Source: Pseudoxanthomonas sp. SE1
GTDB taxonomy: Bacteria; Pseudomonadota; Gammaproteobacteria; Xanthomonadales; Xanthomonadaceae
Assembly: GCF_029542205.1 (NCBI RefSeq)
Contig: NZ_CP113783.1
Coordinates: forward strand, 2,781,001 to 2,845,000
Length of the DNA stretch: 64,000 nt
Direction: 5' to 3'
This document shows positions 1-64,000 of this stretch, in pieces (the stretch's first letter is position 1; every line of letters starts with the position of its first letter). The translations under genes were made by a program, and so were the position numbers. The notes below the pieces were generated by a model. The model ran no database searches. It saw only the letters and a list, made by a program, of their open reading frames with translations, and was not told where the DNA came from.

Positions 1-428
1 ATGATCGCCACGCGACGTTCGTAGCTGTCGCGGGTGTAGCCGAACTTCAAGGGTTCGCCCGTCGAGCCGCCGGTGGTCTTGTAAAGCAGGCCGGCACGCT
101 GCGGGCCGGCGATCAAGCGCTCGAAGTTGGCGCGGATCGTGGGCTTGTCCAGCACAGGCAATCGAGCGTAGTGCGCGGGATCGCGGATGTCCTCCGGTGC
201 GGCAATGCCAAGCCCGGCCCAGGTTTCCCGGTAGTACGGCACGTGCTCCCAGCAATGGCGTAGCAGGGCCTGCAGCTTCTGCCACTGCAGCGCATCGATC
301 TGTTCCGGCGCCAGCCATTGCTGCTGTTCGTACTCGCGCAGATACGACAGCGTCTTGCGTCCGCGCAGGCCGGATTCGTACGCGGGGAAAAGCACGTGGC
401 GGAACAGGGATTCGTAGAGACCCGTCAT
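1..428 (-). CDS. CapK/phenylacetate-CoA-ligase-like adenylate-forming protein (partial, C-terminus beyond the window)
   Basis: The minus-strand frame stays open from an ATG at 428 to the window edge, giving the first 142 residues. Near the edge is the adenylate-forming core motif TTGGSTGEPLKFGYTR, which binds ATP phosphates in phenylacetate-CoA ligase/CapK proteins. The N-terminal part (LRHCWEHVPYYRETW) is also typical of that family. CapK-like proteins are common in capsule and exopolysaccharide loci, where they probably activate a carboxylic acid for transfer; the substrate is unknown. The start codon overlaps the stop of the upstream flippase gene as ATGA, so the pair is translationally coupled. 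Family placement is firm. The role in polysaccharide decoration is inferred from context. Confidence 0.83.
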   Translation of the reverse strand, partial: MTGLYESLFRHVLFPAYESGLRGRKTLSYLREYEQQQWLAPEQIDALQWQKLQALLRHCWEHVPYYRETWAGLGIAAPEDIRDPAHYARLPVLDKPTIRANFERLIAGPQRAGLLYKTTGGSTGEPLKFGYTRDSYERRVAI

Positions 429-1978
429 GAGGCGCGTTCCCCTGCACGTTCGTGCGCCCACGCCAGCAGGCGCGCACCCAGGCGTGGCCGGCCAGCGGCG
501 AAGCGGCCGTGCAGCAGTTGCAGGTGCTCGATGTCGTCACGGCTCCAGCAGCGCAGCAGCAGCGTGAACAGCGCATACGACAGCACCAGCAACACGCCAC
601 CCAGCAGGACGGCCGCCCAGGGCACCAGATGCCCGCGCAGCGGCCACGCCAGCGCCGCCGCCAGCGCGCCCGCCAGCAACACGCGCCCCAGCCCGCCCCA
701 TGCCAACCTTGCATGGCTGACCCGGATCGCAAGCGAGATGTACAGCGTGGCGTTGACCAGGGCCACGATGAGGTAGCCGATCACCGCGCCCACCAGGGCG
801 AAGTGCGCGATCAGCACGGCGGAAAGCGCCAGCTTCAGTACGCCACTGGTCACCGCCAGTACCAGGATGCTGCGCTGCCGGTCCGCGCTGACCAGCATGC
901 TGGAGGCCCCCTGCGCCATCGTGGTCAGGCACGTGGCGAACAGGCAGGCGGAGAACAGCGGACCCGCCGCCCAGTATTCGGGCCCGTACAGCAGGTGGAT
1001 CACGTCGTCGCCGAACACCAGGCCGAACGCCATCAGCGGCGTCGCCAGCAGGGACAGGTAATGCGTGGTGCCGGCGAAGCGCCGCGCCGCGACTTCCCTG
1101 CCCTGGCTGAGCGCACTCGCCATCATCGGCAGCAGCAGCGCACCGAACACGCCCGGCACCAGCGCCGCCGCGCCGACTGCCAGCTGGTAGGCCACCTTGA
1201 ACTGTCCGGCGTCGTGACTGTCCGCGTACAGGTTGAGGAACATCACCTCCACCTCGCTGGCCACCAGGAAGCTGACCGACACGGTCAGCGCCGTCCAGCG
1301 CATGTGATGACTTATCCGCGCGCGCAGTATCGGGGGCAGCACCACGCCGGGCTGGCGTGGCGGGAGCAGCGGACGGATCTGCCGCAGCGACATCACGTAG
1401 AAGACGATGCCCGACAGCGAGAACACGGCCAGCAGCCATTCCACCGGCGCGTCCAGCTGCCACGCCGCGATGACGAGCAGCAGGTTGATCGGGGTGGACA
1501 CCAGCGCCACGATGGCGGTCGCGCGGAAGTTCTCGAAGCCCTTCGCCACGCCGATGTTGAACATGTACGACGAGCGCAGCACCACGCCGAGGATCAGGAA
1601 CCCCAGCAGCAGCGTGTGGTTCATGCCGGGTGCGACATGGTCGCCTGCGAAGATGAACAGCGCCGCGCCCGCCAGCAACACGAACAGCATGAACACCCGT
1701 TGCGCACGCCGCAGGTAGGTGAGCACGTAGGGGATCTGTTCCACGTGCCCCGACCCGCGCAGTTCGGCGATGAACTTGATCGCCGCACTGGCCGTGCCCG
1801 AATTGGTGGTCGCCACGCCCATCGCCACCAGCCAGATCACCAGGCTGTAGGTGCCGAATCCGTCCGGGCCGAGGTGCCGGGCGATGATGATCGACGTGAG
1901 CATGCCCAGCACGTACTCGGTGTACATGCCCACCGAGGAGAAGAAGGTGTTGTTGAGCGTGCGCGAGCGGGAGTTCAT
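425..1978 (-). CDS. Wzx-type polysaccharide flippase (first of two)
   Basis: A 517-residue, strongly hydrophobic protein with about 12-14 predicted membrane segments and the N-terminal pattern of the MATE/MviN-like polysaccharide exporter superfamily (TEYVLGMLTSIIIARHLGPDGFGTYSLV). Such proteins move undecaprenyl-linked oligosaccharide units across the inner membrane. The ATG at 1978 is preferred because the protein then starts with the usual short polar stretch before the first helix. The frame stays open upstream, but that part reads as an antisense shadow of the polymerase gene. It overlaps the genes on both sides by ATGA, indicating an operon of deacetylase, polymerase, flippase and CapK-like ligase. 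Confidence 0.9.
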   Translation of the reverse strand: MNSRSRTLNNTFFSSVGMYTEYVLGMLTSIIIARHLGPDGFGTYSLVIWLVAMGVATTNSGTASAAIKFIAELRGSGHVEQIPYVLTYLRRAQRVFMLFVLLAGAALFIFAGDHVAPGMNHTLLLGFLILGVVLRSSYMFNIGVAKGFENFRATAIVALVSTPINLLLVIAAWQLDAPVEWLLAVFSLSGIVFYVMSLRQIRPLLPPRQPGVVLPPILRARISHHMRWTALTVSVSFLVASEVEVMFLNLYADSHDAGQFKVAYQLAVGAAALVPGVFGALLLPMMASALSQGREVAARRFAGTTHYLSLLATPLMAFGLVFGDDVIHLLYGPEYWAAGPLFSACLFATCLTTMAQGASSMLVSADRQRSILVLAVTSGVLKLALSAVLIAHFALVGAVIGYLIVALVNATLYISLAIRVSHARLAWGGLGRVLLAGALAAALAWPLRGHLVPWAAVLLGGVLLVLSYALFTLLLRCWSRDDIEHLQLLHGRFAAGRPRLGARLLAWAHERAGERAS

Positions 1979-3270
1979 GCCAGGGCCAACAGGACCTTCA
2001 CGGTCAGATACAGCCCGATAACGCCAATTACAGCGATGATCGGCCAGCGGATGATGTCCTTGTCGAGCGAGAATTGCGGCAGGCTGGGGTACGTGGAACG
2101 CATGCGCGTGTAGTGGCCGACCACCAGCGCGACCAGCAGGTACAGGATGATCACGTAGCTGCGGCTGAGGAAGAACGCCGCGGTGAAGAAGCCGGTCAGC
2201 GACAACAGCAGGCACAGGCTCAACGCCTTGTCCGTCTTCCATTCCTGCAGCGCGATCTCGTCGGGTACGTCCAGCGGCACGTCGTCGATGATGTCGTCGC
2301 CACGGTTCACGATGGCGAGCATCATGCGGAAGCAGTAACCCACGATCGCCAGCCAGACGGTGAAGCCCACGATGCCCGTTTCGGCGAGCACCAGGACGAA
2401 GGAATTGTGCGCGGTCAGTTCATGCAGGTCCGAATAACCACCTGCACCGATGCCGAACACCGGGCTGCCGATGAACATCTGGATGCCTTCGTACCAGGAC
2501 TCGACGCGTCCCATCGCGGAGGCTTCGGACACGTCCATCTCCTGCATGCGCGATGGCAACATCATCAGGACGCCCAGTGCGCCGGCGCCCATCAGGCCCG
2601 CCAGGAACATGCCGCGCGTGCGCCAGACGTACACGCCCAGCATGGCCACCAGCGCCAGCAGCGTGCCGCGCGAATTGGTCAGGTAGCAGCCCCAGACCAG
2701 CAACACGATCGTCGTCCACCAGAACAGCCGCTTCAGCCCCAGCCAGCCGCCCTGCGCACTCAGGTAGAAGGCCATCGGCAGGCACATCACGAACAGCATG
2801 CCCAGGTCGTTGGGGTCGTTGAAGATGCCCACGTACTGGATGCGCGTGCCCTGGGAGAGCTCGACCCCTGTCCAGCCGATGCCGGTGCTGGCCTGGTCGA
2901 TGCCATGCACCGCCAGCACCGACGCGCACACGATGAACACCCCCATCGTCGCCTGCATGCGCTTGCGCGTATCCACCGCGTTGGCGAGCAGGACATAGGC
3001 CAGCAGCACGGGCGCGAACACGAAGAACACGAACAGCGCACCGCCCGCCCAGCCATTCACCACCTTGGAGACCATGGCGATGAACAGGAAGACCGGAATC
3101 AGCAGGTACTGCGGCTGGTTGAACGACTTGCGCTGCGACAACACCCACAGGCCGGCCGCCAGCACCAGCGCGATGGACTGCAGCGGCGGCCCGGGCGATT
3201 CGGCCACCGCCGGGTAGTCCTGCGGCCTGATCAGCACCAGGATCAAGTACACCAACAAGAAAAAGAACAT
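1975..3270 (-). CDS. O-antigen ligase/polymerase family protein (Wzy-like)
   Basis: A 431-residue multi-spanning membrane protein that begins directly with a hydrophobic helix (MFFFLLVYLILVLIRPQDYP). It carries the signature of the Wzy_C/O-antigen ligase family: a GIGAGGYSDL stretch followed by a conserved histidine and acidic residue in AHNSFVLVLAETGIVG, which in this family lie in a periplasmic loop. It would polymerise or ligate lipid-linked repeat units in the periplasm. The RPQ motif near the N-terminus resembles the putative ligases of exosortase-A-type loci. The stop overlaps the flippase start by ATGA. Polymerase and ligase cannot be told apart by sequence. Confidence 0.88.
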   Translation of the reverse strand: MFFFLLVYLILVLIRPQDYPAVAESPGPPLQSIALVLAAGLWVLSQRKSFNQPQYLLIPVFLFIAMVSKVVNGWAGGALFVFFVFAPVLLAYVLLANAVDTRKRMQATMGVFIVCASVLAVHGIDQASTGIGWTGVELSQGTRIQYVGIFNDPNDLGMLFVMCLPMAFYLSAQGGWLGLKRLFWWTTIVLLVWGCYLTNSRGTLLALVAMLGVYVWRTRGMFLAGLMGAGALGVLMMLPSRMQEMDVSEASAMGRVESWYEGIQMFIGSPVFGIGAGGYSDLHELTAHNSFVLVLAETGIVGFTVWLAIVGYCFRMMLAIVNRGDDIIDDVPLDVPDEIALQEWKTDKALSLCLLLSLTGFFTAAFFLSRSYVIILYLLVALVVGHYTRMRSTYPSLPQFSLDKDIIRWPIIAVIGVIGLYLTVKVLLALA

Positions 3271-3291
3271 GGTCCCCTGTCGCTCCCTGCC

Positions 3292-4380
3292 TCAGCCCGT
3301 GCGCAATCGCGAGGCGTAGGTGAACAGTTCCGGCAAGGCCATCATCGCCTGGAACCAGGGCATGTCCATGTGCCGCTCCACGGGCAGCCTGGGCAGCGAG
3401 AACTGCGTGCGCGGCCCCAGCCGGCCGACACCGGCCACGTAGCTGCACGCCAGCCCGAAGCCCGCCGTGCGGACCGCCTCGACCGTGTCATGGTTGAACG
3501 CATCGGGCCCACCCACCGGATACGAGATGACGAGCGCAGGCACGCCCAGCTCACGCTCCAGGGCCGACTTGGAGTCGCGCACCTCGGCCACCATGCACTC
3601 CCGTGGCAGCTTCGCCAGCATGCGGTGGTCCACGCCATGCGACCCGATCTCCATGCCGCCACGCTGCATCTCGCGCAATTGGTCCCAGGTCATCGGCCGG
3701 CAGTCCGGGTGACCCGCAGCGCGCGGGATCCCCCAGGCGGCTTCCAGGCGGGCCACCAGGGCCGCCTGCCCCTCATCATCCAGCAACTTCATCCGGTACA
3801 GCAGGTCGGCTGCCTGCCGGCGGCGGTCCGCCAGGGCGGCTTCCACCACCCAGTCGATACCGAGCTCAGGCACCTGCACGCGCTCGCCGGCCGGCACCGA
3901 ACACAGCATGTGCACGAGCCAGTCGTAGGCGTAGGGCCTGCCGGAATCGATGTGGCCCGTGGAGACGAAGAACATCGCCGACATGCCCAGGTCGCGCAGG
4001 ATCGGGAATGCGATACGGTAGTTGTCGTCGTAGCCGTCATCGAAGGTGACCAGCGTCGCGCCCGCAGGCAAGGGCCTGCGGCGCTCGATGTGGTCCAGCA
4101 CCTCATCGAAGCGCATCGGCACGAAGTTCGCCTTCAGGTGCTGCATCTGCTGGCGGAAGACGTCCGCCGATGCGCTGATCAACTCGGGATCGAAGCTGAA
4201 CCCCTGGGGATCGGACGATTCCAGCACGCGGTGGTACGCCAGTACGCGCACTTCTCCATGCGCCACCGGCCTCACGCGTTTCAGCAATGGCAGCGCGCCC
4301 AGCCGATGGCACCAGCGTGCCAGCAACTGTCGGCGACCTACGCGCGCCGCGACGCTCATCGATGATCCCCTGGCCATCAT
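3292..4380 (-). CDS. Polysaccharide deacetylase (NodB homology), first of two
   Basis: A 362-residue protein with the NodB deacetylase fold. The catalytic/metal motif TFDDGYDD lies around residues 112-119, and a second metal motif, SHGVDHRML, supplies the H-x3-H pair. The family removes N- or O-acetyl groups from polysaccharides, usually with a divalent metal. No signal peptide is seen. The N-terminus is basic, and starts at 4380, 4377 or 4359 are all possible. It is the first gene of the leftward group with polymerase, flippase and CapK-like ligase, 21 bp before the polymerase gene. A second, only distantly similar deacetylase lies at about 24.0-25.0 kb. Confidence 0.9.
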   Translation of the reverse strand: MMARGSSMSVAARVGRRQLLARWCHRLGALPLLKRVRPVAHGEVRVLAYHRVLESSDPQGFSFDPELISASADVFRQQMQHLKANFVPMRFDEVLDHIERRRPLPAGATLVTFDDGYDDNYRIAFPILRDLGMSAMFFVSTGHIDSGRPYAYDWLVHMLCSVPAGERVQVPELGIDWVVEAALADRRRQAADLLYRMKLLDDEGQAALVARLEAAWGIPRAAGHPDCRPMTWDQLREMQRGGMEIGSHGVDHRMLAKLPRECMVAEVRDSKSALERELGVPALVISYPVGGPDAFNHDTVEAVRTAGFGLACSYVAGVGRLGPRTQFSLPRLPVERHMDMPWFQAMMALPELFTYASRLRTG

Positions 4381-4544
4381 CTTCCGCAGTTCGGCAACCT
4401 TGCCTGATGCTGTGGATACGTAGAAAGCCGGCGCGCGCGGCCAGCCCCGGGACTGGCCGGATCAGGCCCCGGAACGCGTATAGCAGGGAAAGCAGACATC
4501 ACGCGCCGAGAAGGCGCCGACGGCGATACAGGGGCGCGTCACCA

Positions 4545-5216
4545 ATGTCGGACGATACCGACTTCGTCAGCATGTACGAAGAACTGGGGCTGGACGCGGA
4601 ATGCGGCATGGCCGCCTTCAAGCAGGCCTATCGCCGGCGCGTGGCCGCCCTGCATCCGGACATGCAGGGAGACGCCTCCGACCTGCCGCGGCTGCAGCGC
4701 CTGAATCGTCTGTACGAAGCGACCCTCGACTTCCATCGGGTGCACGGACGACTGCCGGGCGCGTCCGCACCACAGCGCAGCGTGCACACCCCGGCCCAGC
4801 CCGAACCCGTCGCCCAGGACATGCCCGCCTACGACGAAACATCGTCGCCCCCCCGTTCCCGCCGCTACCTGCTGATCGGTGCGCTGGTGGCAGCGTTGCT
4901 GTACTGGCTGGGCGCCAACCGCACCTCCGTCCCCACCCTCGACCCTGCCGGTCCCGGCGATGCCTCCGCGGCCGCCTGGCAGCCGCGTGCAGCGCGGCAA
5001 CTCGAACTGGGCATGGACACGGAGCAGGCACGCCGGATCCTGGGCGAGCCGACCACCGAGCACGCTGCGCGCTGGCACTACGGCCCTTCATGGGTCGACG
5101 TCGAATGCGACAGGATCACCGGCTGGTACAGCGCGCCCACGCGCCCGCTGCCGGCGGGACGGGATTCGGCACATGAAGCGGCCGAGGGCCCGCGCGGCCC
5201 GGCCGCGTGCGGCTGA
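4545..5216 (+). CDS. Membrane-anchored J-domain protein with BamE/SmpA-like C-terminus
   Basis: A 223-residue protein. The N-terminal ~65 residues form a J-domain with the HPD motif at residues 37-39, the signature needed to stimulate DnaK ATPase. A proline-rich linker and one membrane helix (YLLIGALVAALLYWLG, about residues 105-120) follow. The periplasmic end has the pattern LELGMDTEQARRILGEPT followed by a W-Y-G motif, as in small outer-membrane-assembly or SmpA-like domains. The ATG at 4545 begins the J-domain directly; upstream sequence in the frame is arginine-rich and not convincing. It is the first gene of a rightward run to 11328. A chaperone gene inside a polysaccharide locus is unusual, and its role is unknown. 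Confidence 0.75.
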   Translation: MSDDTDFVSMYEELGLDAECGMAAFKQAYRRRVAALHPDMQGDASDLPRLQRLNRLYEATLDFHRVHGRLPGASAPQRSVHTPAQPEPVAQDMPAYDETSSPPRSRRYLLIGALVAALLYWLGANRTSVPTLDPAGPGDASAAAWQPRAARQLELGMDTEQARRILGEPTTEHAARWHYGPSWVDVECDRITGWYSAPTRPLPAGRDSAHEAAEGPRGPAACG

Positions 5217-5241
5217 GCGGACAAGGACAGAGGACACGCGA

Positions 5242-5853
5242 ATGTGGAGTGATACCGCCCGATTGCTGAAGAAAGCCCAGCGTCGCCTGTGGATGAAGTA
5301 CGCGCTGCGCGGCGTGGGCGGCAACGACAACCACGCGCGCCTGGACCTGGCCTATCGCGTCGAGGACCCATGGAACATGGACTCGGCCATGGAGCGCACG
5401 CGCTTCGAAGCCACCAACCGCGTCATCGAGCAGGCGTTCGGCCGCGTGGGTTCGATACTCGAGATCGGATGCGGCGAAGGGCACCAGACCCAGCACCTCG
5501 CCCACCTCAGCGACGAACAGTACGGCCTCGACGTGAGTCCGGCCGCGGTGGAACGTGCGCGTCTGCGCCTGCCGCAGGCGCACTTCGCCGCCGCCGACCT
5601 GTTCCAGCAACCGTGGGGCGACGAGCGGCACCGCTTCGACCTGGTCACCGCCTGCGAGGTGCTCTACTACCTGAGCGATCCCGCCGCGACGATCGCCCGC
5701 ATGCGGCACCTGGGGCGCTGCGGCGTGGTGACGTTCTTCGCACCGGCGTGCGGACGCGTGGGGCCGCATGTCGAGGCCATTCCCGGCCTGCAGAAGACGT
5801 GGATCCACCATGGCGGTACCGCCTGGCTCATCGGCTGGTGGCGCGATGAGTGA
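5242..5853 (+). CDS. SAM-dependent methyltransferase (NodS-like)
   Basis: A 203-residue class I methyltransferase. The SAM-binding glycine motif I is ILEIGCGEGHQT, followed by the acidic end of strand 2 (YGLDVSP) and a motif IV-like ACEVLYYLSDP. The size and the EVLYY segment resemble NodS-type N-methyltransferases acting on amino sugars, so methylation of a sugar, perhaps at a deacetylated amine, is plausible but inferred. The ATG at 5242 follows an upstream AGGACA stretch. The stop overlaps the next gene's start by eight bases (ATGAGTGA), so the two are co-translated. Confidence 0.83.
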   Translation: MWSDTARLLKKAQRRLWMKYALRGVGGNDNHARLDLAYRVEDPWNMDSAMERTRFEATNRVIEQAFGRVGSILEIGCGEGHQTQHLAHLSDEQYGLDVSPAAVERARLRLPQAHFAAADLFQQPWGDERHRFDLVTACEVLYYLSDPAATIARMRHLGRCGVVTFFAPACGRVGPHVEAIPGLQKTWIHHGGTAWLIGWWRDE

Positions 5854-7051
5854 TGCCTCCACCGCGCTGCAGGGGCGTGGCGTGGTCTATTTCGGCAACG
5901 ACTGGAACGCGGAGAACCGGACCAGCAGCCATCACGTCGCCACGCGCCTGGCGAACCACATGCCCGTGCTCTACGTCGACTCCCCCGGCATGCGTGCACC
6001 GAACACCTCCGGGCGCGACCTCAAGCGTGCGTGGCGCAAGCTGGTTGCCGCGCTGCGGCCGCCGGTGCCGATCCGCGCGGGCTTCTGGCATTGCACCGTG
6101 CCGCAGCTGCCGTTCCGGCGCATTCCCGGCGTGGAAGCCTTCAACCGGCTCTTCAGCCGCTGGGCCGTGCGTCGCGCGCTGCGCAAGGTCGGCATCACCC
6201 GTTACCTGTCGTGGTTCGTCGTCCCCCACCCGGGCTTCCTCGCGCACCGTCTGGGCGAGGACTTCTGCGTGTACTACTGCATCGACGACTATGCGGCGCA
6301 TCCCGGCGTGGATGCCGACCTGATCGGTCAGCGCGACGAAGCGCTCAGCCGCGAGGCCGACCAGCTGTTCGTCGCGCCCCCGTCGCTGTTGCCCCTCAAG
6401 CAGGCCCTCAATCCCACCGCCACGTACGCGCCGCACGGCGTCGATCTCGACCTGTTCCTCACCGCGCGCATGCCGGCCACGCCCGTGGCGGAGGGCGCGC
6501 GCGACCTGAAGGGACCCGTGATCGGCTACATCGGCTCGATCCACGAATGGATCGACATCGAGCTGATCGCGTGGCTGGCGCAACAGCGCCCGCAGTGGAG
6601 CTTCCTGCTGGTCGGCCACCCTGCCGTCGATGTGTCTCCGCTGCGCGCACTGCCCAATGTGCGGCTGGCCGGCCCCCAACCCTACCCCACGCTCCCGCAA
6701 TGGGCGAAGGCGTTCGACGCCGCCATCATCCCGTACCGGATGAACCGCCAGGTCGCCAACGCCAACCCGCTCAAGCTGCGCGAGTACCTGGCCACCGGCA
6801 AGCCCGTGGTGAGTACCTACAACCCCGAGATCGCGAAGTTCGCGCAGTGGGTCCGCATCGCGGAAGACCACGCCGGTTTCCTCGCCGCGCTCGAACAGGC
6901 ACTGGCCGACGACAGCCGCGAGGCCGCCGACGACCGCGTTGCTGCCGTTGCGGCCCAGACCTGGGACCGCCGGGTCGAGGACGTGCTGGCCACCGTCACC
7001 CACGCGCTCGATCACCGACAACATACCTTCATGACGACCCCCGCCCCATGA
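5846..7051 (+). CDS. Glycosyltransferase (GT-B fold)
   Basis: A 401-residue cytosolic protein with a two-domain GT-B pattern. The C-terminal half contains GYIGSIHEWIDIELI and an acceptor/nucleotide region, IIPYRMN followed by NPLKLREYLATGKPVV, typical of GT1/GT4-like enzymes of exopolysaccharide loci. It should add a sugar from a nucleotide-sugar donor to a lipid-linked oligosaccharide at the inner face of the cytoplasmic membrane. Donor and linkage cannot be read from sequence. The start overlaps the preceding methyltransferase gene and the stop overlaps the next start by ATGA, so it sits inside a tight operon. Confidence 0.87.
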   Translation: MSDASTALQGRGVVYFGNDWNAENRTSSHHVATRLANHMPVLYVDSPGMRAPNTSGRDLKRAWRKLVAALRPPVPIRAGFWHCTVPQLPFRRIPGVEAFNRLFSRWAVRRALRKVGITRYLSWFVVPHPGFLAHRLGEDFCVYYCIDDYAAHPGVDADLIGQRDEALSREADQLFVAPPSLLPLKQALNPTATYAPHGVDLDLFLTARMPATPVAEGARDLKGPVIGYIGSIHEWIDIELIAWLAQQRPQWSFLLVGHPAVDVSPLRALPNVRLAGPQPYPTLPQWAKAFDAAIIPYRMNRQVANANPLKLREYLATGKPVVSTYNPEIAKFAQWVRIAEDHAGFLAALEQALADDSREAADDRVAAVAAQTWDRRVEDVLATVTHALDHRQHTFMTTPAP

Positions 7052-9108
7052 CCGTTCCCGCTTCCACCCGCCTGCGTGTCGCCATCGTCGGTGCAGGTTA
7101 TGTCGCCACCCATCACCTCGCCGCACTGGCCGAGTTGGACTTCGTCGACATCGTCGGCATCTGCGACCCGAACCTCACGGCGGCACAGGCACTGGCCGAC
7201 CGCTTCAAGGTGCCGCGCGTCGCGGCCCACCTGGACGAACTGGCGGACCAGCATCCGCAGGCCGTCTATGTCCTGACGCCGCCCGCGTTCCATGCCGCCA
7301 TCGCCCTGCGCGCGATGGACATGGGCTGCCATGTGCTGGTGGAAAAGCCGATGGCCGATACCGTCGACGATTGCGAGGCGATGATCGCCGCCGCACGCAC
7401 GCGCAAGCTGCAGCTCGGCGTGAACCATTCCGATCTTTTCGATCCCGTGCTCATGCAGGCCCTGCAGGCGGTGCGCGACGGACGCATCGGCGAGGTGGTG
7501 TCGGTGGAGATCGTGCGCAACTCGGAGTATCCGCCGTATGCCGGGGGTCCGCTGCCGGGCTCGGTCACCCAGGGCTCGTATCCGTTCCGCGACCTGGGCG
7601 TGCATGGCCTGTACACCCTGGAAGCCTTTCTTGGTCCGGTGCGCCGACTGCGCGTGGATTGCCAGTCCCGCGGCACCGACCCCAACCTGCACTTCGACGA
7701 ATGGCAGGCGCACGCCGAGGCGCGCGATGGCGTGGGCCGCCTGCTGCTGTCGTGGAACGCCCGGCCGATGGAGAACCGCGTGTTCGTGCGCGGCACGCGC
7801 GGCACGATCGAAGTGGACCGCTTCCTGCAGACCTGCCGCATCCACGGGGTGCTGCCCGGCCCGAAGTTCATCGGCATCGTGATCAACGCCTTCGCCAGCG
7901 CATGCAAGGATGTGTTCCGCGTGCCGTGGAACGTGGTGCGGTTCGCCACCGGTATGCTGAAGCCGTCTCCCGGCATCCGGCGGGGCGCGGCGGAATTCGC
8001 GCGCGCCGCGCGCGACAACGCATCTCCGCCCTTCACTGGCGAGGACGCGTTGCGTATCGCGCAGCTGCTGGAACCGGTCTGTGCGGCGCCCGATGCGGAG
8101 CGCATCGCGCTGCTGGAGTCCCGCTACGCCGCGCTTCCGCCGGCGGACGTGCTGGTCACCGGCGCCGCTGGCTTCCTCGGCAAGCGCGTCGTGGCCCGCC
8201 TGCGCGAACAGGGCAGGACGGTGCGCGTGCTGGTGCGCCGTCCGGTGGCGGCCTTCGCGCAGGACAAGGATATCCAGACCGTCATCGGCGACCTTGGTGA
8301 CCCGCGCATCGTGCGCCATGCCGTCGACGGCGTGCCGCTGGTCTACCACGTGGGCGCCGCGATGCGCGGCGGACCGCGCGACTTCGAGGCCGGCACCGTC
8401 TGGGGCACGCGCAACATCATCGATGCCTGTGTCGACGCTTCCGTGAAGCGGCTGGTGTATGTCAGTTCGATGAGCGTGTTCGACCACGCGGGACGCGACG
8501 TGAAGGCGGTGATGACCGAAACGTCACCGCTGGAGCCGCATCCCGACTGGCGCGGCGCGTACACGCAGACCAAGCTGTCGGCCGAACGCATGGTGCTTGA
8601 CGCCGTGGCACAGCGGGGATTGCCTGCCATCGTCGTGCGTCCTGGCCAGATATTCGGGCCCGGCGCCGAGAAGGTCACCCCGAACGGGGTCATCGCCCTC
8701 GCCGGTCGCTGGGTCGCCGTCGGCGACGGCGCGCAGGCCTTGCCGCTGGTGTACGTGGACGATGTGGTGGACGCGCTGCTGTGTGCGGCCGACGCACCGG
8801 CACCGGCGCGACCGCTGTTCAACGTGGTGGACACCTCGCACATCACCCAGGCCGATTACCTGGCCCGCTGCAAGCACAAGCTCGGCAACGAGGTGAAGGT
8901 GGTGCGCGTGCCGCGCTGGATGTTCATGACGCTGGGCTTCGGCGTGGAGCAACTGGGCAGGATCCTGCGTCGCGACGTGCCGCTGACACGCTATCGCGTG
9001 CGCTCGCTGCGGCCACTGGCGAACTTCGACACCACGGCCGCGCGCACGGACCTGGGCTGGACCCCGCGGGTGGGCGTGGAGAGGGGACTGGATGCGACGT
9101 TCGGGTGA
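7048..9108 (+). CDS. Fused Gfo/Idh/MocA oxidoreductase and NAD-dependent epimerase/dehydratase
   Basis: A 686-residue two-domain enzyme. Residues ~1-350 are a Gfo/Idh/MocA oxidoreductase: Rossmann motif VAIVGAGYVATHH near residue 10 and the family's EKP motif in HVLVEKPMAD. From about residue 365 an extended short-chain dehydrogenase begins, with motif TGAAGFLGKR near 371-380 and the catalytic Y-x3-K (YTQTK) near residue 503. Both domains use NAD(P)(H), so two successive changes to one nucleotide sugar are likely, such as keto-sugar formation and reduction or epimerisation. No frameshift or stop separates the halves; this is a true fusion. The gene overlaps its upstream neighbour by ATGA and its downstream neighbour by 17 bases. 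Confidence 0.9.
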   Translation: MTVPASTRLRVAIVGAGYVATHHLAALAELDFVDIVGICDPNLTAAQALADRFKVPRVAAHLDELADQHPQAVYVLTPPAFHAAIALRAMDMGCHVLVEKPMADTVDDCEAMIAAARTRKLQLGVNHSDLFDPVLMQALQAVRDGRIGEVVSVEIVRNSEYPPYAGGPLPGSVTQGSYPFRDLGVHGLYTLEAFLGPVRRLRVDCQSRGTDPNLHFDEWQAHAEARDGVGRLLLSWNARPMENRVFVRGTRGTIEVDRFLQTCRIHGVLPGPKFIGIVINAFASACKDVFRVPWNVVRFATGMLKPSPGIRRGAAEFARAARDNASPPFTGEDALRIAQLLEPVCAAPDAERIALLESRYAALPPADVLVTGAAGFLGKRVVARLREQGRTVRVLVRRPVAAFAQDKDIQTVIGDLGDPRIVRHAVDGVPLVYHVGAAMRGGPRDFEAGTVWGTRNIIDACVDASVKRLVYVSSMSVFDHAGRDVKAVMTETSPLEPHPDWRGAYTQTKLSAERMVLDAVAQRGLPAIVVRPGQIFGPGAEKVTPNGVIALAGRWVAVGDGAQALPLVYVDDVVDALLCAADAPAPARPLFNVVDTSHITQADYLARCKHKLGNEVKVVRVPRWMFMTLGFGVEQLGRILRRDVPLTRYRVRSLRPLANFDTTAARTDLGWTPRVGVERGLDATFG

Positions 9109-10234
9109 CAGCGTGACGCCGTCTGCCCTGTATGACGTGCGGGTGGAGCAGTTGCCCCCGCTGGACCTGCTGGAAACGCAATGGCGGGCCCTTGAGCAGC
9201 AATCGCGTGGCAGCTTCTTCCTGAGCTGGATGTGGATCGGCGCCTGGCTTCGCACCCTGTGCCCGCTGCGACGCGCGCGCCTGCTGTCGGTGCATGTCGA
9301 GGGCCGCGTGGTCGGCCTGGGCATCGTGGTGGAACAGCGGCGCTGGTTCGCACTGGGGCTCAAGCACGTGCGCCTGCACCAGGTCGGCGATCGCGTGGCC
9401 GACAGCATCACCGTCGAGTTCAATGGCGTGCTGTCGCTCGCGGGACACGAGGACGATGTGCTGGTCGCCTGCGTCGACCACTTCGAACGCCATGAGCGCC
9501 ACTGGCTGACCCTCTACCTGCCGGGCATCGACATGGACGCGCTCCCGCTGGAACGATTGCGCTCACCGCGCCTGCGCCTGCAGCGGACCAGCAGCGCGAC
9601 CCCCTATGTCGATCTGGCCAGCCTGCGCCTGGGCCACCAGGATTACGTCACCACCGTGCCGGGCAGCCGCACGCGCGCCAACCTGCGCCGCACGGCACGC
9701 AAGCTGATCGACCAGTTCGGTCCACTGGCCTGCTGCACGGCGGTGACGGTCGCCGACCGGCTGGCATTCTTCGACGAACTGGTCCGCCTGCACCAGGCGC
9801 ACTGGGACGAGGACGCCGGCGAGCAGGGCGCGTTCGCCGATCCGCGCATCATCGCGTTCCACCGCGCCCTGATCGCGGCCTCCACGCAGGAGACCGGCGT
9901 GCATCTCATGCGCCTGGAGGCCGGCGGCACCGTCGTGGGCTACCTGTACCACCTGGTCTGGCGTGGCATCGCCTACTTCTATCAGGCCGGCATCAACTAC
10001 CGGCAGATCGGCGGCACCGGAAGCCCGGGGCTGTTGCTGCTCAGCACGGCCATCAACGAGTTCGCCGGACTTGGCTTCGACCGCTACGAACTGATGGCCG
10101 GCAACGCCGAGTACAAGCGCTCGCTGGCGATGGCCGAAGGACGCATGGCGTGGTTGTCGGTGGATCGCGTAGGTTGGCGTGCGCGCATCGTCGACCTGTA
10201 CCGTCGCCGGAAAGGCCAGGAGATCCTGCCGTGA
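9092..10234 (+). CDS. FemAB/BioF2-like GNAT acyltransferase, copy 1
   Basis: A 380-residue protein resembling the GNAT-fold family annotated as BioF2-like or FemAB-related acetyltransferases. Supporting segments are FFLSWMWIGAW near the N-terminus, GSRTRANLRRTARKL mid-way, and the C-terminal core GYLYHLVWRGIAYFYQAG with GYRYEL-like FDRYELMAGNAEYKRSL. FemAB-type enzymes transfer aminoacyl or acyl groups; members in exosortase-A-type polysaccharide loci have no proven substrate. The start lies inside the preceding gene and the stop overlaps the next start by GTGA. It is followed by a second, divergent copy. The exact acyl donor is unknown. Confidence 0.82.
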   Translation: MRRSGDSVTPSALYDVRVEQLPPLDLLETQWRALEQQSRGSFFLSWMWIGAWLRTLCPLRRARLLSVHVEGRVVGLGIVVEQRRWFALGLKHVRLHQVGDRVADSITVEFNGVLSLAGHEDDVLVACVDHFERHERHWLTLYLPGIDMDALPLERLRSPRLRLQRTSSATPYVDLASLRLGHQDYVTTVPGSRTRANLRRTARKLIDQFGPLACCTAVTVADRLAFFDELVRLHQAHWDEDAGEQGAFADPRIIAFHRALIAASTQETGVHLMRLEAGGTVVGYLYHLVWRGIAYFYQAGINYRQIGGTGSPGLLLLSTAINEFAGLGFDRYELMAGNAEYKRSLAMAEGRMAWLSVDRVGWRARIVDLYRRRKGQEILP

Positions 10235-11328
10235 GCGTATTGCGCACGCGGCTGAGGACGCTCGACGAACTGACCGCGGCCGATATCGAAGCCTGGGACG
10301 GATTGGCGCATGCCACCGCGGCCTCCGTGCCCTTCCTGCTGCCGGGTTTCGTGCAGGCGGCGGCGCGCTGGCTGACGCCGGATGCGCCGCCGGTGGTGCT
10401 GACCATCGAGCGGGGAGGCGACCTGCTTGCCCTGACCTGCCTGCAGCGGCGCGCCGCGAACCTGTTCGTGCCGATGCCGCACTGGCGCGCGTACCGGCAC
10501 CTGCATGCGTTCCAGTCCGGCATCCTGCACCTGCCGGGCGAGGCCAGCGCCATCGCCGGGGAATTCGCCCGCCTGATGCATCGGGGCAGTTGGCGCGAGC
10601 GCGCGATCGTGTGGCACAACGTGGCCGCCGACGGCGAACTGTGGACGGCATTGCGCGAAGGAACAGGACTGCGCTGGAACCAGACCGGCTTCTCGCGGCG
10701 GCCGGTGCTGCGCCGCTTCCCAGGCGATGTGCCGGCGGCCGCGCGGGTCCGGCCGAACGTGGCGAAGGACCTGCGTCGACGGGCCCGGCGGCTGCAGGAA
10801 CGCGGCGACGTCAGCCTGCGCATCCTCGAGGGCCGTGAGGCGGATGCCGATGCGGCCACCCGCCACCTGGCCCTGGAGGATGCGGGCTGGAAGGGTGCGC
10901 AGGGCAGCTCCATGCTCGCATCCGACGCGGAGCGCACGTTCTTCCTGGAAGCCAGTGCACGCCTGGCGGACCGCGGCCACATGGTATTCGTCGAAACCCT
11001 GTGCGGCGACCACGTGGTGGCGTCCAGCAGCAACCTGTTGTGCGGCCACGCGTTGAGCGGCTTCAAGACGGGCTGGGATGCGAACTTCGCCAACGCCAGC
11101 CCCGGCAAACTCAACGAATGGCACCTGCTGCAGGCGCTGGACGGGCGATGGCCCGGGCTGGCCCTGTTCGACAGCCAGGCCCACGAAGATTCCTACATGG
11201 GCGAGCTGCTGCCCGATCGCCAGCCCATGGTGTCCGGCATCCTGCATGCGAAGGGACTGCAGCGTGGGTTGATCGCCGCGGCGCGCCCGCTGCGTCCGCT
11301 CGCGTACAAGCGCGGGCATGACGATTGA
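10231..11328 (+). CDS. FemAB/BioF2-like GNAT acyltransferase, copy 2
   Basis: A 365-residue protein of the same broad family as the preceding gene, with weak similarity between the two. Typical features are the early VPFLLPGFVQAAARWL segment, a basic helix (RPNVAKDLRRRARRL) and the C-terminal GNAT half containing HVVASSSNLLCGHALSGFK. The GTG at 10231 overlaps the previous stop and is the only start that avoids a long overlap. It ends the rightward operon that begins at 4545 and converges on the leftward genes at 11341, only 12 bp away. Transfer of an acyl or aminoacyl group to a sugar amine is inferred, not shown. Confidence 0.8.
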   Translation: MSVLRTRLRTLDELTAADIEAWDGLAHATAASVPFLLPGFVQAAARWLTPDAPPVVLTIERGGDLLALTCLQRRAANLFVPMPHWRAYRHLHAFQSGILHLPGEASAIAGEFARLMHRGSWRERAIVWHNVAADGELWTALREGTGLRWNQTGFSRRPVLRRFPGDVPAAARVRPNVAKDLRRRARRLQERGDVSLRILEGREADADAATRHLALEDAGWKGAQGSSMLASDAERTFFLEASARLADRGHMVFVETLCGDHVVASSSNLLCGHALSGFKTGWDANFANASPGKLNEWHLLQALDGRWPGLALFDSQAHEDSYMGELLPDRQPMVSGILHAKGLQRGLIAAARPLRPLAYKRGHDD

Positions 11329-11340
11329 CGATACGCCGCG

Positions 11341-11970
11341 TCAGGCGATCTGTTCGCGGTGCCAGGCGATCTCTTCGGCGGTCAGACGCAGGCGGCGCTG
11401 CGCAGGCCTGATCCTGGCCGGTGCCGGGAACTCCTTCGGTGGCAGGCTGCGCCAGAACCATGCCTCGCCGACCCGCAGGCAACGTACCGTCGCATAGCGA
11501 CTGAATCCCATCGCATCGTGGGCCCGCAACGACGGCCGGTTGGACACGCTCACGTCGGAGAAATATTCCATCGGCGTGGATTCGACGCTCATGCCCTGCC
11601 CCATCATCGCCACCAGCAGTCGCCGCCCGCGCCGCCTGGGCACCACGAACGCATCGCGCAACCATACCTGGGAGGGCGTCAGCGGCAGCTGCCAGGCAAG
11701 CTCGTCCATGTAACGCGGCACGCCATGCAGCGCCCAGAACCATGCGACAAGTTCTTCGCCCTCGATGATGCCGAAGCAACGCATGCCGTGGCGGTAGCGC
11801 CGCAGGATCCGTTCCGGCTTCCCCGACATGCCGTTGGCGCGGTACGCCGCCACCAGCCGGTCCATGTCCGCTTCACGCAGTTCGACGAAGCGCTGCTCCT
11901 CCGACAGCGTCATCGTGCATTGCGTCGCCGCCGGCCGTCGCAGCAAGGCGATGGCATCGAAATGAATCAT
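11341..11970 (-). CDS. GNAT-family N-acetyltransferase
   Basis: A 209-residue protein with a GNAT-like core. The segment VVPRRRGRRLLVAMMGQGM has the basic loop that binds the acyl-CoA pyrophosphate, and a DVSVSNRPSLRAHDAMGFSR segment matches the C-terminal N-x-S-x6-GF pattern. It probably acetylates an amine or hydroxyl of a sugar intermediate. The ATG at 11970 overlaps the stop of the flippase gene as ATGA, so both lie in one leftward unit. The precise substrate cannot be deduced. Confidence 0.8.
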   Translation of the reverse strand: MIHFDAIALLRRPAATQCTMTLSEEQRFVELREADMDRLVAAYRANGMSGKPERILRRYRHGMRCFGIIEGEELVAWFWALHGVPRYMDELAWQLPLTPSQVWLRDAFVVPRRRGRRLLVAMMGQGMSVESTPMEYFSDVSVSNRPSLRAHDAMGFSRYATVRCLRVGEAWFWRSLPPKEFPAPARIRPAQRRLRLTAEEIAWHREQIA

Positions 11971-13454
11971 GGTGTGCTTTCCCCTTCTCGCACCCGATCT
12001 TCGAGGTGCCGCCGACGCGACATCCCCAACCCTGCCAGCGCGTCCCCGACCAGGTCGCGCCCGACACCCCATATCGCTCCACCATACACAACCACGCCCA
12101 CAAGCACTTCACCCGCCAACCGCCAGCCGATGGCCAGGTGCGCCTGCGTGGCCCAGCGCCAGGCCAGCACGGCCACGCCCATCAATGCACACGCCAGTGC
12201 GATGCGCAGACAGGGCCCCACCAGTCCCTGCAGGCGCAGACCGTCGGCGCGGCAGGCACGCACCGTGAGCAGCCACTGCACGAGCGCGGCCACGCCGATG
12301 GCGCCCGACGCCAGCAGCACGCCGCCCTTCGACAGCAGCCACAACGACGACACCAGGGTCGCCATGGTCGCCACCTCGATCCACATCAGCCATTGATTGC
12401 GTGCATGCGCAGCGAGGAACGCGGACAGGATGAAGCTGCCCGTGCCCGGCAGCGCCGCGATGGCGAGCACGCTCAACAGCGGCGCGACCTGCCACCAGGT
12501 CGGGGGCAGCAGCGCACCGACCAGGGTGGGCGCACATATCGCCAGCCCTGCCGACATCGGGAACAGGAGCAATGCCGCGAACGTCAGCGCACGCACCATC
12601 AGGGCGGGCCGCTCCTGCGGTGGGGCGCGCGTCACCGCCGGCACCATCACCGTGCCGATGTGCCCGCCCACATACACCGCGGGCAACTGCGCAAGGTTGA
12701 ACGCCATGCCATAGCTGCCCGCATCGTGCGCACCCACGAGCCGGAACATCAGCGGCTTGTCCCAGTAGCGCGCGCCTTCGCTCAGGACGATCTCGCCCGT
12801 GATCGGCGCGCCGAAGCGCAGGATGTCGCGCAGCCGCGCAGCGGATACCCGCACCGGCTGCAGCCAATCGCGCAGGCGCGTCGCCGTGATCGTCGCGCCG
12901 GCGATGACGCAGGACTGGACGATGAAGGCGATGATCATCGCCTGCCCCCCCAGCGCGGTCATGCTGACCAGCGAGACGGCCACCACCGCATAGGCCACGT
13001 CGCCCAGCGCGGTGCCCAGCGCGATCCGACCGAAGCGCAACTCGCGTGCGAGCAGCTTGTCCGGAATCGCACCGAGGCGGCGTATGCCGATGCCCAGCAG
13101 TGCGCCCGGCAGGTAGTCGGCCACCCGCGGCGCCTGCAGCCACTGCGCGAGCGTCGGCGTGGCCCACCAGAGCGCTGCGATCATGACGATGCCTGCAAGC
13201 AGGTACACCATGCTCGCGGCGAAGATGGCGTCCCTGCCCTCGCCCCCGCGGACCACGACGTACTGGCCGCACCCCCACGCGGCGATCCAGTTGCCGGTCA
13301 GCGCGATCACCGTGGCCACGGTCACTTCGGCCACGATGTCCGGCGTCAGGTGGCGCGCGATCAGCAGGGTTCCGACCAGGCCCACCGCGCGTCCCGACAG
13401 GCCACCGATGATGCCGAGCGCGGCGCCGGAAAAGATCTTTCGGTGATCGTTCAA
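11967..13454 (-). CDS. Wzx-type polysaccharide flippase (second of two)
   Basis: A 495-residue integral membrane protein with roughly 12-14 hydrophobic segments and the polysaccharide-exporter N-terminus (IIGGLSGRAVGLVGTLLIARHLTPD). It is clearly a homologue of, but not a recent duplicate of, the flippase at 425-1978. Two flippases in one locus suggest two lipid-linked units or a redundant exporter. It is coupled to the GNAT gene by an ATGA overlap and lies 46 bp after the acyltransferase gene on the same strand. Confidence 0.9.
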   Translation of the reverse strand: MNDHRKIFSGAALGIIGGLSGRAVGLVGTLLIARHLTPDIVAEVTVATVIALTGNWIAAWGCGQYVVVRGGEGRDAIFAASMVYLLAGIVMIAALWWATPTLAQWLQAPRVADYLPGALLGIGIRRLGAIPDKLLARELRFGRIALGTALGDVAYAVVAVSLVSMTALGGQAMIIAFIVQSCVIAGATITATRLRDWLQPVRVSAARLRDILRFGAPITGEIVLSEGARYWDKPLMFRLVGAHDAGSYGMAFNLAQLPAVYVGGHIGTVMVPAVTRAPPQERPALMVRALTFAALLLFPMSAGLAICAPTLVGALLPPTWWQVAPLLSVLAIAALPGTGSFILSAFLAAHARNQWLMWIEVATMATLVSSLWLLSKGGVLLASGAIGVAALVQWLLTVRACRADGLRLQGLVGPCLRIALACALMGVAVLAWRWATQAHLAIGWRLAGEVLVGVVVYGGAIWGVGRDLVGDALAGLGMSRRRHLEDRVREGESTP

Positions 13455-13500
13455 GCAAGCGTCCCGTGCCGGTGCGTGTTTCCGGTGCCCGGATGATCGC

Positions 13501-14553
13501 TCACGTCGTCTCCAGACGCATCCCGCGCCGCCGCCAGCCTTCGCGCATCCGCGCCATCAGCGGCCGTTCGACGCCACGGTTCAGGCCCACTGCCAGCGCC
13601 AGCGACACCGTGGCCGCCACCACGCACGCCAGCAACGCCGGCACGCCACGCTGCTCCAGCTGGTGGATCACCACGAAACCGATGGCCTGGTGTACCAGGT
13701 ACAGCGCATACGAGATGCCACCGAGGAACACGAACAACCGCGTATCGAGGAACCCGAGCCCGCCGCGGATGAACAAGGCGAAGATCACGCAGCAGGCCAG
13801 CGCCACCGGCAGGAAGACCGGCCGCTCGCCGACCGCGATGGCCAGCAGCGCCAACAGCACCATCGCCAGGTTGAGCCGCCACTCGCCAGGATGGCGATGC
13901 ATGCGATAGAACAGGATGCCCAGTGCGAAGAACGGAATGAAGCGCAGGATCAGCAGTTCACGCACCCAGTACGAGAAGTGCCAGTGGTGTTTCTCGCACA
14001 GGCCCTCGACCGTCGCCAACAGCAGCCATCCGCCGATGATCCAGTGGATGCGCCTGAGCTGGCCGACCATGAACCAGAACAGCATCTGCACGTAGAAGAA
14101 CAGTTCGACCTGCAGGGTCCAGTAGGAGCCATCCAGATGCTCGGCGCCCAGGATCTCCTGCACCATGGTGAAGTTGAGCAACAGCGAGCCCAGCGGAAGC
14201 TGCTGCATCGACAGCCCGGCGGCATAGACCACCGCGGCAGTGAGCAGGACGGCCGCCCAGTACCCGGGGAAGAGCCGGGAAAAGCGCGACACCACGAAAT
14301 CCATGGCGGTGCGCGTGCGCTCCAGTGTCATGAAGATCACGAAGCCGCTGATCAGGAAGAACAGGTAGACGCCGTACTTGCCTACCCGCAGGTCGAGCGC
14401 CATGCCGCCCACATGGCCTATCTGCTCCTGATAACGCGTTGTGAAGTGGTAACCCAGCACGGCGACAGCGGCGATACCGCGCAGGGCGTCCAGTTCCACC
14501 ATCCGCGAGGGCGTAGACGTTTCGTGACCCACCCTGTTCCCCTGCATCCGCAT
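13501..14553 (-). CDS. Acyltransferase family 3 (OafA/NodX-like) membrane O-acyltransferase
   Basis: A 350-residue protein with about ten membrane segments and the acyltransferase-3 signature: ELDALRGIAAVAVLGYHF near the N-terminus, containing the conserved R-G-x-A and the active-site histidine, then ISGFVIFMTL and GSYWTLQVELFFY. These enzymes move acetyl or other acyl groups onto sugars at the periplasmic face, as in O-antigen O-acetylation. The start at 14553 gives a 23-residue polar lead; a later ATG just before ELDAL is possible. It starts the leftward group (acyltransferase, flippase, GNAT) and is divergent from the glycosyltransferase gene, with 71 bp between start codons. Confidence 0.9.
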   Translation of the reverse strand: MRMQGNRVGHETSTPSRMVELDALRGIAAVAVLGYHFTTRYQEQIGHVGGMALDLRVGKYGVYLFFLISGFVIFMTLERTRTAMDFVVSRFSRLFPGYWAAVLLTAAVVYAAGLSMQQLPLGSLLLNFTMVQEILGAEHLDGSYWTLQVELFFYVQMLFWFMVGQLRRIHWIIGGWLLLATVEGLCEKHHWHFSYWVRELLILRFIPFFALGILFYRMHRHPGEWRLNLAMVLLALLAIAVGERPVFLPVALACCVIFALFIRGGLGFLDTRLFVFLGGISYALYLVHQAIGFVVIHQLEQRGVPALLACVVAATVSLALAVGLNRGVERPLMARMREGWRRRGMRLETT

Positions 14554-14624
14554 GACTCGGTTCTCATAACGCCAACCACGCCGTGCTGCGGACAGCGCGG
14601 CCGCCTCTCCCTCACGTCTCCTGC

Positions 14625-15812
14625 ATGCGCATCCTGATCGTAACCTCCCAGTTCCCGATTGCCGGGGAACCCAACCGCGGCCGCCCCGTCTACCAGACCG
14701 TGCGCGAGCTGTCGCGGCTCGCCGAGGTGAAGGTGATCAGCCCGGTCGCCACCTATCCGCGCTGGGCGCAACCCCGCAGCTACCTGTATCGCGCAGCGGA
14801 AGACGCCCAGGGGGTGCCCGGCTGCGAAGTGGACTATGTCCGTTATCCCGCACTGCCGGCGATCAGCCGCCCTTTCAACGGCCACCTGTGTGCACGGGCG
14901 CTCGCGTCGCCGTTGCGTGCATTTGCGCCTGATGTCGTGCTGGCCTACTGGTTGTATCCGGACGGCTACGGCGCGATGCGCGCCGCCCACGCGGCCGGCG
15001 TCCCCTTCGTCGCGGGTGCGCGTGGCTCCGATCTGCGCGTGCGGGATGCCGTCAGCCGCCGCCTGACCCGACCCGTGGTCCGCGCGGCGCGCCGGCTGCT
15101 GGTGGTCAGCGAAGACCTGGGGCGCGTAGCCGTCGACGGCTACGGTGCCGAACCCCATCGCATCCGCGCCATTCCGAATGGCTGCGATGCCAGCCTGTTC
15201 CATCCCGGCGACCGCAGCGCCGCACGGCGTGCGCTCGGGATGGCGGAAGACGCCGAGGTGGTGCTGTACGTGGGACGTCTCGTCGCCGAGAAGGGCCTGC
15301 GCGAACTGCTGCACGCGTCGCGCCGCCTGTCGACGGAGCGGCCACGCGCCCGCGTGGTGCTGGTGGGCGAAGGTCCGCTGCGGGGCGAGCTGGATGCGGC
15401 ACTCGCCGCCGATCCTTCGTTGCCGCTGCAACTCGCCGGTGCACAGGCCCCCGCCGACGTGGCGCGCTGGATGGTCGCCGCCGATGTCGTCACGCTGCCC
15501 AGCTACTCGGAAGGCCATCCCAACGTGCTGGTCGAAGCGCTGGCGTGCGGCAGGCCCGTGGTGGCGACGCCGGTCGGCGGCATCCCGGAAGTGGTGGATG
15601 CGGCCAACGGCGTGCTGGTGCCGGCCCGCGATGCGGATGCACTCGCGGCCGCACTGGTGCAGGCACTGCAACGGGACTGGGACGAAGCCGCACTCGCGCG
15701 GCGCTTCTCCCGCAATTGGGAGCAGGTCGCCCGGGACACCCTGGATGCCTGCGGGGAAGCGCTCGCCGAAACGCATGCCGGCCGGGCGTACTGCGCCACC
15801 GGCCAGGCCTGA
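14625..15812 (+). CDS. Group 1 glycosyltransferase (GT4)
   Basis: A 395-residue GT-B enzyme starting MRILIVTSQFPIAGEPNRGR, the typical GT4 N-terminus with its acceptor-side loop. The donor domain includes VLYVGRLVAEKGLRELL, a GEGPLRGEL segment and the E-x7-E type motif SYSEGHPNVLVEALACGRPV, followed by GGIPEVVD. It would transfer a hexose or similar sugar with retention of configuration to a lipid-linked intermediate. It begins a rightward group with asnB and a methyltransferase gene, 27 bp before asnB, opposite the acyltransferase-3 gene. Confidence 0.92.
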   Translation: MRILIVTSQFPIAGEPNRGRPVYQTVRELSRLAEVKVISPVATYPRWAQPRSYLYRAAEDAQGVPGCEVDYVRYPALPAISRPFNGHLCARALASPLRAFAPDVVLAYWLYPDGYGAMRAAHAAGVPFVAGARGSDLRVRDAVSRRLTRPVVRAARRLLVVSEDLGRVAVDGYGAEPHRIRAIPNGCDASLFHPGDRSAARRALGMAEDAEVVLYVGRLVAEKGLRELLHASRRLSTERPRARVVLVGEGPLRGELDAALAADPSLPLQLAGAQAPADVARWMVAADVVTLPSYSEGHPNVLVEALACGRPVVATPVGGIPEVVDAANGVLVPARDADALAAALVQALQRDWDEAALARRFSRNWEQVARDTLDACGEALAETHAGRAYCATGQA

Positions 15813-15839
15813 CAAGAACACGGACAGGGGAAGCAGCAC

Positions 15840-17822
15840 ATGTGCGGAATCGCGGGTTTCATGGGTCCCGGGGTCGTCTCGACGGAGGCGCGGCCCTGGC
15901 TGGAGCGGATGATCCAGCCACTGGCGCACCGCGGTCCGGACGGCTTCGGCTTCCACGTCGCGCCGAGTGTCGGCCTGGCGCACGCGCGCCTGTCGATCAT
16001 CGACCTCTCCACCGGCGACCAGCCCATCCACAATCCGCGCCGTACCGTGTGGACGGTGTTCAATGGCGAGATCTTCAACTTCGTCGAACTGCGCAGGATG
16101 CTGGAGGACAAGGGCCACGTGTTCTACACGCAGTCCGACACCGAGGTGATCGTGCATCTGTACGACCGCTACGGCGAGGACTTCGTCCATCACCTCAACG
16201 GCCAGTTCGCCATCGCCCTGTGGGACAGCGAACGCCAGCGCCTGGTGCTGGCGCGCGACCGGGCCGGCATCCGTCCGCTGTACTACACCCGCCAGCGCGG
16301 TCGCCTGTGGTTCGCCTCCGAGGTGAAATCGCTGCTGGCCGTGCTGCCGGAATGTGCGCACCTCGAGCCGCAGGCGTTGCTGCAGACGCTGACCTACTGG
16401 GCGCCGGTGGATCCGGAGACGCTGTACCAGGGCGTGCAGAGCCTGCCGCCCGGCCATGTGCTGACGGTGGAGCGCGACGGGCGCCAGCACCTGCGCCGCT
16501 ACTGGGACTGGACGTTCCCGGACGCGGAAGCGACATCGCCTTCCCGGTACCCGCTCACGCTGGAGCAGGCCACGGCGGAACTGCGCGAACTGCTGGTCGA
16601 TGCGGTGCGCCTGCAGCTGCGCGCCGACGTCCCGGTGGGCGCCTACCTCAGCGGCGGCCTCGATTCGTCCGGCATCGTCGCGCTGATCCGCGGATTCACG
16701 GACACGCCGGTGCGCACGTTCTCGGTGGCGTTCGAGGATGGCGAGTTCGATGAAAGCGCGCACCAGCAGGCGATGGTGAGGCACCTGGGCACCGAGCACA
16801 CCACGTTGATGTGCACGCGCCGCGACATCGGCAATGCGTTTCCCCGCCTGATCCGCCACACGGAAACACCCGTGCTGCGCACCGGGCCCGTCCCGTTGAT
16901 GCTGCTGGCCGGCAGCGTGCGCCAGCACGGCTACAAGGTCGTGCTGACCGGCGAAGGTGCCGACGAAGTGTTCGGCGGCTACGACCTGTTCAAGGAAGCC
17001 AAGGTGCGGCGCTTCTGGGCGCGCCAGCCCGACTCCCGCCTGCGCCCGCGCCTGCTGGAAAAGCTCTACGGCTACCTGCAGAACTCGCCGGTGAGCAGCC
17101 CGGCGTTCGCGCAGTCGTTCTTCGGCCAGGGCATGGAGCACCTGCACCGGCCGATCTTCGCGCATGTCCCGCGCTGGACCACCTCGCAGCGTGCCTTCGC
17201 CTTCCTGGCGCCGGAACTGCGGACCATGGCCGCCCACTGGGATCCGCTGGACGCCTACGAGCACACGCTGCCGCCGGAGATGGCGCGATGGAACGATCTC
17301 GCACGCGACCAGTACGTGGAAGCCAAGTCGCTGCTGGCCGGCTACCTGCTGTCGTCGCAGGGCGACCGGGTGGCGATGGCGAACTCGATCGAAGGGCGTT
17401 TCCCCTACCTCGACCATCGCGTCATCGAGTTCGCCAACCGCCTGCCGCCCAGCTTCAAGATCCGCGGCATGACCGAAAAGTACCTGCTGCGGCGCGCCCT
17501 GGCGGAACTGCTGCCAGCGGACATCGTGAAGCGGACCAAGCAGCCGTACCGTGCACCGGACAGCCAGAGCTTCTTCTTCGATGGCAAGCCGCTGGACTAC
17601 GTCGCCGACCTGCTGTCGCCCGATGCGATCCGCGATGCCGGTTATTTCGACCCCGCGCCGGTATCGCGGCTGGTGGAGAAGTGCCGGCTGGGACGGGCGA
17701 CGGGCTTCGCCGACAACCAGGCGTTCGTGGGCATCCTTTCCACGATGCTGGTGCATCGGCAGACCGTCGAGGCGCGCTTGTCGCCCACTCCGGCGGCACA
17801 CCCTTCCGGCGCGGTCGCGTAG
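15840..17822 (+). CDS. asnB: AsnB-like asparagine synthase (glutamine-hydrolysing)
   Basis: A 660-residue class II glutamine amidotransferase fused to a PP-loop synthetase. Cys2 after Met1 is the N-terminal nucleophile, with RGPDG at 31-35 and NGEIFN near 75-80. The synthetase domain has the pyrophosphatase loop SGGLDSS at residues 271-277 and a later GEGADEVFGGY segment. The family hydrolyses glutamine and amidates an adenylated carboxylate. Copies in polysaccharide loci, including amidotransferases associated with exosortase A, are thought to amidate uronic acids or other acidic groups rather than make asparagine. It follows the GT4 gene by 27 bp and precedes the methyltransferase by 34 bp. 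Family certain; substrate inferred. Confidence 0.93.
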   Translation: MCGIAGFMGPGVVSTEARPWLERMIQPLAHRGPDGFGFHVAPSVGLAHARLSIIDLSTGDQPIHNPRRTVWTVFNGEIFNFVELRRMLEDKGHVFYTQSDTEVIVHLYDRYGEDFVHHLNGQFAIALWDSERQRLVLARDRAGIRPLYYTRQRGRLWFASEVKSLLAVLPECAHLEPQALLQTLTYWAPVDPETLYQGVQSLPPGHVLTVERDGRQHLRRYWDWTFPDAEATSPSRYPLTLEQATAELRELLVDAVRLQLRADVPVGAYLSGGLDSSGIVALIRGFTDTPVRTFSVAFEDGEFDESAHQQAMVRHLGTEHTTLMCTRRDIGNAFPRLIRHTETPVLRTGPVPLMLLAGSVRQHGYKVVLTGEGADEVFGGYDLFKEAKVRRFWARQPDSRLRPRLLEKLYGYLQNSPVSSPAFAQSFFGQGMEHLHRPIFAHVPRWTTSQRAFAFLAPELRTMAAHWDPLDAYEHTLPPEMARWNDLARDQYVEAKSLLAGYLLSSQGDRVAMANSIEGRFPYLDHRVIEFANRLPPSFKIRGMTEKYLLRRALAELLPADIVKRTKQPYRAPDSQSFFFDGKPLDYVADLLSPDAIRDAGYFDPAPVSRLVEKCRLGRATGFADNQAFVGILSTMLVHRQTVEARLSPTPAAHPSGAVA

Positions 17823-17856
17823 GACGCACACTCGGACATCTCGAGGGGATCAAGGC

Positions 17857-18801
17857 ATGGATTGGCGGGTCAAGGGCACCATCCAGAAAGTTCTCGGCGC
17901 GCTGCCCGGTGGGCATGGGCTGCACTTCCACCTGCAGCGCCGCTTCGGCGGCCTGCGCGATTTCGACGGTGAACTCGCGACCAAGGTGGACGACTGGGAA
18001 ATCATGATCGGCCACCTGCGCGGCGCCGGCATCGTGCTGCCCGGCGTCCGCTGCTTCGAGATCGGTACCGGGTGGTATCCGACATTCCCGTTCGCCTGCT
18101 ACCTGGCAGGTGCCGCGCGGGTGACCACGTACGATCTCAATCCGCACCTGCGCATGGACCTGACGTTGCGCTGCGCGGACGTGCTCGGCCGTTTCCTCGA
18201 TCGCATCGCCACCGCTGCCGGGGTTCCGCTCGCGGACGTCGAACAACGCCATCGACAGCTGCTCGAACGCCTGCGCGCGGGTGCCGACCTCGACGCCGCC
18301 AGCGGCGGCGTGATCCATTACCGCTCGCCGGCGGACGCCACCCGTACCGCGCTTCCGGACGGCGATGTCGATGTGGTGTTCTCCAACAGCGTGCTCGAAC
18401 ACGTGCCACCGGACGTGATCGATGCGATGTACGCCGAAGCCATGCGCATCCTGTCGCCGCACGGCCTGATGTTCCATTCGGTCAATTGCGGCGACCACTA
18501 CGCCTACGTGGACCGCAGCATCCACCAGTTGCACTACCTGAAGTATTCCGACACCCAGTGGCAACGCTGGAACAACGCCTTTCTCTACCAGAACCGGCTG
18601 CGCGCGCACTGGTTCGTGGAGGGCGCGCGCAGGCATGGGTTCGACATCGAACTGGACACGTCCACGACACGGCCCGAACGCATGCGCCAGCTTGCCGGCA
18701 TGCCCGTGCACCCGCAGTTCGCCCACGTACCGGCCGAGCAGCTGTGCATCACCAGCGTGGATTTCATCGCGCGCAAGCCGGCGGCGAGCGCGGCCGGCTG
18801 A
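17857..18801 (+). CDS. SAM-dependent methyltransferase-domain protein
   Basis: A 314-residue protein with a class I methyltransferase core: motif I CFEIGTGWYPTFPF, an acidic strand-2 end (TTYDLNPHL), and the post-motif DVDVVFSNSVLEHVPPDVI typical of methyltransferase type 11/23 proteins. The N-terminal ~60 residues are extra. It probably methylates a sugar or an intermediate made nearby. The ATG at 17857 follows an AGGGGATC stretch suited to ribosome binding. It is the last gene of the GT4-asnB group and converges on the sugar dehydrogenase gene, which ends 10 bp away on the opposite strand. Confidence 0.8.
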   Translation: MDWRVKGTIQKVLGALPGGHGLHFHLQRRFGGLRDFDGELATKVDDWEIMIGHLRGAGIVLPGVRCFEIGTGWYPTFPFACYLAGAARVTTYDLNPHLRMDLTLRCADVLGRFLDRIATAAGVPLADVEQRHRQLLERLRAGADLDAASGGVIHYRSPADATRTALPDGDVDVVFSNSVLEHVPPDVIDAMYAEAMRILSPHGLMFHSVNCGDHYAYVDRSIHQLHYLKYSDTQWQRWNNAFLYQNRLRAHWFVEGARRHGFDIELDTSTTRPERMRQLAGMPVHPQFAHVPAEQLCITSVDFIARKPAASAAG

Positions 18802-18811
18802 CCGTCGCGCG

Positions 18812-20026
18812 CTACTGCGCCGCGGCCTGTGCCGGCGCGGTTGTCGCAGGCGCGGGGGCGATACGCAGCAGCTTGCCGTCGGGTGCCGGTGCATCCACCA
18901 GCACGTAAAGTGCGCCATCCGGCCCCTGCCGCACGTCGCGGATGCGCTGGTTGCGTTCGGTCAGCAGGCGTTCTTCGTGCACCACGCGGTCGCCTTCCAG
19001 CTCCAGCCGGATCAGCGCCTTGGCCGCCAGCGCGCCCAGGAACAGATTGCCCTTCCAGCCCGGCAACGCGTCGCCGGTATAGAACGCCATGCCGCTGAGC
19101 CCGGGCGATTTCGCCCAGACATGATGGGGCTGCTCCATGCCCGGCGCCGCCGTACCCTGCGAACCCGGTACGGGGCGGCCGCTGTAATCGATGCCGTGGG
19201 TGATCACGGGCCAGCCGTAGTTGAGGCCGGCCCTGGGCAGGTTGAGTTCATCGCCGCCCATGGGCCCATGTTCGGTGGCCCACAACTGGCGCGTCACCGG
19301 GTGCAGGGCCGCACCCTGCACGTTGCGATGGCCGTACGACCAGATCTCGCCACGGGCACCTGCGCGCGACACGAAGGGATTGTCCGCGGGCACCGCGCCA
19401 TCGGGACGGATGCGCGCGATCTTGCCGGACAGCTTGTCCAGCTCCTGCGCCGTGGCCGCACCGACGCGGTTGTCGCCCTGGGTGACGAACAGGTTGCCCT
19501 GGTCGTCGAACACCAGCCGTGCACCGACGTGGGTGCCGTGCGAGAGCTTGGGCTCCTGCCGGTACACGACGCTCGACTCGACCAGCGCATCGCCCTGCAG
19601 CTTGCCGCGCACGACCGCCGTCCCCGCCTTGTTGCCGCGGAAATTGGGCTCTGCGAAGGCCAGGTAGACCCAACCGTCCTGCGGGTAACCGGGCGACAGG
19701 GCGACGTCCAGCAGACCGGCCTGTCCATCGACGAAGATCTCCGGCAACCCGGTGACGGGTGCCGACACGCTGCCGTCGGCGGCGATCCTGCGCAGTCGTC
19801 CTGCCCGTTCGGTGACCAGCATGCCGCCCTCGGGCAGGAAGGCGAGCGACCAGGGATGGTCGAGGCCGACGACCTGTTCCGACACCACGAAATCCTGCTT
19901 CTCCGACGCGTAGGCCGTTGGCACCGGATCCTGCATCGAGCGGGGCGGTGCGGCGGGCGCCGCGACGGGATCGGCCTGGCGGCACGCCGCCAGCGCCAGG
20001 ACCAGCAGACACAGGGACAGACGCAT
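18812..20026 (-). CDS. PQQ-dependent sugar dehydrogenase (Asd/YliI-like lipoprotein)
   Basis: A 404-residue beta-propeller protein of the soluble aldose sugar dehydrogenase family. The N-terminus is a lipoprotein signal with lipobox LAAC (Cys about residue 15), so it should be anchored in an outer or periplasmic membrane leaflet. Family motifs include LDHPWSLAFLPEGGMLVTER, GTHVGARLVFDDQGNL and ATEHGPMGGDELN, which hold the catalytic and PQQ-contact regions. It oxidises free aldoses in the periplasm using PQQ. It is on the opposite strand to its neighbours and splits the amidation/activation genes, so it may be a separate unit rather than a working part of the locus. Confidence 0.92.
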   Translation of the reverse strand: MRLSLCLLVLALAACRQADPVAAPAAPPRSMQDPVPTAYASEKQDFVVSEQVVGLDHPWSLAFLPEGGMLVTERAGRLRRIAADGSVSAPVTGLPEIFVDGQAGLLDVALSPGYPQDGWVYLAFAEPNFRGNKAGTAVVRGKLQGDALVESSVVYRQEPKLSHGTHVGARLVFDDQGNLFVTQGDNRVGAATAQELDKLSGKIARIRPDGAVPADNPFVSRAGARGEIWSYGHRNVQGAALHPVTRQLWATEHGPMGGDELNLPRAGLNYGWPVITHGIDYSGRPVPGSQGTAAPGMEQPHHVWAKSPGLSGMAFYTGDALPGWKGNLFLGALAAKALIRLELEGDRVVHEERLLTERNQRIRDVRQGPDGALYVLVDAPAPDGKLLRIAPAPATTAPAQAAAQ

Positions 20027-20167
20027 CGTGGACTCCTGTCGGCAGGGTTGCAGGGCCGCGATGGTAGCACCGGCGGATCGTCCGCCAGCCCCCCGTCCAG
20101 ATGGCCGGTGATACGCGGAACCGCCGTTCATGTGAGCAGCAACGGAACAAGAAGCGTTGGGGAAACC

Positions 20168-20416
20168 ATGCCGCAGAAGCAGCAGATCAAAACCTTCATC
20201 CTGCAGAACTTTCTCTTCTCGGATGATCCTTCCGCCGTGGGCGATCAGGATTCGCTGATCCAGGGCGGCATCATCGACTCGACGGGGATCCACGAGCTGG
20301 TGTTCTTCCTGGAGGACGCGTTCAAGCTGCAGATCGCGGCGGAAGAGATGACGCCCGCCAATTTCGACTCCATCCAGACCGTCGACGCGTTCATCTCGCG
20401 CAAGCTGGCCGGCTGA
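20168..20416 (+). CDS. Stand-alone acyl/peptidyl carrier protein
   Basis: An 82-residue acidic helical protein matching the phosphopantetheine-binding fold. The attachment serine is Ser38 in GGIIDSTGIHELVFFLED, a variant of the usual D-S-L motif with threonine after serine. It would carry an acyl or aminoacyl thioester on 4'-phosphopantetheine. The ATG at 20168 follows TTGGGGAAACC, a fair ribosome site. It begins a tight rightward operon: carrier, AMP-forming ligase, NadE-like protein, GNAT protein. Carrier plus ligase next to polysaccharide genes is known from exosortase-A-type loci, but the loaded acid is not known. Confidence 0.88.
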   Translation: MPQKQQIKTFILQNFLFSDDPSAVGDQDSLIQGGIIDSTGIHELVFFLEDAFKLQIAAEEMTPANFDSIQTVDAFISRKLAG

Positions 20417-20437
20417 CCCGTCGCGCACGCCGTCGCC

Positions 20438-21946
20438 ATGGAGCGCCTCGCCACCCGACTCGCGCGGATCGCCCGTACCACGCCGCAGCGCACCGCGATG
20501 ATGGAGGGCGAGCGCACGATCGACTACGGCACGTTCTGGTCGCAGGCCTCCGGCTTCGCGCATCACCTGCGCCAGGCCGGATTGCGGGCAGGCGAGCGCG
20601 TGGCGCTGGTGCTCCCGAACAGGATCGAGGCCGCGGTGGCCCTGTATGGCATCTGGCTGGCCGGCGGCGTCGCCGCACCGCTGAATGCGCAGGCGCGTTC
20701 GCGCGACTTCATGCCCTGGCTGCGCCACTGCGGTGCGCGCTTCGTGGTGCATGAAAGTGGGCATCGCGACATGGAGCAGACCTTCGCGCAATGGGAAGAC
20801 GCGACACCCGCGCCGCAGGCGATCGCGCTGGCGCCGGACGGCGGCCTGCCCGCGGTCAAGGGCGACGAAGACTGGCCGCAGCGCGATGCCGACGACACGC
20901 TGGCGCAACTGCTCTACACCTCGGGCACGACCGGCGAGCCCAAGGGCGTGATGCTGAGCCATACGAATCTCGCCGCCAATACCGATGCCGTCATCGCTTA
21001 CCTGGACCTGACGCGCGAAGACGTGATCGTCAGCGTGCTGCCGTTCTACTACGCCTATGGCGCATCGGTGCTGCATACCCATCTGGCCAGCGGTGCGTGC
21101 CTCGTGCTTGGCCCCGGCATGGTGTTCCCGATCCAGGTGCTTGACGCGCTGCAGCGCCACCGCGCGACCGGGTTCTCCGGCGTTCCGTCCACCTATGTGC
21201 TGTTGATGGAGATGCTGGAGCGCCGCAGCCACGACCTGTCTTCGCTGCGCTACCTGACGCAGGCGGGAGGCGCGATGGCGCCTGCGGTCGCCGACCGCGT
21301 CCGCGCGGTGCTTCCGGATGCGCGCCTGTTCCTGATGTATGGCCAGACCGAAGCCACGTCGCGGATCAGCTGGCTTCCGCCGGAACGTCTGGACGACAAG
21401 CGGGGCTCGGTCGGCATCCCCGTGCAGGACACGCAGTGGCGCATCCTGCGCGAGGACGGCAGTCCTGCCGCGACGGGCGAAGCAGGCGAAGTCTGCGTGC
21501 GCGGTCCCGGCATCATGCAGGGCTACTGGAACCACCCCGCCGGCACCGCGTCGGTCCTGCGCGATGGCTGGCTGCATACCGGTGATCTCGGCCATGTCGA
21601 CGCCGATGGTTATCTGTTCCTGCAGGGCCGGCGCAGCGACATGATCAAGACCGGCGCCCACCGCGTGCACCCCAACGACGTGGAAGAAGTCATCGCGGAG
21701 CTTGCCGGCATCCGCGAAGTGGCCGTGGTCGGCGTGGACGACGATACGCTGGGCCAGGTCATCAAGGCCTTCGTGGTGGCGGACGAGTGCATCCCGCGTG
21801 CAGAAGACCGCATCAAGGCGCACTGCCGTGCACGCCTGCCGGCCTACAAGATTCCCCGACACATCACCTTCGTCGAAGCCCTGCCGCGGACTGCATCCGG
21901 CAAGGTCAGACGCATCCAACTGACGGAGCAGACCACCACGCCATGA
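20438..21946 (+). CDS. AMP-forming acyl ligase (acyl-CoA/acyl-ACP synthetase family)
   Basis: A 502-residue adenylate-forming enzyme. The phosphate-binding loop TSGTTGEPKG is at residues 161-170, the acid/adenylate motif MYGQTEATS follows, then the hinge region WLHTGDLGHVDADGY, and catalytic Lys489 in PRTASGKVRR near the C-terminus. It activates a carboxylic acid as acyl-adenylate and passes it to a thiol. With the carrier protein gene 21 bp upstream, loading of that carrier is the natural inference. The stop overlaps the start of the NadE-like gene by ATGA. It resembles the AMP-forming ligases associated with exosortase A clusters; the acid substrate is unknown. Confidence 0.9.
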   Translation: MERLATRLARIARTTPQRTAMMEGERTIDYGTFWSQASGFAHHLRQAGLRAGERVALVLPNRIEAAVALYGIWLAGGVAAPLNAQARSRDFMPWLRHCGARFVVHESGHRDMEQTFAQWEDATPAPQAIALAPDGGLPAVKGDEDWPQRDADDTLAQLLYTSGTTGEPKGVMLSHTNLAANTDAVIAYLDLTREDVIVSVLPFYYAYGASVLHTHLASGACLVLGPGMVFPIQVLDALQRHRATGFSGVPSTYVLLMEMLERRSHDLSSLRYLTQAGGAMAPAVADRVRAVLPDARLFLMYGQTEATSRISWLPPERLDDKRGSVGIPVQDTQWRILREDGSPAATGEAGEVCVRGPGIMQGYWNHPAGTASVLRDGWLHTGDLGHVDADGYLFLQGRRSDMIKTGAHRVHPNDVEEVIAELAGIREVAVVGVDDDTLGQVIKAFVVADECIPRAEDRIKAHCRARLPAYKIPRHITFVEALPRTASGKVRRIQLTEQTTTP

Positions 21947-22923
21947 GCCAGCTCGATCACCATGTCCTCGACATCGACTACCAGAGCGAAGCCGACCGCA
22001 TCGCCGCACGCCTGCGCGAGATCACCGCGCGCCAGCTGCACAGACGCGGCCTGGTGGTCGCGATTTCGGGCGGCATCGACAGCTCCGTCAGCGCCGCGCT
22101 GGCCGTGCGCGCCCTGGGACCGGATCGCGTCTTCACGCTGATCCTGCCCGAGCGTGATTCCTCCGACGACAGCGCCGCGCGCGCACGCATCCTCGCCGAA
22201 CACCTGGGCGTGCGGACCGAGACGGTGGACATCGCGCCCGCGCTGGCAGCGATCGGCTGCTACCGCGCGCGCGACGAAGCCGTTCGCAACACGCTGCCCG
22301 AGTATGCCGAAGGCTGGAAGTTCAAGATCGTCATCGACGGCGGCACGGAAGGCCGCATCAACCGTTTCCGCCTGGTGGCGCAGTCGCCGGACAGCGTATT
22401 GCACGAACGCGACCTCGCCCTGGCCGACTACCTGACCATCGTCGCTGCCACCAACTTCAAGCAGCGCATCCGCAAGACCCTGGAGTATTTCCATGCCGAC
22501 CGCCTCAACTACGGCGTGGTCGGCACGCCCAACCGCGTGGAGTACGACCAGGGCTTCTTCGTCAAGAACGGCGACGGCTCGGCGGACGTCAAGCCGATCG
22601 CGCACCTCTACAAATCGCAGGTGTACGGCATGGCACGCCATCTCGGCCTGCCCGAGCGCGTCTGCGCCGCCATACCGACCACCGACACCTACAGCCTGAG
22701 CCAGGGCCAGGACGAGTTCTACTTCGCCCTGCCCTACCAGCAGATGGACCTGGCGTTGTGGGCCCTCAACCATGACAGGCCGGCGGGCGAACTCGCCATC
22801 GCGCTGGGCATCACGCCGGCGCAGGCGCAGGCCGTCTACGACGACATCCGCAACAAGCGCCGCACCACGCAGTACCTGCACATGGCGCCGGTGCTGGCCG
22901 GCGACGTCCCGGAACTCGGCTGA
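21943..22923 (+). CDS. NadE-like ammonia-dependent amide synthetase (NAD synthase family)
   Basis: A 326-residue PP-loop ATP pyrophosphatase. The loop ISGGIDSS at residues 41-48 and the segments ATNFKQRIRKTLEY, YGVVGTPNRVEYDQGFFVKNGDG and PIAHLYKSQVYGMARHLG match NH3-dependent NAD synthases. It is about 50 residues longer than typical NadE (~275) because of an inserted stretch around residues 105-155. No glutaminase domain is present, so ammonia would have to come from elsewhere, possibly the AsnB-like protein. Its place between an acyl ligase and a GNAT gene, coupled by an ATGA overlap, suggests a repurposed amide synthetase rather than the cell's NAD synthase. That reassignment is inference. 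Confidence 0.85.
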   Translation: MSQLDHHVLDIDYQSEADRIAARLREITARQLHRRGLVVAISGGIDSSVSAALAVRALGPDRVFTLILPERDSSDDSAARARILAEHLGVRTETVDIAPALAAIGCYRARDEAVRNTLPEYAEGWKFKIVIDGGTEGRINRFRLVAQSPDSVLHERDLALADYLTIVAATNFKQRIRKTLEYFHADRLNYGVVGTPNRVEYDQGFFVKNGDGSADVKPIAHLYKSQVYGMARHLGLPERVCAAIPTTDTYSLSQGQDEFYFALPYQQMDLALWALNHDRPAGELAIALGITPAQAQAVYDDIRNKRRTTQYLHMAPVLAGDVPELG

Positions 22924-22926
22924 GCG

Positions 22927-23982
22927 ATGAACGTCGCCCCCCCCGCCCCGCAGTACCTCGTGCAGGCCGGTCACCCGGCGCGCGATCGCGAGACGGTGCT
23001 CGCGCTGTGGCGGGGAAACCTGGGCCAGGACGCCCGGATGACCGCGAAGTACGAGTGGTTCTACCTGCGCTGCCCGCATGGCGAGCCGCTGCTGCAGTTG
23101 CTGCTCGATGTCCCGACGCAGACGCATGCGGGCACGGCATCGGCTGGCAGGCGCCGCCTCGTGTGGCAGGGGCGCGAACTGCGTGCAGGCGTACTCGTCG
23201 ACCTCGCCGTGCTGCCCCAGCATCGTTCGTTGGGGCCTGCCCTGATGTTGCAGCAGGGATTGATCGCGGCTGCGGACGAAGCGCTCGATGTTCTCTACGG
23301 CTTCCCGAATCCCAAGGCCGCCCCGGTGTTCAAGCGGATCGGATATGCCCAGTCCGCGCATCTGGTGCGCTACGCACGCGTGCTGCGCCATGCCCACTAT
23401 CTTCGCAGTCGCCTTCCGGGCTGGCTCGCATCACCTGCGGGCTGGGCCGCCGACAGGGTCGTCGCGCTCCGCGATGCATGGTCGCGCCTGCGCGGGCCGG
23501 CGTTGCGCTCGGCATGGGCGGACCAGGCCGATGCCCGCATCGATGCGGTGTGGGCGGACTCCCACAAGGGCGACGATGTCATGGCGGTACGCGATGTCGG
23601 CCATCTGCGCTGGCGCTTCGACGAGTGTCCGCTGGCGACCACCCGCTATCTGCTGGTGAAGCGCGCACGCGACCGTGCCCTGCAGGCCTGGTTCGCCGTG
23701 CAGCGCATCGAGGGTACGCTGCATGTACGCGACTTCTGGTCCCTCGACGGTGCCCACGGCATGGCGGCGATGCATGTGGGGGAGCTGCTTCGTGCAGCAC
23801 GCAAGTCGGGCTGCGCGGCTGTCTCGGTGGAGATGTGCGCATCGGACGCGCAACGCGAGGGGTGGCAGGCGCTGCATTTCGTCGAGCGCGGACGGAGACC
23901 GGTGTTCACGCGCTGGAGCTCGTCAGGCGAACCGGCAGCCGCCGCGTCGCTGTTCCTGACCTCGGCGGACGAAGACGAATAA
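22927..23982 (+). CDS. GNAT-domain acyltransferase of the ACP/ligase/NadE-like operon
   Basis: A 351-residue protein starting 3 bp after the NadE-like gene's stop. The first half has a GNAT-like core: GVLVDLAVLPQHRSLGPALMLQ contains the acyl-CoA/pantetheine loop Q-x-R/H-x-x-G/S, and ALDVLYGFPNPKAAPVFKRIGY is the typical C-terminal strand-helix. A second half with HLRWRFDECP resembles paired-GNAT proteins of polysaccharide loci. In this operon it is a good candidate to take an acyl group from the carrier protein and put it on a sugar or lipid-linked intermediate. No experimental family role is known to me. Confidence 0.78.
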   Translation: MNVAPPAPQYLVQAGHPARDRETVLALWRGNLGQDARMTAKYEWFYLRCPHGEPLLQLLLDVPTQTHAGTASAGRRRLVWQGRELRAGVLVDLAVLPQHRSLGPALMLQQGLIAAADEALDVLYGFPNPKAAPVFKRIGYAQSAHLVRYARVLRHAHYLRSRLPGWLASPAGWAADRVVALRDAWSRLRGPALRSAWADQADARIDAVWADSHKGDDVMAVRDVGHLRWRFDECPLATTRYLLVKRARDRALQAWFAVQRIEGTLHVRDFWSLDGAHGMAAMHVGELLRAARKSGCAAVSVEMCASDAQREGWQALHFVERGRRPVFTRWSSSGEPAAAASLFLTSADEDE

Positions 23983-24011
23983 CACGCACGCGACGCGCGT
24001 GCGTGGCAGCC

Positions 24012-25043
24012 TCAGGCCAGGCGACGCGCCTGGCGTCGGAACAGGTACAGCGCCAGCCAATCTTCGCGGAACCGCCCCTTGGCATCGACGACCGCATCGG
24101 TTTCGAAGCCCGTTCTGCCCAGCAGCCAGCCAACTCCCTTCGTCGTGGGATTCAGTACCGGCACGCTGGTGAACAGCAACTCGTAACCGGCTTCGCGCGC
24201 GCGCTGCGCGATGGCGGCATCGAATGATCCATGCGGGAACGACATCGACTCCGCATTGGCATGCGGTTGCCCCAGCTGCCGGGCAAGCGATGCGCGTGCA
24301 CCGGCAAGTTCCGCGTCCAGATCATCCGCCAGCTTCATTGGTGCATGAGTCTTGCCATGCAGGCCCAGGGCCACGCCCCCGGCTTCAAGCTGATGCAGTT
24401 CCTCGACCGTGACCATGTGGCGGTGCCCATCATCGAGCCGCGCCATGAAAGGCGCCAGCACGCGCGCGCGGACATCCGCCTCCAATGCTTCGAGGCGCGC
24501 GATCACTTCGCGCAGGGCGCCTATGGTCTCATCGACCTCGGTCCCTGGCGCCTCGCCAGCCGGCAACGCAGCCGCGAGTTCGCGCACCCCCAGCGCTCCG
24601 CGCCGCCACGCGCCGATGAGGCGTTCCTGGAAGAAAGGCTGCCGGGTTCCCACCGCATCGGCCACCACGAACAGCAGCGCCGGCAAGCCAGCCCGCTTCA
24701 ACGCGGGGAGCGCGTAGTGGGCATTGTCGGCCCAGCCGTCGTCGAAAGTGATCAGCAGGGATCTCGGCGGCAGGGCTGCGCCCGTCCTGCGCGAGGCCAG
24801 CACCTGCTCCAGCGACACCACGCTGTAGTGGCGGCGGAAGAAGGCCAACGACTGCTCAAGCCAGCGTGTGGCAAGCGTGTAGTCCGGGTCGCAGGTCGCC
24901 CAGCGCGGATCGTCCGGACTCAAGGTACGATGGAACATCACCACCGTCAGGCTGTCCGCATTGCGCAGCCGGTGATAGAGGCCGAGCAGACCGCTCGTAT
25001 ACAACAGCTTCTTGGAGACGTCCTTCAGCATGGCGCCCGACAT
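24012..25043 (-). CDS. Polysaccharide deacetylase (NodB homology), second of two
   Basis: A protein of 343 residues from the ATG at 25043 (339 from the ATG at 25031) with the NodB motif LLITFDDGWADN and the second metal motif LGLHGKTHAPMKL. The N-terminus (LKDVSKKLLYTSGLLGLYHRLRN) is basic without a clear signal peptide. It should deacetylate a sugar in the growing glycan. A TATAAT hexamer 14-19 bp upstream of the 25043 start suggests a very short leader there, favouring 25043 over 25031. Its start region overlaps that of the divergent glycosyltransferase, an unusual arrangement reported separately. Confidence 0.88.
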   Translation of the reverse strand: MSGAMLKDVSKKLLYTSGLLGLYHRLRNADSLTVVMFHRTLSPDDPRWATCDPDYTLATRWLEQSLAFFRRHYSVVSLEQVLASRRTGAALPPRSLLITFDDGWADNAHYALPALKRAGLPALLFVVADAVGTRQPFFQERLIGAWRRGALGVRELAAALPAGEAPGTEVDETIGALREVIARLEALEADVRARVLAPFMARLDDGHRHMVTVEELHQLEAGGVALGLHGKTHAPMKLADDLDAELAGARASLARQLGQPHANAESMSFPHGSFDAAIAQRAREAGYELLFTSVPVLNPTTKGVGWLLGRTGFETDAVVDAKGRFREDWLALYLFRRQARRLA

Positions 25044-25947
25044 CGAAGTTTCAGTGATTATACCGACGTACAACCGCCGGGACCTGTTGCCGCGCGCCAT
25101 CGATTCCGTACTCGCGCAGACCCGCCGCATCGACGAGATCATCGTGGTGGACGACGGCTCCACCGACGGCACGGCCGACATGCTGCAGGCGCGCTACGGC
25201 GAGCGCGTGAAGCACGTATGGCAATCCAACGCCGGCGTCTCGGCTGCGCGCAACCATGGCCTCCGCCTCGCCCGTGGCCGCTATCTCGCACTGCTCGACA
25301 GCGACGACGAGTGGCTGCCGGAGAAGACCGCACTGCAGGTGGCATTCCTCGAATCCAGGCCGGACTTCGGCATGGTCGTCTGCGACGTCGAGCGCATCGA
25401 TGGCGATTACCGCCATATCGACGTCTTCCATCGCCGCGATGTGATCCGTGAGGATGGCTGGGCGCTGCGATGGTTGTTGCACAACCCGGCGTTGGTTCCG
25501 GCGTCGGTCATGCTCCGCCGGCAGGTGGTGGACCAGTTGGGCGGGTTCGATGAGACATTGCGCACTGCCGAAGATCTCGAGTTCCATCTCAGGGTCGCAC
25601 GCCACTGGCCGATCGGCGTCGTCGAACAGGCCCTCGTCCGCGCGATGCGCGGGCACGAAGGCCTGTCGGCAGCCAGCAGCACGTACGACGATTATGTCCG
25701 CGTGGTCGAAGCCGCGGTCGCCAGTGCCCGTGGCGCGCTCGACGACGGCGAACTGGACGCGGCGCTCGCCGGCACCTATCTCCGCAATGCGCGCGGCATG
25801 CTGATACGCCGTCGCTGGGCTGCGGGCGCCAGGCTGGCCAACCGCGCCTGGCGGTTTTCCCGGGACAGGGGACAACGTCGCGAGATCCTGGCCCTGTTGC
25901 CGTTCGGCCTGAAACGCTTCCTGCGCGGATTGCTCCCGGCCGGTTGA
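25030..25947 (+). CDS. Family 2 glycosyltransferase (GT-A)
   Basis: A 305-residue inverting glycosyltransferase. The GT2 N-terminus VSVIIPTYNRRDLLPRAIDS, the strand IIVVDDGSTDGT and the metal-binding D-x-D-type LLDSDDEW are all clear. It lacks membrane segments and would act at the cytoplasmic face on a lipid-linked acceptor. The ATG at 25030 overlaps the start codon region of the oppositely oriented deacetylase; an ATG at 25012 is also possible, and a GGAG lies at 25014-25017. Downstream it converges on the sugar transferase gene, 24 bp away. Confidence 0.92.
   Translation: MAPDIEVSVIIPTYNRRDLLPRAIDSVLAQTRRIDEIIVVDDGSTDGTADMLQARYGERVKHVWQSNAGVSAARNHGLRLARGRYLALLDSDDEWLPEKTALQVAFLESRPDFGMVVCDVERIDGDYRHIDVFHRRDVIREDGWALRWLLHNPALVPASVMLRRQVVDQLGGFDETLRTAEDLEFHLRVARHWPIGVVEQALVRAMRGHEGLSAASSTYDDYVRVVEAAVASARGALDDGELDAALAGTYLRNARGMLIRRRWAAGARLANRAWRFSRDRGQRREILALLPFGLKRFLRGLLPAG
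25057..25062 (-). promoter_or_regulatory. Candidate -10 element (TATAAT) of the second deacetylase gene
   Basis: Read on the minus strand, positions 25062-25057 are a perfect TATAAT. Transcription from it would begin near 25050, leaving only about seven leader bases before the ATG at 25043. No good -35 hexamer lies 16-18 bp upstream. The element also lies inside codons 10-11 of the divergent glycosyltransferase, so it could be chance. Confidence 0.35.
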
Positions 25948-25971
25948 ATTCCCTTTCCGCATGGCGCGGCC

Positions 25972-27369
25972 TCAGCGCGCGCCGCGGCCGAACAACACGA
26001 CCTCTACGGTCTGAAGCAGGATCATCACGTCGAACACCAGGCCATGGTTCTTGACGTAGAAGAGATCGAACTTGAGCTTCTCTTCCGCATCGCGCACCGA
26101 AGCACCATAGGGGTAGCGCAGCTGCGCCCATCCGGTCAGGCCAGGCTTGACGCTGTGCCGCACACCGTAATAGCGCACTTCATCGTTGAGCATGTCGACG
26201 AAATGCGGACGCTCGGGCCGCGGGCCCACGAAGCTCATGTCGCCACGCAGCACCGCGATGAGCTGCGGCAGTTCGTCCAGGCGCGTCTTGCGGATGAAGC
26301 GTCCTACCCGCGTGCTGCGGTCGTCATCCTTGCTCGCCCAGATCGCGACACCGCCTTTCTCGGCATCCACCCGCATGCTGCGGAACTTGGTCAACGTGAA
26401 ATGGCGCCCACGCTCGCCCACGCGCGTCTGGCTGTAGAAGACAGGCCCGCCCGACTCGAGCCAGACAGCGAGGCCTACGAGGACCATCAGCGGCCAGCTG
26501 ACCAGCAGCAGCGCGCCTGCGGCGAGCAGATCGAAGAAGCGCTTGCTCAAGCGTCGTGGCGTGGAGTAGTCGAAGCCGCCCGAGAACACGAGCCACGAGG
26601 GATCCACGGCATTGAGTTGCACCATGCCCGCTTCGCGTTCGAAGAAGCTGGACAGGTCCACCACCGAAATTCCCTGCTGCACGCACTGGAGCATCTGCTC
26701 CATGGGCAGCCCGCCGCGACGCTCATCGGGTGCGATCACCAACTCATCGATCAGCAGGCGTTCCGTGAGGGCGTGGAGTCCTTCGTCCCCCATGTGGACC
26801 AGCATGTCCTCCTGTACATGCACGGGCTGGCCCGGCACCGGCACGAATCCCACCACCGAGAACGTGCGACGGTCCGAGCGGCGACGCATGCAGGAATTGA
26901 TGAGGTCCGCGTTGCGGCCGGCGCCGAGAATCAGGACGCGCTGCTTCAGTACGTCCGAATGGAACACCCGCACCCACCCGATGCGCACCACCACGATACT
27001 GACCACCCCGATGCCCAACGAAATGGCCAGCACGCCGCGACCGAGATAGGCCTGGGGCACCAGGTAGTACAGGACGACGAGCGCGATGCCGCCAAACGCG
27101 AACGAAAGCGCAAGGCGCAGCGCGAAGTCCATGCGCGTATGCCGGACATGGGTCTGGTAAAGACCGAAGGCGGTCATGGAGCCGGTGATCGCCAAAGCCA
27201 CCAGTGCGGCCCGCCATGGCGTTTGCTCCAGGAACATCACCTGGTATTCCGGATCGGTGTGGAAGCGGATCCACGCCGCTGCCATCACGGCCGCGAACAG
27301 TACGACCACTTCCCCCAACCACAGGAACCGGATGACCCGGTCCTTGCGGCTCTTGTGCGTTGCCTTCAT
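25972..27369 (-). CDS. Undecaprenyl-phosphate sugar phosphotransferase (WcaJ/EpsB-like initiating enzyme)
   Basis: A 465-residue polyisoprenyl-phosphate hexose-1-phosphate transferase. Four or five N-terminal membrane helices precede a nucleotide-binding-like domain (RVLILGAGRNADLI). The C-terminal bacterial sugar transferase domain starts with KRFFDLLAAGALLLVSWPLM and includes TLTKFRSMRVDAE, RKTRLDELPQL, GDMSFVGPRPERP and PGLTGWAQLRYPYG. It starts each repeat unit by putting sugar-1-phosphate on undecaprenyl phosphate. The layout resembles sugar transferases of exosortase-A-type loci. The ATG at 27369 gives the short basic lead usual before the first helix. It follows a terminator behind the beta-helix gene, so it probably has its own promoter. 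Confidence 0.93.
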   Translation of the reverse strand: MKATHKSRKDRVIRFLWLGEVVVLFAAVMAAAWIRFHTDPEYQVMFLEQTPWRAALVALAITGSMTAFGLYQTHVRHTRMDFALRLALSFAFGGIALVVLYYLVPQAYLGRGVLAISLGIGVVSIVVVRIGWVRVFHSDVLKQRVLILGAGRNADLINSCMRRRSDRRTFSVVGFVPVPGQPVHVQEDMLVHMGDEGLHALTERLLIDELVIAPDERRGGLPMEQMLQCVQQGISVVDLSSFFEREAGMVQLNAVDPSWLVFSGGFDYSTPRRLSKRFFDLLAAGALLLVSWPLMVLVGLAVWLESGGPVFYSQTRVGERGRHFTLTKFRSMRVDAEKGGVAIWASKDDDRSTRVGRFIRKTRLDELPQLIAVLRGDMSFVGPRPERPHFVDMLNDEVRYYGVRHSVKPGLTGWAQLRYPYGASVRDAEEKLKFDLFYVKNHGLVFDVMILLQTVEVVLFGRGAR

Positions 27370-27549
27370 CGACGTCCCCTGCTGCCGTACCGGCCAGCAC
27401 CCCCGGCCCGTACCGCGATACGTTTCATTCCGTCGCCACGCGGCCATCCCCTTCCGGGGAAGACCATCGCTCTGGCTCCGGCACGTCTTCTTACCTCCGA
27501 CACATCTCCTCGAACGTGACTTTCCGTCGCTGGCGGACAGCGGAACAAG

Positions 27550-27573
27550 AAAAAAGCCGCCCCGAAGGGCGGC
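27550..27573 (-). terminator. Rho-independent terminator after the beta-helix gene
   Basis: On the minus strand a 7-bp GC stem with a four-base loop (GCCGCCC-ttcg-GGGCGGC) is followed by six T residues. It lies 36 bp beyond the stop at 27609 and separates the beta-helix gene from the sugar transferase gene. Confidence 0.85.
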
Positions 27574-27608
27574 CTCTGGTCGTAACTGGGGAAAACGGAC
27601 CCACTGCG

Positions 27609-29186
27609 TCAGCGGCGGAGAACGACGCCCCTTCTATAGCGTGCTGCGGGCGCCTGTCGCCAGCGCGGCCGCTCGCGGACGGCCGGCAGCGTGGCCGGCG
27701 CTGGCGCGGCAACGGCCGGCTGCGACGCGGTCACCGGCTGTGCCGCCGTTCCGGCGGGGCGTGAAGGGATCAACGGTTGGGATCCATTCACCCGGATCGG
27801 GTCGGAGACCTGGTCAATGTCGAACTGTTCGAATGCCCCGACATCGATGCGGTTCTCCAGCAGAAGACGGGCGTGCGCGTCCCCGATCGCGAGCTTGGTC
27901 CGCAACGGCGGATCGAATGCCGGCAGCAATTGCGGCGACGGGAACGGGAACGCAGCCGGCGTGACGGGGGTGTTGTTGCCCGTGTTCAACAGCGGGCTGC
28001 CCGCGCGAGGGCGGAGATTGCGCTGCGCCAGATCGACGAACATCGGGTCGCTCCCCCGCAGGGTACCCGTCCACTCCGTCGGCACCATCGCCGCCGCTGT
28101 CTGCACCCAGTTGTTGGAGCCGGCGACCTTGCGGCCATCCGACCAAGGCTCCCTGCTCTGCGGGCCACAGTAGGGCGTATCGACATTGCTCGCGGGATTC
28201 TCGCGGACGATGCTGGGCGCACTGCCCGCTGCCGGCTGGTAGATCACGTTGTTGTGCATCTCCAGCGAGCCCTGGCCCAGCTGGACCAGTACGGCGTTGG
28301 CCGTGCCGGAACGGTCCATCAGGATGGTGTTGTTCACCAGGCGCGTGCGGCCCTGGTTGCGTCCGTTGAGATCGCCGCCGATGCGCAACGCATTGCCCGA
28401 ACGGCTCGTCGAGCGATGGATGATGACGTTGCCGACGAGTTCGGCATCTTCGCGCCGGAGATCCGCGGTCCAGCCGGACTTCTGCGTCTCGCAGTCGGGT
28501 CCGATCAGCTCGACTTCATGCAGGTCCGATCCCTCGATCCAGTTGTAATGGATTTCGGCACGCTGGTGGCGTACACGCACCAGCACGCCGCCGGTGGCGC
28601 TGTGCACGTAGTTGTAGCGCATCTTGAACACGGTGTCCGGATAGGCCACCTCGTCGGACTGCATGTAGATCGCATGCCGGCGGTCGCCCTGTCCCGAGCG
28701 GGCGATCTCGCTGTATTCGAGCGTGAACGACCCGGAGTTCTGGTCGGCGCCCAGGATGCCGTGCGAGGGACAGTCATGCACGTATGCATCGCGCACCGTG
28801 GCGTTGTGGGCTTCGCTGAAAATGCAGGAACTCGTTCCGCCGGTCACCTCGAAGCCTTCGAACACGACGTGATTCGACTGCTGGAACTTGATGGTATGGC
28901 TACCCCCCGACAGCACGGGTCGGGTCGCCCCGGCGACGCGGCGCCACCTGATCGTCACCGGACTGGCTTCGGTACCGCTGTCGTCGCTGCCCACCACGAT
29001 ATTGCCGGCATAGGTCGCATTGCCGTCCACTTCGACGATGTCGCCCGGCGCAAGATTGACGCTGTTGAAGAGGGTCGTCAGCTGCGTGTAGGTGCGCCCC
29101 GGACCAACGTTGTAAGTTGCGGCGGCCGCGCTCAAGGGGACAGCCGCCAGCAGCCCCAGCCCAAGCAAGGGTTTTGAGAAATGCAT
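27609..29186 (-). CDS. Secreted right-handed parallel beta-helix protein
   Basis: A 525-residue exported protein. The signal peptide is MHFSKPLLGLGLLAAVPLSA with a cleavage site near AAA-TY. The body is rich in short repeated strands such as VVFEGFEVTGG, ATVRDAYVHDC, FTLEYSEIARSG and AELVGNVIIHR, the pattern of pectate-lyase-like beta-helices. The C-terminus is a low-complexity Ala/Pro tail ending in basic residues. Members near polysaccharide genes act as lyases, epimerases or chain-modifying enzymes in the periplasm or outside, but no catalytic triad can be assigned here. A TTG one codon upstream of the ATG is an alternative start. It closes the polysaccharide locus. Confidence 0.8.
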   Translation of the reverse strand: MHFSKPLLGLGLLAAVPLSAAAATYNVGPGRTYTQLTTLFNSVNLAPGDIVEVDGNATYAGNIVVGSDDSGTEASPVTIRWRRVAGATRPVLSGGSHTIKFQQSNHVVFEGFEVTGGTSSCIFSEAHNATVRDAYVHDCPSHGILGADQNSGSFTLEYSEIARSGQGDRRHAIYMQSDEVAYPDTVFKMRYNYVHSATGGVLVRVRHQRAEIHYNWIEGSDLHEVELIGPDCETQKSGWTADLRREDAELVGNVIIHRSTSRSGNALRIGGDLNGRNQGRTRLVNNTILMDRSGTANAVLVQLGQGSLEMHNNVIYQPAAGSAPSIVRENPASNVDTPYCGPQSREPWSDGRKVAGSNNWVQTAAAMVPTEWTGTLRGSDPMFVDLAQRNLRPRAGSPLLNTGNNTPVTPAAFPFPSPQLLPAFDPPLRTKLAIGDAHARLLLENRIDVGAFEQFDIDQVSDPIRVNGSQPLIPSRPAGTAAQPVTASQPAVAAPAPATLPAVRERPRWRQAPAARYRRGVVLRR

Positions 29187-29447
29187 CAAATGGACTCCCG
29201 CGATTGCTCGCGTTCTGTTGTTTCCCCTGCCGGATCATTGTCCCGACGCGGGCGTGAACAACCCGCTAATCCAGACCTTCAATGGGCACTGCGGGTGAGA
29301 CGCGCGCCCCATTTCGGCGATCGGACCTGCCTTCAAGTACGCGAAGGACCGCCGAAAGCGGCCGCAGGCATCGTGCTGAAGGAATCTTTTCGATCAGGTT
29401 ATTGACGGGTGAAAGTCGTTCGTGCAGAATTCCGCGTCTAACGAAAC

Positions 29448-29524
29448 GCGCCCGTAGCTCAGCTGGATAGAGTACCTGGCTACGAACCAGGCGGTCGGGA
29501 GTTCGAATCTCTCCGGGCGCGCCA
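29448..29524 (+). tRNA. tRNA-Arg (anticodon ACG)
   Basis: A complete cloverleaf of 77 nt with encoded CCA. The acceptor stem GCGCCCG pairs with CGGGCGC, the anticodon stem CCTGG/CCAGG encloses the loop CTACGAA with anticodon ACG, and the T-loop TTCGAAT is present. Confidence 0.97.
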
Positions 29525-29530
29525 TTCTCG

Positions 29531-29563
29531 AAACAGGCTGACTTAGGTCAGCCTGTTTTTTTT
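29531..29563 (+). terminator. Terminator after tRNA-Arg
   Basis: A perfect 12-bp stem (29531-29542 with 29547-29558) with loop TTAG runs directly into eight T residues, seven bases after the tRNA CCA end. This is a strong intrinsic terminator. Confidence 0.93.
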
Positions 29564-29595
29564 CGCCCATCCGAAGACAAACACCGCTTCGTTCG

Positions 29596-29626
29596 AAAAA
29601 AAAAGCCCCGCAATGCGGGGCTTTTT
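29596..29626. terminator. Bidirectional terminator between tRNA-Arg and tRNA-Ser
   Basis: The stem GCCCCGC-aat-GCGGGGC has nine A residues before it and five T residues after it, so it can end transcription from either strand. On the minus strand it follows the 3' end of tRNA-Ser by a few bases and ends that transcript. Confidence 0.88.
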
Positions 29627-29631
29627 CAAAC

Positions 29632-29724
29632 TGGCGGAGTGAGAGGGATTCGAACCCTCGATAAGGCTTTTGACCCTATACTCCCTTAGCAGGGGAGCCC
29701 CTTCGGCCACTCGGGCATCACTCC
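29632..29724 (-). tRNA. tRNA-Ser (anticodon GCT)
   Basis: A 93-nt type II tRNA with a long variable arm and encoded CCA. The acceptor stem GGAGTGA pairs with TCACTCC, the anticodon arm CTCCC-CTGCTAA-GGGAG carries GCT, and the T-loop TTCGAAT is intact. Its position just downstream of csrA is the usual gammaproteobacterial arrangement. Confidence 0.96.
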
Positions 29725-29799
29725 GGTTTTTTCGCACGTTGCAGCCATGCTGCAGCGGCCGCCTAGGATAGCGACTCGCCGCGCGGGCGGCAAACAAAT

Positions 29800-30009
29800 T
29801 CACTCCGAAGTGACGTTTTCCGAACCTGCAGGTGACGCGATCTCTTCACCGCGCTGGATGCGCTGGTAGATTTCTTCGCGATGCACGGCCACATCCTTGG
29901 GCGCGGTGATACCGATACGCACCTGATTTCCTTTCACGCCAAGCACGGTCACTGTGACCGAATCACCGATCATCAGGGTTTCGCCGACACGGCGGGTCAA
30001 GATCAACAT
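29800..30009 (-). CDS. csrA: Carbon storage regulator CsrA/RsmA
   Basis: A 69-residue RNA-binding regulator starting [20 protein letters not shown] and containing [25 protein letters not shown], nearly identical to CsrA/RsmA. As a dimer it binds GGA motifs in mRNA leaders to control translation and stability; in xanthomonads RsmA governs exopolysaccharide, motility and virulence factors, relevant with a large polysaccharide locus next door. The C-terminal tail (about nine extra residues) is variable in the family. GGAG six bases before the ATG is a good ribosome site. It lies downstream of alaS on the same strand with about 150 bp between. Confidence 0.97.
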
Positions 30010-30158
30010 GTTTCTTCTCCGTAATCCGGCAAGGATAGTGCCGGGGGCGCGCCAGCCTTGTGAAAATGGGCCGACAGCTTCCTGGTACATTCATGAACCT
30101 AAAGCATGGTAGCGGCCGGGGGCACATGGCCGCAAGCGCCGTATGGTCGAATGGCGGA

Positions 30159-32810
30159 TCAGCCAAGGCGTTGCTGGACCCATCCGGGAACGCCTGCGAG
30201 GGCGGTGGCAAGGGCGGGCCCGTCCTCACCACCACCCTGGGCGAGGTCCGGGCGACCACCGCCCTTGCCCCCGATCTGACTGGCGATATGTGACAGTAGT
30301 TCCCCCGCCTTGACCCGCCCCGTTGCGGCACCGTTCACGCCTGCCACCAGCGCCGCCTTGCCATCCGCGGTGCCCGCGAGGACGATCACTGCGTCGCCCA
30401 ACTGCTGCTTCAGGCGGTCCATGGCATCGCGGAGCGCCTTGGCGTCGAAACCTTCCAGCCGCGAAGCGAGGACACGGATACCCCCTACCTCGACAGCCGA
30501 GCCGCCCAGGTCCGACGTGGCGCTGGAGGCCGCCTTGGCTTTGAGGGACTCCAGTTCCTTCTCGAGCTTCTTCTGCCGGTCGGCCAGCGCGCGGATCTTC
30601 TCGACCACCTCACCGGTGTTGCCGCCCAGCAGCCCAGCCGCTTCGGCAAGCCGGCGCTCCTCGCCGGCCACATGGTCGAGTGCGCCCTGCCCCGTCACCG
30701 CCTCGATGCGGCGCACGCCAGCGGACACGCCGCTTTCACCGACCAGCTTGAACAGGCCGATGTCGCCGGTGCGGCCGACATGGGTACCGCCACAGAGTTC
30801 GGTGGAGTAATCGCCCATCTTCAGTACGCGCACGTTTTCGCCGTATTTTTCGCCGAACAACGCCACGGCGCCGAAATCCAGTGCTTCCTGCATGCCCATG
30901 TGATGCACTTCGGCTGCGCTGTTGGCACGGATCTGCGCGTTGACGCGACGTTCTACCTCGGCCAGTTCCACCGCCGTCATCGGCTGGAAATGGGAGAAAT
31001 CGAAGCGCAGGCGGTCCGGTGCGACGAGCGAGCCCTTCTGCTGGACGTGGGTGCCGAGCACTTCGCGCAACGCCGCGTGCAGCAGGTGGGTGGCGGAATG
31101 GTTCAGGATGGTGCTGGCGCGACGCATCGCGTCCACCGATGCCACCACATGGTCGCCCAGCTTCAGCGTGCCCTTGGCGACACGGCCGGCATGGCCATGG
31201 AACTGGCCCGCGAACTTCAGCGTGTCCGCGACATCGAACTCGACGCCCTGTTCGGCCAGCACGCCGGTATCGCCGACCTGCCCGCCGGATTCCGCGTAGA
31301 ACGGCGTCTTGTCCAGGATAACCACCGCCTCATCGCCCGCTTCCACGGACGCCACCGGGCGCCCGTCCTTCAGCAGCGCCACGACCTGCAGGCCGCCGGC
31401 ATCCAGGTGGTCGTATCCCAGGAAGACCGTGGGCGAGAGCTGGGCCACGAGGTCGGCGGGCAAGCCGGTATTCGAGGTGAACTTGCCGGCGGCACGTGCG
31501 GTTTCCCGCTGTTGCTCCATCGCCGCATCGAACCCGGCCATGTCCACGGTCAGTCCGCGCTCACGTGCGATGTCGGCAGTGAGGTCGACCGGGAAGCCGT
31601 ACGTGTCATACAGCCGGAACGCATCGGCGCCCGGGATGATCCCATCGGCCGCGCGTGCGGCGACGTCGTCGAAGATGCGCATGCCGGAATCCAACGTCTC
31701 CGCGAACCGCTCTTCCTCTGCCTTGAGCGCGCGCTCGACCAGGTCGCGGGCCGCCGGCAGTTCCGGGTAGGCGTCGCCCATCAGGTCGGACAGCGTGCCG
31801 ACCATCTTGTGGAAGAAGGACTGGCGCATGCCCAACATCCAGCCGTGGCGCAGGGCACGACGGATGATCCGTCGCAGCACATAACCCCTGCCCTCATTGG
31901 ATGGCAGCACGCCATCGACGATGAGGAAGCTGCACGCACGGATATGGTCCGCGATGACGCGCAGCGACTTGTTCTCCAGATCGGCCGTGCCGGTCAGTTC
32001 GGCGGCCTTGCGGATCAGGCCCTGGAACAGATCGATCTCATAGTTCGTGTGGACGTGCTGAAGCACGGCCGCCAGGCGCTCCAGGCCCATGCCTGTATCG
32101 ACGCAGGGTGCCGGCAGCGGTATCAGCGTACCGTCGGGTTGACGGTCGAACTGCATGAAGACGTTGTTCCAGATCTCGATGTAGCGATCGCCGTCTTCAT
32201 CCGGCGAACCCGGCGGACCACCCGCGATATGGTCGCCGTGATCGTAGAAAATCTCCGTGCACGGGCCGCAGGGCCCGGTATCGGCCATCTGCCAGAAATT
32301 GTCGGACGCGTAAGGCGCACCCTTGTTGTCGCCGATGCGCACGATGCGCTCGGCCGGCAGGCCGATCATGTCGTGCCACAGGTCGTAGGCTTCGTCATCG
32401 GTGTGGTACACCGTGACCAGAAGCCGTTCCTTGGGCAGCTTCCAGACCTCGGTCAGCAGTTCCCACGCCCAGCCGATGGCTTCCTTCTTGAAGTAATCGC
32501 CAAAGGACCAGTTGCCCAACATCTCGAAGAAGGTGTGGTGGCGGGCCGTGTAACCGACCGAATCCAGATCGTTGTGCTTTCCGCCCGCGCGCAGGCAGCG
32601 CTGCACGTCGGCCGCCCGCACATAGCTGCGCTTCTCGGCGCCCAGGAACACGTCCTTGAACTGCACCATGCCGGAATTGGTGAACAGCAACGTAGGATCG
32701 TTGCCGGGCACGAGCGAGGCGGACGGCACGATGGTATGGCCCTTCCCGGCGAAGAAATCGAGGAAGTCCTGGCGGATCTGGCGGGTGCTGAAGGTATTGG
32801 GAGTGGTCAT
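30159..32810 (-). CDS. alaS: Alanine--tRNA ligase
   Basis: An 883-residue class II synthetase of full length (E. coli enzyme 876). The catalytic domain begins [19 protein letters not shown] and includes [17 protein letters not shown] and [16 protein letters not shown]. The editing domain has the zinc-binding [16 protein letters not shown] and the later C-G-G-T-H motif in [14 protein letters not shown]. The C-Ala region with [15 protein letters not shown] closes the protein. It charges tRNA-Ala and clears mischarged Ser and Gly. The ATG at 32810 gives the standard N-terminus. It follows recX by 93 bp. Confidence 0.98.
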
Positions 32811-32903
32811 CTGGCAGGCATTGGCTGGAAGGCGCATCTCCGCGCCGCGCTCTCCGCTACATGCGGGTGCGGCAAGGTGGAGGCAACCCAATGCTCTAGA
32901 TTA

Positions 32904-33419
32904 TCAGGACGCCCCGTCCCAGTCCTCAGCCTCCAGCCGGCTTGCGGCACGGACGGCTGCACCATCGAAGCCACGCCGGATCAGGAAATCCGCGATCTTG
33001 CGCCGTTGAGCCGGGTCGATCTGGCGGGCTGGACCGAAACGACGGCGGACGAGGTCGCACGCCGCTTCGGTCCAGTCGCCATCGAAGGTGGCCATGGCCA
33101 CCGCCACCGCCTCGCGGTCCAGCCCATGCGTGGACAGCTCGGCCTTGATACGTAGCGGACCATAACCACCCGAGGCCCGGCTTCGGACAAGGGCCTCCGC
33201 AAAGCGCGTGTCGCTCTGCCAACCCTCATCCGTCAACCGGTCCACAGCCGATCGCACATCGGCCGCTTCCACTCCACGGGATGTCAACTTGCGGGACAAC
33301 TCCCGCCGGGAGTGCTCCCGGCGGGTCAATAGCCCGAGCGCGCGCTGCAGGGGTGTCTGTTCGACCGGCTTGCGCCGGCGGCGTCCTGCCCCCGGTGCAT
33401 CTCCTGCTTCATCGACCAT
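32904..33419 (-). CDS. recX: Regulatory protein RecX
   Basis: A 171-residue three-helix-repeat protein with the RecX pattern: [20 protein letters not shown], then [17 protein letters not shown], and [19 protein letters not shown] near the C-terminus. RecX binds RecA filaments and limits their extension. I take the ATG at 33419 because it gives the usual short lead; a GTG at 33437, closer to the recA stop at 33450, would add six residues. It lies 30 bp (or 12 bp) after recA on the same strand and is probably co-transcribed with it. Confidence 0.93.
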
Positions 33420-33449
33420 GACGCGCGTCCGGTTCACCCATTGCGGTGC

Positions 33450-34484
33450 TTATTCGCCGTCGTTGTCCGCACTTTCTTCGCGCTGCGCTTCGGCGGGCTG
33501 GAACTTCTCGCGCAGTTCGGACTCCAGCTTGGCGGCAATGGCAGGATTCTCGCGCAGGAAGGTCCGGGAATTGTCCTTGCCCTGGCCGATGCGCTCGCTG
33601 CCGTAGCTGTACCAGGCGCCCGCCTTCTCTACCAGCTTGGCTTCCACGCCCATATCGATCAGTTCACCTTCGCGACTGATGCCTTCGCCATAGAGGATCT
33701 CGGTGACGACCTGCTTGAACGGAGGCGCCAGCTTGTTCTTGACCACCTTGATCTTGGTCTGGTTGCCGATGATCTCGTCGCCCTTCTTGATGGCACCGAT
33801 GCGGCGGATGTCCAGACGGACCGAGGCGTAGAACTTCAGCGCATTGCCGCCAGTGGTGGTCTCGGGGCTCTGGCCGGGCATCATCACACCGATCTTCATG
33901 CGCAACTGGTTGATGAAGATGACGGTGGTGTTCGAGCGCTTGATGTTGCCGGTGAGCTTGCGCAGGGCCTGGCTCATCAGGCGTGCCTGCAGGCCCGGCA
34001 GCTGGTCGCCCATCTCGCCTTCGATCTCGGCCTTCGGCGTCAGCGCCGCCACGGAGTCGATGACCACGATGTCGACGGAGCCGGAACGCACCAGCATGTC
34101 GGCGATTTCCAGCGCCTGTTCGCCGGTATCCGGCTGCGACAGGAGCAGGTCATCCACGTTCACGCCCAGCTTGGCGGCGTAGATCGGGTCCAGCGCATGC
34201 TCGGCGTCGATGAATGCGGCGGTGCCACCCTGCTTCTGGCACTGGGCGATGGCCTGCAGGGTCAGGGTGGTCTTGCCGGAGGATTCAGGACCGTAGATCT
34301 CCACCACGCGACCACGCGGCAGTCCACCGATGCCCAAGGCAATGTCCAGCATCAGCGAGCCGGTGGGGATGATTTCCACGGGCTCGATGACCCGGTCTCC
34401 CATGCGCATCACCGAGCCCTTGCCGAACTGGCGCTCGATCTGGGTCAATGCGGCGGAAAGGGCGCGCTTCTTGTTCTCATCCAT
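33450..34484 (-). CDS. recA: Recombinase RecA
   Basis: A 344-residue RecA of normal length. The Walker A motif [13 protein letters not shown]-binding loop 1 around EIEGEMGDQ and loop 2 within [18 protein letters not shown] are all intact, as are the N-terminal polymerisation region ([21 protein letters not shown]) and the acidic C-terminus (EESADNDGE). It drives homologous recombination and LexA self-cleavage. No LexA operator like the one at lexA is visible in the 177 bp upstream, so recA may depend partly on read-through from lexA. Confidence 0.98.
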
Positions 34485-34627
34485 TGTCGTAGTCCTGGTC
34501 AATGTGGTCGTGTGCGGTGAAGTAAGTGTGGGAGGCGCCCATCGCACAGGCTGCGACGGGGCGGGCAGGAATGAAATTAATCGGCGATCCGGTCCGGAAG
34601 GATCGGCCCCTGCCGCGCCGGGACATC

Positions 34628-34646
34628 GGAAAACCCCTCCCCGGGG
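34628..34646 (-). other. GC hairpin with T tract in the lexA-recA gap
   Basis: On the minus strand GCCCCGGGGAGGGGTTTT can form a four-pair CCCC/GGGG stem with a five-base loop followed by four T residues, about 17 bp after the lexA stop. It could be a weak terminator or attenuator that lowers lexA read-through into recA. The stem is short and the evidence is modest. Confidence 0.3.
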
Positions 34647-34661
34647 CATGGGGCATGTCGC

Positions 34662-35303
34662 TCACCGATTGGGCCTTACCAGCCCGCAATACAGACCCTC
34701 GATGGCAAAGTCGTGGTCGGGCAGCACCTCGATGGGGGCATAGTCGGGATTGCGTGGCAGCAGACGGATGCGGTCCTTGCCGATCTTCAGGAGCTTGACG
34801 GTGATGGCATCGTCGATCCGCGCCACCACGATCTGGCCGGAACGGGCGTCGCGCGTGCGGTGCACCCCGATCAGATCGCCATCGAAGATGCCTTCGTCGC
34901 GCATCGAGTCGCCCTTGACCTTCAGCAGGTAATCGGGCGCGGGCGCGAAGAAGGCCCGGTCCAGCAGCACGTAGTCGTGATGCCCCGCGTCCGCGCCGAT
35001 CGGCGAACCCGCCGCGACCTGCCCCAGTACCGGCACGCGAAGGCCGTCTTCATCGGCAGCAGGAAATGCAAGGTCCGACTGGGGTGGCAGCGGCGCCTTG
35101 AGCAACCGGATACCGCGCGCACGGCCGGGCACCCGTTCGATGGCCCCCGCCTGTTCCAGCGCTTCCAGGTGGTATTGGGCGGCACGTACACCCTTGAAGC
35201 CGAAGGCCTTGGCGATTTCCGCCTGCGATGGCGGCATGCCCTCGGCTTCAAGCCGTTCGGCGATCAAGGCGAGGATGGCGTGTTGGGTATCGGTCAGGTC
35301 CAT
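34662..35303 (-). CDS. lexA: SOS repressor LexA
   Basis: A 213-residue LexA. The N-terminal winged helix-turn-helix (PPSQAEIAKAFGFKGVRAAQYHLEAL) binds the operator. The self-cleavage site Ala-Gly lies in VLGQVAAGSPIGA. The catalytic serine is in KGDSMRDEGI and the lysine in AITVKLLKIG. RecA filaments trigger cleavage and derepression. The ATG at 35303 lies two bases from a perfect operator palindrome, so the gene represses itself and its mRNA is probably almost leaderless. Downstream are recA and recX on the same strand. Confidence 0.97.
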   Translation of the reverse strand: MDLTDTQHAILALIAERLEAEGMPPSQAEIAKAFGFKGVRAAQYHLEALEQAGAIERVPGRARGIRLLKAPLPPQSDLAFPAADEDGLRVPVLGQVAAGSPIGADAGHHDYVLLDRAFFAPAPDYLLKVKGDSMRDEGIFDGDLIGVHRTRDARSGQIVVARIDDAITVKLLKIGKDRIRLLPRNPDYAPIEVLPDHDFAIEGLYCGLVRPNR

Positions 35304-35305
35304 GG

Positions 35306-35324
35306 TTAGTAGTAATACTACTAA
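35306..35324. promoter_or_regulatory. LexA operator (SOS box) of lexA
   Basis: TTAGTAGTAATACTACTAA is a perfect 9-1-9 palindrome and fits the Xanthomonas LexA site TTAG-N6-TACTA. It ends two bases before the lexA start codon and covers the predicted -10 element, so LexA binding would block RNA polymerase directly. Confidence 0.93.
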
Positions 35325-35340
35325 CTTCACCGATTGGCAA
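35312..35340 (-). promoter_or_regulatory. Predicted lexA promoter
   Basis: On the minus strand, TTGCCA (35340-35335) and TATTAC (35317-35312) are separated by 17 bp. Only eight bases lie between the -10 and the ATG at 35303, so transcription should start within about two bases of the start codon, giving a near-leaderless message. The -10 is inside the LexA operator. Confidence 0.6.
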
Positions 35341-35351
35341 CCTGGACAGCG

Positions 35352-37037
35352 TCAGCGTTTCCCGCTGCGCAGGATCGAGAACAGGATCCATACCCCGCAC
35401 AAGGCGGCTCCGAGGAAGCCCAACACACCCAGGGCCATCAGCCACCGGTTGGAAACACCTCCGCCCACGCTGTTCATCACGATCGACGAACCGATGATCA
35501 GCGCGGCCGTGATGATGCCCATCGTCAGGCGGTTGGCGGCCCGGTCCACCTGCTCGCCGAATACCTTCAGCGTATCGACCTCGATGTGCATCTGCAGCTT
35601 GCCGCGCCGGGCCGACTGCAGCAGCCGATGCACGTCGCGCGGCATGTCGCGCAACAGGTCCACCAGCCCGGACAAGGTCCGTCGTCCGCGCCGTACGAGG
35701 ACATCGGGGGCGTAGCGCTCCAGCATGGCGCGCTCCAGGTAGGGGCGCGCTTCGCTTGCCATGTCGAAGTCCGGATCGAGCTGGCGACCCATGCCTTCCA
35801 GTGTGAGGAAGGCCTTGATCATCAGCGCCAGGTCGGCAGGCAGGCTGAGGCCGTGCTCGCGCAGCATCGCGGTGACATCGCCGAGCATGGCGCCCATGCG
35901 CAGGTCTTTCAGCGGCACGCCGCGGTACTGATCGACGAAGGCATCGGCCGACTCCTGCAACCGCAGTTCGTCGATGTCGTTGTTCTCCTCGGTCCAGTCG
36001 CACAGGACTTCCGCCACGGCTTCCGACTCATGCGCGACCAGGCCATGCAGCAGGCGCACGATCTGGAAACGGCGCTGTTCGGTGACCCGCCCGACCATGC
36101 CGAAATCGATCACGCCGATGGCGCCATCCGGCATGTAGAAGATGTTGCCGGGATGGGGGTCGGCATGGAAGAAGCCATCCTCCAGCACCATCTTCAGCAC
36201 GATCCCCGCACCGGTGCGCGCAAGCTGCCGACGGTCCAGCCCCGCCGCATCCACTGCAGCAAGGTCGCGCCCGGGGATCCCGTCCAGGCAGGCCTGCACA
36301 TTGAGCCGCTCGCAGGTCCACTCCCAGTACACGCGCGGGATCACGATGTCCTCTCGGCCCGCGAAATTCTGCGCGATGCGCTCGGCATTGCGGCATTCCG
36401 CGGCGAAATCCAGTTCGCGGCGCAGCGAGGCACTGAACTGCTGCACGATGCGCTGCGGATGGTAGCGGCGCAGTTCGGGAAGGTTCTTCTCGATGATCAC
36501 GGCCAGGTGTTTCAGCAGCCGGAGGTCGGCCTCCACCGTATCGCGGATGCCGGGGCGGCGTATTTTCAGCACCACGGCGCTGCCGTCGGCCAGCCACGCA
36601 CGGTGTGCCTGTGCCAGTGAGGCGGCCGCCAGCGGCTCCCGCTCGATCCTGTCGAAGACCGCTTCGGGATCCGCCCCCAGGTCTTCGCGCAGTTGTGGCA
36701 GCACGTCCTCCCATTGCAACGCCGGCACGGCATTCTGCAACTGGCCGAGCTCATCGATCCATGCGGGCGGCAGCAGGTCGACACGTGTGGCCAGCACCTG
36801 GCCCAGTTTGACGAACGTGGGCCCCAGGTCCTGCAGCGTGCAGCGCAGCCGCGCCGGCACGTCCATGCGCAGGCGTCCTTCCTCGACCGCCTGCCAGTGC
36901 AGCAGGCGCCCTGCCTTCTCCAGCACGCCGGCCATGCCGATGCGCTTGACGACATCGCCGAAGCCCCAGCGGATCAACACCGATGCGATCTCCTGCAATC
37001 GGCCCAGATCGCGCACCGTGCCCAGCGTTTCCCACAT
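35352..37037 (-). CDS. UbiB/AarF-family atypical kinase-like protein
   Basis: A 561-residue ABC1/UbiB-type protein. The K-x-G-Q motif in GPTFVKLGQVLATR, the alanine-rich loop in AAASLAQAHRAWL, the catalytic FHADPHPGNIFYM and the metal-binding VIDFGMVG are all present. Two C-terminal membrane helices (ITAALIIGSSIVMN and LGVLGFLGAALCGVWILFS) match UbiB. The family supports ubiquinone synthesis, probably by helping extract lipid intermediates. It is not next to ubiE/ubiJ, so it may be a second paralogue rather than the canonical ubiB, and I give no symbol. The lexA promoter region lies just beyond its 3' end. Confidence 0.9.
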   Translation of the reverse strand: MWETLGTVRDLGRLQEIASVLIRWGFGDVVKRIGMAGVLEKAGRLLHWQAVEEGRLRMDVPARLRCTLQDLGPTFVKLGQVLATRVDLLPPAWIDELGQLQNAVPALQWEDVLPQLREDLGADPEAVFDRIEREPLAAASLAQAHRAWLADGSAVVLKIRRPGIRDTVEADLRLLKHLAVIIEKNLPELRRYHPQRIVQQFSASLRRELDFAAECRNAERIAQNFAGREDIVIPRVYWEWTCERLNVQACLDGIPGRDLAAVDAAGLDRRQLARTGAGIVLKMVLEDGFFHADPHPGNIFYMPDGAIGVIDFGMVGRVTEQRRFQIVRLLHGLVAHESEAVAEVLCDWTEENNDIDELRLQESADAFVDQYRGVPLKDLRMGAMLGDVTAMLREHGLSLPADLALMIKAFLTLEGMGRQLDPDFDMASEARPYLERAMLERYAPDVLVRRGRRTLSGLVDLLRDMPRDVHRLLQSARRGKLQMHIEVDTLKVFGEQVDRAANRLTMGIITAALIIGSSIVMNSVGGGVSNRWLMALGVLGFLGAALCGVWILFSILRSGKR

Positions 37038-37068
37038 CACCGCATTCCTCCACGCAGGAGTGTCGCGA

Positions 37069-37563
37069 TCACAACCGTTCCAACCCATCGAGCGCGGTCG
37101 CCACTGTCTGCCGGCGCACGGCATCGCGGTCGCCGGAGAACTGGAAAACCTCGGCGCGCGCATAACCGCCCCGCCGCTTCCAGCCGATCCAGACCGTGCC
37201 CACCGGCTTGTCCGGGCTTCCGCCGCCAGGGCCGGCAATGCCGGTCACGGCCACCGCGACGCTGGCACCCGAGCTGACCAGTGCCCCGGACACCATTTCG
37301 ATCACCGTCTCGCGGCTGACCGCGCCATGGGTCTCCAGTGTCTGCGGCCGCACGCCCAACAGAGCCTGCTTGGCTTCGTAGCTGTACGCGGCCAAGCCGC
37401 AATCGAACCAGTCCGACGACCCGGCGATGTCGGTCACGCACTTGGCGATCCAGCCTCCCGTGCAGCTTTCCGCCGTGACCAGATGATCGCGGCCTTGCCT
37501 GAGGCGATCGCCCAGACGGTGGGCCAGGACGCGCAGTTCTTCATCGGTGGGGACGGACATCAT
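37069..37563 (-). CDS. pncC: Nicotinamide-nucleotide amidohydrolase PncC (CinA C-terminal family)
   Basis: A 164-residue protein matching the stand-alone CinA C-terminal domain: VTAESCTGGWIAKCVTDIAGSS with the conserved serine, YSYEAKQALLGV, and VAVTGIAGPGGGSPDKPVGTVWIGW. It hydrolyses nicotinamide mononucleotide to nicotinate mononucleotide in the pyridine nucleotide salvage cycle. Two adjacent ATG codons at 37563 and 37560 are both possible starts. In many gammaproteobacteria this gene precedes recA and recX; here lexA and a UbiB-family gene intervene. Confidence 0.93.
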   Translation of the reverse strand: MMSVPTDEELRVLAHRLGDRLRQGRDHLVTAESCTGGWIAKCVTDIAGSSDWFDCGLAAYSYEAKQALLGVRPQTLETHGAVSRETVIEMVSGALVSSGASVAVAVTGIAGPGGGSPDKPVGTVWIGWKRRGGYARAEVFQFSGDRDAVRRQTVATALDGLERL

Positions 37564-37633
37564 CGGTTCCGGCTGGGGGGCGTGCGTGTTGTAGCCCATT
37601 TGTCCGCCGCTGTCGCCCCGCCGTGCCGCGCCA

Positions 37634-37663
37634 AAGAAAACGGCCCGCCTGGGAGGCGGGCCG
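37634..37663 (-). terminator. Terminator after the TonB-dependent receptor gene
   Basis: On the minus strand a 10-bp GC-rich stem (CGGCCCGCCT with AGGCGGGCCG) and a three-base loop are followed by TTTTCTTT. It lies 24 bp past the receptor's stop at 37687 and separates it from pncC. Confidence 0.85.
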
Positions 37664-37686
37664 TTCGCGATGTTCTGCGAAGGGGA

Positions 37687-40251
37687 TCAGTACCGCACGC
37701 GCAGTGTCACGCCGTACATGCGGGGCGCGCCGAGGAAGGCATTGAAGGTGTTGAACGGGTTGTTCGGCGCCGGCGACACGTTCTGCAGCGGTCCATCGAA
37801 GCCGACCTGCACATAGTCCTCGTCGGTGATGTTGGTGCCCCAGAACTCGAGCATCCAGCGCTGGTCCTGCGCACCAATGCCGAACCGTGCGTTGGCCACG
37901 GCGTAGGCGTCCTGCATCTTCTCCGGGTCGAGGTCGGAGCCGGTGTTGTACTCGGACACGTACTTGGCACCGATGTTGAAGCGCGCCATCAGGCTGCCCA
38001 CATCCCACTCGTACGTCACCGATGCCGAACCCGACCACTTCGGCGCGAAGCTCATCTGCGCGCCAGGCAGCTTGTACAGCGCGCCCGTGGGCGTCACGAA
38101 GTCGCCGCCCGGGATGTTGTCGCCGTACTGCGTGTCGGCGTACATCAGGCCGCCCTGCAGCATCAGGCCACGGATAGAGCGCGGCTGCCACAGCAGTTCC
38201 GCATCCAGGCCCTGCGAGGTGACTTCCGGGATCGAGCGCACCACGAAGCTGGTGCCGAGGAAGCTGTTGAGCTGGAAGTCCTCGTACTTCTGGTGGAACA
38301 GCGTGGCGTTCAGCAACAGGTTGCCGTCCAGCCACGTGGTCTTGGCACCCAGTTCATAGCTGTCGACGAACTCGCCTGCGAACGAGGTGTCGAGCACCGG
38401 CAGGATGCCCGTGCCGCCGCTGGACAGGCCGTTGGACGACTGCACGCGATCGAGGTTGAAGCCGCCGCCCTTGTAGCCGCGGGCGAACGAACCGTAAGTC
38501 ATGACGTGCTCGTTCCAGCGGTATGCCGCCTTCAGCGTGCCGGACCATTCCTTCTCTTCCCGCTCCTGCACCGTGTCGCGCGTGGGCGCGTTGTGCAAGG
38601 GGTTGGCCCACGGCAGGCAGCCGTAGCCGACCACCGTCGGTGCCGCGGCACTGGCCTGCGCGACCGACAGGCCGCGCGCCACCAGCGCGGCGACGACCTG
38701 CGCCGGGTTGGCCAGCATCGAACCGCAGCCTGCACCGCCGTTCGGGTTGCTGTAGTTCGAGATCAGCGTCTTCTTCTCGCGGGTGTAGCGCAGGCCCAAC
38801 GTGAGGTCCAGCGCGTCCGTCGCGTGCCAGGTGTTGTTGGTGAACAGCGCCGTGCTCTTGGCGCTCTGCTCATACGTGTCCAGCGCGCCGAGGCCGGCGA
38901 ACACGGTGCCGAACGGGCGACCCGTGGCCTGCGACAGGAACAGCGGAGCGGTCGGCGACTGGCCCAGGGCCGGATTGATGATCGACAGCAGCGCAACCGA
39001 CAGATAGGGCTCGTAGTGCGAGCCGATGCGATAGGTCTCGGTACGGTCCAGGTCTTCGTCGGTGTAGAACGCACCGACCATCCAGTCGATGTGATCGTTG
39101 CCGCCCGTCAGGCGGAATTCCTGGCTGAAGGTCTTGAAGCCGGTGAAGGACTCGTCCTCGTCTGCCACGCGGTACAGGATATCGGCCGTGCTGAAGTCAT
39201 AGTCCAGGCCGTTGATCGCCTCCCACTCGCGTTGTGCGGTGATCGACGTCAGCGTGGCGCCGCCGAACCAGGACGAATCCCAGTTCACCTCGACGGCCAC
39301 GCCGTTTTCCTTGATGTCCTGCGTGGTGGGACGGTTGCTGTAGGCCACCCGGTCGAACGGATCGTCGCTCGGCGCGGCGACCGCCTTGCCCCCGACCAGG
39401 GCATTGAGGATCGCCGCCGTGGCACCTACCGTGGTCTGCACCGCCGCGCAGCAGTTCTCCTCACGGCTGGTGAAGTCCCCCGACACCAGGATTTCCAGGT
39501 TCTCCGAGGGCTCCAGCAACAGCTTGCCGCGCACCGTGTGGAAGTTCTGGTCGTTGTCGTCGGTTTCCTGGCGCGGGCCGTTGCCCGTGCGGACATCCAT
39601 CCAGCCGTCGCGCTTGCGCTTGGCTGCGTAGATGTTGAATGCGCCCACCTCGCCCAATGCGTCGTTGTAGCTGCCGGACACGCCGAGCGCGCCGTAGTTG
39701 CCGACCGTGACCTCGCCTTCCGCACTCTGCGTGTAGCTCGGGCGACGGGTCACCACATTGATGACGCCGGCCGAGGTGTTCTTGCCGAACACCGTGCCCT
39801 GCGGCCCCTTCAGCACCTCGATGCGTTCAAGTTGCCCCAGATCACCGAAGCCGACACTGTTGCGCGGGCGGTACACGCCATCGATCACCACGCCGACCGA
39901 TGACTCCAGGCCGACGTTGTCGCCCACCGTGCCGACGCCACGGATACGGGCGGTGGTGATGGCTTCACTCTGGGTGCTGGTGACGGTCAGGCCGGGCACG
40001 AGGACCTGCAGGTCCTTGATGTCGCGCACGCCGGTGTCCTGCAGCAGCTGCTCGGACACCGCCGTCACCGAGATCGGCACGTCCTGCATGGCCTCCTCGC
40101 GCTTCTGCGCGGTGACCGTCATGGTCGCCAGGGTGGTGGGTTCTTCCTCTGCCGCGGGTGCGGCCTGCTGCGCATGCGCGTGCGAGCTGGCGCAGAGCGC
40201 GGCGAAGACGGCAAGTGAAAGCGCTTTGTGCCTGGGCGATGCGGTGACCAT
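37687..40251 (-). CDS. TonB-dependent outer-membrane receptor
   Basis: An 854-residue outer-membrane receptor. A signal peptide (KALSLAVFAALCASSHAHAQ) precedes a TonB-box-like region (TTLATMTVTAQKREE). The plug domain contains RIRGVGTVGDNVGLESSVGV and the segment IEVLKGPQGTVFGKNTSAGV, typical of the FecA/CirA superfamily subgroup that often takes up plant or aromatic compounds rather than iron. The barrel ends with aromatic-terminated GVTLRVRY. The ATG at 40251 follows the strong site GGAGGGGAG. The substrate cannot be assigned; no linked enzyme or regulator gene is adjacent. Confidence 0.93.
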   Translation of the reverse strand: MVTASPRHKALSLAVFAALCASSHAHAQQAAPAAEEEPTTLATMTVTAQKREEAMQDVPISVTAVSEQLLQDTGVRDIKDLQVLVPGLTVTSTQSEAITTARIRGVGTVGDNVGLESSVGVVIDGVYRPRNSVGFGDLGQLERIEVLKGPQGTVFGKNTSAGVINVVTRRPSYTQSAEGEVTVGNYGALGVSGSYNDALGEVGAFNIYAAKRKRDGWMDVRTGNGPRQETDDNDQNFHTVRGKLLLEPSENLEILVSGDFTSREENCCAAVQTTVGATAAILNALVGGKAVAAPSDDPFDRVAYSNRPTTQDIKENGVAVEVNWDSSWFGGATLTSITAQREWEAINGLDYDFSTADILYRVADEDESFTGFKTFSQEFRLTGGNDHIDWMVGAFYTDEDLDRTETYRIGSHYEPYLSVALLSIINPALGQSPTAPLFLSQATGRPFGTVFAGLGALDTYEQSAKSTALFTNNTWHATDALDLTLGLRYTREKKTLISNYSNPNGGAGCGSMLANPAQVVAALVARGLSVAQASAAAPTVVGYGCLPWANPLHNAPTRDTVQEREEKEWSGTLKAAYRWNEHVMTYGSFARGYKGGGFNLDRVQSSNGLSSGGTGILPVLDTSFAGEFVDSYELGAKTTWLDGNLLLNATLFHQKYEDFQLNSFLGTSFVVRSIPEVTSQGLDAELLWQPRSIRGLMLQGGLMYADTQYGDNIPGGDFVTPTGALYKLPGAQMSFAPKWSGSASVTYEWDVGSLMARFNIGAKYVSEYNTGSDLDPEKMQDAYAVANARFGIGAQDQRWMLEFWGTNITDEDYVQVGFDGPLQNVSPAPNNPFNTFNAFLGAPRMYGVTLRVRY

Positions 40252-40574
40252 GTTCTCCCCTCCAAGGGTCATGTGCTGACGACGGGTGCTTGTGTGTTTC
40301 CGGTGTAACGTGCGGCGATGCCGCTGTGGCGAACGCAACTCCCCTTGCGTCAACGTGAAATTAACACCCACTTCACAGCACGGCATTCTGCACTGCGTCG
40401 ATACGCAGGCCATCACTTTGGCATGGATAAGTCACTGATTTTCCGAACGATCGTGCGGAACTTCGATTACGCCGCGTGCCGCTCGCTGCACCACCCCCCT
40501 GTTCCATTCCGCGGACACGCACGCCCAGCCGCTACAATCAGCCCCCTTTTGCACTTCCCCTCCCCGCAGGTCTC
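40252..40574. other. Divergent intergenic region between the receptor gene and mutS
   Basis: No gene is supported in these 323 bp. It must hold both promoters. A TACAAT hexamer at 40533-40538 would place a mutS start site about 30 bases before its GTG, but its -35 is weak. No palindrome or repeat stands out. Confidence 0.5.
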
Positions 40575-43151
40575 GTGAGCAAAGACAAGTCGGAACACAC
40601 GCCCCTGATGAAGCAGTTCTTCGCCGCCAAGGCGGAGTACCCGGACCTTCTGCTGCTGTTCCGGATGGGCGACTTCTACGAGCTGTTCTACGACGATGCC
40701 CGCAAGGCGGCCCGGCTGCTCGACATCACCCTGACCCAGCGCGGCAGTTCGGGCGGCGCGCCCATCCCGATGGCGGGCGTGCCCGTCCATGCCTGCGAGG
40801 GTTATCTGGCCCGGCTGGTGGCGCTGGGCGAATCGGTGGCGATCTGCGAGCAGATCGGCGATCCGGCACTGGCGAAGGGCCTCGTCGAACGGAAAGTGGT
40901 GCGCGTGGTCACCCCAGGCACCGTGACCGACGAAGCCTTGCTCAACGAGCGTCGCGACACGCTGCTCATGACTGTCGCGCGAGGCCGCTCGGGCTATGGC
41001 CTTGCGTGGGCAGACCTGGCGGGGGGCCGCTTCATGGTCAACGAGGTGGACAGCGACGACGCCCTGGAGGCCGAACTCTCCCGCCTGGAGCCAGCCGAGC
41101 TGCTGGTGCCCGACGAAGAAGGCTGGCCGGCATTCCTGCAGCAGCGCACGGGCATCCGCCGACGCGCGCCCTGGCTGTTCGACCCCGACAGCGGCCGGCG
41201 GCAGCTGCTGAACTTCTTCGGCCTGCACGATCTCAGCGGCTTCGGCATCGACGACAAGCCGCTCGCCACGGGCGCCGCGGGCGCCCTGCTCGGCTATGTG
41301 GAAGAAACCCAGAAGCAGCGCCTGCCCCACCTGACCGCGATCGCGGTGGAATCGGCCGGCGATGCCATCGCCATGAACGCGGCCACGCGTCGCCACCTGG
41401 AACTCGATACGCGCGTCGACGGCGACACGCGGCACACGCTGCTCGGCGTGCTCGATTCCACCATCACGCCGATGGGAGGGCGCCTGCTGCGTCGCTGGCT
41501 GCACCGGCCGCTGCGCGACCAGCGCGTGCTGGGCGAACGCCACCAGGCCGTGGCCACCCTGATCGAACACGGCACCGATGGCGAACTGCGGACCGGCTTC
41601 CGTGCGCTGGGCGATGTGGAACGCATCCTCACCCGCGTGGCGTTGCGCTCGGCGCGGCCGCGCGACCTGTCCACGCTGCGCGATGGCCTCGCCCTGTTGC
41701 CGGACGTGCGTTCGCACCTGGTGCCGCTGGACGCGCCGCGCCTGCAGGCGCTGGCGATGGAACTCGGTGAGCACGCCGATACCGCATCACTGCTGCTGGC
41801 CGCCATCGCACCGCAGCCGCCGCTCAAACTCACTGATGGTGGCGTGCTGGCCGACGGCTACGACGCGGAGCTGGACGAACTGCGCCAACTCAGCACCCAC
41901 GCGGACCAGTTCCTGGTCGATCTGGAAGCCCGGGAACGCGAGAGCAGCGGCATTCCCACGCTGAAGGTGGGCTACAACCGCGTGCACGGCTATTACATCG
42001 AGATCAGCAAGGGCCAGGCGGAGAAGGCCCCGGTGCACTACACGCGCCGGCAGACATTGACAGGCGCCGAGCGCTACATCACCGAAGAGCTGAAGCAGTT
42101 CGAGGACAAGGTGCTTTCGGCGCGCGAACGCGCGCTTTCGCGCGAGAAGCTGCTCTACGACGCGCTGCTGGACATGCTCAACGAACGACTCGAACCGCTG
42201 AAGCGCTGCGCCGCCGCGCTCAGCGAACTCGACGTGCTCGCCGCATTCGCCGAGCGGGCGCAGGTGCTGGACTGGACCCAGCCGGAACTCAACGATGCGC
42301 CGGGCCTGCGGATCGAGCGCGGCCGCCACCCCGTGGTGGAAGCGGTGCGCAAGGAGCCCTTCGAGCCCAACGACCTGCACCTGCACGAAGACCGGCGCAT
42401 GCTGGTCATCACCGGCCCGAACATGGGCGGCAAGAGCACCTACATGCGGCAGAACGCGCTGATCGTGCTGCTCGCCCACATCGGCAGCTTCGTGCCCGCC
42501 TCGCGCGCCGTCATCGGCCCGGTCGACCGCATCCTCACCCGCATCGGCGCCGGCGACGATCTCGCGCGCGGGCAGTCCACCTTCATGGTCGAGATGGCGG
42601 AGACCAGCTACATCCTGCACCACGCCACCGCGCAATCCCTGGTGCTGATGGACGAGATCGGCCGCGGCACGTCGACCTACGACGGCCTGGCACTGGCCGA
42701 CGCTGTCGCGCGCCATCTCGCGGCAACCAACCGCTGCCACACCTTGTTCGCCACCCACTATTTCGAATTGACCGCGTTGGCCAACGAAACAGGCAGCGGC
42801 ATCGCCAACGTGCATCTCGATGCCGTCGAACACGGCGATACGCTGGTCTTCATGCACGCGGTGAAAGAAGGAGCGGCGGACCGCAGCTTCGGCCTGCAGG
42901 TGGCCGCGCTTGCCGGCCTGCCGAGGACCACGCTGCAGCAGGCCCGTCGTCGCCTGGCCGAACTGGAGCAGCGCGGCCGCGAGACGCACGCCTCGGACAT
43001 GGCTCCCCAGGCACTCGATGCACCGCAGCAGTTCGCCTTGTTCTCTGCCAGGCCCTCGGCCGCGCAGGAAGCGCTTGCCGCGATCGATCCCGACGAACTG
43101 ACACCCAAGCAGGCACTCGAAGCCATGTACCGGCTGAAAGCCCTGCTCTGA
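40575..43151 (+). CDS. mutS: DNA mismatch repair protein MutS
   Basis: An 858-residue MutS. The mismatch-recognition F-x-E motif is in [13 protein letters not shown], the ATPase Walker A is [13 protein letters not shown], Walker B is [13 protein letters not shown], and the helix-turn-helix end is present ([18 protein letters not shown]). It recognises mispairs and recruits MutL. The GTG at 40575 gives the standard lead [13 protein letters not shown]. An in-frame upstream extension from 40476 lacks family similarity. No mutL or rpoS neighbour is seen. Confidence 0.97.
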
Positions 43152-45836
<2,685 letters not shown>

Positions 45837-45988
45837 TCCGACGGGCGCCGGACGGCCTGCACGCCTGCTGTGTGTGTGGGCCGATTCCGGCCCGCCGGTC
45901 GGCGCCTGCTATTGTGAGGCGGCGGTCACATCGTTTGGCGCTAGGATGATCGTCGCCACTATCACTCGTCCAGGAGGACGGCCACACG

Positions 45989-46606
45989 ATGAGCAACCAG
46001 TCACTCGCAGAAGAACTTTTCGCTCAATTGCAGGGCGCGCCGTTGCAGCAGGTCTCGCAGCAACTCGGCGTGGGACAGATGCAGACCTCCGGCGCCGTGG
46101 CGGCGGCCCTGCCCTTGCTGCTGGGTGCGCTGGGCAAGAATGCCGCGCAGCCCCAGGGCGCCGAGGCGCTGTTCGGGGCGCTGCAGAAGGACCATGCCGG
46201 CCTGGATCTTGGCGGCGTGCTGGGTGCGGTGCTGGGAGGTGGCTCTGCCCCCAGTCGCCAGACGGATGGGGCCGCCATCCTCGGTCACATCTTCGGCGGG
46301 TCCCAGCCGAGGGCGGAAGCCAGCCTCGGCCAGGCGACGGGACTGGGCGGCGACAAGTCGGCGATGCTGATGAAGATCCTGGCGCCCATCGTGCTGTCCT
46401 TCCTGGCCCAGCGTTTCCTGGGCCAAGGCAACGCCAACCCCAGCGCACTGGGCCAGGTCCTGGGCCAGGAGCGACAGGTCGCGCAGCAACAAGGCGGACT
46501 GGGTGGGGGCCTGCTAGGTGCCGTGCTCGACCAGGACGGCGACGGCCAACTGGGCCTGGGCGACATCCTCAAGATCGGCAGCGGCATGCTGGGCGGCGGA
46601 CGCTGA
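45989..46606 (+). CDS. DUF937 domain protein
   Basis: A 205-residue small, glycine- and alanine-rich protein. The YidB/DUF937-like pattern is visible: LAEELFAQLQGAPLQQVSQQLGV, then AVAAALPLLLGALGKNAA, and a C-terminal run DGDGQLGLGDILKIGSGMLGG. The DQDGDGQLG segment looks like an EF-hand-type calcium loop. It lacks a signal peptide. The family is common in proteobacteria and of unknown role. It lies 152 bp after katG and converges on the S4-domain gene. Confidence 0.82.
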   Translation: MSNQSLAEELFAQLQGAPLQQVSQQLGVGQMQTSGAVAAALPLLLGALGKNAAQPQGAEALFGALQKDHAGLDLGGVLGAVLGGGSAPSRQTDGAAILGHIFGGSQPRAEASLGQATGLGGDKSAMLMKILAPIVLSFLAQRFLGQGNANPSALGQVLGQERQVAQQQGGLGGGLLGAVLDQDGDGQLGLGDILKIGSGMLGGGR

Positions 46607-46637
46607 TCCGCTTACGCGCAGCGCGAAGCAACGACAA

Positions 46638-46658
46638 GGAAGGGCGCCATCGGCGCCC
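46638..46658. terminator. Convergent hairpin between the DUF937 and Hsp15-like genes
   Basis: A 9-bp GC-rich stem, AAGGGCGCC-atc-GGCGCCCTT, lies in the 71-bp gap between two converging genes and is followed on the + strand by CTTCTTC. The T tract is poor, so termination strength is uncertain. Confidence 0.6.
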
Positions 46659-46677
46659 TTCTTCATGTGGCATGACG

Positions 46678-47079
46678 CTACAGGGCGTCGATGTCGCCCA
46701 GTGCGCGGATCAACCGGCGGGCACGCTTGTCCGGACGCGACGGTGGTGCCTGATAGCCGGCACGCTCGGCCTGCCGTGCCGCCAGCGCGGCGACACGCCT
46801 CGCCCGCGAGTCGTCGGACTCCACGTAGAGCGCCTGCGCCACGGCCGCCGGGCCACGCTTGTCGCTGAGCGCACGGACTTCGATCTCGAATACGTCCTCG
46901 CCCCGCGTCACCGCCAGCACGTCGCCCACCCGCACCGCGCGCGAAGATTTCGCGCGCTGTCCCGCCGCGTCGACCTTGCCGGTCTCGATGGCCTGCTTGG
47001 CCAGGCTGCGCGTCCTGAAGAAGCGTGCCGCCCAGAGCCACAGATCCAGGCGGACGGAAGCATCGGAAGAATCGGTCAT
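46678..47079 (-). CDS. hslR: S4-domain RNA-binding protein, Hsp15 family
   Basis: A 133-residue basic protein with the S4 RNA-binding domain: VRLDLWLWAARFFRTRSLAKQAIETGKVDAAGQ begins in residues 8-12 and the KSSRAVRVGDVLAVTRG segment completes it. The C-terminal arginine/alanine-rich tail matches Hsp15, which binds free 50S subunits carrying nascent chains after heat stress and aids their recycling. It converges on the DUF937 gene and lies downstream of the ribosomal rplS operon on the same strand, separated by a terminator. Confidence 0.92.
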   Translation of the reverse strand: MTDSSDASVRLDLWLWAARFFRTRSLAKQAIETGKVDAAGQRAKSSRAVRVGDVLAVTRGEDVFEIEVRALSDKRGPAAVAQALYVESDDSRARRVAALAARQAERAGYQAPPSRPDKRARRLIRALGDIDAL

Positions 47080-47197
47080 CGGAATATCGTGAGTGCCGCC
47101 TCAGGGCAGGCGTGCAGGGAAGATGGGAAGCCGCGGCTCTACCGTGTGCCTGCAAGCACCCCGGCGCGCCTTAGTCTGCACCGGAATGCGCCCGCCG

Positions 47198-47229
47198 GAA
47201 ACGCAAACGGCCACCCGAAGGTGGCCGTT
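47198..47229 (-). terminator. Terminator of the rpsP-rimM-trmD-rplS operon
   Basis: On the minus strand a perfect 10-bp stem (AACGGCCACC with GGTGGCCGTT, four-base loop) follows the rplS stop by 23 bp and runs into TTTGCGTTT. It is a good intrinsic terminator. Confidence 0.8.
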
Positions 47230-47252
47230 CCTGCGACACGCTTGCGCCGGAA

Positions 47253-47660
47253 TTACTCGGCGGAAGCAGCGGCTGCAGCGGCGGCCTGGCGGGCGACCTT
47301 GGCGGCGGCGTTGGCAGCCAGGTCTTCCTTGATGCGGGCGGCCTTGCCTTCCAGTTCGCGCAGGTAGTACAGCTTGCCGGCGCGGACCTTGCCGCGGCGC
47401 TTCACTTCGACCGAGTCGATGGTGGCGCTGTGGGTCTGGAACACGCGCTCGACGCCGTAGCCGTGCGAGATCTTGCGGACGGTGAACGCGGAGTTCAGGC
47501 CGGCGTTCTTCTTGGCGATGACAACGCCTTCGTACGCCTGCACGCGCTCACGGTTGCCTTCCTTCACTTTCACGTTGACGACCACGGTGTCACCGGGGCC
47601 GAACGCGGGCAGCTCGCGCGTGATCTGGGAGGCTTCGAATTCCTGGAGGAGCTTGCTCAT
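47253..47660 (-). CDS. rplS: 50S ribosomal protein L19
   Basis: A 135-residue L19 with [35 protein letters not shown] and [21 protein letters not shown] core residues. The C-terminal ~20 residues form an alanine-rich basic tail longer than in E. coli (115 residues). L19 lies at the 30S-50S interface. It is the last gene of the conserved order rpsP-rimM-trmD-rplS, about 150 bp after trmD, and is followed by a terminator. Confidence 0.98.
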
Positions 47661-47809
47661 GTTGGCACCAATGCTTGTATGCGTGATTGTGTCTTGCGAC
47701 AACGGAAACTGATGCGGTCGCCGGATTGCGCCGCACGATATTGTTATGGGATCCGGGGGCGTGAACCGCCCAAGGGTCGCGCATTCTACCGGATCCACGG
47801 CCGGACTGG

Positions 47810-48568
47810 CTACCCTGCCCCGTCCCCGCCCGCCTGGCCTGCCCGGAAAGCGGCAAGCAGGGCCTTGTCGGCCTTGGACAGGCCAGCCTCGTCCAGAAGG
47901 TCGGGCCGGCGCAGCCAGGTCCGCCCCAGCGCCTGCTGGCGACGCCAGCGCGCGATGGCGGCATGGTCGCCGGATCGCAGGACCGCCGGGACATCACCCA
48001 ACGGATGGCTGGACGGGTGGGTGAAATGCGGGCAATCGAGCAGGCCATCGCCTTCGAAACTGTCCTGGATGGCCGAATCGGCATCGTTCAGTGCACCGTC
48101 CTGCAGGCGGCCGACCGCGTCGATGACCACGGCCGCCGCCAGTTCGCCCCCGGACAGCACGTAGTCGCCGATGGACAGTTCCTCATCCACCTCGGCATCT
48201 AGGAAGCGCTCGTCCACGCCCTCGTAGCGGCCGCACAGCAGGATCATGCGCGGCAGCGCGGCCAGTTCGCGCGCCTTTTTCTGGGTCAGCGGCGCACCTT
48301 GGGGGCTCAGGTAGATCAGGGGCGCCGGCGCGGCATCCGCGGCACGGACCGCCTCCAGGCAGGCCTGCAGCGGCTCGATCATCATCACCATCCCGGGACC
48401 GCCACCGAACGGACGGTCGTCCACCCGGCGGTAACCACCGGTGGCGTAGTCGCGCGGATTCCAGCCATGCAGCGACAGCAGCCCGCGTTCCTGCGCGCGC
48501 CCGACCACGCCCACGGCGGCCGCCTGGGCGATGAACTCGGGAAACAGGGTCATGACGTCGATACGCAT
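47810..48568 (-). CDS. trmD: tRNA (guanine-N1)-methyltransferase TrmD
   Basis: A 252-residue SPOUT enzyme. The N-terminus [15 protein letters not shown] and [18 protein letters not shown], the trefoil-knot SAM-binding region [16 protein letters not shown] and [17 protein letters not shown] are all typical. It methylates G37 of tRNAs reading CUN, CCN and CGG codons to stop +1 frameshifting. The ATG at 48568 starts the conserved N-terminus; an upstream ATG at 48583 would add five residues. It lies 63 bp after rimM in the ribosomal operon. Confidence 0.97.
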
Positions 48569-48631
48569 GGCGATCGGCTGCAACTCGGTGGGGACGCAGG
48601 GTAACCGCCACGGCGGTCGCCGGCGAGGCGG

Positions 48632-49159
48632 CTAGAACTCGGGATCCCAGTCCACGGTGACCACGCCGGCCTCGAAATCCACCGAGCGGACGTAATCGGG
48701 ATCCACGAACGGAATCAGGCGCTCGCGGTCGCCACGCGCCACCAGCACATCGTTCGCGCCGGTCGAGAACAGGTGCGAGACGGTGCCGAAATCGGTGCCG
48801 TCCACATTGACCACGCGCAGGCCTTCCAGGTCGACCCAGTAGAACTCGCCGGCACTCGGTGGCGGCAAGGCCGAACGCGGCACGAAGATCTCCAGCCCGC
48901 GCATGGCCTCGACCTCATCACGGTCTTCCACGCCCGGCAGCGTGGCCACCAAATGCTTGCCCGAGGCTTTGCCACGGGCGCCCGCGAACTCGCGTTCGGC
49001 GCCGCTGGCGTCGCGCAATGTCCACGGCTGGTAGCGGAAGATGGCGTCGCGCGGCTCGGTCCAGGATTCGATCTTGATCTGGCCGCGCACACCAAAAGCG
49101 CCCAGGAGCCTTCCCAGCAGAATCATCTTCTGCGGGGTCGGTGGGCGCTCGGTGTTCAT
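48632..49159 (-). CDS. rimM: Ribosome maturation factor RimM
   Basis: A 175-residue RimM. The N-terminal domain is [23 protein letters not shown] and the C-terminal PRC-barrel has [17 protein letters not shown] with the double-aromatic motif that binds S19. The end [19 protein letters not shown] is typical. It helps assemble the 30S head and process 16S rRNA. It lies 38 bp after rpsP and precedes trmD in the same unit. Confidence 0.97.
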
Positions 49160-49197
49160 GCGGACAGGAGGCCGCGCATCAGGCGCGGCCTGACCAC

Positions 49198-49455
49198 TCA
49201 GGCCGCCGGAGCGGACTTGGCGGCTTCCTTGTACAGGTTGCGGACCTTCTCGGTCAGCTGCGCGCCGTTGCCGACCCAATGGTCTACACGGGCGATATCC
49301 AGCTCGATGCGCTTTTCGTTGCCGGCGGCGACCGGGTTGTAGTAACCCACGCGCTCGATGTTGCGGCCGTCACGCGCACTGCGCGAGTCGGTGACGATGA
49401 TGTGATAGAAGGGACGCTTCTTCGCGCCGCCGCGGGTGAGACGGATCTTGACCAT
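49198..49455 (-). CDS. rpsP: 30S ribosomal protein S16
   Basis: An 85-residue S16 starting [20 protein letters not shown] with [16 protein letters not shown], near-invariant in bacteria. It is the first gene of the rpsP-rimM-trmD-rplS operon. A TAGAAT hexamer at 49505-49510 on the minus strand is a possible -10 about 50 bases upstream, but no good -35 accompanies it. Confidence 0.98.
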
Positions 49456-49561
49456 GGTGTTTTCCAGTGTTGCCCAGTCGCCAGAATGGCGAGGTAAGCC
49501 GGCTATTCTAAGCCATTGAATCCGTCAGGAAAACCCCGCCCCCGACCGGTAATCCGGCGAG

Positions 49562-50362
49562 TCAGGCCAGGGGTTCCCACGGCACGGACGCCAGGACAGC
49601 TTTCAGGCGCGCCATCAGGGCGGTATCAGCCCCCCATGCGACACCATCCACCGCGATCACCGGCTGCAGTCCGCTGGCGTTGCAGGCGAAGCCCGCCCGG
49701 TAACGGGCCAGATCCGCCAGCATGATCGGTCCACTGCGCTGCGGGACCCCCGCCCCGTCCAGCGCCTGTCGCAGCAACCGCTCGGCCGTGCCACGCAATG
49801 CCGGCCCCTCAGGCCAGGTCACCGCGGCACCGTCCCACAGGCCGATGTTCCAGATGGAGCCCTCCACCACCTGTCCGGCAGGATCGACGAACAGTGCGTC
49901 GTCGTACCCGTCCGCCACCGCCTGGCGGCGGTAGTGGAACAGCGGAAAGGTGCCCACGTGCTTGTACTGCGGCAGCGGGCGTACGAACGGACAGGACTTC
50001 ACCCGCAGCGCGGGCTTGTCCGGCGATGACGGCAGCGACAGCGTCACCAGCACATCCGGAGTGACGGTGCGGGCCGGATCGCGGTAGTCGAAACGCGTGG
50101 AGAACACGGTGATGCGTACCGATGCATCGCGCAGGCCAGCCTGCTCCATCACCTGCGTGGCCTGCTTCAATGCATCGTCGCCATCCAGCGCGCTCCCGAA
50201 CAGCGCGAGCGTGGCCTCTTCCAGTCGCTGCGTGTGCAGCGCACGTCCCTGCACCGCGCCATCGCGCACCTGCATCGAGGTGAAGTGGCCGTAGTTGGCC
50301 AGCGCCAGGGCGCGCAGGTCGTCGGCGGTGGCGGGTTGGCCGTTGAGGAACGTGGAGGTCAT
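49562..50362 (-). CDS. Class IV aminotransferase (aminodeoxychorismate lyase/BCAT-like)
   Basis: A 266-residue fold-type IV PLP enzyme. The likely PLP lysine is in PLPQYKHVGTFPLFHYRR, and the phosphate-binding region is DDALFVDPAGQVVEGSIWNIG. PabC (4-amino-4-deoxychorismate lyase, folate route) and other class IV aminotransferases share this pattern. It is inserted between ffh and rpsP, genes that are adjacent in many bacteria. No folate genes are nearby, so the exact reaction is left open. Confidence 0.82.
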   Translation of the reverse strand: MTSTFLNGQPATADDLRALALANYGHFTSMQVRDGAVQGRALHTQRLEEATLALFGSALDGDDALKQATQVMEQAGLRDASVRITVFSTRFDYRDPARTVTPDVLVTLSLPSSPDKPALRVKSCPFVRPLPQYKHVGTFPLFHYRRQAVADGYDDALFVDPAGQVVEGSIWNIGLWDGAAVTWPEGPALRGTAERLLRQALDGAGVPQRSGPIMLADLARYRAGFACNASGLQPVIAVDGVAWGADTALMARLKAVLASVPWEPLA

Positions 50363-50383
50363 GCGGCGCCTGGCTTTTTCAAT

Positions 50384-50467
50384 GTAGGAGCGACGTGAGT
50401 CGCGACCGCGACAACGAAAACACCATGGAGACCGACGGCATCCGGTCGCGACTCACGTCGCTCCTAC
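50384..50467. repeat. REP pair (GTAG-headed inverted repeat), element 1
   Basis: Two 25-bp arms, 50384-50408 and 50443-50467, are perfect inverted copies separated by 34 bp. Each begins with GTAGGAGCGACGTGAGTCGC, and each contains its own small hairpin GCGAC-gtga-GTCGC. This is the layout of GTAG-type REP elements mobilised by RAYT transposases in Stenotrophomonas and relatives. It lies between the ffh and class IV aminotransferase genes and may protect mRNA ends or terminate ffh. Confidence 0.9.
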
Positions 50468-50480
50468 AGCAGGTCGGCTC

Positions 50481-51851
50481 TCACCGGAACGGCATCCCGC
50501 CGCGCCCGCCCATCATGCTCTTCATGTTGCGCATCATGCCCTTCATGCCGCCGCCGGCCAGCTTGCCCATCATTTTTTCCATCTGCTGGTACTGCTTCAT
50601 CAGCTTGTTGACGTCGGCGGGGGTCAGGCCGGCGCCCTTGGCGATACGCGAGCGGCGCGAACCGTTCAGCAGCGCGGGGTTGCGGCGCTCCTTCTTCGTC
50701 ATCGAGTTGATGATGGCGATCATGCGCGGCACTTCCTTGCCCTGCTGCACCTGCTGCTTCACGTGCTCGGGGATCTGGCCCATGCCCGGCAGCTTGTCCA
50801 TCAGGCCGCTGATGCCGCCCATGTTCTGCATCTGCTCCAGCTGGTCGCGCATGTCGTTGAGGTCGAACTTCTTGCCCTTGATGACCTTGGCCGCCAGCTT
50901 CTCGGCCTTCTCGCGGTCGACGTTCTGCTCGACCTGCTCCACCAGCGACAGCACGTCGCCCATATCGAGGATGCGGTTGGCCACGCGCTCGGGGTGGAAC
51001 ACGTCCAGCCCGTCGGGCTTCTCGCCCACGCCGATGAACTTGATCGGCTTGCCGGTGATGTAGCGCACCGACAGCGCCGCGCCACCGCGCGCATCGCCGT
51101 CGGTCTTGGTCAACACAACGCCGGTCAGCGGCAACGCTTCGCTGAAGGCCTTGGCGGTGTTGGCAGCGTCCTGGCCGGTCATCGCGTCGACGACGAACAG
51201 CGTTTCCACCGGCTTCACCGCTGCGTGCAAGCCCTTGATCTCGGCCATCATGGCTTCGTCGATCGCCAGGCGGCCGGCGGTATCGACGATCAGCACATCG
51301 ACGAAGGACTTTTTCGCATCGTCGATGGCGGCGCGAACGATGGCCTCCGGCTTCTGCCCCGCATCGGACGGGAAGAACAGCACGTCCACCTGCTGGGCCA
51401 GCGTCTTCAACTGCTCGATCGCGGCCGGACGGTACACGTCCGCGCTGACCACCATGACCTTCTTCTTGCGCTTCTCGCGCAGGTGCTTGGCCAGCTTGCC
51501 GACGGTGGTGGTCTTGCCCGCGCCCTGCAGGCCGGCCATCAGGATGACGGCGGGCGCGGGCACGTTGAGGTTCAGATCGCTGGCCTGCGAACCCATCACC
51601 GCGGTCAGCTCATCGCGCACGACCTTGATCAGCGCCTGGCCCGGCGTCAGCGACTTCAGCACTTCCTGGCCGACCGCGCGCACCTTGATGCGCTCGATCA
51701 ACGCCTGCACCACCGGCAGCGCCACGTCGGCTTCCAACAGGGCGATGCGGACTTCGCGGGTGGCTTCGCGGATGTTCTCCTCGCTCAGGCGGCCACGGCC
51801 ACGGAGCCGTTCGATGGTGCCGGAGAGGCGCTGGGTCAGGGATTCGAACAT
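50481..51851 (-). CDS. ffh: Signal recognition particle protein Ffh
   Basis: A 456-residue SRP54 GTPase. The NG domain has the P-loop LQGAGKTTTVGKLA, DTAGRLAID and the G4 motif TKTDGDARGG. The methionine-rich M domain (KMMGKLAGGGMKGMMRNMKSMMG) binds signal peptides and 4.5S RNA. With FtsY it targets inner-membrane proteins. The ATG at 51851 begins the family's FESLTQRLSGTIERLRGRG. It is divergent from the CcsA-like gene, 96 bp apart, and a REP pair follows its stop by 13 bp. Confidence 0.98.
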   Translation of the reverse strand: MFESLTQRLSGTIERLRGRGRLSEENIREATREVRIALLEADVALPVVQALIERIKVRAVGQEVLKSLTPGQALIKVVRDELTAVMGSQASDLNLNVPAPAVILMAGLQGAGKTTTVGKLAKHLREKRKKKVMVVSADVYRPAAIEQLKTLAQQVDVLFFPSDAGQKPEAIVRAAIDDAKKSFVDVLIVDTAGRLAIDEAMMAEIKGLHAAVKPVETLFVVDAMTGQDAANTAKAFSEALPLTGVVLTKTDGDARGGAALSVRYITGKPIKFIGVGEKPDGLDVFHPERVANRILDMGDVLSLVEQVEQNVDREKAEKLAAKVIKGKKFDLNDMRDQLEQMQNMGGISGLMDKLPGMGQIPEHVKQQVQQGKEVPRMIAIINSMTKKERRNPALLNGSRRSRIAKGAGLTPADVNKLMKQYQQMEKMMGKLAGGGMKGMMRNMKSMMGGRGGMPFR

Positions 51852-51947
51852 GAGGGAAGGGACCGGGGAAAACGGACCGGAATTATATGCGGTCAAGCCA
51901 CGCCCGCCCCCTGCCTTCCTGCCGGCCCGCTGTGCGACACTGCTCCG

Positions 51948-52739
51948 ATGACAGTCATTCTCATTGCCGTCGCGCTCTACCTGTTCGCCACCGGCCTGCT
52001 GGTCCGCTCCGTCGGCCGCGATCCGGGCGAAGGCATGCGCCTGTGGCTGTGGCCCGCCATCGGCGGCGTGCTGCTGCATGGCGCCTACCACCTGCTGGTG
52101 GCCTGGCGGACGCCGGGCGGCCCGGACATGCACTTCTTCGCGGCCCTGTCGCTGGTGGCGCTGGGCATGGCGGTGATGACCCTGCTGGTCGCCATCCAGG
52201 GCCGCATGGCCGCCCTCGGCGTCGTGGCGTTCCCGCTGGCTGCGTTGTTGCTGGTGGTCTACCACCTGTACGGGCACCGGGCCTCCAGCGGGCTGGACTG
52301 GCGCCTGCAACTGCATGCCTGGCTCGCGCTGCTGGCCTACGCGGCGCTGGCCATCGCCGCCGTGCTGGCGCTGATGCTGTGGGCGCAGGAACGCGCTCTG
52401 CGCCGGCGCGAGTTCCACCTCTGGCTGCGTGCCCTGCCCCCGCTGACGGAACTGGAAGACCTGCTGTTCCGCACGATCACGGTCGGCTTCATCCTGCTGA
52501 CCGCCACGCTGCTCACCGGCGTGCTGTTCGTCGAGAACTTCCTGGTCCAGAAGCTGACCCACAAGACCGTGCTCAGCGTGCTGTCGTGGCTCACCTTCGG
52601 CGCCCTGCTGGTCGGCCGCTGGCGCTACGGCTGGCGCGGCGCGAAGGCCGTGCATTGGACCCTGACGGCCATGGCGTTGCTGCTGCTGGCGTTCTTCGGC
52701 AGCAAGTTCGTCTATGAGATGGTGTTGAGGCGCGGTTGA
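51948..52739 (+). CDS. CcsA/YpjD-like inner-membrane cytochrome c assembly-type protein
   Basis: A 263-residue protein with about eight membrane helices, belonging to the cytochrome c assembly (CcmC/CcsA) family subgroup YpjD. Helpful segments are LQLHAWLALLAYAALAIAA, with a possible haem-ligand histidine, and HKTVLSVLSWLTFGALL. YpjD-like genes are usually found next to ffh in gammaproteobacteria, as here. The true function is unproven; haem handling is inferred from the family. The stop overlaps the TTG start of the Coq7-like gene by four bases. Confidence 0.88.
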   Translation: MTVILIAVALYLFATGLLVRSVGRDPGEGMRLWLWPAIGGVLLHGAYHLLVAWRTPGGPDMHFFAALSLVALGMAVMTLLVAIQGRMAALGVVAFPLAALLLVVYHLYGHRASSGLDWRLQLHAWLALLAYAALAIAAVLALMLWAQERALRRREFHLWLRALPPLTELEDLLFRTITVGFILLTATLLTGVLFVENFLVQKLTHKTVLSVLSWLTFGALLVGRWRYGWRGAKAVHWTLTAMALLLLAFFGSKFVYEMVLRRG

Positions 52740-53254
52740 GTACGCCGCTGGGCGACCGGATCCTGAAGGTCGATCACGCGGGCGAACACGGCGCGGTCAA
52801 CCTCTATCGTGCGCAGATCCTGGTGTCGCGGTGGACGGCGTCGCAGATGACGCCGTTGCTCCGGCATTTTCTCGATCACGAACTCGGCCATCGCGCGCTG
52901 TTCCGGGATCGCCTGCAGGCGCGCGGAGTGCGTCGCTGCCGCAGCTATCTGCTATGTGGTGCCGGCGGCTGGATGCTGGGCTTGTTGACCGGCCTGCTGG
53001 GACCGTCCGCCATCGCGGCCACCACCTGTGCCGTCGAAAGCGTGGTGCTGCAGCACCTGATGGAGCAACGACAGCAGTTGGGGTCCACTGATCCCGATGC
53101 CTTCGATGCCGTCTCGCGCATCGTGGCGGAAGAACAGGAGCATCACGATCACGGCCGTGACGCGATGCGCTCCGGCGCCTTCTGGCCATCGATCCTGACC
53201 CCGGTCGTGCGCGTCTCGACGGCAGCGGTGATCTGGCTGGGAATGCGGCTCTGA
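52736..53254 (+). CDS. coq7: Demethoxyubiquinone hydroxylase (Coq7 family)
   Basis: A 172-residue di-iron carboxylate protein. Two metal-binding repeats are visible: DHAGEHGAVNLYRAQ with HFLDHELGH, and AVESVVLQHLMEQ with VAEEQEHHDHG, giving the glutamates and histidines of the two E-x2-H motifs. It adds the C6 hydroxyl in ubiquinone synthesis (3-demethoxyubiquinol to demethylubiquinol). The start is a TTG at 52736 overlapping the previous stop as TTGA; no ATG lies before the first iron motif, so the rare start is well supported. A second REP pair follows. Confidence 0.92.
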   Translation: MSTPLGDRILKVDHAGEHGAVNLYRAQILVSRWTASQMTPLLRHFLDHELGHRALFRDRLQARGVRRCRSYLLCGAGGWMLGLLTGLLGPSAIAATTCAVESVVLQHLMEQRQQLGSTDPDAFDAVSRIVAEEQEHHDHGRDAMRSGAFWPSILTPVVRVSTAAVIWLGMRL

Positions 53255-53274
53255 TGCTCGTCGCGACCTGCTTC

Positions 53275-53372
53275 TTGTAGGAGCGACGTGAGTCGCGACC
53301 GCACGGCTGACGCGCGCGCCGACCCTCCAAGGTGTGTCGATCTCGCGGTCGCGACTCACGTCGCTCCTACAA
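53275..53372. repeat. REP pair (GTAG-headed inverted repeat), element 2
   Basis: Arms 53275-53301 and 53346-53372 are 27-bp inverted copies, 44 bp apart, with the same GTAGGAGCGACGTGAGTCGC head as element 1. It lies between the converging coq7-like and radA genes, ending just 18 bp from the radA stop, and may act as their shared 3' structure. Confidence 0.9.
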
Positions 53373-53389
53373 GGAATCCGCGCTAGCCC

Positions 53390-54790
53390 CTACTCCGCCG
53401 CCGCTTCCAGCGCCTGCGACAGCCGCTCCACCGCAACGACTTCCAGACCCTTGAACGTGCCCGACTTCGGCGCGTTGCCCTTGGGCACGATGGCGCGCTT
53501 GAAACCGTGCGTCGCGGCTTCACGCAGGCGCTCCTCGCCGTTCGGCACGGGGCGGATCTCGCCGGACAGGCCCACTTCGCCGAAGGCCACGGTCTTCTCG
53601 GCCAGCGGGCGGTCGCGCAGCGAGGACAGCACCGCCAGCAGCACCGGCAGGTCGGCCGCGGTTTCCTGCACGCGGATGCCGCCGACGACATTCACGAACA
53701 CGTCCTGGTCGCCCACCACCACGCCGCCGTGCCGGTGCAGCACGGCCAGCAGCATCGCCAGGCGGTTCTGCTCCAGGCCCACCGCCACGCGGCGCGGGTT
53801 CGACAGCGGCGAACTGTCCACCAGCGCCTGCACTTCCACCAGCAGCGGGCGCGTGCCTTCGCGGGTGACCATCACGCAGCTGCCCGGCTGTTGCGCGCTG
53901 CCGGAGAGGAAGATCGCCGATGGATTGGGCACTTCCTTCAGGCCCTTCTCGCCCATGGCGAACACGCCCAGCTCGTTGACCGCACCGAAGCGGTTCTTGA
54001 AGGCACGCAGCACGCGGAAGCGGCTGCCGCTCTCGCCTTCGAAATACAGCACCGCGTCCACCATGTGCTCCAGCACGCGCGGGCCGGCAATGCCGCCTTC
54101 CTTGGTCACGTGGCCCACCAGGAACACGGCCGTGCCGGTCTCCTTGGCGTAGCGCACCAGCCGCGCCGCGCTCTCGCGCACCTGGCTGACCGAACCGGGC
54201 GCGGCGGTCAGGGATTCGGTCCACAGGGTCTGCACGGAATCGGCGACGATCAGCTTCGGTCGAGCGACCGAGGCGTGCTGCAGGATGTTCTCGATGCCGG
54301 TCTCGGCCAGGGCCTGCAGGTTGTCCAGCGGCAGATCCAGGCGCACCGCACGGCCGGCGACCTGCGCCAGCGACTCCTCGCCGGTGACATACAGCGCCGG
54401 CAGGCTGGCCGACATCTTCGCCACGGCCTGCAGCAGCAGCGTGGACTTGCCGATGCCCGGGTCGCCGCCCACCAGCACCACGGCGCCTTCCACCAGCCCG
54501 CCGCCCAGCACGCGGTCGAACTCGCCGATGCCGGTGCTCACGCGCGCTTCCTCGCTGTGGCGTACGTCCTTCAGCGCGGTGACCTTCGGCGCCTCGGCCT
54601 TGCCGGCCCAGCCGGAGCGGCGGGCGGCGGCGGGCGCGCTGGTAGCGGTTTCCAGCACGATCTCGCTGAGGGAATTCCACGCCCCGCAGTCGGCGCACTG
54701 GCCCTGCCACTTGCTGTGGTCGGCACCGCATTCACCGCAGACGAAGGCAGTGCGGGTCTTCGTGGAAGTCTTGGCCACCGGAACGCTCAT
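53390..54790 (-). CDS. radA: DNA repair protein RadA
   Basis: A 466-residue RadA/Sms. The N-terminal zinc finger is FVCGECGADHSKWQGQCADC (four cysteines), the Walker A motif is GGDPGIGKSTLLLQ, the RadA-specific motif KNRFG is present, and the Lon-like C-terminal domain is complete (EIRPVPNGEERLREAATHGF). It is a helicase-like ATPase that extends recombination intermediates. The ATG at 54790 places the zinc finger near residue 18, as usual. It converges on the Coq7-like gene across a REP pair. Confidence 0.97.
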   Translation of the reverse strand: MSVPVAKTSTKTRTAFVCGECGADHSKWQGQCADCGAWNSLSEIVLETATSAPAAARRSGWAGKAEAPKVTALKDVRHSEEARVSTGIGEFDRVLGGGLVEGAVVLVGGDPGIGKSTLLLQAVAKMSASLPALYVTGEESLAQVAGRAVRLDLPLDNLQALAETGIENILQHASVARPKLIVADSVQTLWTESLTAAPGSVSQVRESAARLVRYAKETGTAVFLVGHVTKEGGIAGPRVLEHMVDAVLYFEGESGSRFRVLRAFKNRFGAVNELGVFAMGEKGLKEVPNPSAIFLSGSAQQPGSCVMVTREGTRPLLVEVQALVDSSPLSNPRRVAVGLEQNRLAMLLAVLHRHGGVVVGDQDVFVNVVGGIRVQETAADLPVLLAVLSSLRDRPLAEKTVAFGEVGLSGEIRPVPNGEERLREAATHGFKRAIVPKGNAPKSGTFKGLEVVAVERLSQALEAAAE

Positions 54791-55224
54791 GCTCGAATGA
54801 GCACCTACTGTAGCCGCCCGCAATCTCGCCTGGCGAGATCCATCGCGTGCGGACGAGGCGACCACGTCGCTGAAGCGCAGGTCGGCGCATCCCATCGCCT
54901 CGCGAATACGCGGCCGCCTGTGCACGGTGCGAACCGCACCCGCGGAAGGCACCTCCTATCGCTTTCATTGAGCGACTGAATCACCCGCGCGCCGTGGTAT
55001 CGCCGGACAGCGTTAACACCGCGCGAAACCCGGCACTTCTCGACATACGGTAGGCCGGCGCATCGCCACCGGCGCGTTGGCATTCACGCGATGTGGCTGC
55101 AAACGTCGCGGTGGTGTCTTCCGATCACGTTCCCGGAAAACGCCATCGCGTCCATCGCACGTGGTGCCGGCGGCATGCCCCTGCCATGTCGTCGGCACTC
55201 CACTTCCGAACATGGAGATTCACC
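54791..55224. other. Divergent intergenic region between radA and the peroxidase gene
   Basis: The 434 bp hold no supported gene. They should contain the radA promoter and the peroxidase promoter. GGAGATTCACC just before 55225 is the peroxidase ribosome site. No repeat or clear operator was seen. Confidence 0.45.
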
Positions 55225-56826
55225 ATGGCTGTCAAGAAGAAGACGTCCGCAAAGAAAGCATCCACGCGCGCTCCCAAGGCGGCCCGCGTGATCCCGAAGG
55301 CCGCACCCGCCGCCGGTAACACGCATGCATACGGCAAGTGCAGTTACAGCTACGGCGCATCGCCCGCCAGTTGGCCGCAGCACGGTTACGACCCCCGCAA
55401 CGAGACGCCGCCGCCCAAGGGTCCGGTGTTCGATCCCGGCCGGTTCGGGCGCATGTTTCCGAACCTGCCCGGGCTGGTGGTGGACGACGCCGCACTGGCC
55501 GCGCTGGGCGATGCCATGCGCGACCCGGCCGGCGCCGATCCCACCCGCGACAATCCCGGCATCCCTTCCGGCTTCACGTATCTCGGCCAGTTCATCGATC
55601 ACGACATCACCTTCGACCCCACCGCCATGCCGGAAGTGCTGGTGGATCCGCAGGCGGTGTTCAATTTCCGGACGCCCAAGCTGGATCTCGACTCGGTGTA
55701 CGGCACCGGCCCGTCCACGCAGCCGTATCTGTACGAACCCGGCCGACGCAAGCTGCGCGTGGGCGCCACGCAGACGGGCCAGGGCGATGCGTCGATCCCG
55801 GCCGGCATGCCGAACGATCTGCTGCGGCTCAATGGCACGGCGGTGATCGGCGATCCGCGCAACGATGAGAACCTGGTGGTCGCGCAGACCCATCTGGCTT
55901 TCATCAAGTTGCACAACAAGTGCGTCGACAAGCTGGAGGCGGAGGGCTTTCCGCAGGCCGGCCTGTTCACCGAGGCGCGGAAGCTGGTCACCTGGCACTA
56001 CCAGCGGATGGTGATCGACGATTTCCTGGGACGGCTGTGTGATGCCGCGGTGCTGGCCGACGTGGTGCAGAACGGTCGCCGGTTCTTCGATTTCGCCGGC
56101 GAGGCGTTCATGCCGGTGGAGTTCTCGGTGGCGGCGTACCGCTTCGGGCATTCGCAGGTGCGCAATGCGTACAACTACAACCGCGTTTTCCGCTTCGGGC
56201 CCGGAGGCGTGGCGCCGGCGACGCTGGCGCTGCTGTTCCGCTTCAGTGGCGTGTCGGGAAGCGGCAACACGGCGGACATTCCGGTGCCCAGCGACTGGAT
56301 CATCGACTGGCGGCGTTTCTATGATCTGCCCGGTGGCGGGGTGACGCCCGACGCCACGCGCAAGATCGATCCGCTGCTGGCGGCGGAGTTGCACGGCCTG
56401 CCGAACGGGGGTGGTTCGCTGCCCACGCGCAATCTGATGCGCGGTGTCCGCATGGGCCTGCCCTCGGGCCAGGCGGTGGCGGCGGCCATGCAGCTGACCC
56501 CGTTGACCCCGCAGGAGCTGGGCGGCGGGCCGGATGGGCAGGTGCTCGTGGCGCAGGGGTTGGGGGGCAATACCCCGCTCTGGTATTACCTGTTGAAGGA
56601 GGCCCAGGTGCAGCAGAACGGCGACCGGCTGGGCCAGGTGGGCAGCCGGATCGTGGCGGAGACGTTCATCGGGCTGCTGGACAGCGATGCGCTGTCGTTC
56701 CGCCGGCAGAATCCGCTGTTCGAGCCCAGCCTGTTCAAGCCGGGGGTCACGCCCACGGCGGCGGGCCGGTACACCATGGCGGACCTGCTGACCTTCGTGG
56801 ACGAGATCAACCCGATCGGGGATTGA
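55225..56826 (+). CDS. Animal-type haem peroxidase with lysine/alanine-rich N-terminal tail
   Basis: A 533-residue member of the myeloperoxidase/cyclooxygenase superfamily. The distal region is YLGQFIDHDITFDP with the catalytic histidine, the segment AQTHLAFIKLHNKCVDKL follows, and the proximal haem ligand is in YRFGHSQVRNAYNYN. No signal peptide is present. The first ~30 residues are a low-complexity tail (AVKKKTSAKKASTRAPKAA) like histone H1-type or polyketide-associated tails, suggesting nucleic-acid or nucleoid contact. It may produce oxidants or attack lipids; bacterial members are poorly studied. GGAG lies eight bases before the ATG. No partner gene is adjacent. Confidence 0.88.
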   Translation: MAVKKKTSAKKASTRAPKAARVIPKAAPAAGNTHAYGKCSYSYGASPASWPQHGYDPRNETPPPKGPVFDPGRFGRMFPNLPGLVVDDAALAALGDAMRDPAGADPTRDNPGIPSGFTYLGQFIDHDITFDPTAMPEVLVDPQAVFNFRTPKLDLDSVYGTGPSTQPYLYEPGRRKLRVGATQTGQGDASIPAGMPNDLLRLNGTAVIGDPRNDENLVVAQTHLAFIKLHNKCVDKLEAEGFPQAGLFTEARKLVTWHYQRMVIDDFLGRLCDAAVLADVVQNGRRFFDFAGEAFMPVEFSVAAYRFGHSQVRNAYNYNRVFRFGPGGVAPATLALLFRFSGVSGSGNTADIPVPSDWIIDWRRFYDLPGGGVTPDATRKIDPLLAAELHGLPNGGGSLPTRNLMRGVRMGLPSGQAVAAAMQLTPLTPQELGGGPDGQVLVAQGLGGNTPLWYYLLKEAQVQQNGDRLGQVGSRIVAETFIGLLDSDALSFRRQNPLFEPSLFKPGVTPTAAGRYTMADLLTFVDEINPIGD

Positions 56827-56854
56827 GCCGGCGGGCCGTGCTGTGAGCTGAAAG

Positions 56855-56886
56855 CAGAAGGGCCGCCCCTGCGGGCGGCCCTTCTG
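56855..56886. terminator. Hairpin after the peroxidase gene
   Basis: A 14-bp, nearly all-GC stem (56855-56868 paired with 56873-56886) lies 28 bp past the peroxidase stop and eight bases from tRNA-Thr. It lacks a T tract, but its strength and position suggest termination for both strands. Confidence 0.65.
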
Positions 56887-56893
56887 ATGCAGC

Positions 56894-56969
56894 TGGTGCC
56901 GGAAATAGGAATCGAACCTACGACCTACGCATTACGAATGCGCCGCTCTACCAACTGAGCTATTCCGGC
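56894..56969 (-). tRNA. tRNA-Thr (anticodon CGT)
   Basis: A 76-nt cloverleaf with encoded CCA. The acceptor stem GCCGGAA pairs with TTCCGGC, the anticodon stem GCGCA/TGCGT encloses TTCGTAA with anticodon CGT, and the T-loop TTCGATT is intact. The accessory region begins beyond its 5' side. Confidence 0.95.
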
Positions 56970-57445
56970 GGAGCCGCGAATTTTAGGGGTTGGGGCGGGG
57001 GGTGGGTCAATGTGGGGTGTCGGGGATGGGGCGGTAAGCCTTTGGGAAGCCGGGGATGCCTTCAGTAACACTTGCACTTCCAGCAATAGCGTGCGTAATC
57101 CACAGGCTGGAAGAAGCATGCCTGCCTGTCGTTCCCTCGCTGTACCACATGCTGCGTCACTCCTGGCAGATCCAGGCGCATCGTTCCTGGCACGTCCATT
57201 CCTCCGGTGTTCTGGAGCCCACTGTCCGCTGCACCTTGAGAATCGGAGAGCCGCGGAGAGAGCAACACAGGATCAGAAGCAGCCAGCGCGGCTTGTCAGG
57301 AACGTACTCTGACCCCTATGTTTCCTGCCGCTGGAGAGCCGGGCCTGGCTTGCAGTCCCGTCCGTCATCTGCAAACCGCCCCTGGGACGTTGAATCCGAC
57401 GCAATCTCCGAATTGGTGAACCAACTCATCACAACCGGAGCGCAC
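56970..57445. other. Gene-poor boundary stretch before the toxin/immunity pair
   Basis: This 476-bp stretch has no intact gene. It contains a transposase remnant (57062-57199, minus strand) and otherwise unassigned sequence. It marks the change from housekeeping DNA to the AT-richer toxin region. Confidence 0.5.
57062..57199 (-). pseudogene. Remnant of a REP-associated tyrosine transposase (RAYT, Y1 family)
   Basis: From an ATG at 57199 the translation contains MRLDLPGVTQHVVQRGNDRQ followed by ACFFQPVDYARY, the conserved N-terminus of RAYT/TnpA-REP proteins. After about residue 38 the frame shifts: a one-base loss near 57085 would continue as LLEVQVLLKAS, again RAYT-like, before similarity ends. 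The catalytic H-u-H and tyrosine motifs are missing, so it is dead. RAYT enzymes mobilise GTAG-type REP repeats, two pairs of which lie at 50.4 and 53.3 kb. Truncation at the edge of the RHS locus fits local rearrangement. Confidence 0.75.
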
Positions 57446-57832
57446 TTAGATTCTCTCAAACTGGACTGCAACATCAGTAGACCTATCGAGCGAGTAAGTC
57501 GTTACCGCCTTTGCGGCCGATACCGCAACCGACTCAAGCTGATGCCAATTCAATCCATCCACGTGAAGATCAACAAACCCATCCCTCTCCCATGATAAAT
57601 AAATATCTTCGGACGCTCCAATCCAGAACTGAACTCCACTCAATCTTGAAAACAAATATTCGATTCCGGTGCTCGCAGGAATTTCAATACGATCTCCGTT
57701 ACTACAATACCCCGACGCAAGATCACTAGAGGGATTTGAGATTCCAATACCGTCCTTAGCCAAATAAGATGATATGATTATCAAAAAATCCTCTTGGCGG
57801 ACAGGACCAATAGAAATTCTATTAATGTACAT
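57446..57832 (-). CDS. Putative immunity protein for the RHS toxin
   Basis: A 128-residue protein with no family I can name. It has no signal peptide or membrane segment, is acidic and AT-rich in codon use compared with the chromosome, and starts MYINRISIGPVRQEDFLIII. The ATG at 57832 shares a base with the RHS stop (TAATG), so it is translationally coupled to the toxin gene. Position directly after an RHS C-terminal toxin domain is the standard place for the cognate immunity gene. The function rests on context, not on recognised homology. Confidence 0.7.
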   Translation of the reverse strand: MYINRISIGPVRQEDFLIIISSYLAKDGIGISNPSSDLASGYCSNGDRIEIPASTGIEYLFSRLSGVQFWIGASEDIYLSWERDGFVDLHVDGLNWHQLESVAVSAAKAVTTYSLDRSTDVAVQFERI

Positions 57833-60800
57833 TAGAAAACCTTCACGTTATCTTTCCCAAGAAGTTTTTCGGAAAGCTTTATCGCTGCATCTGGCGTCCC
57901 ACGTTCAAAGAAGGCTTGAGCGCGAACACCTCTATTGGCGGCCTCTTCTGAGTAAATCCTAAGGACGCGACCTAAATTGCCTAAGTTACCGGCTTTCGCA
58001 GCCCCCCCTACGGCGATCAGATCACCCACGCCAGAGATTACGTCAATATCTGTTGACCCTAGAGTCTTACTTGTTATTTTTTCACCAGAAACGGCACCGT
58101 TCGTAAGGCGAGCAACAATCTGTTCTCTAGCCTCTCCTATCGCTTGCTTGCCGGCGCCAATCGAGCGCCCACCGCCGCGCCGAAAGAGCGAACTCAACAT
58201 CCCCTTTGCGGTGCTAACGGTTGGACCACCAGAACCAGGATACTGGAGAATGTCGTGCTCAAATGCATCCCAACAAGATCCACCACAAAACCAGTCTACG
58301 AAGCTCGGCCCCTGTTTGGGCGGCGGTCGAGCTCCCGACCGCTTGTACTCATTCTCCAAGTCTCTTGATTGTCTGCCATCAGAATCAACGAATCTATATG
58401 GGTTATTGTTCGCATATCTATACCGATTGAACATTCCCACTGGACTTTCATAAGCCATCACCGGATCAACCGACAGGAACAACCCCACCTGCGGGTCGTA
58501 GTACCGCTGCTGCATGTACGTCAGCCCGGTGGCTGCATCCTGCACATGCCCCGTGTACCCCGGCCCGTCCTTGAGCGTGCTGTTCACCAGTTGCCCATAA
58601 GGCTCGTACTCGCTGGTCTCGACGATGGCCTTGGCTGCATCCGTCACCGCAATCGGCGTGCCCAGCGCATCGGTGTGCTGGTACTTCACCGTGACCGTCG
58701 TTCCACCCGACATGGGCAGCTCGCGCAGGGCCACCAGGCTGCCACCGAGATAGATGTAGTTCGTCTTCCGATTGTTGCGCGCATCGTGCGAGTACATCAC
58801 CTGACCGGACTGGCTGTACTGCCATACCGAGTAGTTGGTGGTCCGACTTTCCACCCGGCGACCATGCCCGTCGTACAGGTATTTCTCCTTGCCCGGCACT
58901 TCCCGCAGCCGGTTGCCGTAGGTGAACGAATACAACTGCCCATTCTTGTTGGCCAGGTTGCCCTGCGGGTCGTACCCAAGTCCCACCACCGTGGCCCCAC
59001 CGACGGTGTTCTTGATGTTGCCCAGACGGTTGTTCGTGTCGTAGACGTAGGTATGGTCACGCGCCAGACTGCCGCCAGTCACCTTCAACGATGTCAGGTT
59101 GTCCAGCGCGTTGTACCCGTAGCTGGCGGTGCCGAACATGCTGGACGTGGTCTGGATCAAGCGGTCCAGACCGTCGTAACTCATGCCGCGGGTCTGCCGC
59201 GCACCGGCAAGGTAGTCGGTAATGCTGCCGACATTGCCATTGGCGTCATACGTGTAGCCCAGATCCAAGGGCTTGCTACTGCCTATCACGTCCGTGCTGC
59301 GTGCCGGCAACTGGCGTGCGTTCTGGGTCATCGTGTGCACGATGCCGTTGCCATAGGTGAACTGCTTGATCGCCCCGTTGGGGTAGTAGCTGCCCCCAGT
59401 GGCATAGGTGCCGGCTTGCGTAGATTGCCCTAGCGCGTTCGGCGCATAGGAGACGCTCTGCCCGTCCGGATACGACTGGGCGCTCAGATGCCCATTGGCG
59501 TTGTACGTATAGCCCAGGCCCCACGTATACCAGCCTGTCTGGCCCGAGGTTTCGAAGGTAAGCAAACGCCGCCTGTTGTAGGTATAGGCATTCACGACGG
59601 GATAGGCATTGCCGGTTTCGTTATAGGTCGTGATACCAGAAGGCAGACCATCGGGCGTGTAGGTCCAGCTCTGGTTGCCCCGACCATCCGGGAAGGTAAG
59701 GGTCTTGATCCGGTTGCGGGCATCGTAGGTGCGGTCAGTGCGTCGCGCGGCGACCGGGGCACTGGTACCCGCAGCTTCGCAAGCCTGACCGGCCGGGAGC
59801 CCGGCCGCGCTCCACAAGACGTTGCCAGCACCGTCGTAGCCCATCAGCGTGGCGCCTGTCTCTGGCTCCACCGAGCGGCATAGCTCCTGGTGGGCGTTGT
59901 AGGCATAACTGCGTGTCAACGAGACGGTATTGGCGTTGTTCCGCTTCCGGATGGAAAGTGGCTTGCCGAACACGTCGCGGGTGATGTCGACTGCCGCGCG
60001 CTCGGGCTTGTTCTGCGCCAGGTCGATCAGCACCGGGAGCTCATAGTTGGGCTGATCGAACATCTGATAACGGGTGACCGTCTGGGTTCCGCGGGGATCC
60101 GTCACGCGGGTGTAGGGGCCTGCGCTGTCGCCGGAGTAGGTCGTCAGCGTCGTCAGGGCTCCAAGTTCGCTGTCCTGACTGACCGAGGTGGTGCGTCCCA
60201 GTGCGTCGTACTCTTTCCAGGTGCCGGTCGTCAGCGCATCGGTCGCGCCGGGATACGAGGCGAACGTGACCCGGCCGTCATGGTCGTAGGTGAACCGCTG
60301 GAACCGCTTGGTCAGAGTTTCAGTCGTCGTATTGGTCGCATCCAGCTCCTTGGTGACCAGCGGACGCCACAACGCATCGAAGTAGGTGATCTTGCGAGCG
60401 TTGCCGGTGCTGATCGTCTGTCGCCAATGGCCAGCTGGGATGCCGTACTCGGCGACTGCGACCTGCTGAAAGTCAAAGGCTGTCGGATTCCATTCATCCG
60501 TGCCACATATTGCCGGCGAGATCTTGCCCATCGAAGGATAGGTCACGCGGGAAAGGCGTCCCATCTGATCGTACTGATAACAAGTTGGAAAGCCAGCCTC
60601 GTTCCTCAAGAGCTCGATCAGGCCAAGATCGCTTACCACAGCAGAGAGAATCGCACCAGATGGCGATTCATCGGTGGCGGGAAACTGAATAGTTTGTGGG
60701 ATTCCACGTTTCCAGTTGCTGAGTGTAGTGATGTTGTCGTTGCCGTCCTTGACCGTCTTGAGTGTGCCGCGCTGGCCCGTGGATATCGCAGCTGCCGTCT

Positions 60801-62796
60801 CATAGGTCAACGTTTGCACCTGCTTGCCGAACAATGTATAGGTCAATGGCAATGCATAGATGGCATCGTAGGTGCTCTCATTCTCCACCGTACCGGAGGA
60901 ACCACATCCGAGCGGCGGCAAGCCTGTCGGTGCGACACATTTGATCTGCGCGACCTGTCCTAATACCCACTTCGCTGTATTGTCAAAATAGGAAATAGTG
61001 TCTGATCGCGATGCCGATGGCCCAGAGCGCGTCACGCTAGTTGGCCGCGCGAATGAGTCAAAATTCGTAACGGTACGCTGGAACGTGCTTCCGTCCTGAG
61101 TGATCGCTGTACCAGAAGTGACGCTATACGATTCACCAGTATGGTCGCAGCTGTAACAGGGATCACTGCCGACAGAGGCAGGAAACCAAGGCTGGGAATT
61201 CGCCGCCACAAAGGTCTCAGTGACGACGCGAGTCTGCGTTTGGTTTGAGCCTGTAGCTGTCGAACTGATCAGACCTTCTTGTGCGCCATACTTCTTGATT
61301 AGTGTATAGCTCGTCCATGTGCCGTCATTTGCCGCAACAGTGGTAACTTTGGTCGTAGGGCACGTAGAGGAAGTACAGGCGTCCGCGTATGACCACCCCG
61401 AGGGGCTCAACCTACCATCTTCATATGAGTAGTCCCATTCAATAGCGCCATCTATACCCGGTCCATGCAAACGCTTCTTTGCAAGCGAGATCGCGTCAAC
61501 TACTTGCGAATAGGCGGCATAGCTACCGCCATTAGGGATCATCACGCACGAGCGAGGCACATGGGAGCGACCGTGCCTCCATTGCACGAACGTAAAGGTC
61601 CCGACGGCACCTGATGGCGATGTCATCGAGCCAGTTGAAGAACCACCAAAAGAGCCTGGTGCAGATGGACCAGTGCAGTCGCTGTACAGGGACCCCACCA
61701 CCAGCCTGCGCTGAACTGCGCTCAGATCGAAAATCCAACTACTGCCGTCAGGCTGATCAACTCGATTGAGAGCCGAGCCGTAATCGCTACTGGCACTAAC
61801 ATAGCTATATATCCATGTGCGTTCATTAGCAGTCGCAGTAGCGATTCTTCCGGAAGCATCATAGATAAACGAGATTGTTCGCCCGTCATTTGATTGTATG
61901 GAAGCTATACGCTCAGGGTGCGAACTGTCATACGTATAGGTGACATAGTTACCAAAACGATCTTCTACTCGCGTTGGAAGCCACCAATATTCACTGCGCG
62001 CCAGTTCCGTATAGCATGCGGGCATAGGAACCGAGCATTGAGTTATGGGCTTCTTCAAAGTCAGCGTGTAAGGAGATGCAACCCTAGCAAGCCAGTCGAA
62101 TCGGTACTTTATTCCCTTAGGTGAAGTGACAACAAATCCTTCACCGGCAATCCCATTGGCCGTCGAACCAACGCAAGAAACAACGTAATTCTTCGCAGTT
62201 GTCCAATAGTACGGACCGCCCTCTGACGGTCGATTACTATTTCCCGGGGCAATAACAACCAAGCGCTGACTACCTATGCCTGGAATGTACAAGTCATTTC
62301 CGGTCCAATATTCAGCACTCGAGAACGCACCAACCCCGCTGCTTGTACCGTATGTGACAGGCGGGGTTGCTTTCATGTGGTCGGAGGTGTCGACCGAGCA
62401 GCGTCGATTGGGGTCGCCAGGCATAGACGATTTCCAACCTGTGCTAGTTGGAAAGATGCCCGAGATCCGCGGAATGTCGGGATACCAATCGCCCAGAATC
62501 CCGCTTCTTATAAGAGACTCAGGCGAATATGCGCGAGCGAACCTAACCGGCAACTCATTGTTTCCTGGAAGGGAAATATCTTCCTGTACAAAGGTAGTCC
62601 GTCCAGTGTAGAGATCAACACTGTCGCCGAAGACGTTTGGACCAAGAGCGGCAATCTGCGATCCGGCTTTAACTTTCTCGGAATAACTATCCCATACATT
62701 GACTTGAGCAATGGCTTCGTCATACATCAGAAAACCGCAAAGCAGGATGAATACGCTAAACCATGTTTTTTGACTTGCAATGACTATAAACTTCAT
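57832..62796 (-). CDS. Secreted RHS/YD-repeat polymorphic toxin with variable C-terminal domain
   Basis: A 1654-residue protein. A Sec-type signal peptide (WFSVFILLCGFLMYDEAIA, cleaved near residue 30) leads a long series of YD repeats such as YTYDSSHPERIASIQ, FTYDHDGRVTFASYP and LGYTYNANGHLSAQ, forming the cocoon-like RHS shell. The conserved RHS core ends near VGLFLSVDPVMAYES and NRYRYANNNPYRFVDSDGR (about 58385-58490). The last ~180 residues are a separate toxin domain containing STDIDVISGVGDLIAVGGAA and FFERGTPDAAIKLSEK, reminiscent of nuclease toxins, family not certain. The ATG at 62796 has AGAAGGGAT before it. Both gene ends are AT-richer than the core. It competes with neighbouring bacteria or acts on target cells. 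Confidence 0.9.
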   Translation of the reverse strand: MKFIVIASQKTWFSVFILLCGFLMYDEAIAQVNVWDSYSEKVKAGSQIAALGPNVFGDSVDLYTGRTTFVQEDISLPGNNELPVRFARAYSPESLIRSGILGDWYPDIPRISGIFPTSTGWKSSMPGDPNRRCSVDTSDHMKATPPVTYGTSSGVGAFSSAEYWTGNDLYIPGIGSQRLVVIAPGNSNRPSEGGPYYWTTAKNYVVSCVGSTANGIAGEGFVVTSPKGIKYRFDWLARVASPYTLTLKKPITQCSVPMPACYTELARSEYWWLPTRVEDRFGNYVTYTYDSSHPERIASIQSNDGRTISFIYDASGRIATATANERTWIYSYVSASSDYGSALNRVDQPDGSSWIFDLSAVQRRLVVGSLYSDCTGPSAPGSFGGSSTGSMTSPSGAVGTFTFVQWRHGRSHVPRSCVMIPNGGSYAAYSQVVDAISLAKKRLHGPGIDGAIEWDYSYEDGRLSPSGWSYADACTSSTCPTTKVTTVAANDGTWTSYTLIKKYGAQEGLISSTATGSNQTQTRVVTETFVAANSQPWFPASVGSDPCYSCDHTGESYSVTSGTAITQDGSTFQRTVTNFDSFARPTSVTRSGPSASRSDTISYFDNTAKWVLGQVAQIKCVAPTGLPPLGCGSSGTVENESTYDAIYALPLTYTLFGKQVQTLTYETAAAISTGQRGTLKTVKDGNDNITTLSNWKRGIPQTIQFPATDESPSGAILSAVVSDLGLIELLRNEAGFPTCYQYDQMGRLSRVTYPSMGKISPAICGTDEWNPTAFDFQQVAVAEYGIPAGHWRQTISTGNARKITYFDALWRPLVTKELDATNTTTETLTKRFQRFTYDHDGRVTFASYPGATDALTTGTWKEYDALGRTTSVSQDSELGALTTLTTYSGDSAGPYTRVTDPRGTQTVTRYQMFDQPNYELPVLIDLAQNKPERAAVDITRDVFGKPLSIRKRNNANTVSLTRSYAYNAHQELCRSVEPETGATLMGYDGAGNVLWSAAGLPAGQACEAAGTSAPVAARRTDRTYDARNRIKTLTFPDGRGNQSWTYTPDGLPSGITTYNETGNAYPVVNAYTYNRRRLLTFETSGQTGWYTWGLGYTYNANGHLSAQSYPDGQSVSYAPNALGQSTQAGTYATGGSYYPNGAIKQFTYGNGIVHTMTQNARQLPARSTDVIGSSKPLDLGYTYDANGNVGSITDYLAGARQTRGMSYDGLDRLIQTTSSMFGTASYGYNALDNLTSLKVTGGSLARDHTYVYDTNNRLGNIKNTVGGATVVGLGYDPQGNLANKNGQLYSFTYGNRLREVPGKEKYLYDGHGRRVESRTTNYSVWQYSQSGQVMYSHDARNNRKTNYIYLGGSLVALRELPMSGGTTVTVKYQHTDALGTPIAVTDAAKAIVETSEYEPYGQLVNSTLKDGPGYTGHVQDAATGLTYMQQRYYDPQVGLFLSVDPVMAYESPVGMFNRYRYANNNPYRFVDSDGRQSRDLENEYKRSGARPPPKQGPSFVDWFCGGSCWDAFEHDILQYPGSGGPTVSTAKGMLSSLFRRGGGRSIGAGKQAIGEAREQIVARLTNGAVSGEKITSKTLGSTDIDVISGVGDLIAVGGAAKAGNLGNLGRVLRIYSEEAANRGVRAQAFFERGTPDAAIKLSEKLLGKDNVKVF

Positions 62797-63425
62797 TTGA
62801 ATCCCTTCTGTAAACAGGAATATCCGTTCGGTTACATACTTAGTTGTATTCGTGAGCAACGAATTACCTGATTATTACGACATTGATCCAACATATTTCA
62901 CAGCGCATTTCCTACATCCATTCCAAGCCGATCAAGCAGTCGCGCGCAACTTTGGCATGCGCTAGCTCAGTCTGGGGCTTGGCTGATTCGGGTGCAGCGC
63001 TAGCTGTAAGGGTGGTCAAGTGCCAGCCATTGGCCGTACCCCGGACGGCAGATGGTTATTGCAACATTTCCCCGCGCTCACACAGCATGACTCCGCGCCA
63101 CCTTCATTCGTCTGAGCCTTCGCTTCCTGGCCTTCCGCGATCCGAAGCTTCATCTTCGAACAGCCAATTCAGCTCATTGCAGTCCAAACCTATTCGCTTA
63201 CCTATTGTCCCCCTTCTGGTAAAACTACACCCAAGAAATCCGTCTTGGAAAGTCGGGAGTGCAGGTAAGCGTATGTAGGTCACTGCTCGCGTCACAGTGC
63301 GGGATGCCTGTATGGAGTGCATCCGCCCGATGCCCCACTTCGGCGCGCTCGGGGCTGCGTTTCCAACGCCGTTCTAGGACTTCCAATGCTCCCAGCGAAC
63401 GCCGCAACCCCTATTCGTACATTGC
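62797..63425. other. Gene-poor spacer between RHS toxin and cassette-like region
   Basis: These 629 bp include the RHS promoter region nearest 62797-62880 (AT-rich) and then mixed sequence with no frame I can support; short frames on both strands lack family features and ribosome sites. It may be a decayed or non-coding cassette. Confidence 0.45.
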
Positions 63426-63559
63426 GTTTAACGACTAGCTGACGAACCCCTTGTCGCTACACGCATTTACCAAACCCTGAACGCACTTGACGCCCGTCAC
63501 ATTCGGGCGGAGGATCGGCTTGGGCGCCGACAGGGGTGAACGCGCCGCATTCGTTAGGG
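63426..63559 (+). mobile_element. attC-like recombination site (imperfect palindrome)
   Basis: The left end GTTTAAC (63426-63432) fits the inverse core R-Y-Y-Y-A-A-C and the right end GTTAGGG (63553-63559) nearly fits the core G-T-T-R-R-R-Y. Inner arms also pair: GAACCCCTTGTCG (63444-63456) with CGACAGGGGTGAAC (63528-63541), leaving one unpaired T, as in attC sites. A further small stem CGCCCG/CGGGCG lies at 63491-63509. The 134-bp length is in the attC range. A gene starts seven bases after the right end, as in integron cassettes. The gap between core and inner boxes is longer than canonical, so this is a candidate. Confidence 0.45.
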
Positions 63560-63566
63560 GCCAGAA

Positions 63567-63773
63567 ATGCGAATTCGGTATCGCAAGCCAAGCTTGAAGA
63601 CTCTCTTGGGCGCGACAGCCGTCAAGAAGAAGCTTAAGCGCGACCTCGGGGTCTATCAGGTCACGCGCGTGCTGAATGCACCCAAGAACGCGAAGCGCCG
63701 GACGAAGCGAGCGATGGGGCTTGAGTCTTCGGCTGCGAAGCTTTTCCGCTTTATCGCGAAGCTATTCAAGTGA
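63567..63773 (+). CDS. Small basic protein, first gene of a cassette-like pair
   Basis: A 68-residue very basic protein (MRIRYRKPSLKTLLGATAVK ... FRFIAKLFK) with no recognised domain or signal peptide. The TTAGGGG of the attC-like right end sits six bases before the ATG and can act as its ribosome site. Similar small basic proteins precede a Ser/Lys/Ala-rich partner in mobile regions, from my recollection of such gene pairs, not a search. Function unknown. Confidence 0.7.
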   Translation: MRIRYRKPSLKTLLGATAVKKKLKRDLGVYQVTRVLNAPKNAKRRTKRAMGLESSAAKLFRFIAKLFK

Positions 63774-63810
63774 CGCTTCCCGACCACCTTGAATATTCCC
63801 CGGAGGATTT

Positions 63811-64000
63811 ATGGCTAAGAACGAGAAGACTTCGACCCATATCGCTTCGAAAGCGTCTGCAGTTCTTCGCAGCCCGAACTCAAGCAAGGCTGCGAAGTCT
63901 ATTGCAGGCAGTGCTTTGGCACAGGCCGGCACCGGCAAGACGACATCCCCCAAGATCGCAACCAAAGCATCAAAAGCACTGGATAGCAATCAAACCGGTA
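63811..64000 (+). CDS. Small Ser/Lys/Ala-rich repeat protein (partial, runs off the window)
   Basis: The open frame from the ATG at 63811 gives 63 residues to the edge. It has a repeated pattern: ASKASAVLRSPNSSKAAKSI, then AGSALAQAGTGKT and TKASKAL, with alternating Ser, Lys and Ala. A strong ribosome site, GGAGGATTT, precedes the ATG. The 37-bp gap to the small basic gene argues that both belong to one unit. Its repeats look like a small conserved hypothetical protein of mobile DNA, function unknown to me. Confidence 0.72.
   Translation, partial: MAKNEKTSTHIASKASAVLRSPNSSKAAKSIAGSALAQAGTGKTTSPKIATKASKALDSNQTG

Follow-up and report, generated by a model that had tools for sequence, protein, structure and literature searches.

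A candidate gene module for carboxamide-bearing acyl groups, centred on a carrier protein and a NadE-like protein of Pseudoxanthomonas sp. SE1

Results

The window, a stretch of 64,000 nucleotides from Pseudoxanthomonas sp. SE1, contains genes for an AsnB-like protein, a carrier protein, an AMP-forming ligase and a NadE-like PP-loop protein. With about as much confidence as doubt, we propose that these four constitute one conserved module making a carboxamide-bearing acyl group on the carrier, and that a GNAT protein passes the acyl group to an amine. What the analysis shows is the gene set, its co-occurrence, conserved catalytic motifs and predicted folds.

Gene organization

The carrier, ligase, NadE-like and GNAT genes follow each other head to tail on the plus strand with gaps of 21, -4 and 3 bp, and the coordinates (Table 1) bear out the four-gene operon described in an initial annotation of this DNA. 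Ser38 of the carrier, TSGTTGEPKG and Lys489 of the ligase and the PP-loop ISGGIDSS of the NadE-like protein, which had been read from the sequence at that stage, are all present. The AsnB-like and methyltransferase genes had been placed just upstream; both are indeed upstream, but a dehydrogenase-like gene on the minus strand, unmentioned earlier, sits between them and the carrier operon. The AsnB and carrier genes therefore do not adjoin in the window, which counts against the module reading.

Table 1. Features of the module and its surroundings in the window.
Feature	Position	Strand	Remarks
O-antigen polymerase/ligase-like protein (context)	1975-3270	-	PF04932, 60 bits
Polysaccharide flippase-like protein (context)	11967-13454	-	PF13440, 103 bits
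AsnB-like glutamine-dependent amide synthetase (Cys2, SGGLDS)	15840-17822	+	TIGR01536, 504 bits; PF00733, 326 bits
SAM methyltransferase (Methyltransf_11/25)	17857-18801	+	Profile match scored on fragment from 18019
PQQ-dependent glucose/sorbosone dehydrogenase-like gene	18812-20026	-	PF07995, 436 bits
Carrier protein	20168-20416	+	Predicted phosphopantetheine site Ser38 in D-S-T-G
AMP-forming acid:carrier ligase	20438-21946	+	PF00501, 285 bits
NadE-like PP-loop protein, putative amide synthetase, with insertion (residues ~88-160)	21943-22923	+	
Predicted tandem GNAT acyltransferase, Eis/N-myristoyltransferase type, conserved C-terminal tail	22927-23982	+	
Polysaccharide deacetylase (context)	24012-25181	-	PF01522, 49 bits
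Polyprenyl sugar-phosphate transferase (context)	25972-27369	-	TIGR03013, 528 bits, over cut-off

Co-occurrence of the core genes

Gene neighbourhoods were compared at 92 loci drawing on the best 80 of 576 confirmed related stretches, a selection that skews the sample to close relatives. AsnB, carrier, ligase and NadE-like genes were all present at 70 of these loci. At least one core gene was missing from the other 22, in 17 of which there is a contig end or the ligase lies elsewhere in the genome. In twelve misses the contig stops within 6 kb on the upstream side of the NadE-like gene (L054, L062, L065, L068, L070, L071, L082, L114, L118, L122, L124 and L125), with carrier and ligase missing downstream as well at L114. 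Ten misses have the flank present; five of them (L076, L077, L081, L086 and L110) have no local ligase, and all five genomes encode one of 629-727 bits elsewhere. The remaining five (L041, L053, L057, L066 and L067) lack AsnB despite full flanks, so AsnB is perhaps dispensable for the module. The controls, 13 neighbourhoods of housekeeping NadE genes, some shortened by contig ends, contained no carrier, no AsnB, no GNAT and one weaker ligase (367 bits).

In a set of 299 genomes from the phylum, 12 exceeded the NadE-like cut-off, and these were the same 12 that had a carrier at 94 bits or more; none of the 287 others had a carrier at that score. The carrier alignment used included the window and L039, which belong to two of these 12 genomes. 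At E<=1e-8, 46 of the 299 gave a carrier match of some kind, 34 of them weaker ones only (best 63 bits). Pairwise distances of the four core proteins correlate (Mantel r 0.49-0.77), and the matches listed also include, judging from record titles, module loci in Burkholderiales, Myxococcota and a Gemmatimonadaceae MAG. The NadE-like gene thus co-occurs with carrier, ligase and AsnB, as the initial annotation had required of its proposal, and these counts across loci and genomes argue that the grouping is not due to chance. Relatives of the dehydrogenase were found at 19 of the 92 loci, the window counted in, and in none of the 13 controls; the gene probably lies outside the module. The methyltransferase, with profile matches at 13 of 92 loci, is a lineage-specific neighbour and not of the PrmC type.

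A NadE-like protein distinct from the housekeeping NAD synthase

It had been asked earlier whether the NadE-like protein might be the only NAD synthase of its genome. The Pseudoxanthomonas sp. SE1 genome encodes a second NadE, and another NadE was found in all 12 searched genomes that carry the NadE-like clade. In a tree, a branch with 100/99 support separates 16 NadE-like rows from 20 housekeeping rows, placing the protein outside the housekeeping NadE sampled. Taken together, the second NadE and this split rule out a housekeeping NAD synthase. Rows L164 and L165 stand on a long branch in the tree.

The inserted stretch noticed earlier was confirmed; relative to NH3-dependent NadE it lies between about residues 88 and 160, is modelled in the predicted structure as a helix (106-117) plus strands (126-132, 141-147 and 153-158), and has invariant residues of its own in the clade. 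When 17 NH3-dependent NadE rows were compared with 70 NadE-like rows, 37 columns, PP-loop included, were common to both at >=85% in each; the NadE-like protein also has the NadE fold and ATP site. Another 28 columns conserved in the 17 NadE rows are altered in the NadE-like protein, including F>V167, D>I166, D>P196 and H>N197, although most of these 17 rows belong to a single class and an archaeal NadE, 2e18, differs there too, e.g., with Asn in the GTxN motif. The changed Phe column is presumably that of the Phe stacking on nicotinate.

Databases name proteins of this clade NAD(+) synthase, though the clade tracks the carrier protein. Retention of the protein as an additional NAD synthase, serving NAD supply, would agree with that NCBIfam name and with the NadE fold and ATP site, yet it seems very improbable to us in view of the other NadE in 12 of 12 genomes, the separation from 20 housekeeping rows, the insertion with its own invariant residues, and a carrier that co-occurs in 12 of 12 genomes and, at that score, in 0 of 287 others. 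As part of the module reading as a whole, and with the same even balance of confidence, the sequences suggest that the NadE-like enzyme would be an NH3-dependent amide synthetase that left NAD synthesis. A sugar amidine enzyme of the WbpG type was dismissed because none of the protein's 12 NCBIfam matches is to such a family.

AsnB-like protein, carrier and ligase

AsnB was found within 9 kb of the NadE-like gene at 76 of the 92 loci. Of 70 aligned rows, at least 95% retain its Cys2, SGGLDS and synthetase-domain motifs, so that the role of mere ammonia supplier assigned to it in the initial annotation was not borne out. Retention of two amide synthetases, AsnB and the NadE-like protein, in one module counts against the module reading. 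An N-acetylglutaminylglutamine amide (NAGGN) system was rejected, AsnB reaching 363 bits against TIGR03104 (cut-off 570).

Ser38 of the carrier, the predicted phosphopantetheine site, lies within GGIIDSTG, and D37, S38, T39 and G40 are invariant in 12 aligned rows. The nearest solved relatives in the PDB are peptidyl and D-alanyl carrier proteins, and the best NCBIfam match, OlsHI-ACP (61 bits), and the match to AmcB (45 bits) are both below cut-off; the literature search listed no paper on OlsH. The ligase, found at 84 of the 92 loci, has TSGxTG and Lys489 invariant in 12 aligned rows. Among solved structures, its closest relatives are of several kinds (gramicidin A-domain, feruloyl, oxalate, coumarate, malonyl and fatty acyl), which counts against the module reading. 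A precedent for dicarboxylate loading on a stand-alone carrier is AmcH/AmcB, where, according to the parts of the paper available, an AMP ligase loads 2-oxoglutarate onto a stand-alone ACP (PMC10698177).

A tandem GNAT protein and a PrmC-type accessory gene

The fourth operon gene had been called a GNAT gene, an assignment that stands by fold in the predicted structure but not by profile, as neither Pfam nor NCBIfam gave a match for the protein at E<=0.001. Its chain holds two GNAT domains, and the fold matches Eis and N-myristoyltransferase (NMT), at 11-14% identity to Eis-type rows and 7-12% to NMT rows. In Eis and NMT, the C-terminal carboxylate is located in the active site; the structural alignments of the GNAT model extend to residue 350/351, and D348 of the tail is invariant in 20 rows. 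The assignment as a predicted Eis/NMT-type tandem, made from the model, is new here, and its fold is a pointer to acyl transfer. A first-pass profile detected the GNAT at 53 of 92 loci and in 0 of 13 controls. This is the specific count, since an iterated profile, which found up to 56, matched 3 of 13 controls too. Even with the iterated profile, no GNAT was found within 9 kb at 36 of 92 loci, which counts against the module reading. Among four rhizobial proteins of ~370 residues, the first-pass profile found one (E 4.5e-6) and the iterated profile four.

A PrmC/HemK-family gene was present at 24 of the 92 loci, lying upstream of the NadE-like gene at 18, downstream at 2, and next to the carrier but on the opposite strand at 4. 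Weak matches of 25-30 bits at L055 and L059 are left out of this count; the profile matched 1 of 13 controls, at 29 bits. Such a gene is also linked on Sinorhizobium plasmids (among 60 of 90 and 60 of 117 records), and its occurrence at module loci is new here. PrmC/HemK enzymes are glutamine-amide N-methyltransferases, and the presence of this family at 24 loci thus points to a carboxamide. The accessory proteins are distinct from housekeeping PrmC. All four that were scored reach 160-170 bits with TIGR00536 (cut-off 115.5) and 188-200 bits with TIGR03534 (cut-off 199.1, exceeded by one). The motif reads NPPY in 9 of 14 rows, APPY in 4 and IPPY in 1; replacement of its Asn by Ala or Ile in these 5 rows counts against the module reading, as does the window, where no PrmC-type gene was matched near the module.

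The Sinorhizobium meliloti counterpart

On pSymB of S. meliloti, asnB, SMb20651 (ACP), SMb20650 (ligase) and nadE are contiguous; the annotation of strain RCAM1115 lists asnB, acyl carrier protein, acyl-CoA ligase and nadE. Module profiles gave 922, 104, 640 and 494 bits with the AsnB, carrier, ligase and NadE-like proteins, respectively. Within 8 kb of this operon there is no polysaccharide-type gene, which counts against the module reading. GNAT-family and PrmC-type genes of the megaplasmid overlap by 4 bp, and annotated downstream of the pair are a lipopolysaccharide biosynthesis protein, GumC, an O-antigen ligase, a deacetylase and a glycosyltransferase. In S. meliloti 1021 the NadE-like and PrmC-type genes are ~12 kb apart on one replicon, and thus a tractable model exists.

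The initial annotation was aware of no published pathway built from exactly these genes. The core four do occur together on pSymB and carrier and ligase are in print, but for the module no pathway or product was found described in a literature search with thin coverage of subscription journals. According to the available excerpts, acylated SMb20651 was obtained in E. coli upon co-expression of SMb20650 (PMC7232532), and the functions of SMb20651 and SMc01553 'need further investigation' (PMC5686131); the accessible part of an aminolipid review (PMC11631085) held nothing on this gene set.

Alternatively, the ligase might load a fatty acid onto the carrier, and an amide-bearing lipid or N-acyl amide would be moved by the NMT-like GNAT, which we regard as unlikely. 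Ramos-Vega in 2009 reportedly found SMb20651 acylated with C12:0 and C18:0 in E. coli, which we count in favour of a lipid, together with the overlap of the GNAT fold with NMT and the best NCBIfam match of the carrier, an ornithine-lipid ACP below cut-off. A S. meliloti transcriptome study, in the portion available, places smb20650 among fatty acid-activating genes (PMC10315480). In contrast, the carrier is closest in the PDB to peptidyl and D-alanyl carriers, a plain fatty acid gives the amide enzymes no obvious substrate and, as far as the excerpts go, SMb20650 restored none of the fadD mutant phenotypes tested, in an assay of CoA rather than carrier loading (PMC7232532).

Polysaccharide setting

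Matches to a transferase, a flippase-like, a polymerase/ligase-like and a deacetylase protein confirmed that the window is a polysaccharide locus, and the deacetylase could free an amino group on a sugar. With the six profiles of the window itself, polysaccharide-type genes were detected at 46 of 92 loci versus 0 of 13 controls; none was found at the other 46 loci, which counts against the module reading. An exosortase-A type of locus, brought up earlier, is unsupported: PF09721 has 0 matches at E<=0.001 in the Pseudoxanthomonas sp. SE1 genome, AsnB reaches 441 bits against TIGR03108 (cut-off 817) and the ligase 365 bits against TIGR03098 (cut-off 592). For Zoogloea/Aquincola, a conserved EPS cluster is mentioned that has two genes for asparagine synthetase (PMC9012009), and no mention of NadE was found in the accessible parts of that literature.

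The product might also be a free small molecule (osmolyte, signal or metallophore), its polysaccharide location being incidental, but this too we think improbable. The core operon does lie amid unrelated genes on some plasmids, and the 46 loci without polysaccharide-type genes and the 36 without a GNAT match would suit such a product. Against it stand the GNAT at 53-56 of 92 loci, the polysaccharide-type genes that were absent from all controls, and the S. meliloti GNAT/PrmC pair adjoining polysaccharide genes.

Discussion

For the proposed module, we infer the substrate, the sequence of the steps, the state of the acid (carrier-bound or free) during amidation, and the acceptor. The ligase would adenylate an acid, most likely one with two or three carboxyl groups, and load it onto the phosphopantetheine of Ser38; the NadE-like (NH3) and AsnB-like (glutamine) enzymes would turn carboxyl group(s) into amide(s), which in some lineages a PrmC-type enzyme would N-methylate. 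The tandem GNAT would hand the acyl group to an amine, in the window probably an amino sugar in the surface polysaccharide built by the neighbouring genes. The full version, in which a NadE clade was recruited to amidate a carrier-tethered (or -destined) acid, PrmC-type enzymes N-methylate in some lineages and the Eis/NMT-like GNAT decorates a surface-polysaccharide amino sugar, we put forward tentatively, with more doubt than confidence. From the earlier pathway, in which an acid was activated, loaded, amidated and moved onto a sugar by GNAT enzymes, co-occurrence, a non-housekeeping NadE and the polysaccharide setting remain, while the exosortase type and AsnB as mere ammonia supplier were not supported. 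The module ties an orphan rhizobial ACP both to the polysaccharide loci found in Xanthomonadaceae relatives and to loci of other lineages, and offers testable chemistry, a carboxamide that would be N-methylated in some lineages. If the full version is correct, cell surfaces would be decorated with acyl-amides by a new, widespread route, and the orphan SMb20651 carrier would have its function.

Comparison with known systems

The pSymB operon of S. meliloti shares the four core proteins with the window (51, 45, 35 and 55% identity for asnB, ACP, ligase and nadE), whereas the window has a GNAT gene in the operon and lies within a polysaccharide locus. Its carrier, ligase and NadE-like genes are contiguous, but AsnB is cut off from the carrier by the methyltransferase gene and the antisense dehydrogenase gene. 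XrtA/PEP-CTERM EPS loci have a theme of AsnB, ligase and carrier and resemble the window in this and in the TIGR03013 transferase; in contrast, the window genome has no exosortase match, and AsnB and ligase remain under the cut-offs. AsnB-like amidotransferases act on malonyl-ACP in the biosynthesis of oxytetracycline (OxyD) and glutarimide polyketides, i.e., they form an amide on a carrier-bound acid as proposed here, but the window lacks a PKS and has the NadE-like enzyme in addition. NH3-dependent NAD+ synthase NadE and the NadE-like protein are alike in fold and PP-loop/ATP residues, and the latter differs in being a clade of its own, with an insertion, that tracks a carrier protein. Eis and NMT share the tandem GNAT fold with the window protein, whose acyl donor is expected to be a carrier protein. 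Cispentacin AmcH/AmcB is likewise an AMP ligase with a stand-alone ACP; the window carrier matches AmcB at 45 bits (cut-off 80) and, unlike the window, the available part of PMC10698177 mentions no amide synthetases.

Results

The core genes co-occur across related loci

The module is real and conserved, and its NadE-like proteins are probably misnamed in databases. Partner genes were counted within 9 kb of the NadE-like gene, using fixed score thresholds, in 92 loci comprising 80 related loci (the best 80 of 576), 11 stretches from further genomes and the window itself. A carrier gene was encountered in 87 loci, a ligase gene in 84 and an AsnB gene in 76, while the complete core of AsnB, carrier, ligase and NadE-like genes was present in 70. 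In contrast, the same profiles applied to 13 neighbourhoods of housekeeping NadE, some of which reach contig ends, revealed no carrier, AsnB or GNAT gene and a single ligase (367 bits). The association of the NadE-like protein with carrier and ligase, proposed in the initial annotation from the window, is therefore upheld in other genomes. Five loci without a neighbouring ligase, L076, L077, L081, L086 (Luteimonas) and L110, belong to genomes that all encode a ligase of 629-727 bits elsewhere; the second-ranked AMP ligase reaches 318-360 bits in four of these genomes, and in the fifth no other was found within the limit used. When 299 genomes of the phylum were searched with the carrier profile, 12 scored at least 94 bits, the next best value being 63, and these were the same 12 genomes that exceeded the cut-off for the NadE-like protein. 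The NF002048 cut-off was exceeded by one of 14 control genomes. Pairwise distances of the four core proteins were correlated over the 70 loci (Mantel r of 0.49-0.77, with 0 of 999 permutations as high), a correlation to which shared descent of the hosts contributes.

Gene order in the window and in its relatives

The intergenic spacing of 21, -4 and 3 bp and the motifs initially described for the operon of carrier, ligase, NadE-like protein and GNAT agree with the sequence.

Features of the module and of the surrounding polysaccharide locus (positions in the window)
Feature	Position	Strand	Remarks
Acetyltransf_6 protein	9092-10234	+	Pfam match (PF13480); polysaccharide locus
Acetyltransf_6 protein	10237-11328	+	Pfam match (PF13480); polysaccharide locus
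Small protein	11341-11970	-	without Pfam match; polysaccharide locus
Glucose/Sorbosone dehydrogenase, PQQ-type	18812-20026	-	PF07995; antisense, between AsnB/methyltransferase and carrier operon
Carrier protein	20168-20416	+	Ser38 present
AMP ligase	20438-21946	+	TSGTTGEPKG and Lys489 present
NadE-like protein	21943-22923	+	ISGGIDSS present
GNAT protein	22927-23982	+	last gene of the operon

The AsnB and methyltransferase genes do lie upstream of this operon, as had been noted, but they do not directly adjoin it, and since the minus-strand dehydrogenase gene separates them from the carrier gene, a common transcript is unlikely. Relatives of the dehydrogenase occur in 19 of the 92 loci and, apart from the window, all of these are found among L045 and L047-L065. 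Judged by stop codons, the order AsnB-carrier-ligase-NadE-like on one strand was observed in 47 of the 92 loci. The AsnB of the window is not the sole copy in the genome, as another AsnB-like protein (600-aa frame) is located at G000:C1:1241866-1242783, where G000 denotes the Pseudoxanthomonas sp. SE1 genome.

The genome consists of one contig of 4.23 Mb, of which the window represents G000:C1:2781001-2845000. Among the best 80 of 576 related stretches, the loci nearest to the window are from Pseudoxanthomonas, and a protein named as from Pseudoxanthomonas mexicana is 96% identical to the NadE-like protein of the window. The module is flanked by genes for flippase-like and O-antigen polymerase/ligase-like proteins, deacetylases, glycosyltransferases, an acyltransferase-3, two Acetyltransf_6 proteins and a TIGR03013 transferase, and from these predicted functions its surroundings are recognised as a polysaccharide locus. 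A profile search of the whole genome gave no match to an exosortase. The two Acetyltransf_6 proteins and the small protein listed in the table are possible further acyltransferases, in addition to the GNAT of the operon.

Some relatives carry additional genes. In L065 (from about 10.7 kb) an opposite-strand ligase and a lower-scoring carrier are present besides the module's own ligase, and in L075 (from about 17 kb) the opposite-strand ligase, also accompanied by a lower-scoring carrier, is the top-scoring one nearby; the two carriers score 82-84 bits. In Pseudoxanthomonas wuyuanensis (L112:3788-6211) a KAS III-like gene adjoins a GNAT-family gene and the module, which may indicate that this lineage uses a ketoacyl step.

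Discussion

A proposed route from acid to acylated amine

The most parsimonious reading of the module is that the ligase would put an acid onto the carrier, that the NadE-like protein and AsnB would form one or more amides, optionally followed by N-methylation, and that the tandem GNAT would transfer the acyl group onto an amine. We favour a polyacid as substrate, because a plain fatty acid offers amide synthetases no substrate and because the carrier of the window resembles peptidyl or D-alanyl carriers and, more weakly, carriers of the AmcB type, AmcB being charged with 2-oxoglutarate by AmcH according to PMC10698177. As acceptor, the least certain element of the mechanism, an amino sugar is favoured, since polysaccharide-type genes accompany 46 of the 92 loci compared to none of the 13 controls and since the predicted fold of the GNAT is Eis-like.

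The counterpart in Sinorhizobium

A tblastn search placed the NadE-like protein on 117 plasmid records, of which 76 are from Sinorhizobium. On a megaplasmid of pSymB size in S. meliloti RCAM1115 the annotated neighbours are asnB, acyl carrier protein, acyl-CoA ligase and nadE, and the asnB, carrier, ligase and nadE products show 51, 45, 35 and 55% identity, respectively, to the proteins of the window. About 12 kb from the core operon of the S. meliloti megaplasmid, a GNAT-family gene (E of 4.5e-6 with the first-pass profile and 2e-38 with the iterated one) overlaps by 4 bp with a PrmC-type methyltransferase gene (287 bits), and the pair is followed by genes annotated as lipopolysaccharide biosynthesis protein, GumC, O-antigen ligase, deacetylase and glycosyltransferase. 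PrmC-type and NadE-like genes lie 1.2 kb apart in Ensifer adhaerens NZ_CP084487, with longer distances in S. fredii NGR234 (3.5 kb), S. sojae CCBAU 05684 (5.7 kb) and S. meliloti 1021 (11.6 kb).

We take the carrier and ligase genes of RCAM1115 to be SMb20651 and SMb20650 of pSymB, and the abstract of Ramos-Vega 2009 reportedly names the four-gene operon. In PMC7232532, SMb20650 and SMb20651 are described as cotranscribed, SMb20651 as acylated in E. coli when SMb20650 is co-expressed, and SMb20650 as unable to replace FadD; PMC5686131 states that the function of SMb20651 needs further investigation. The module of the window is a variant of this operon, which has been reported and is uncharacterised, and what is newly added to it are facts on the NadE clade, the GNAT partner and the PrmC-type partner.
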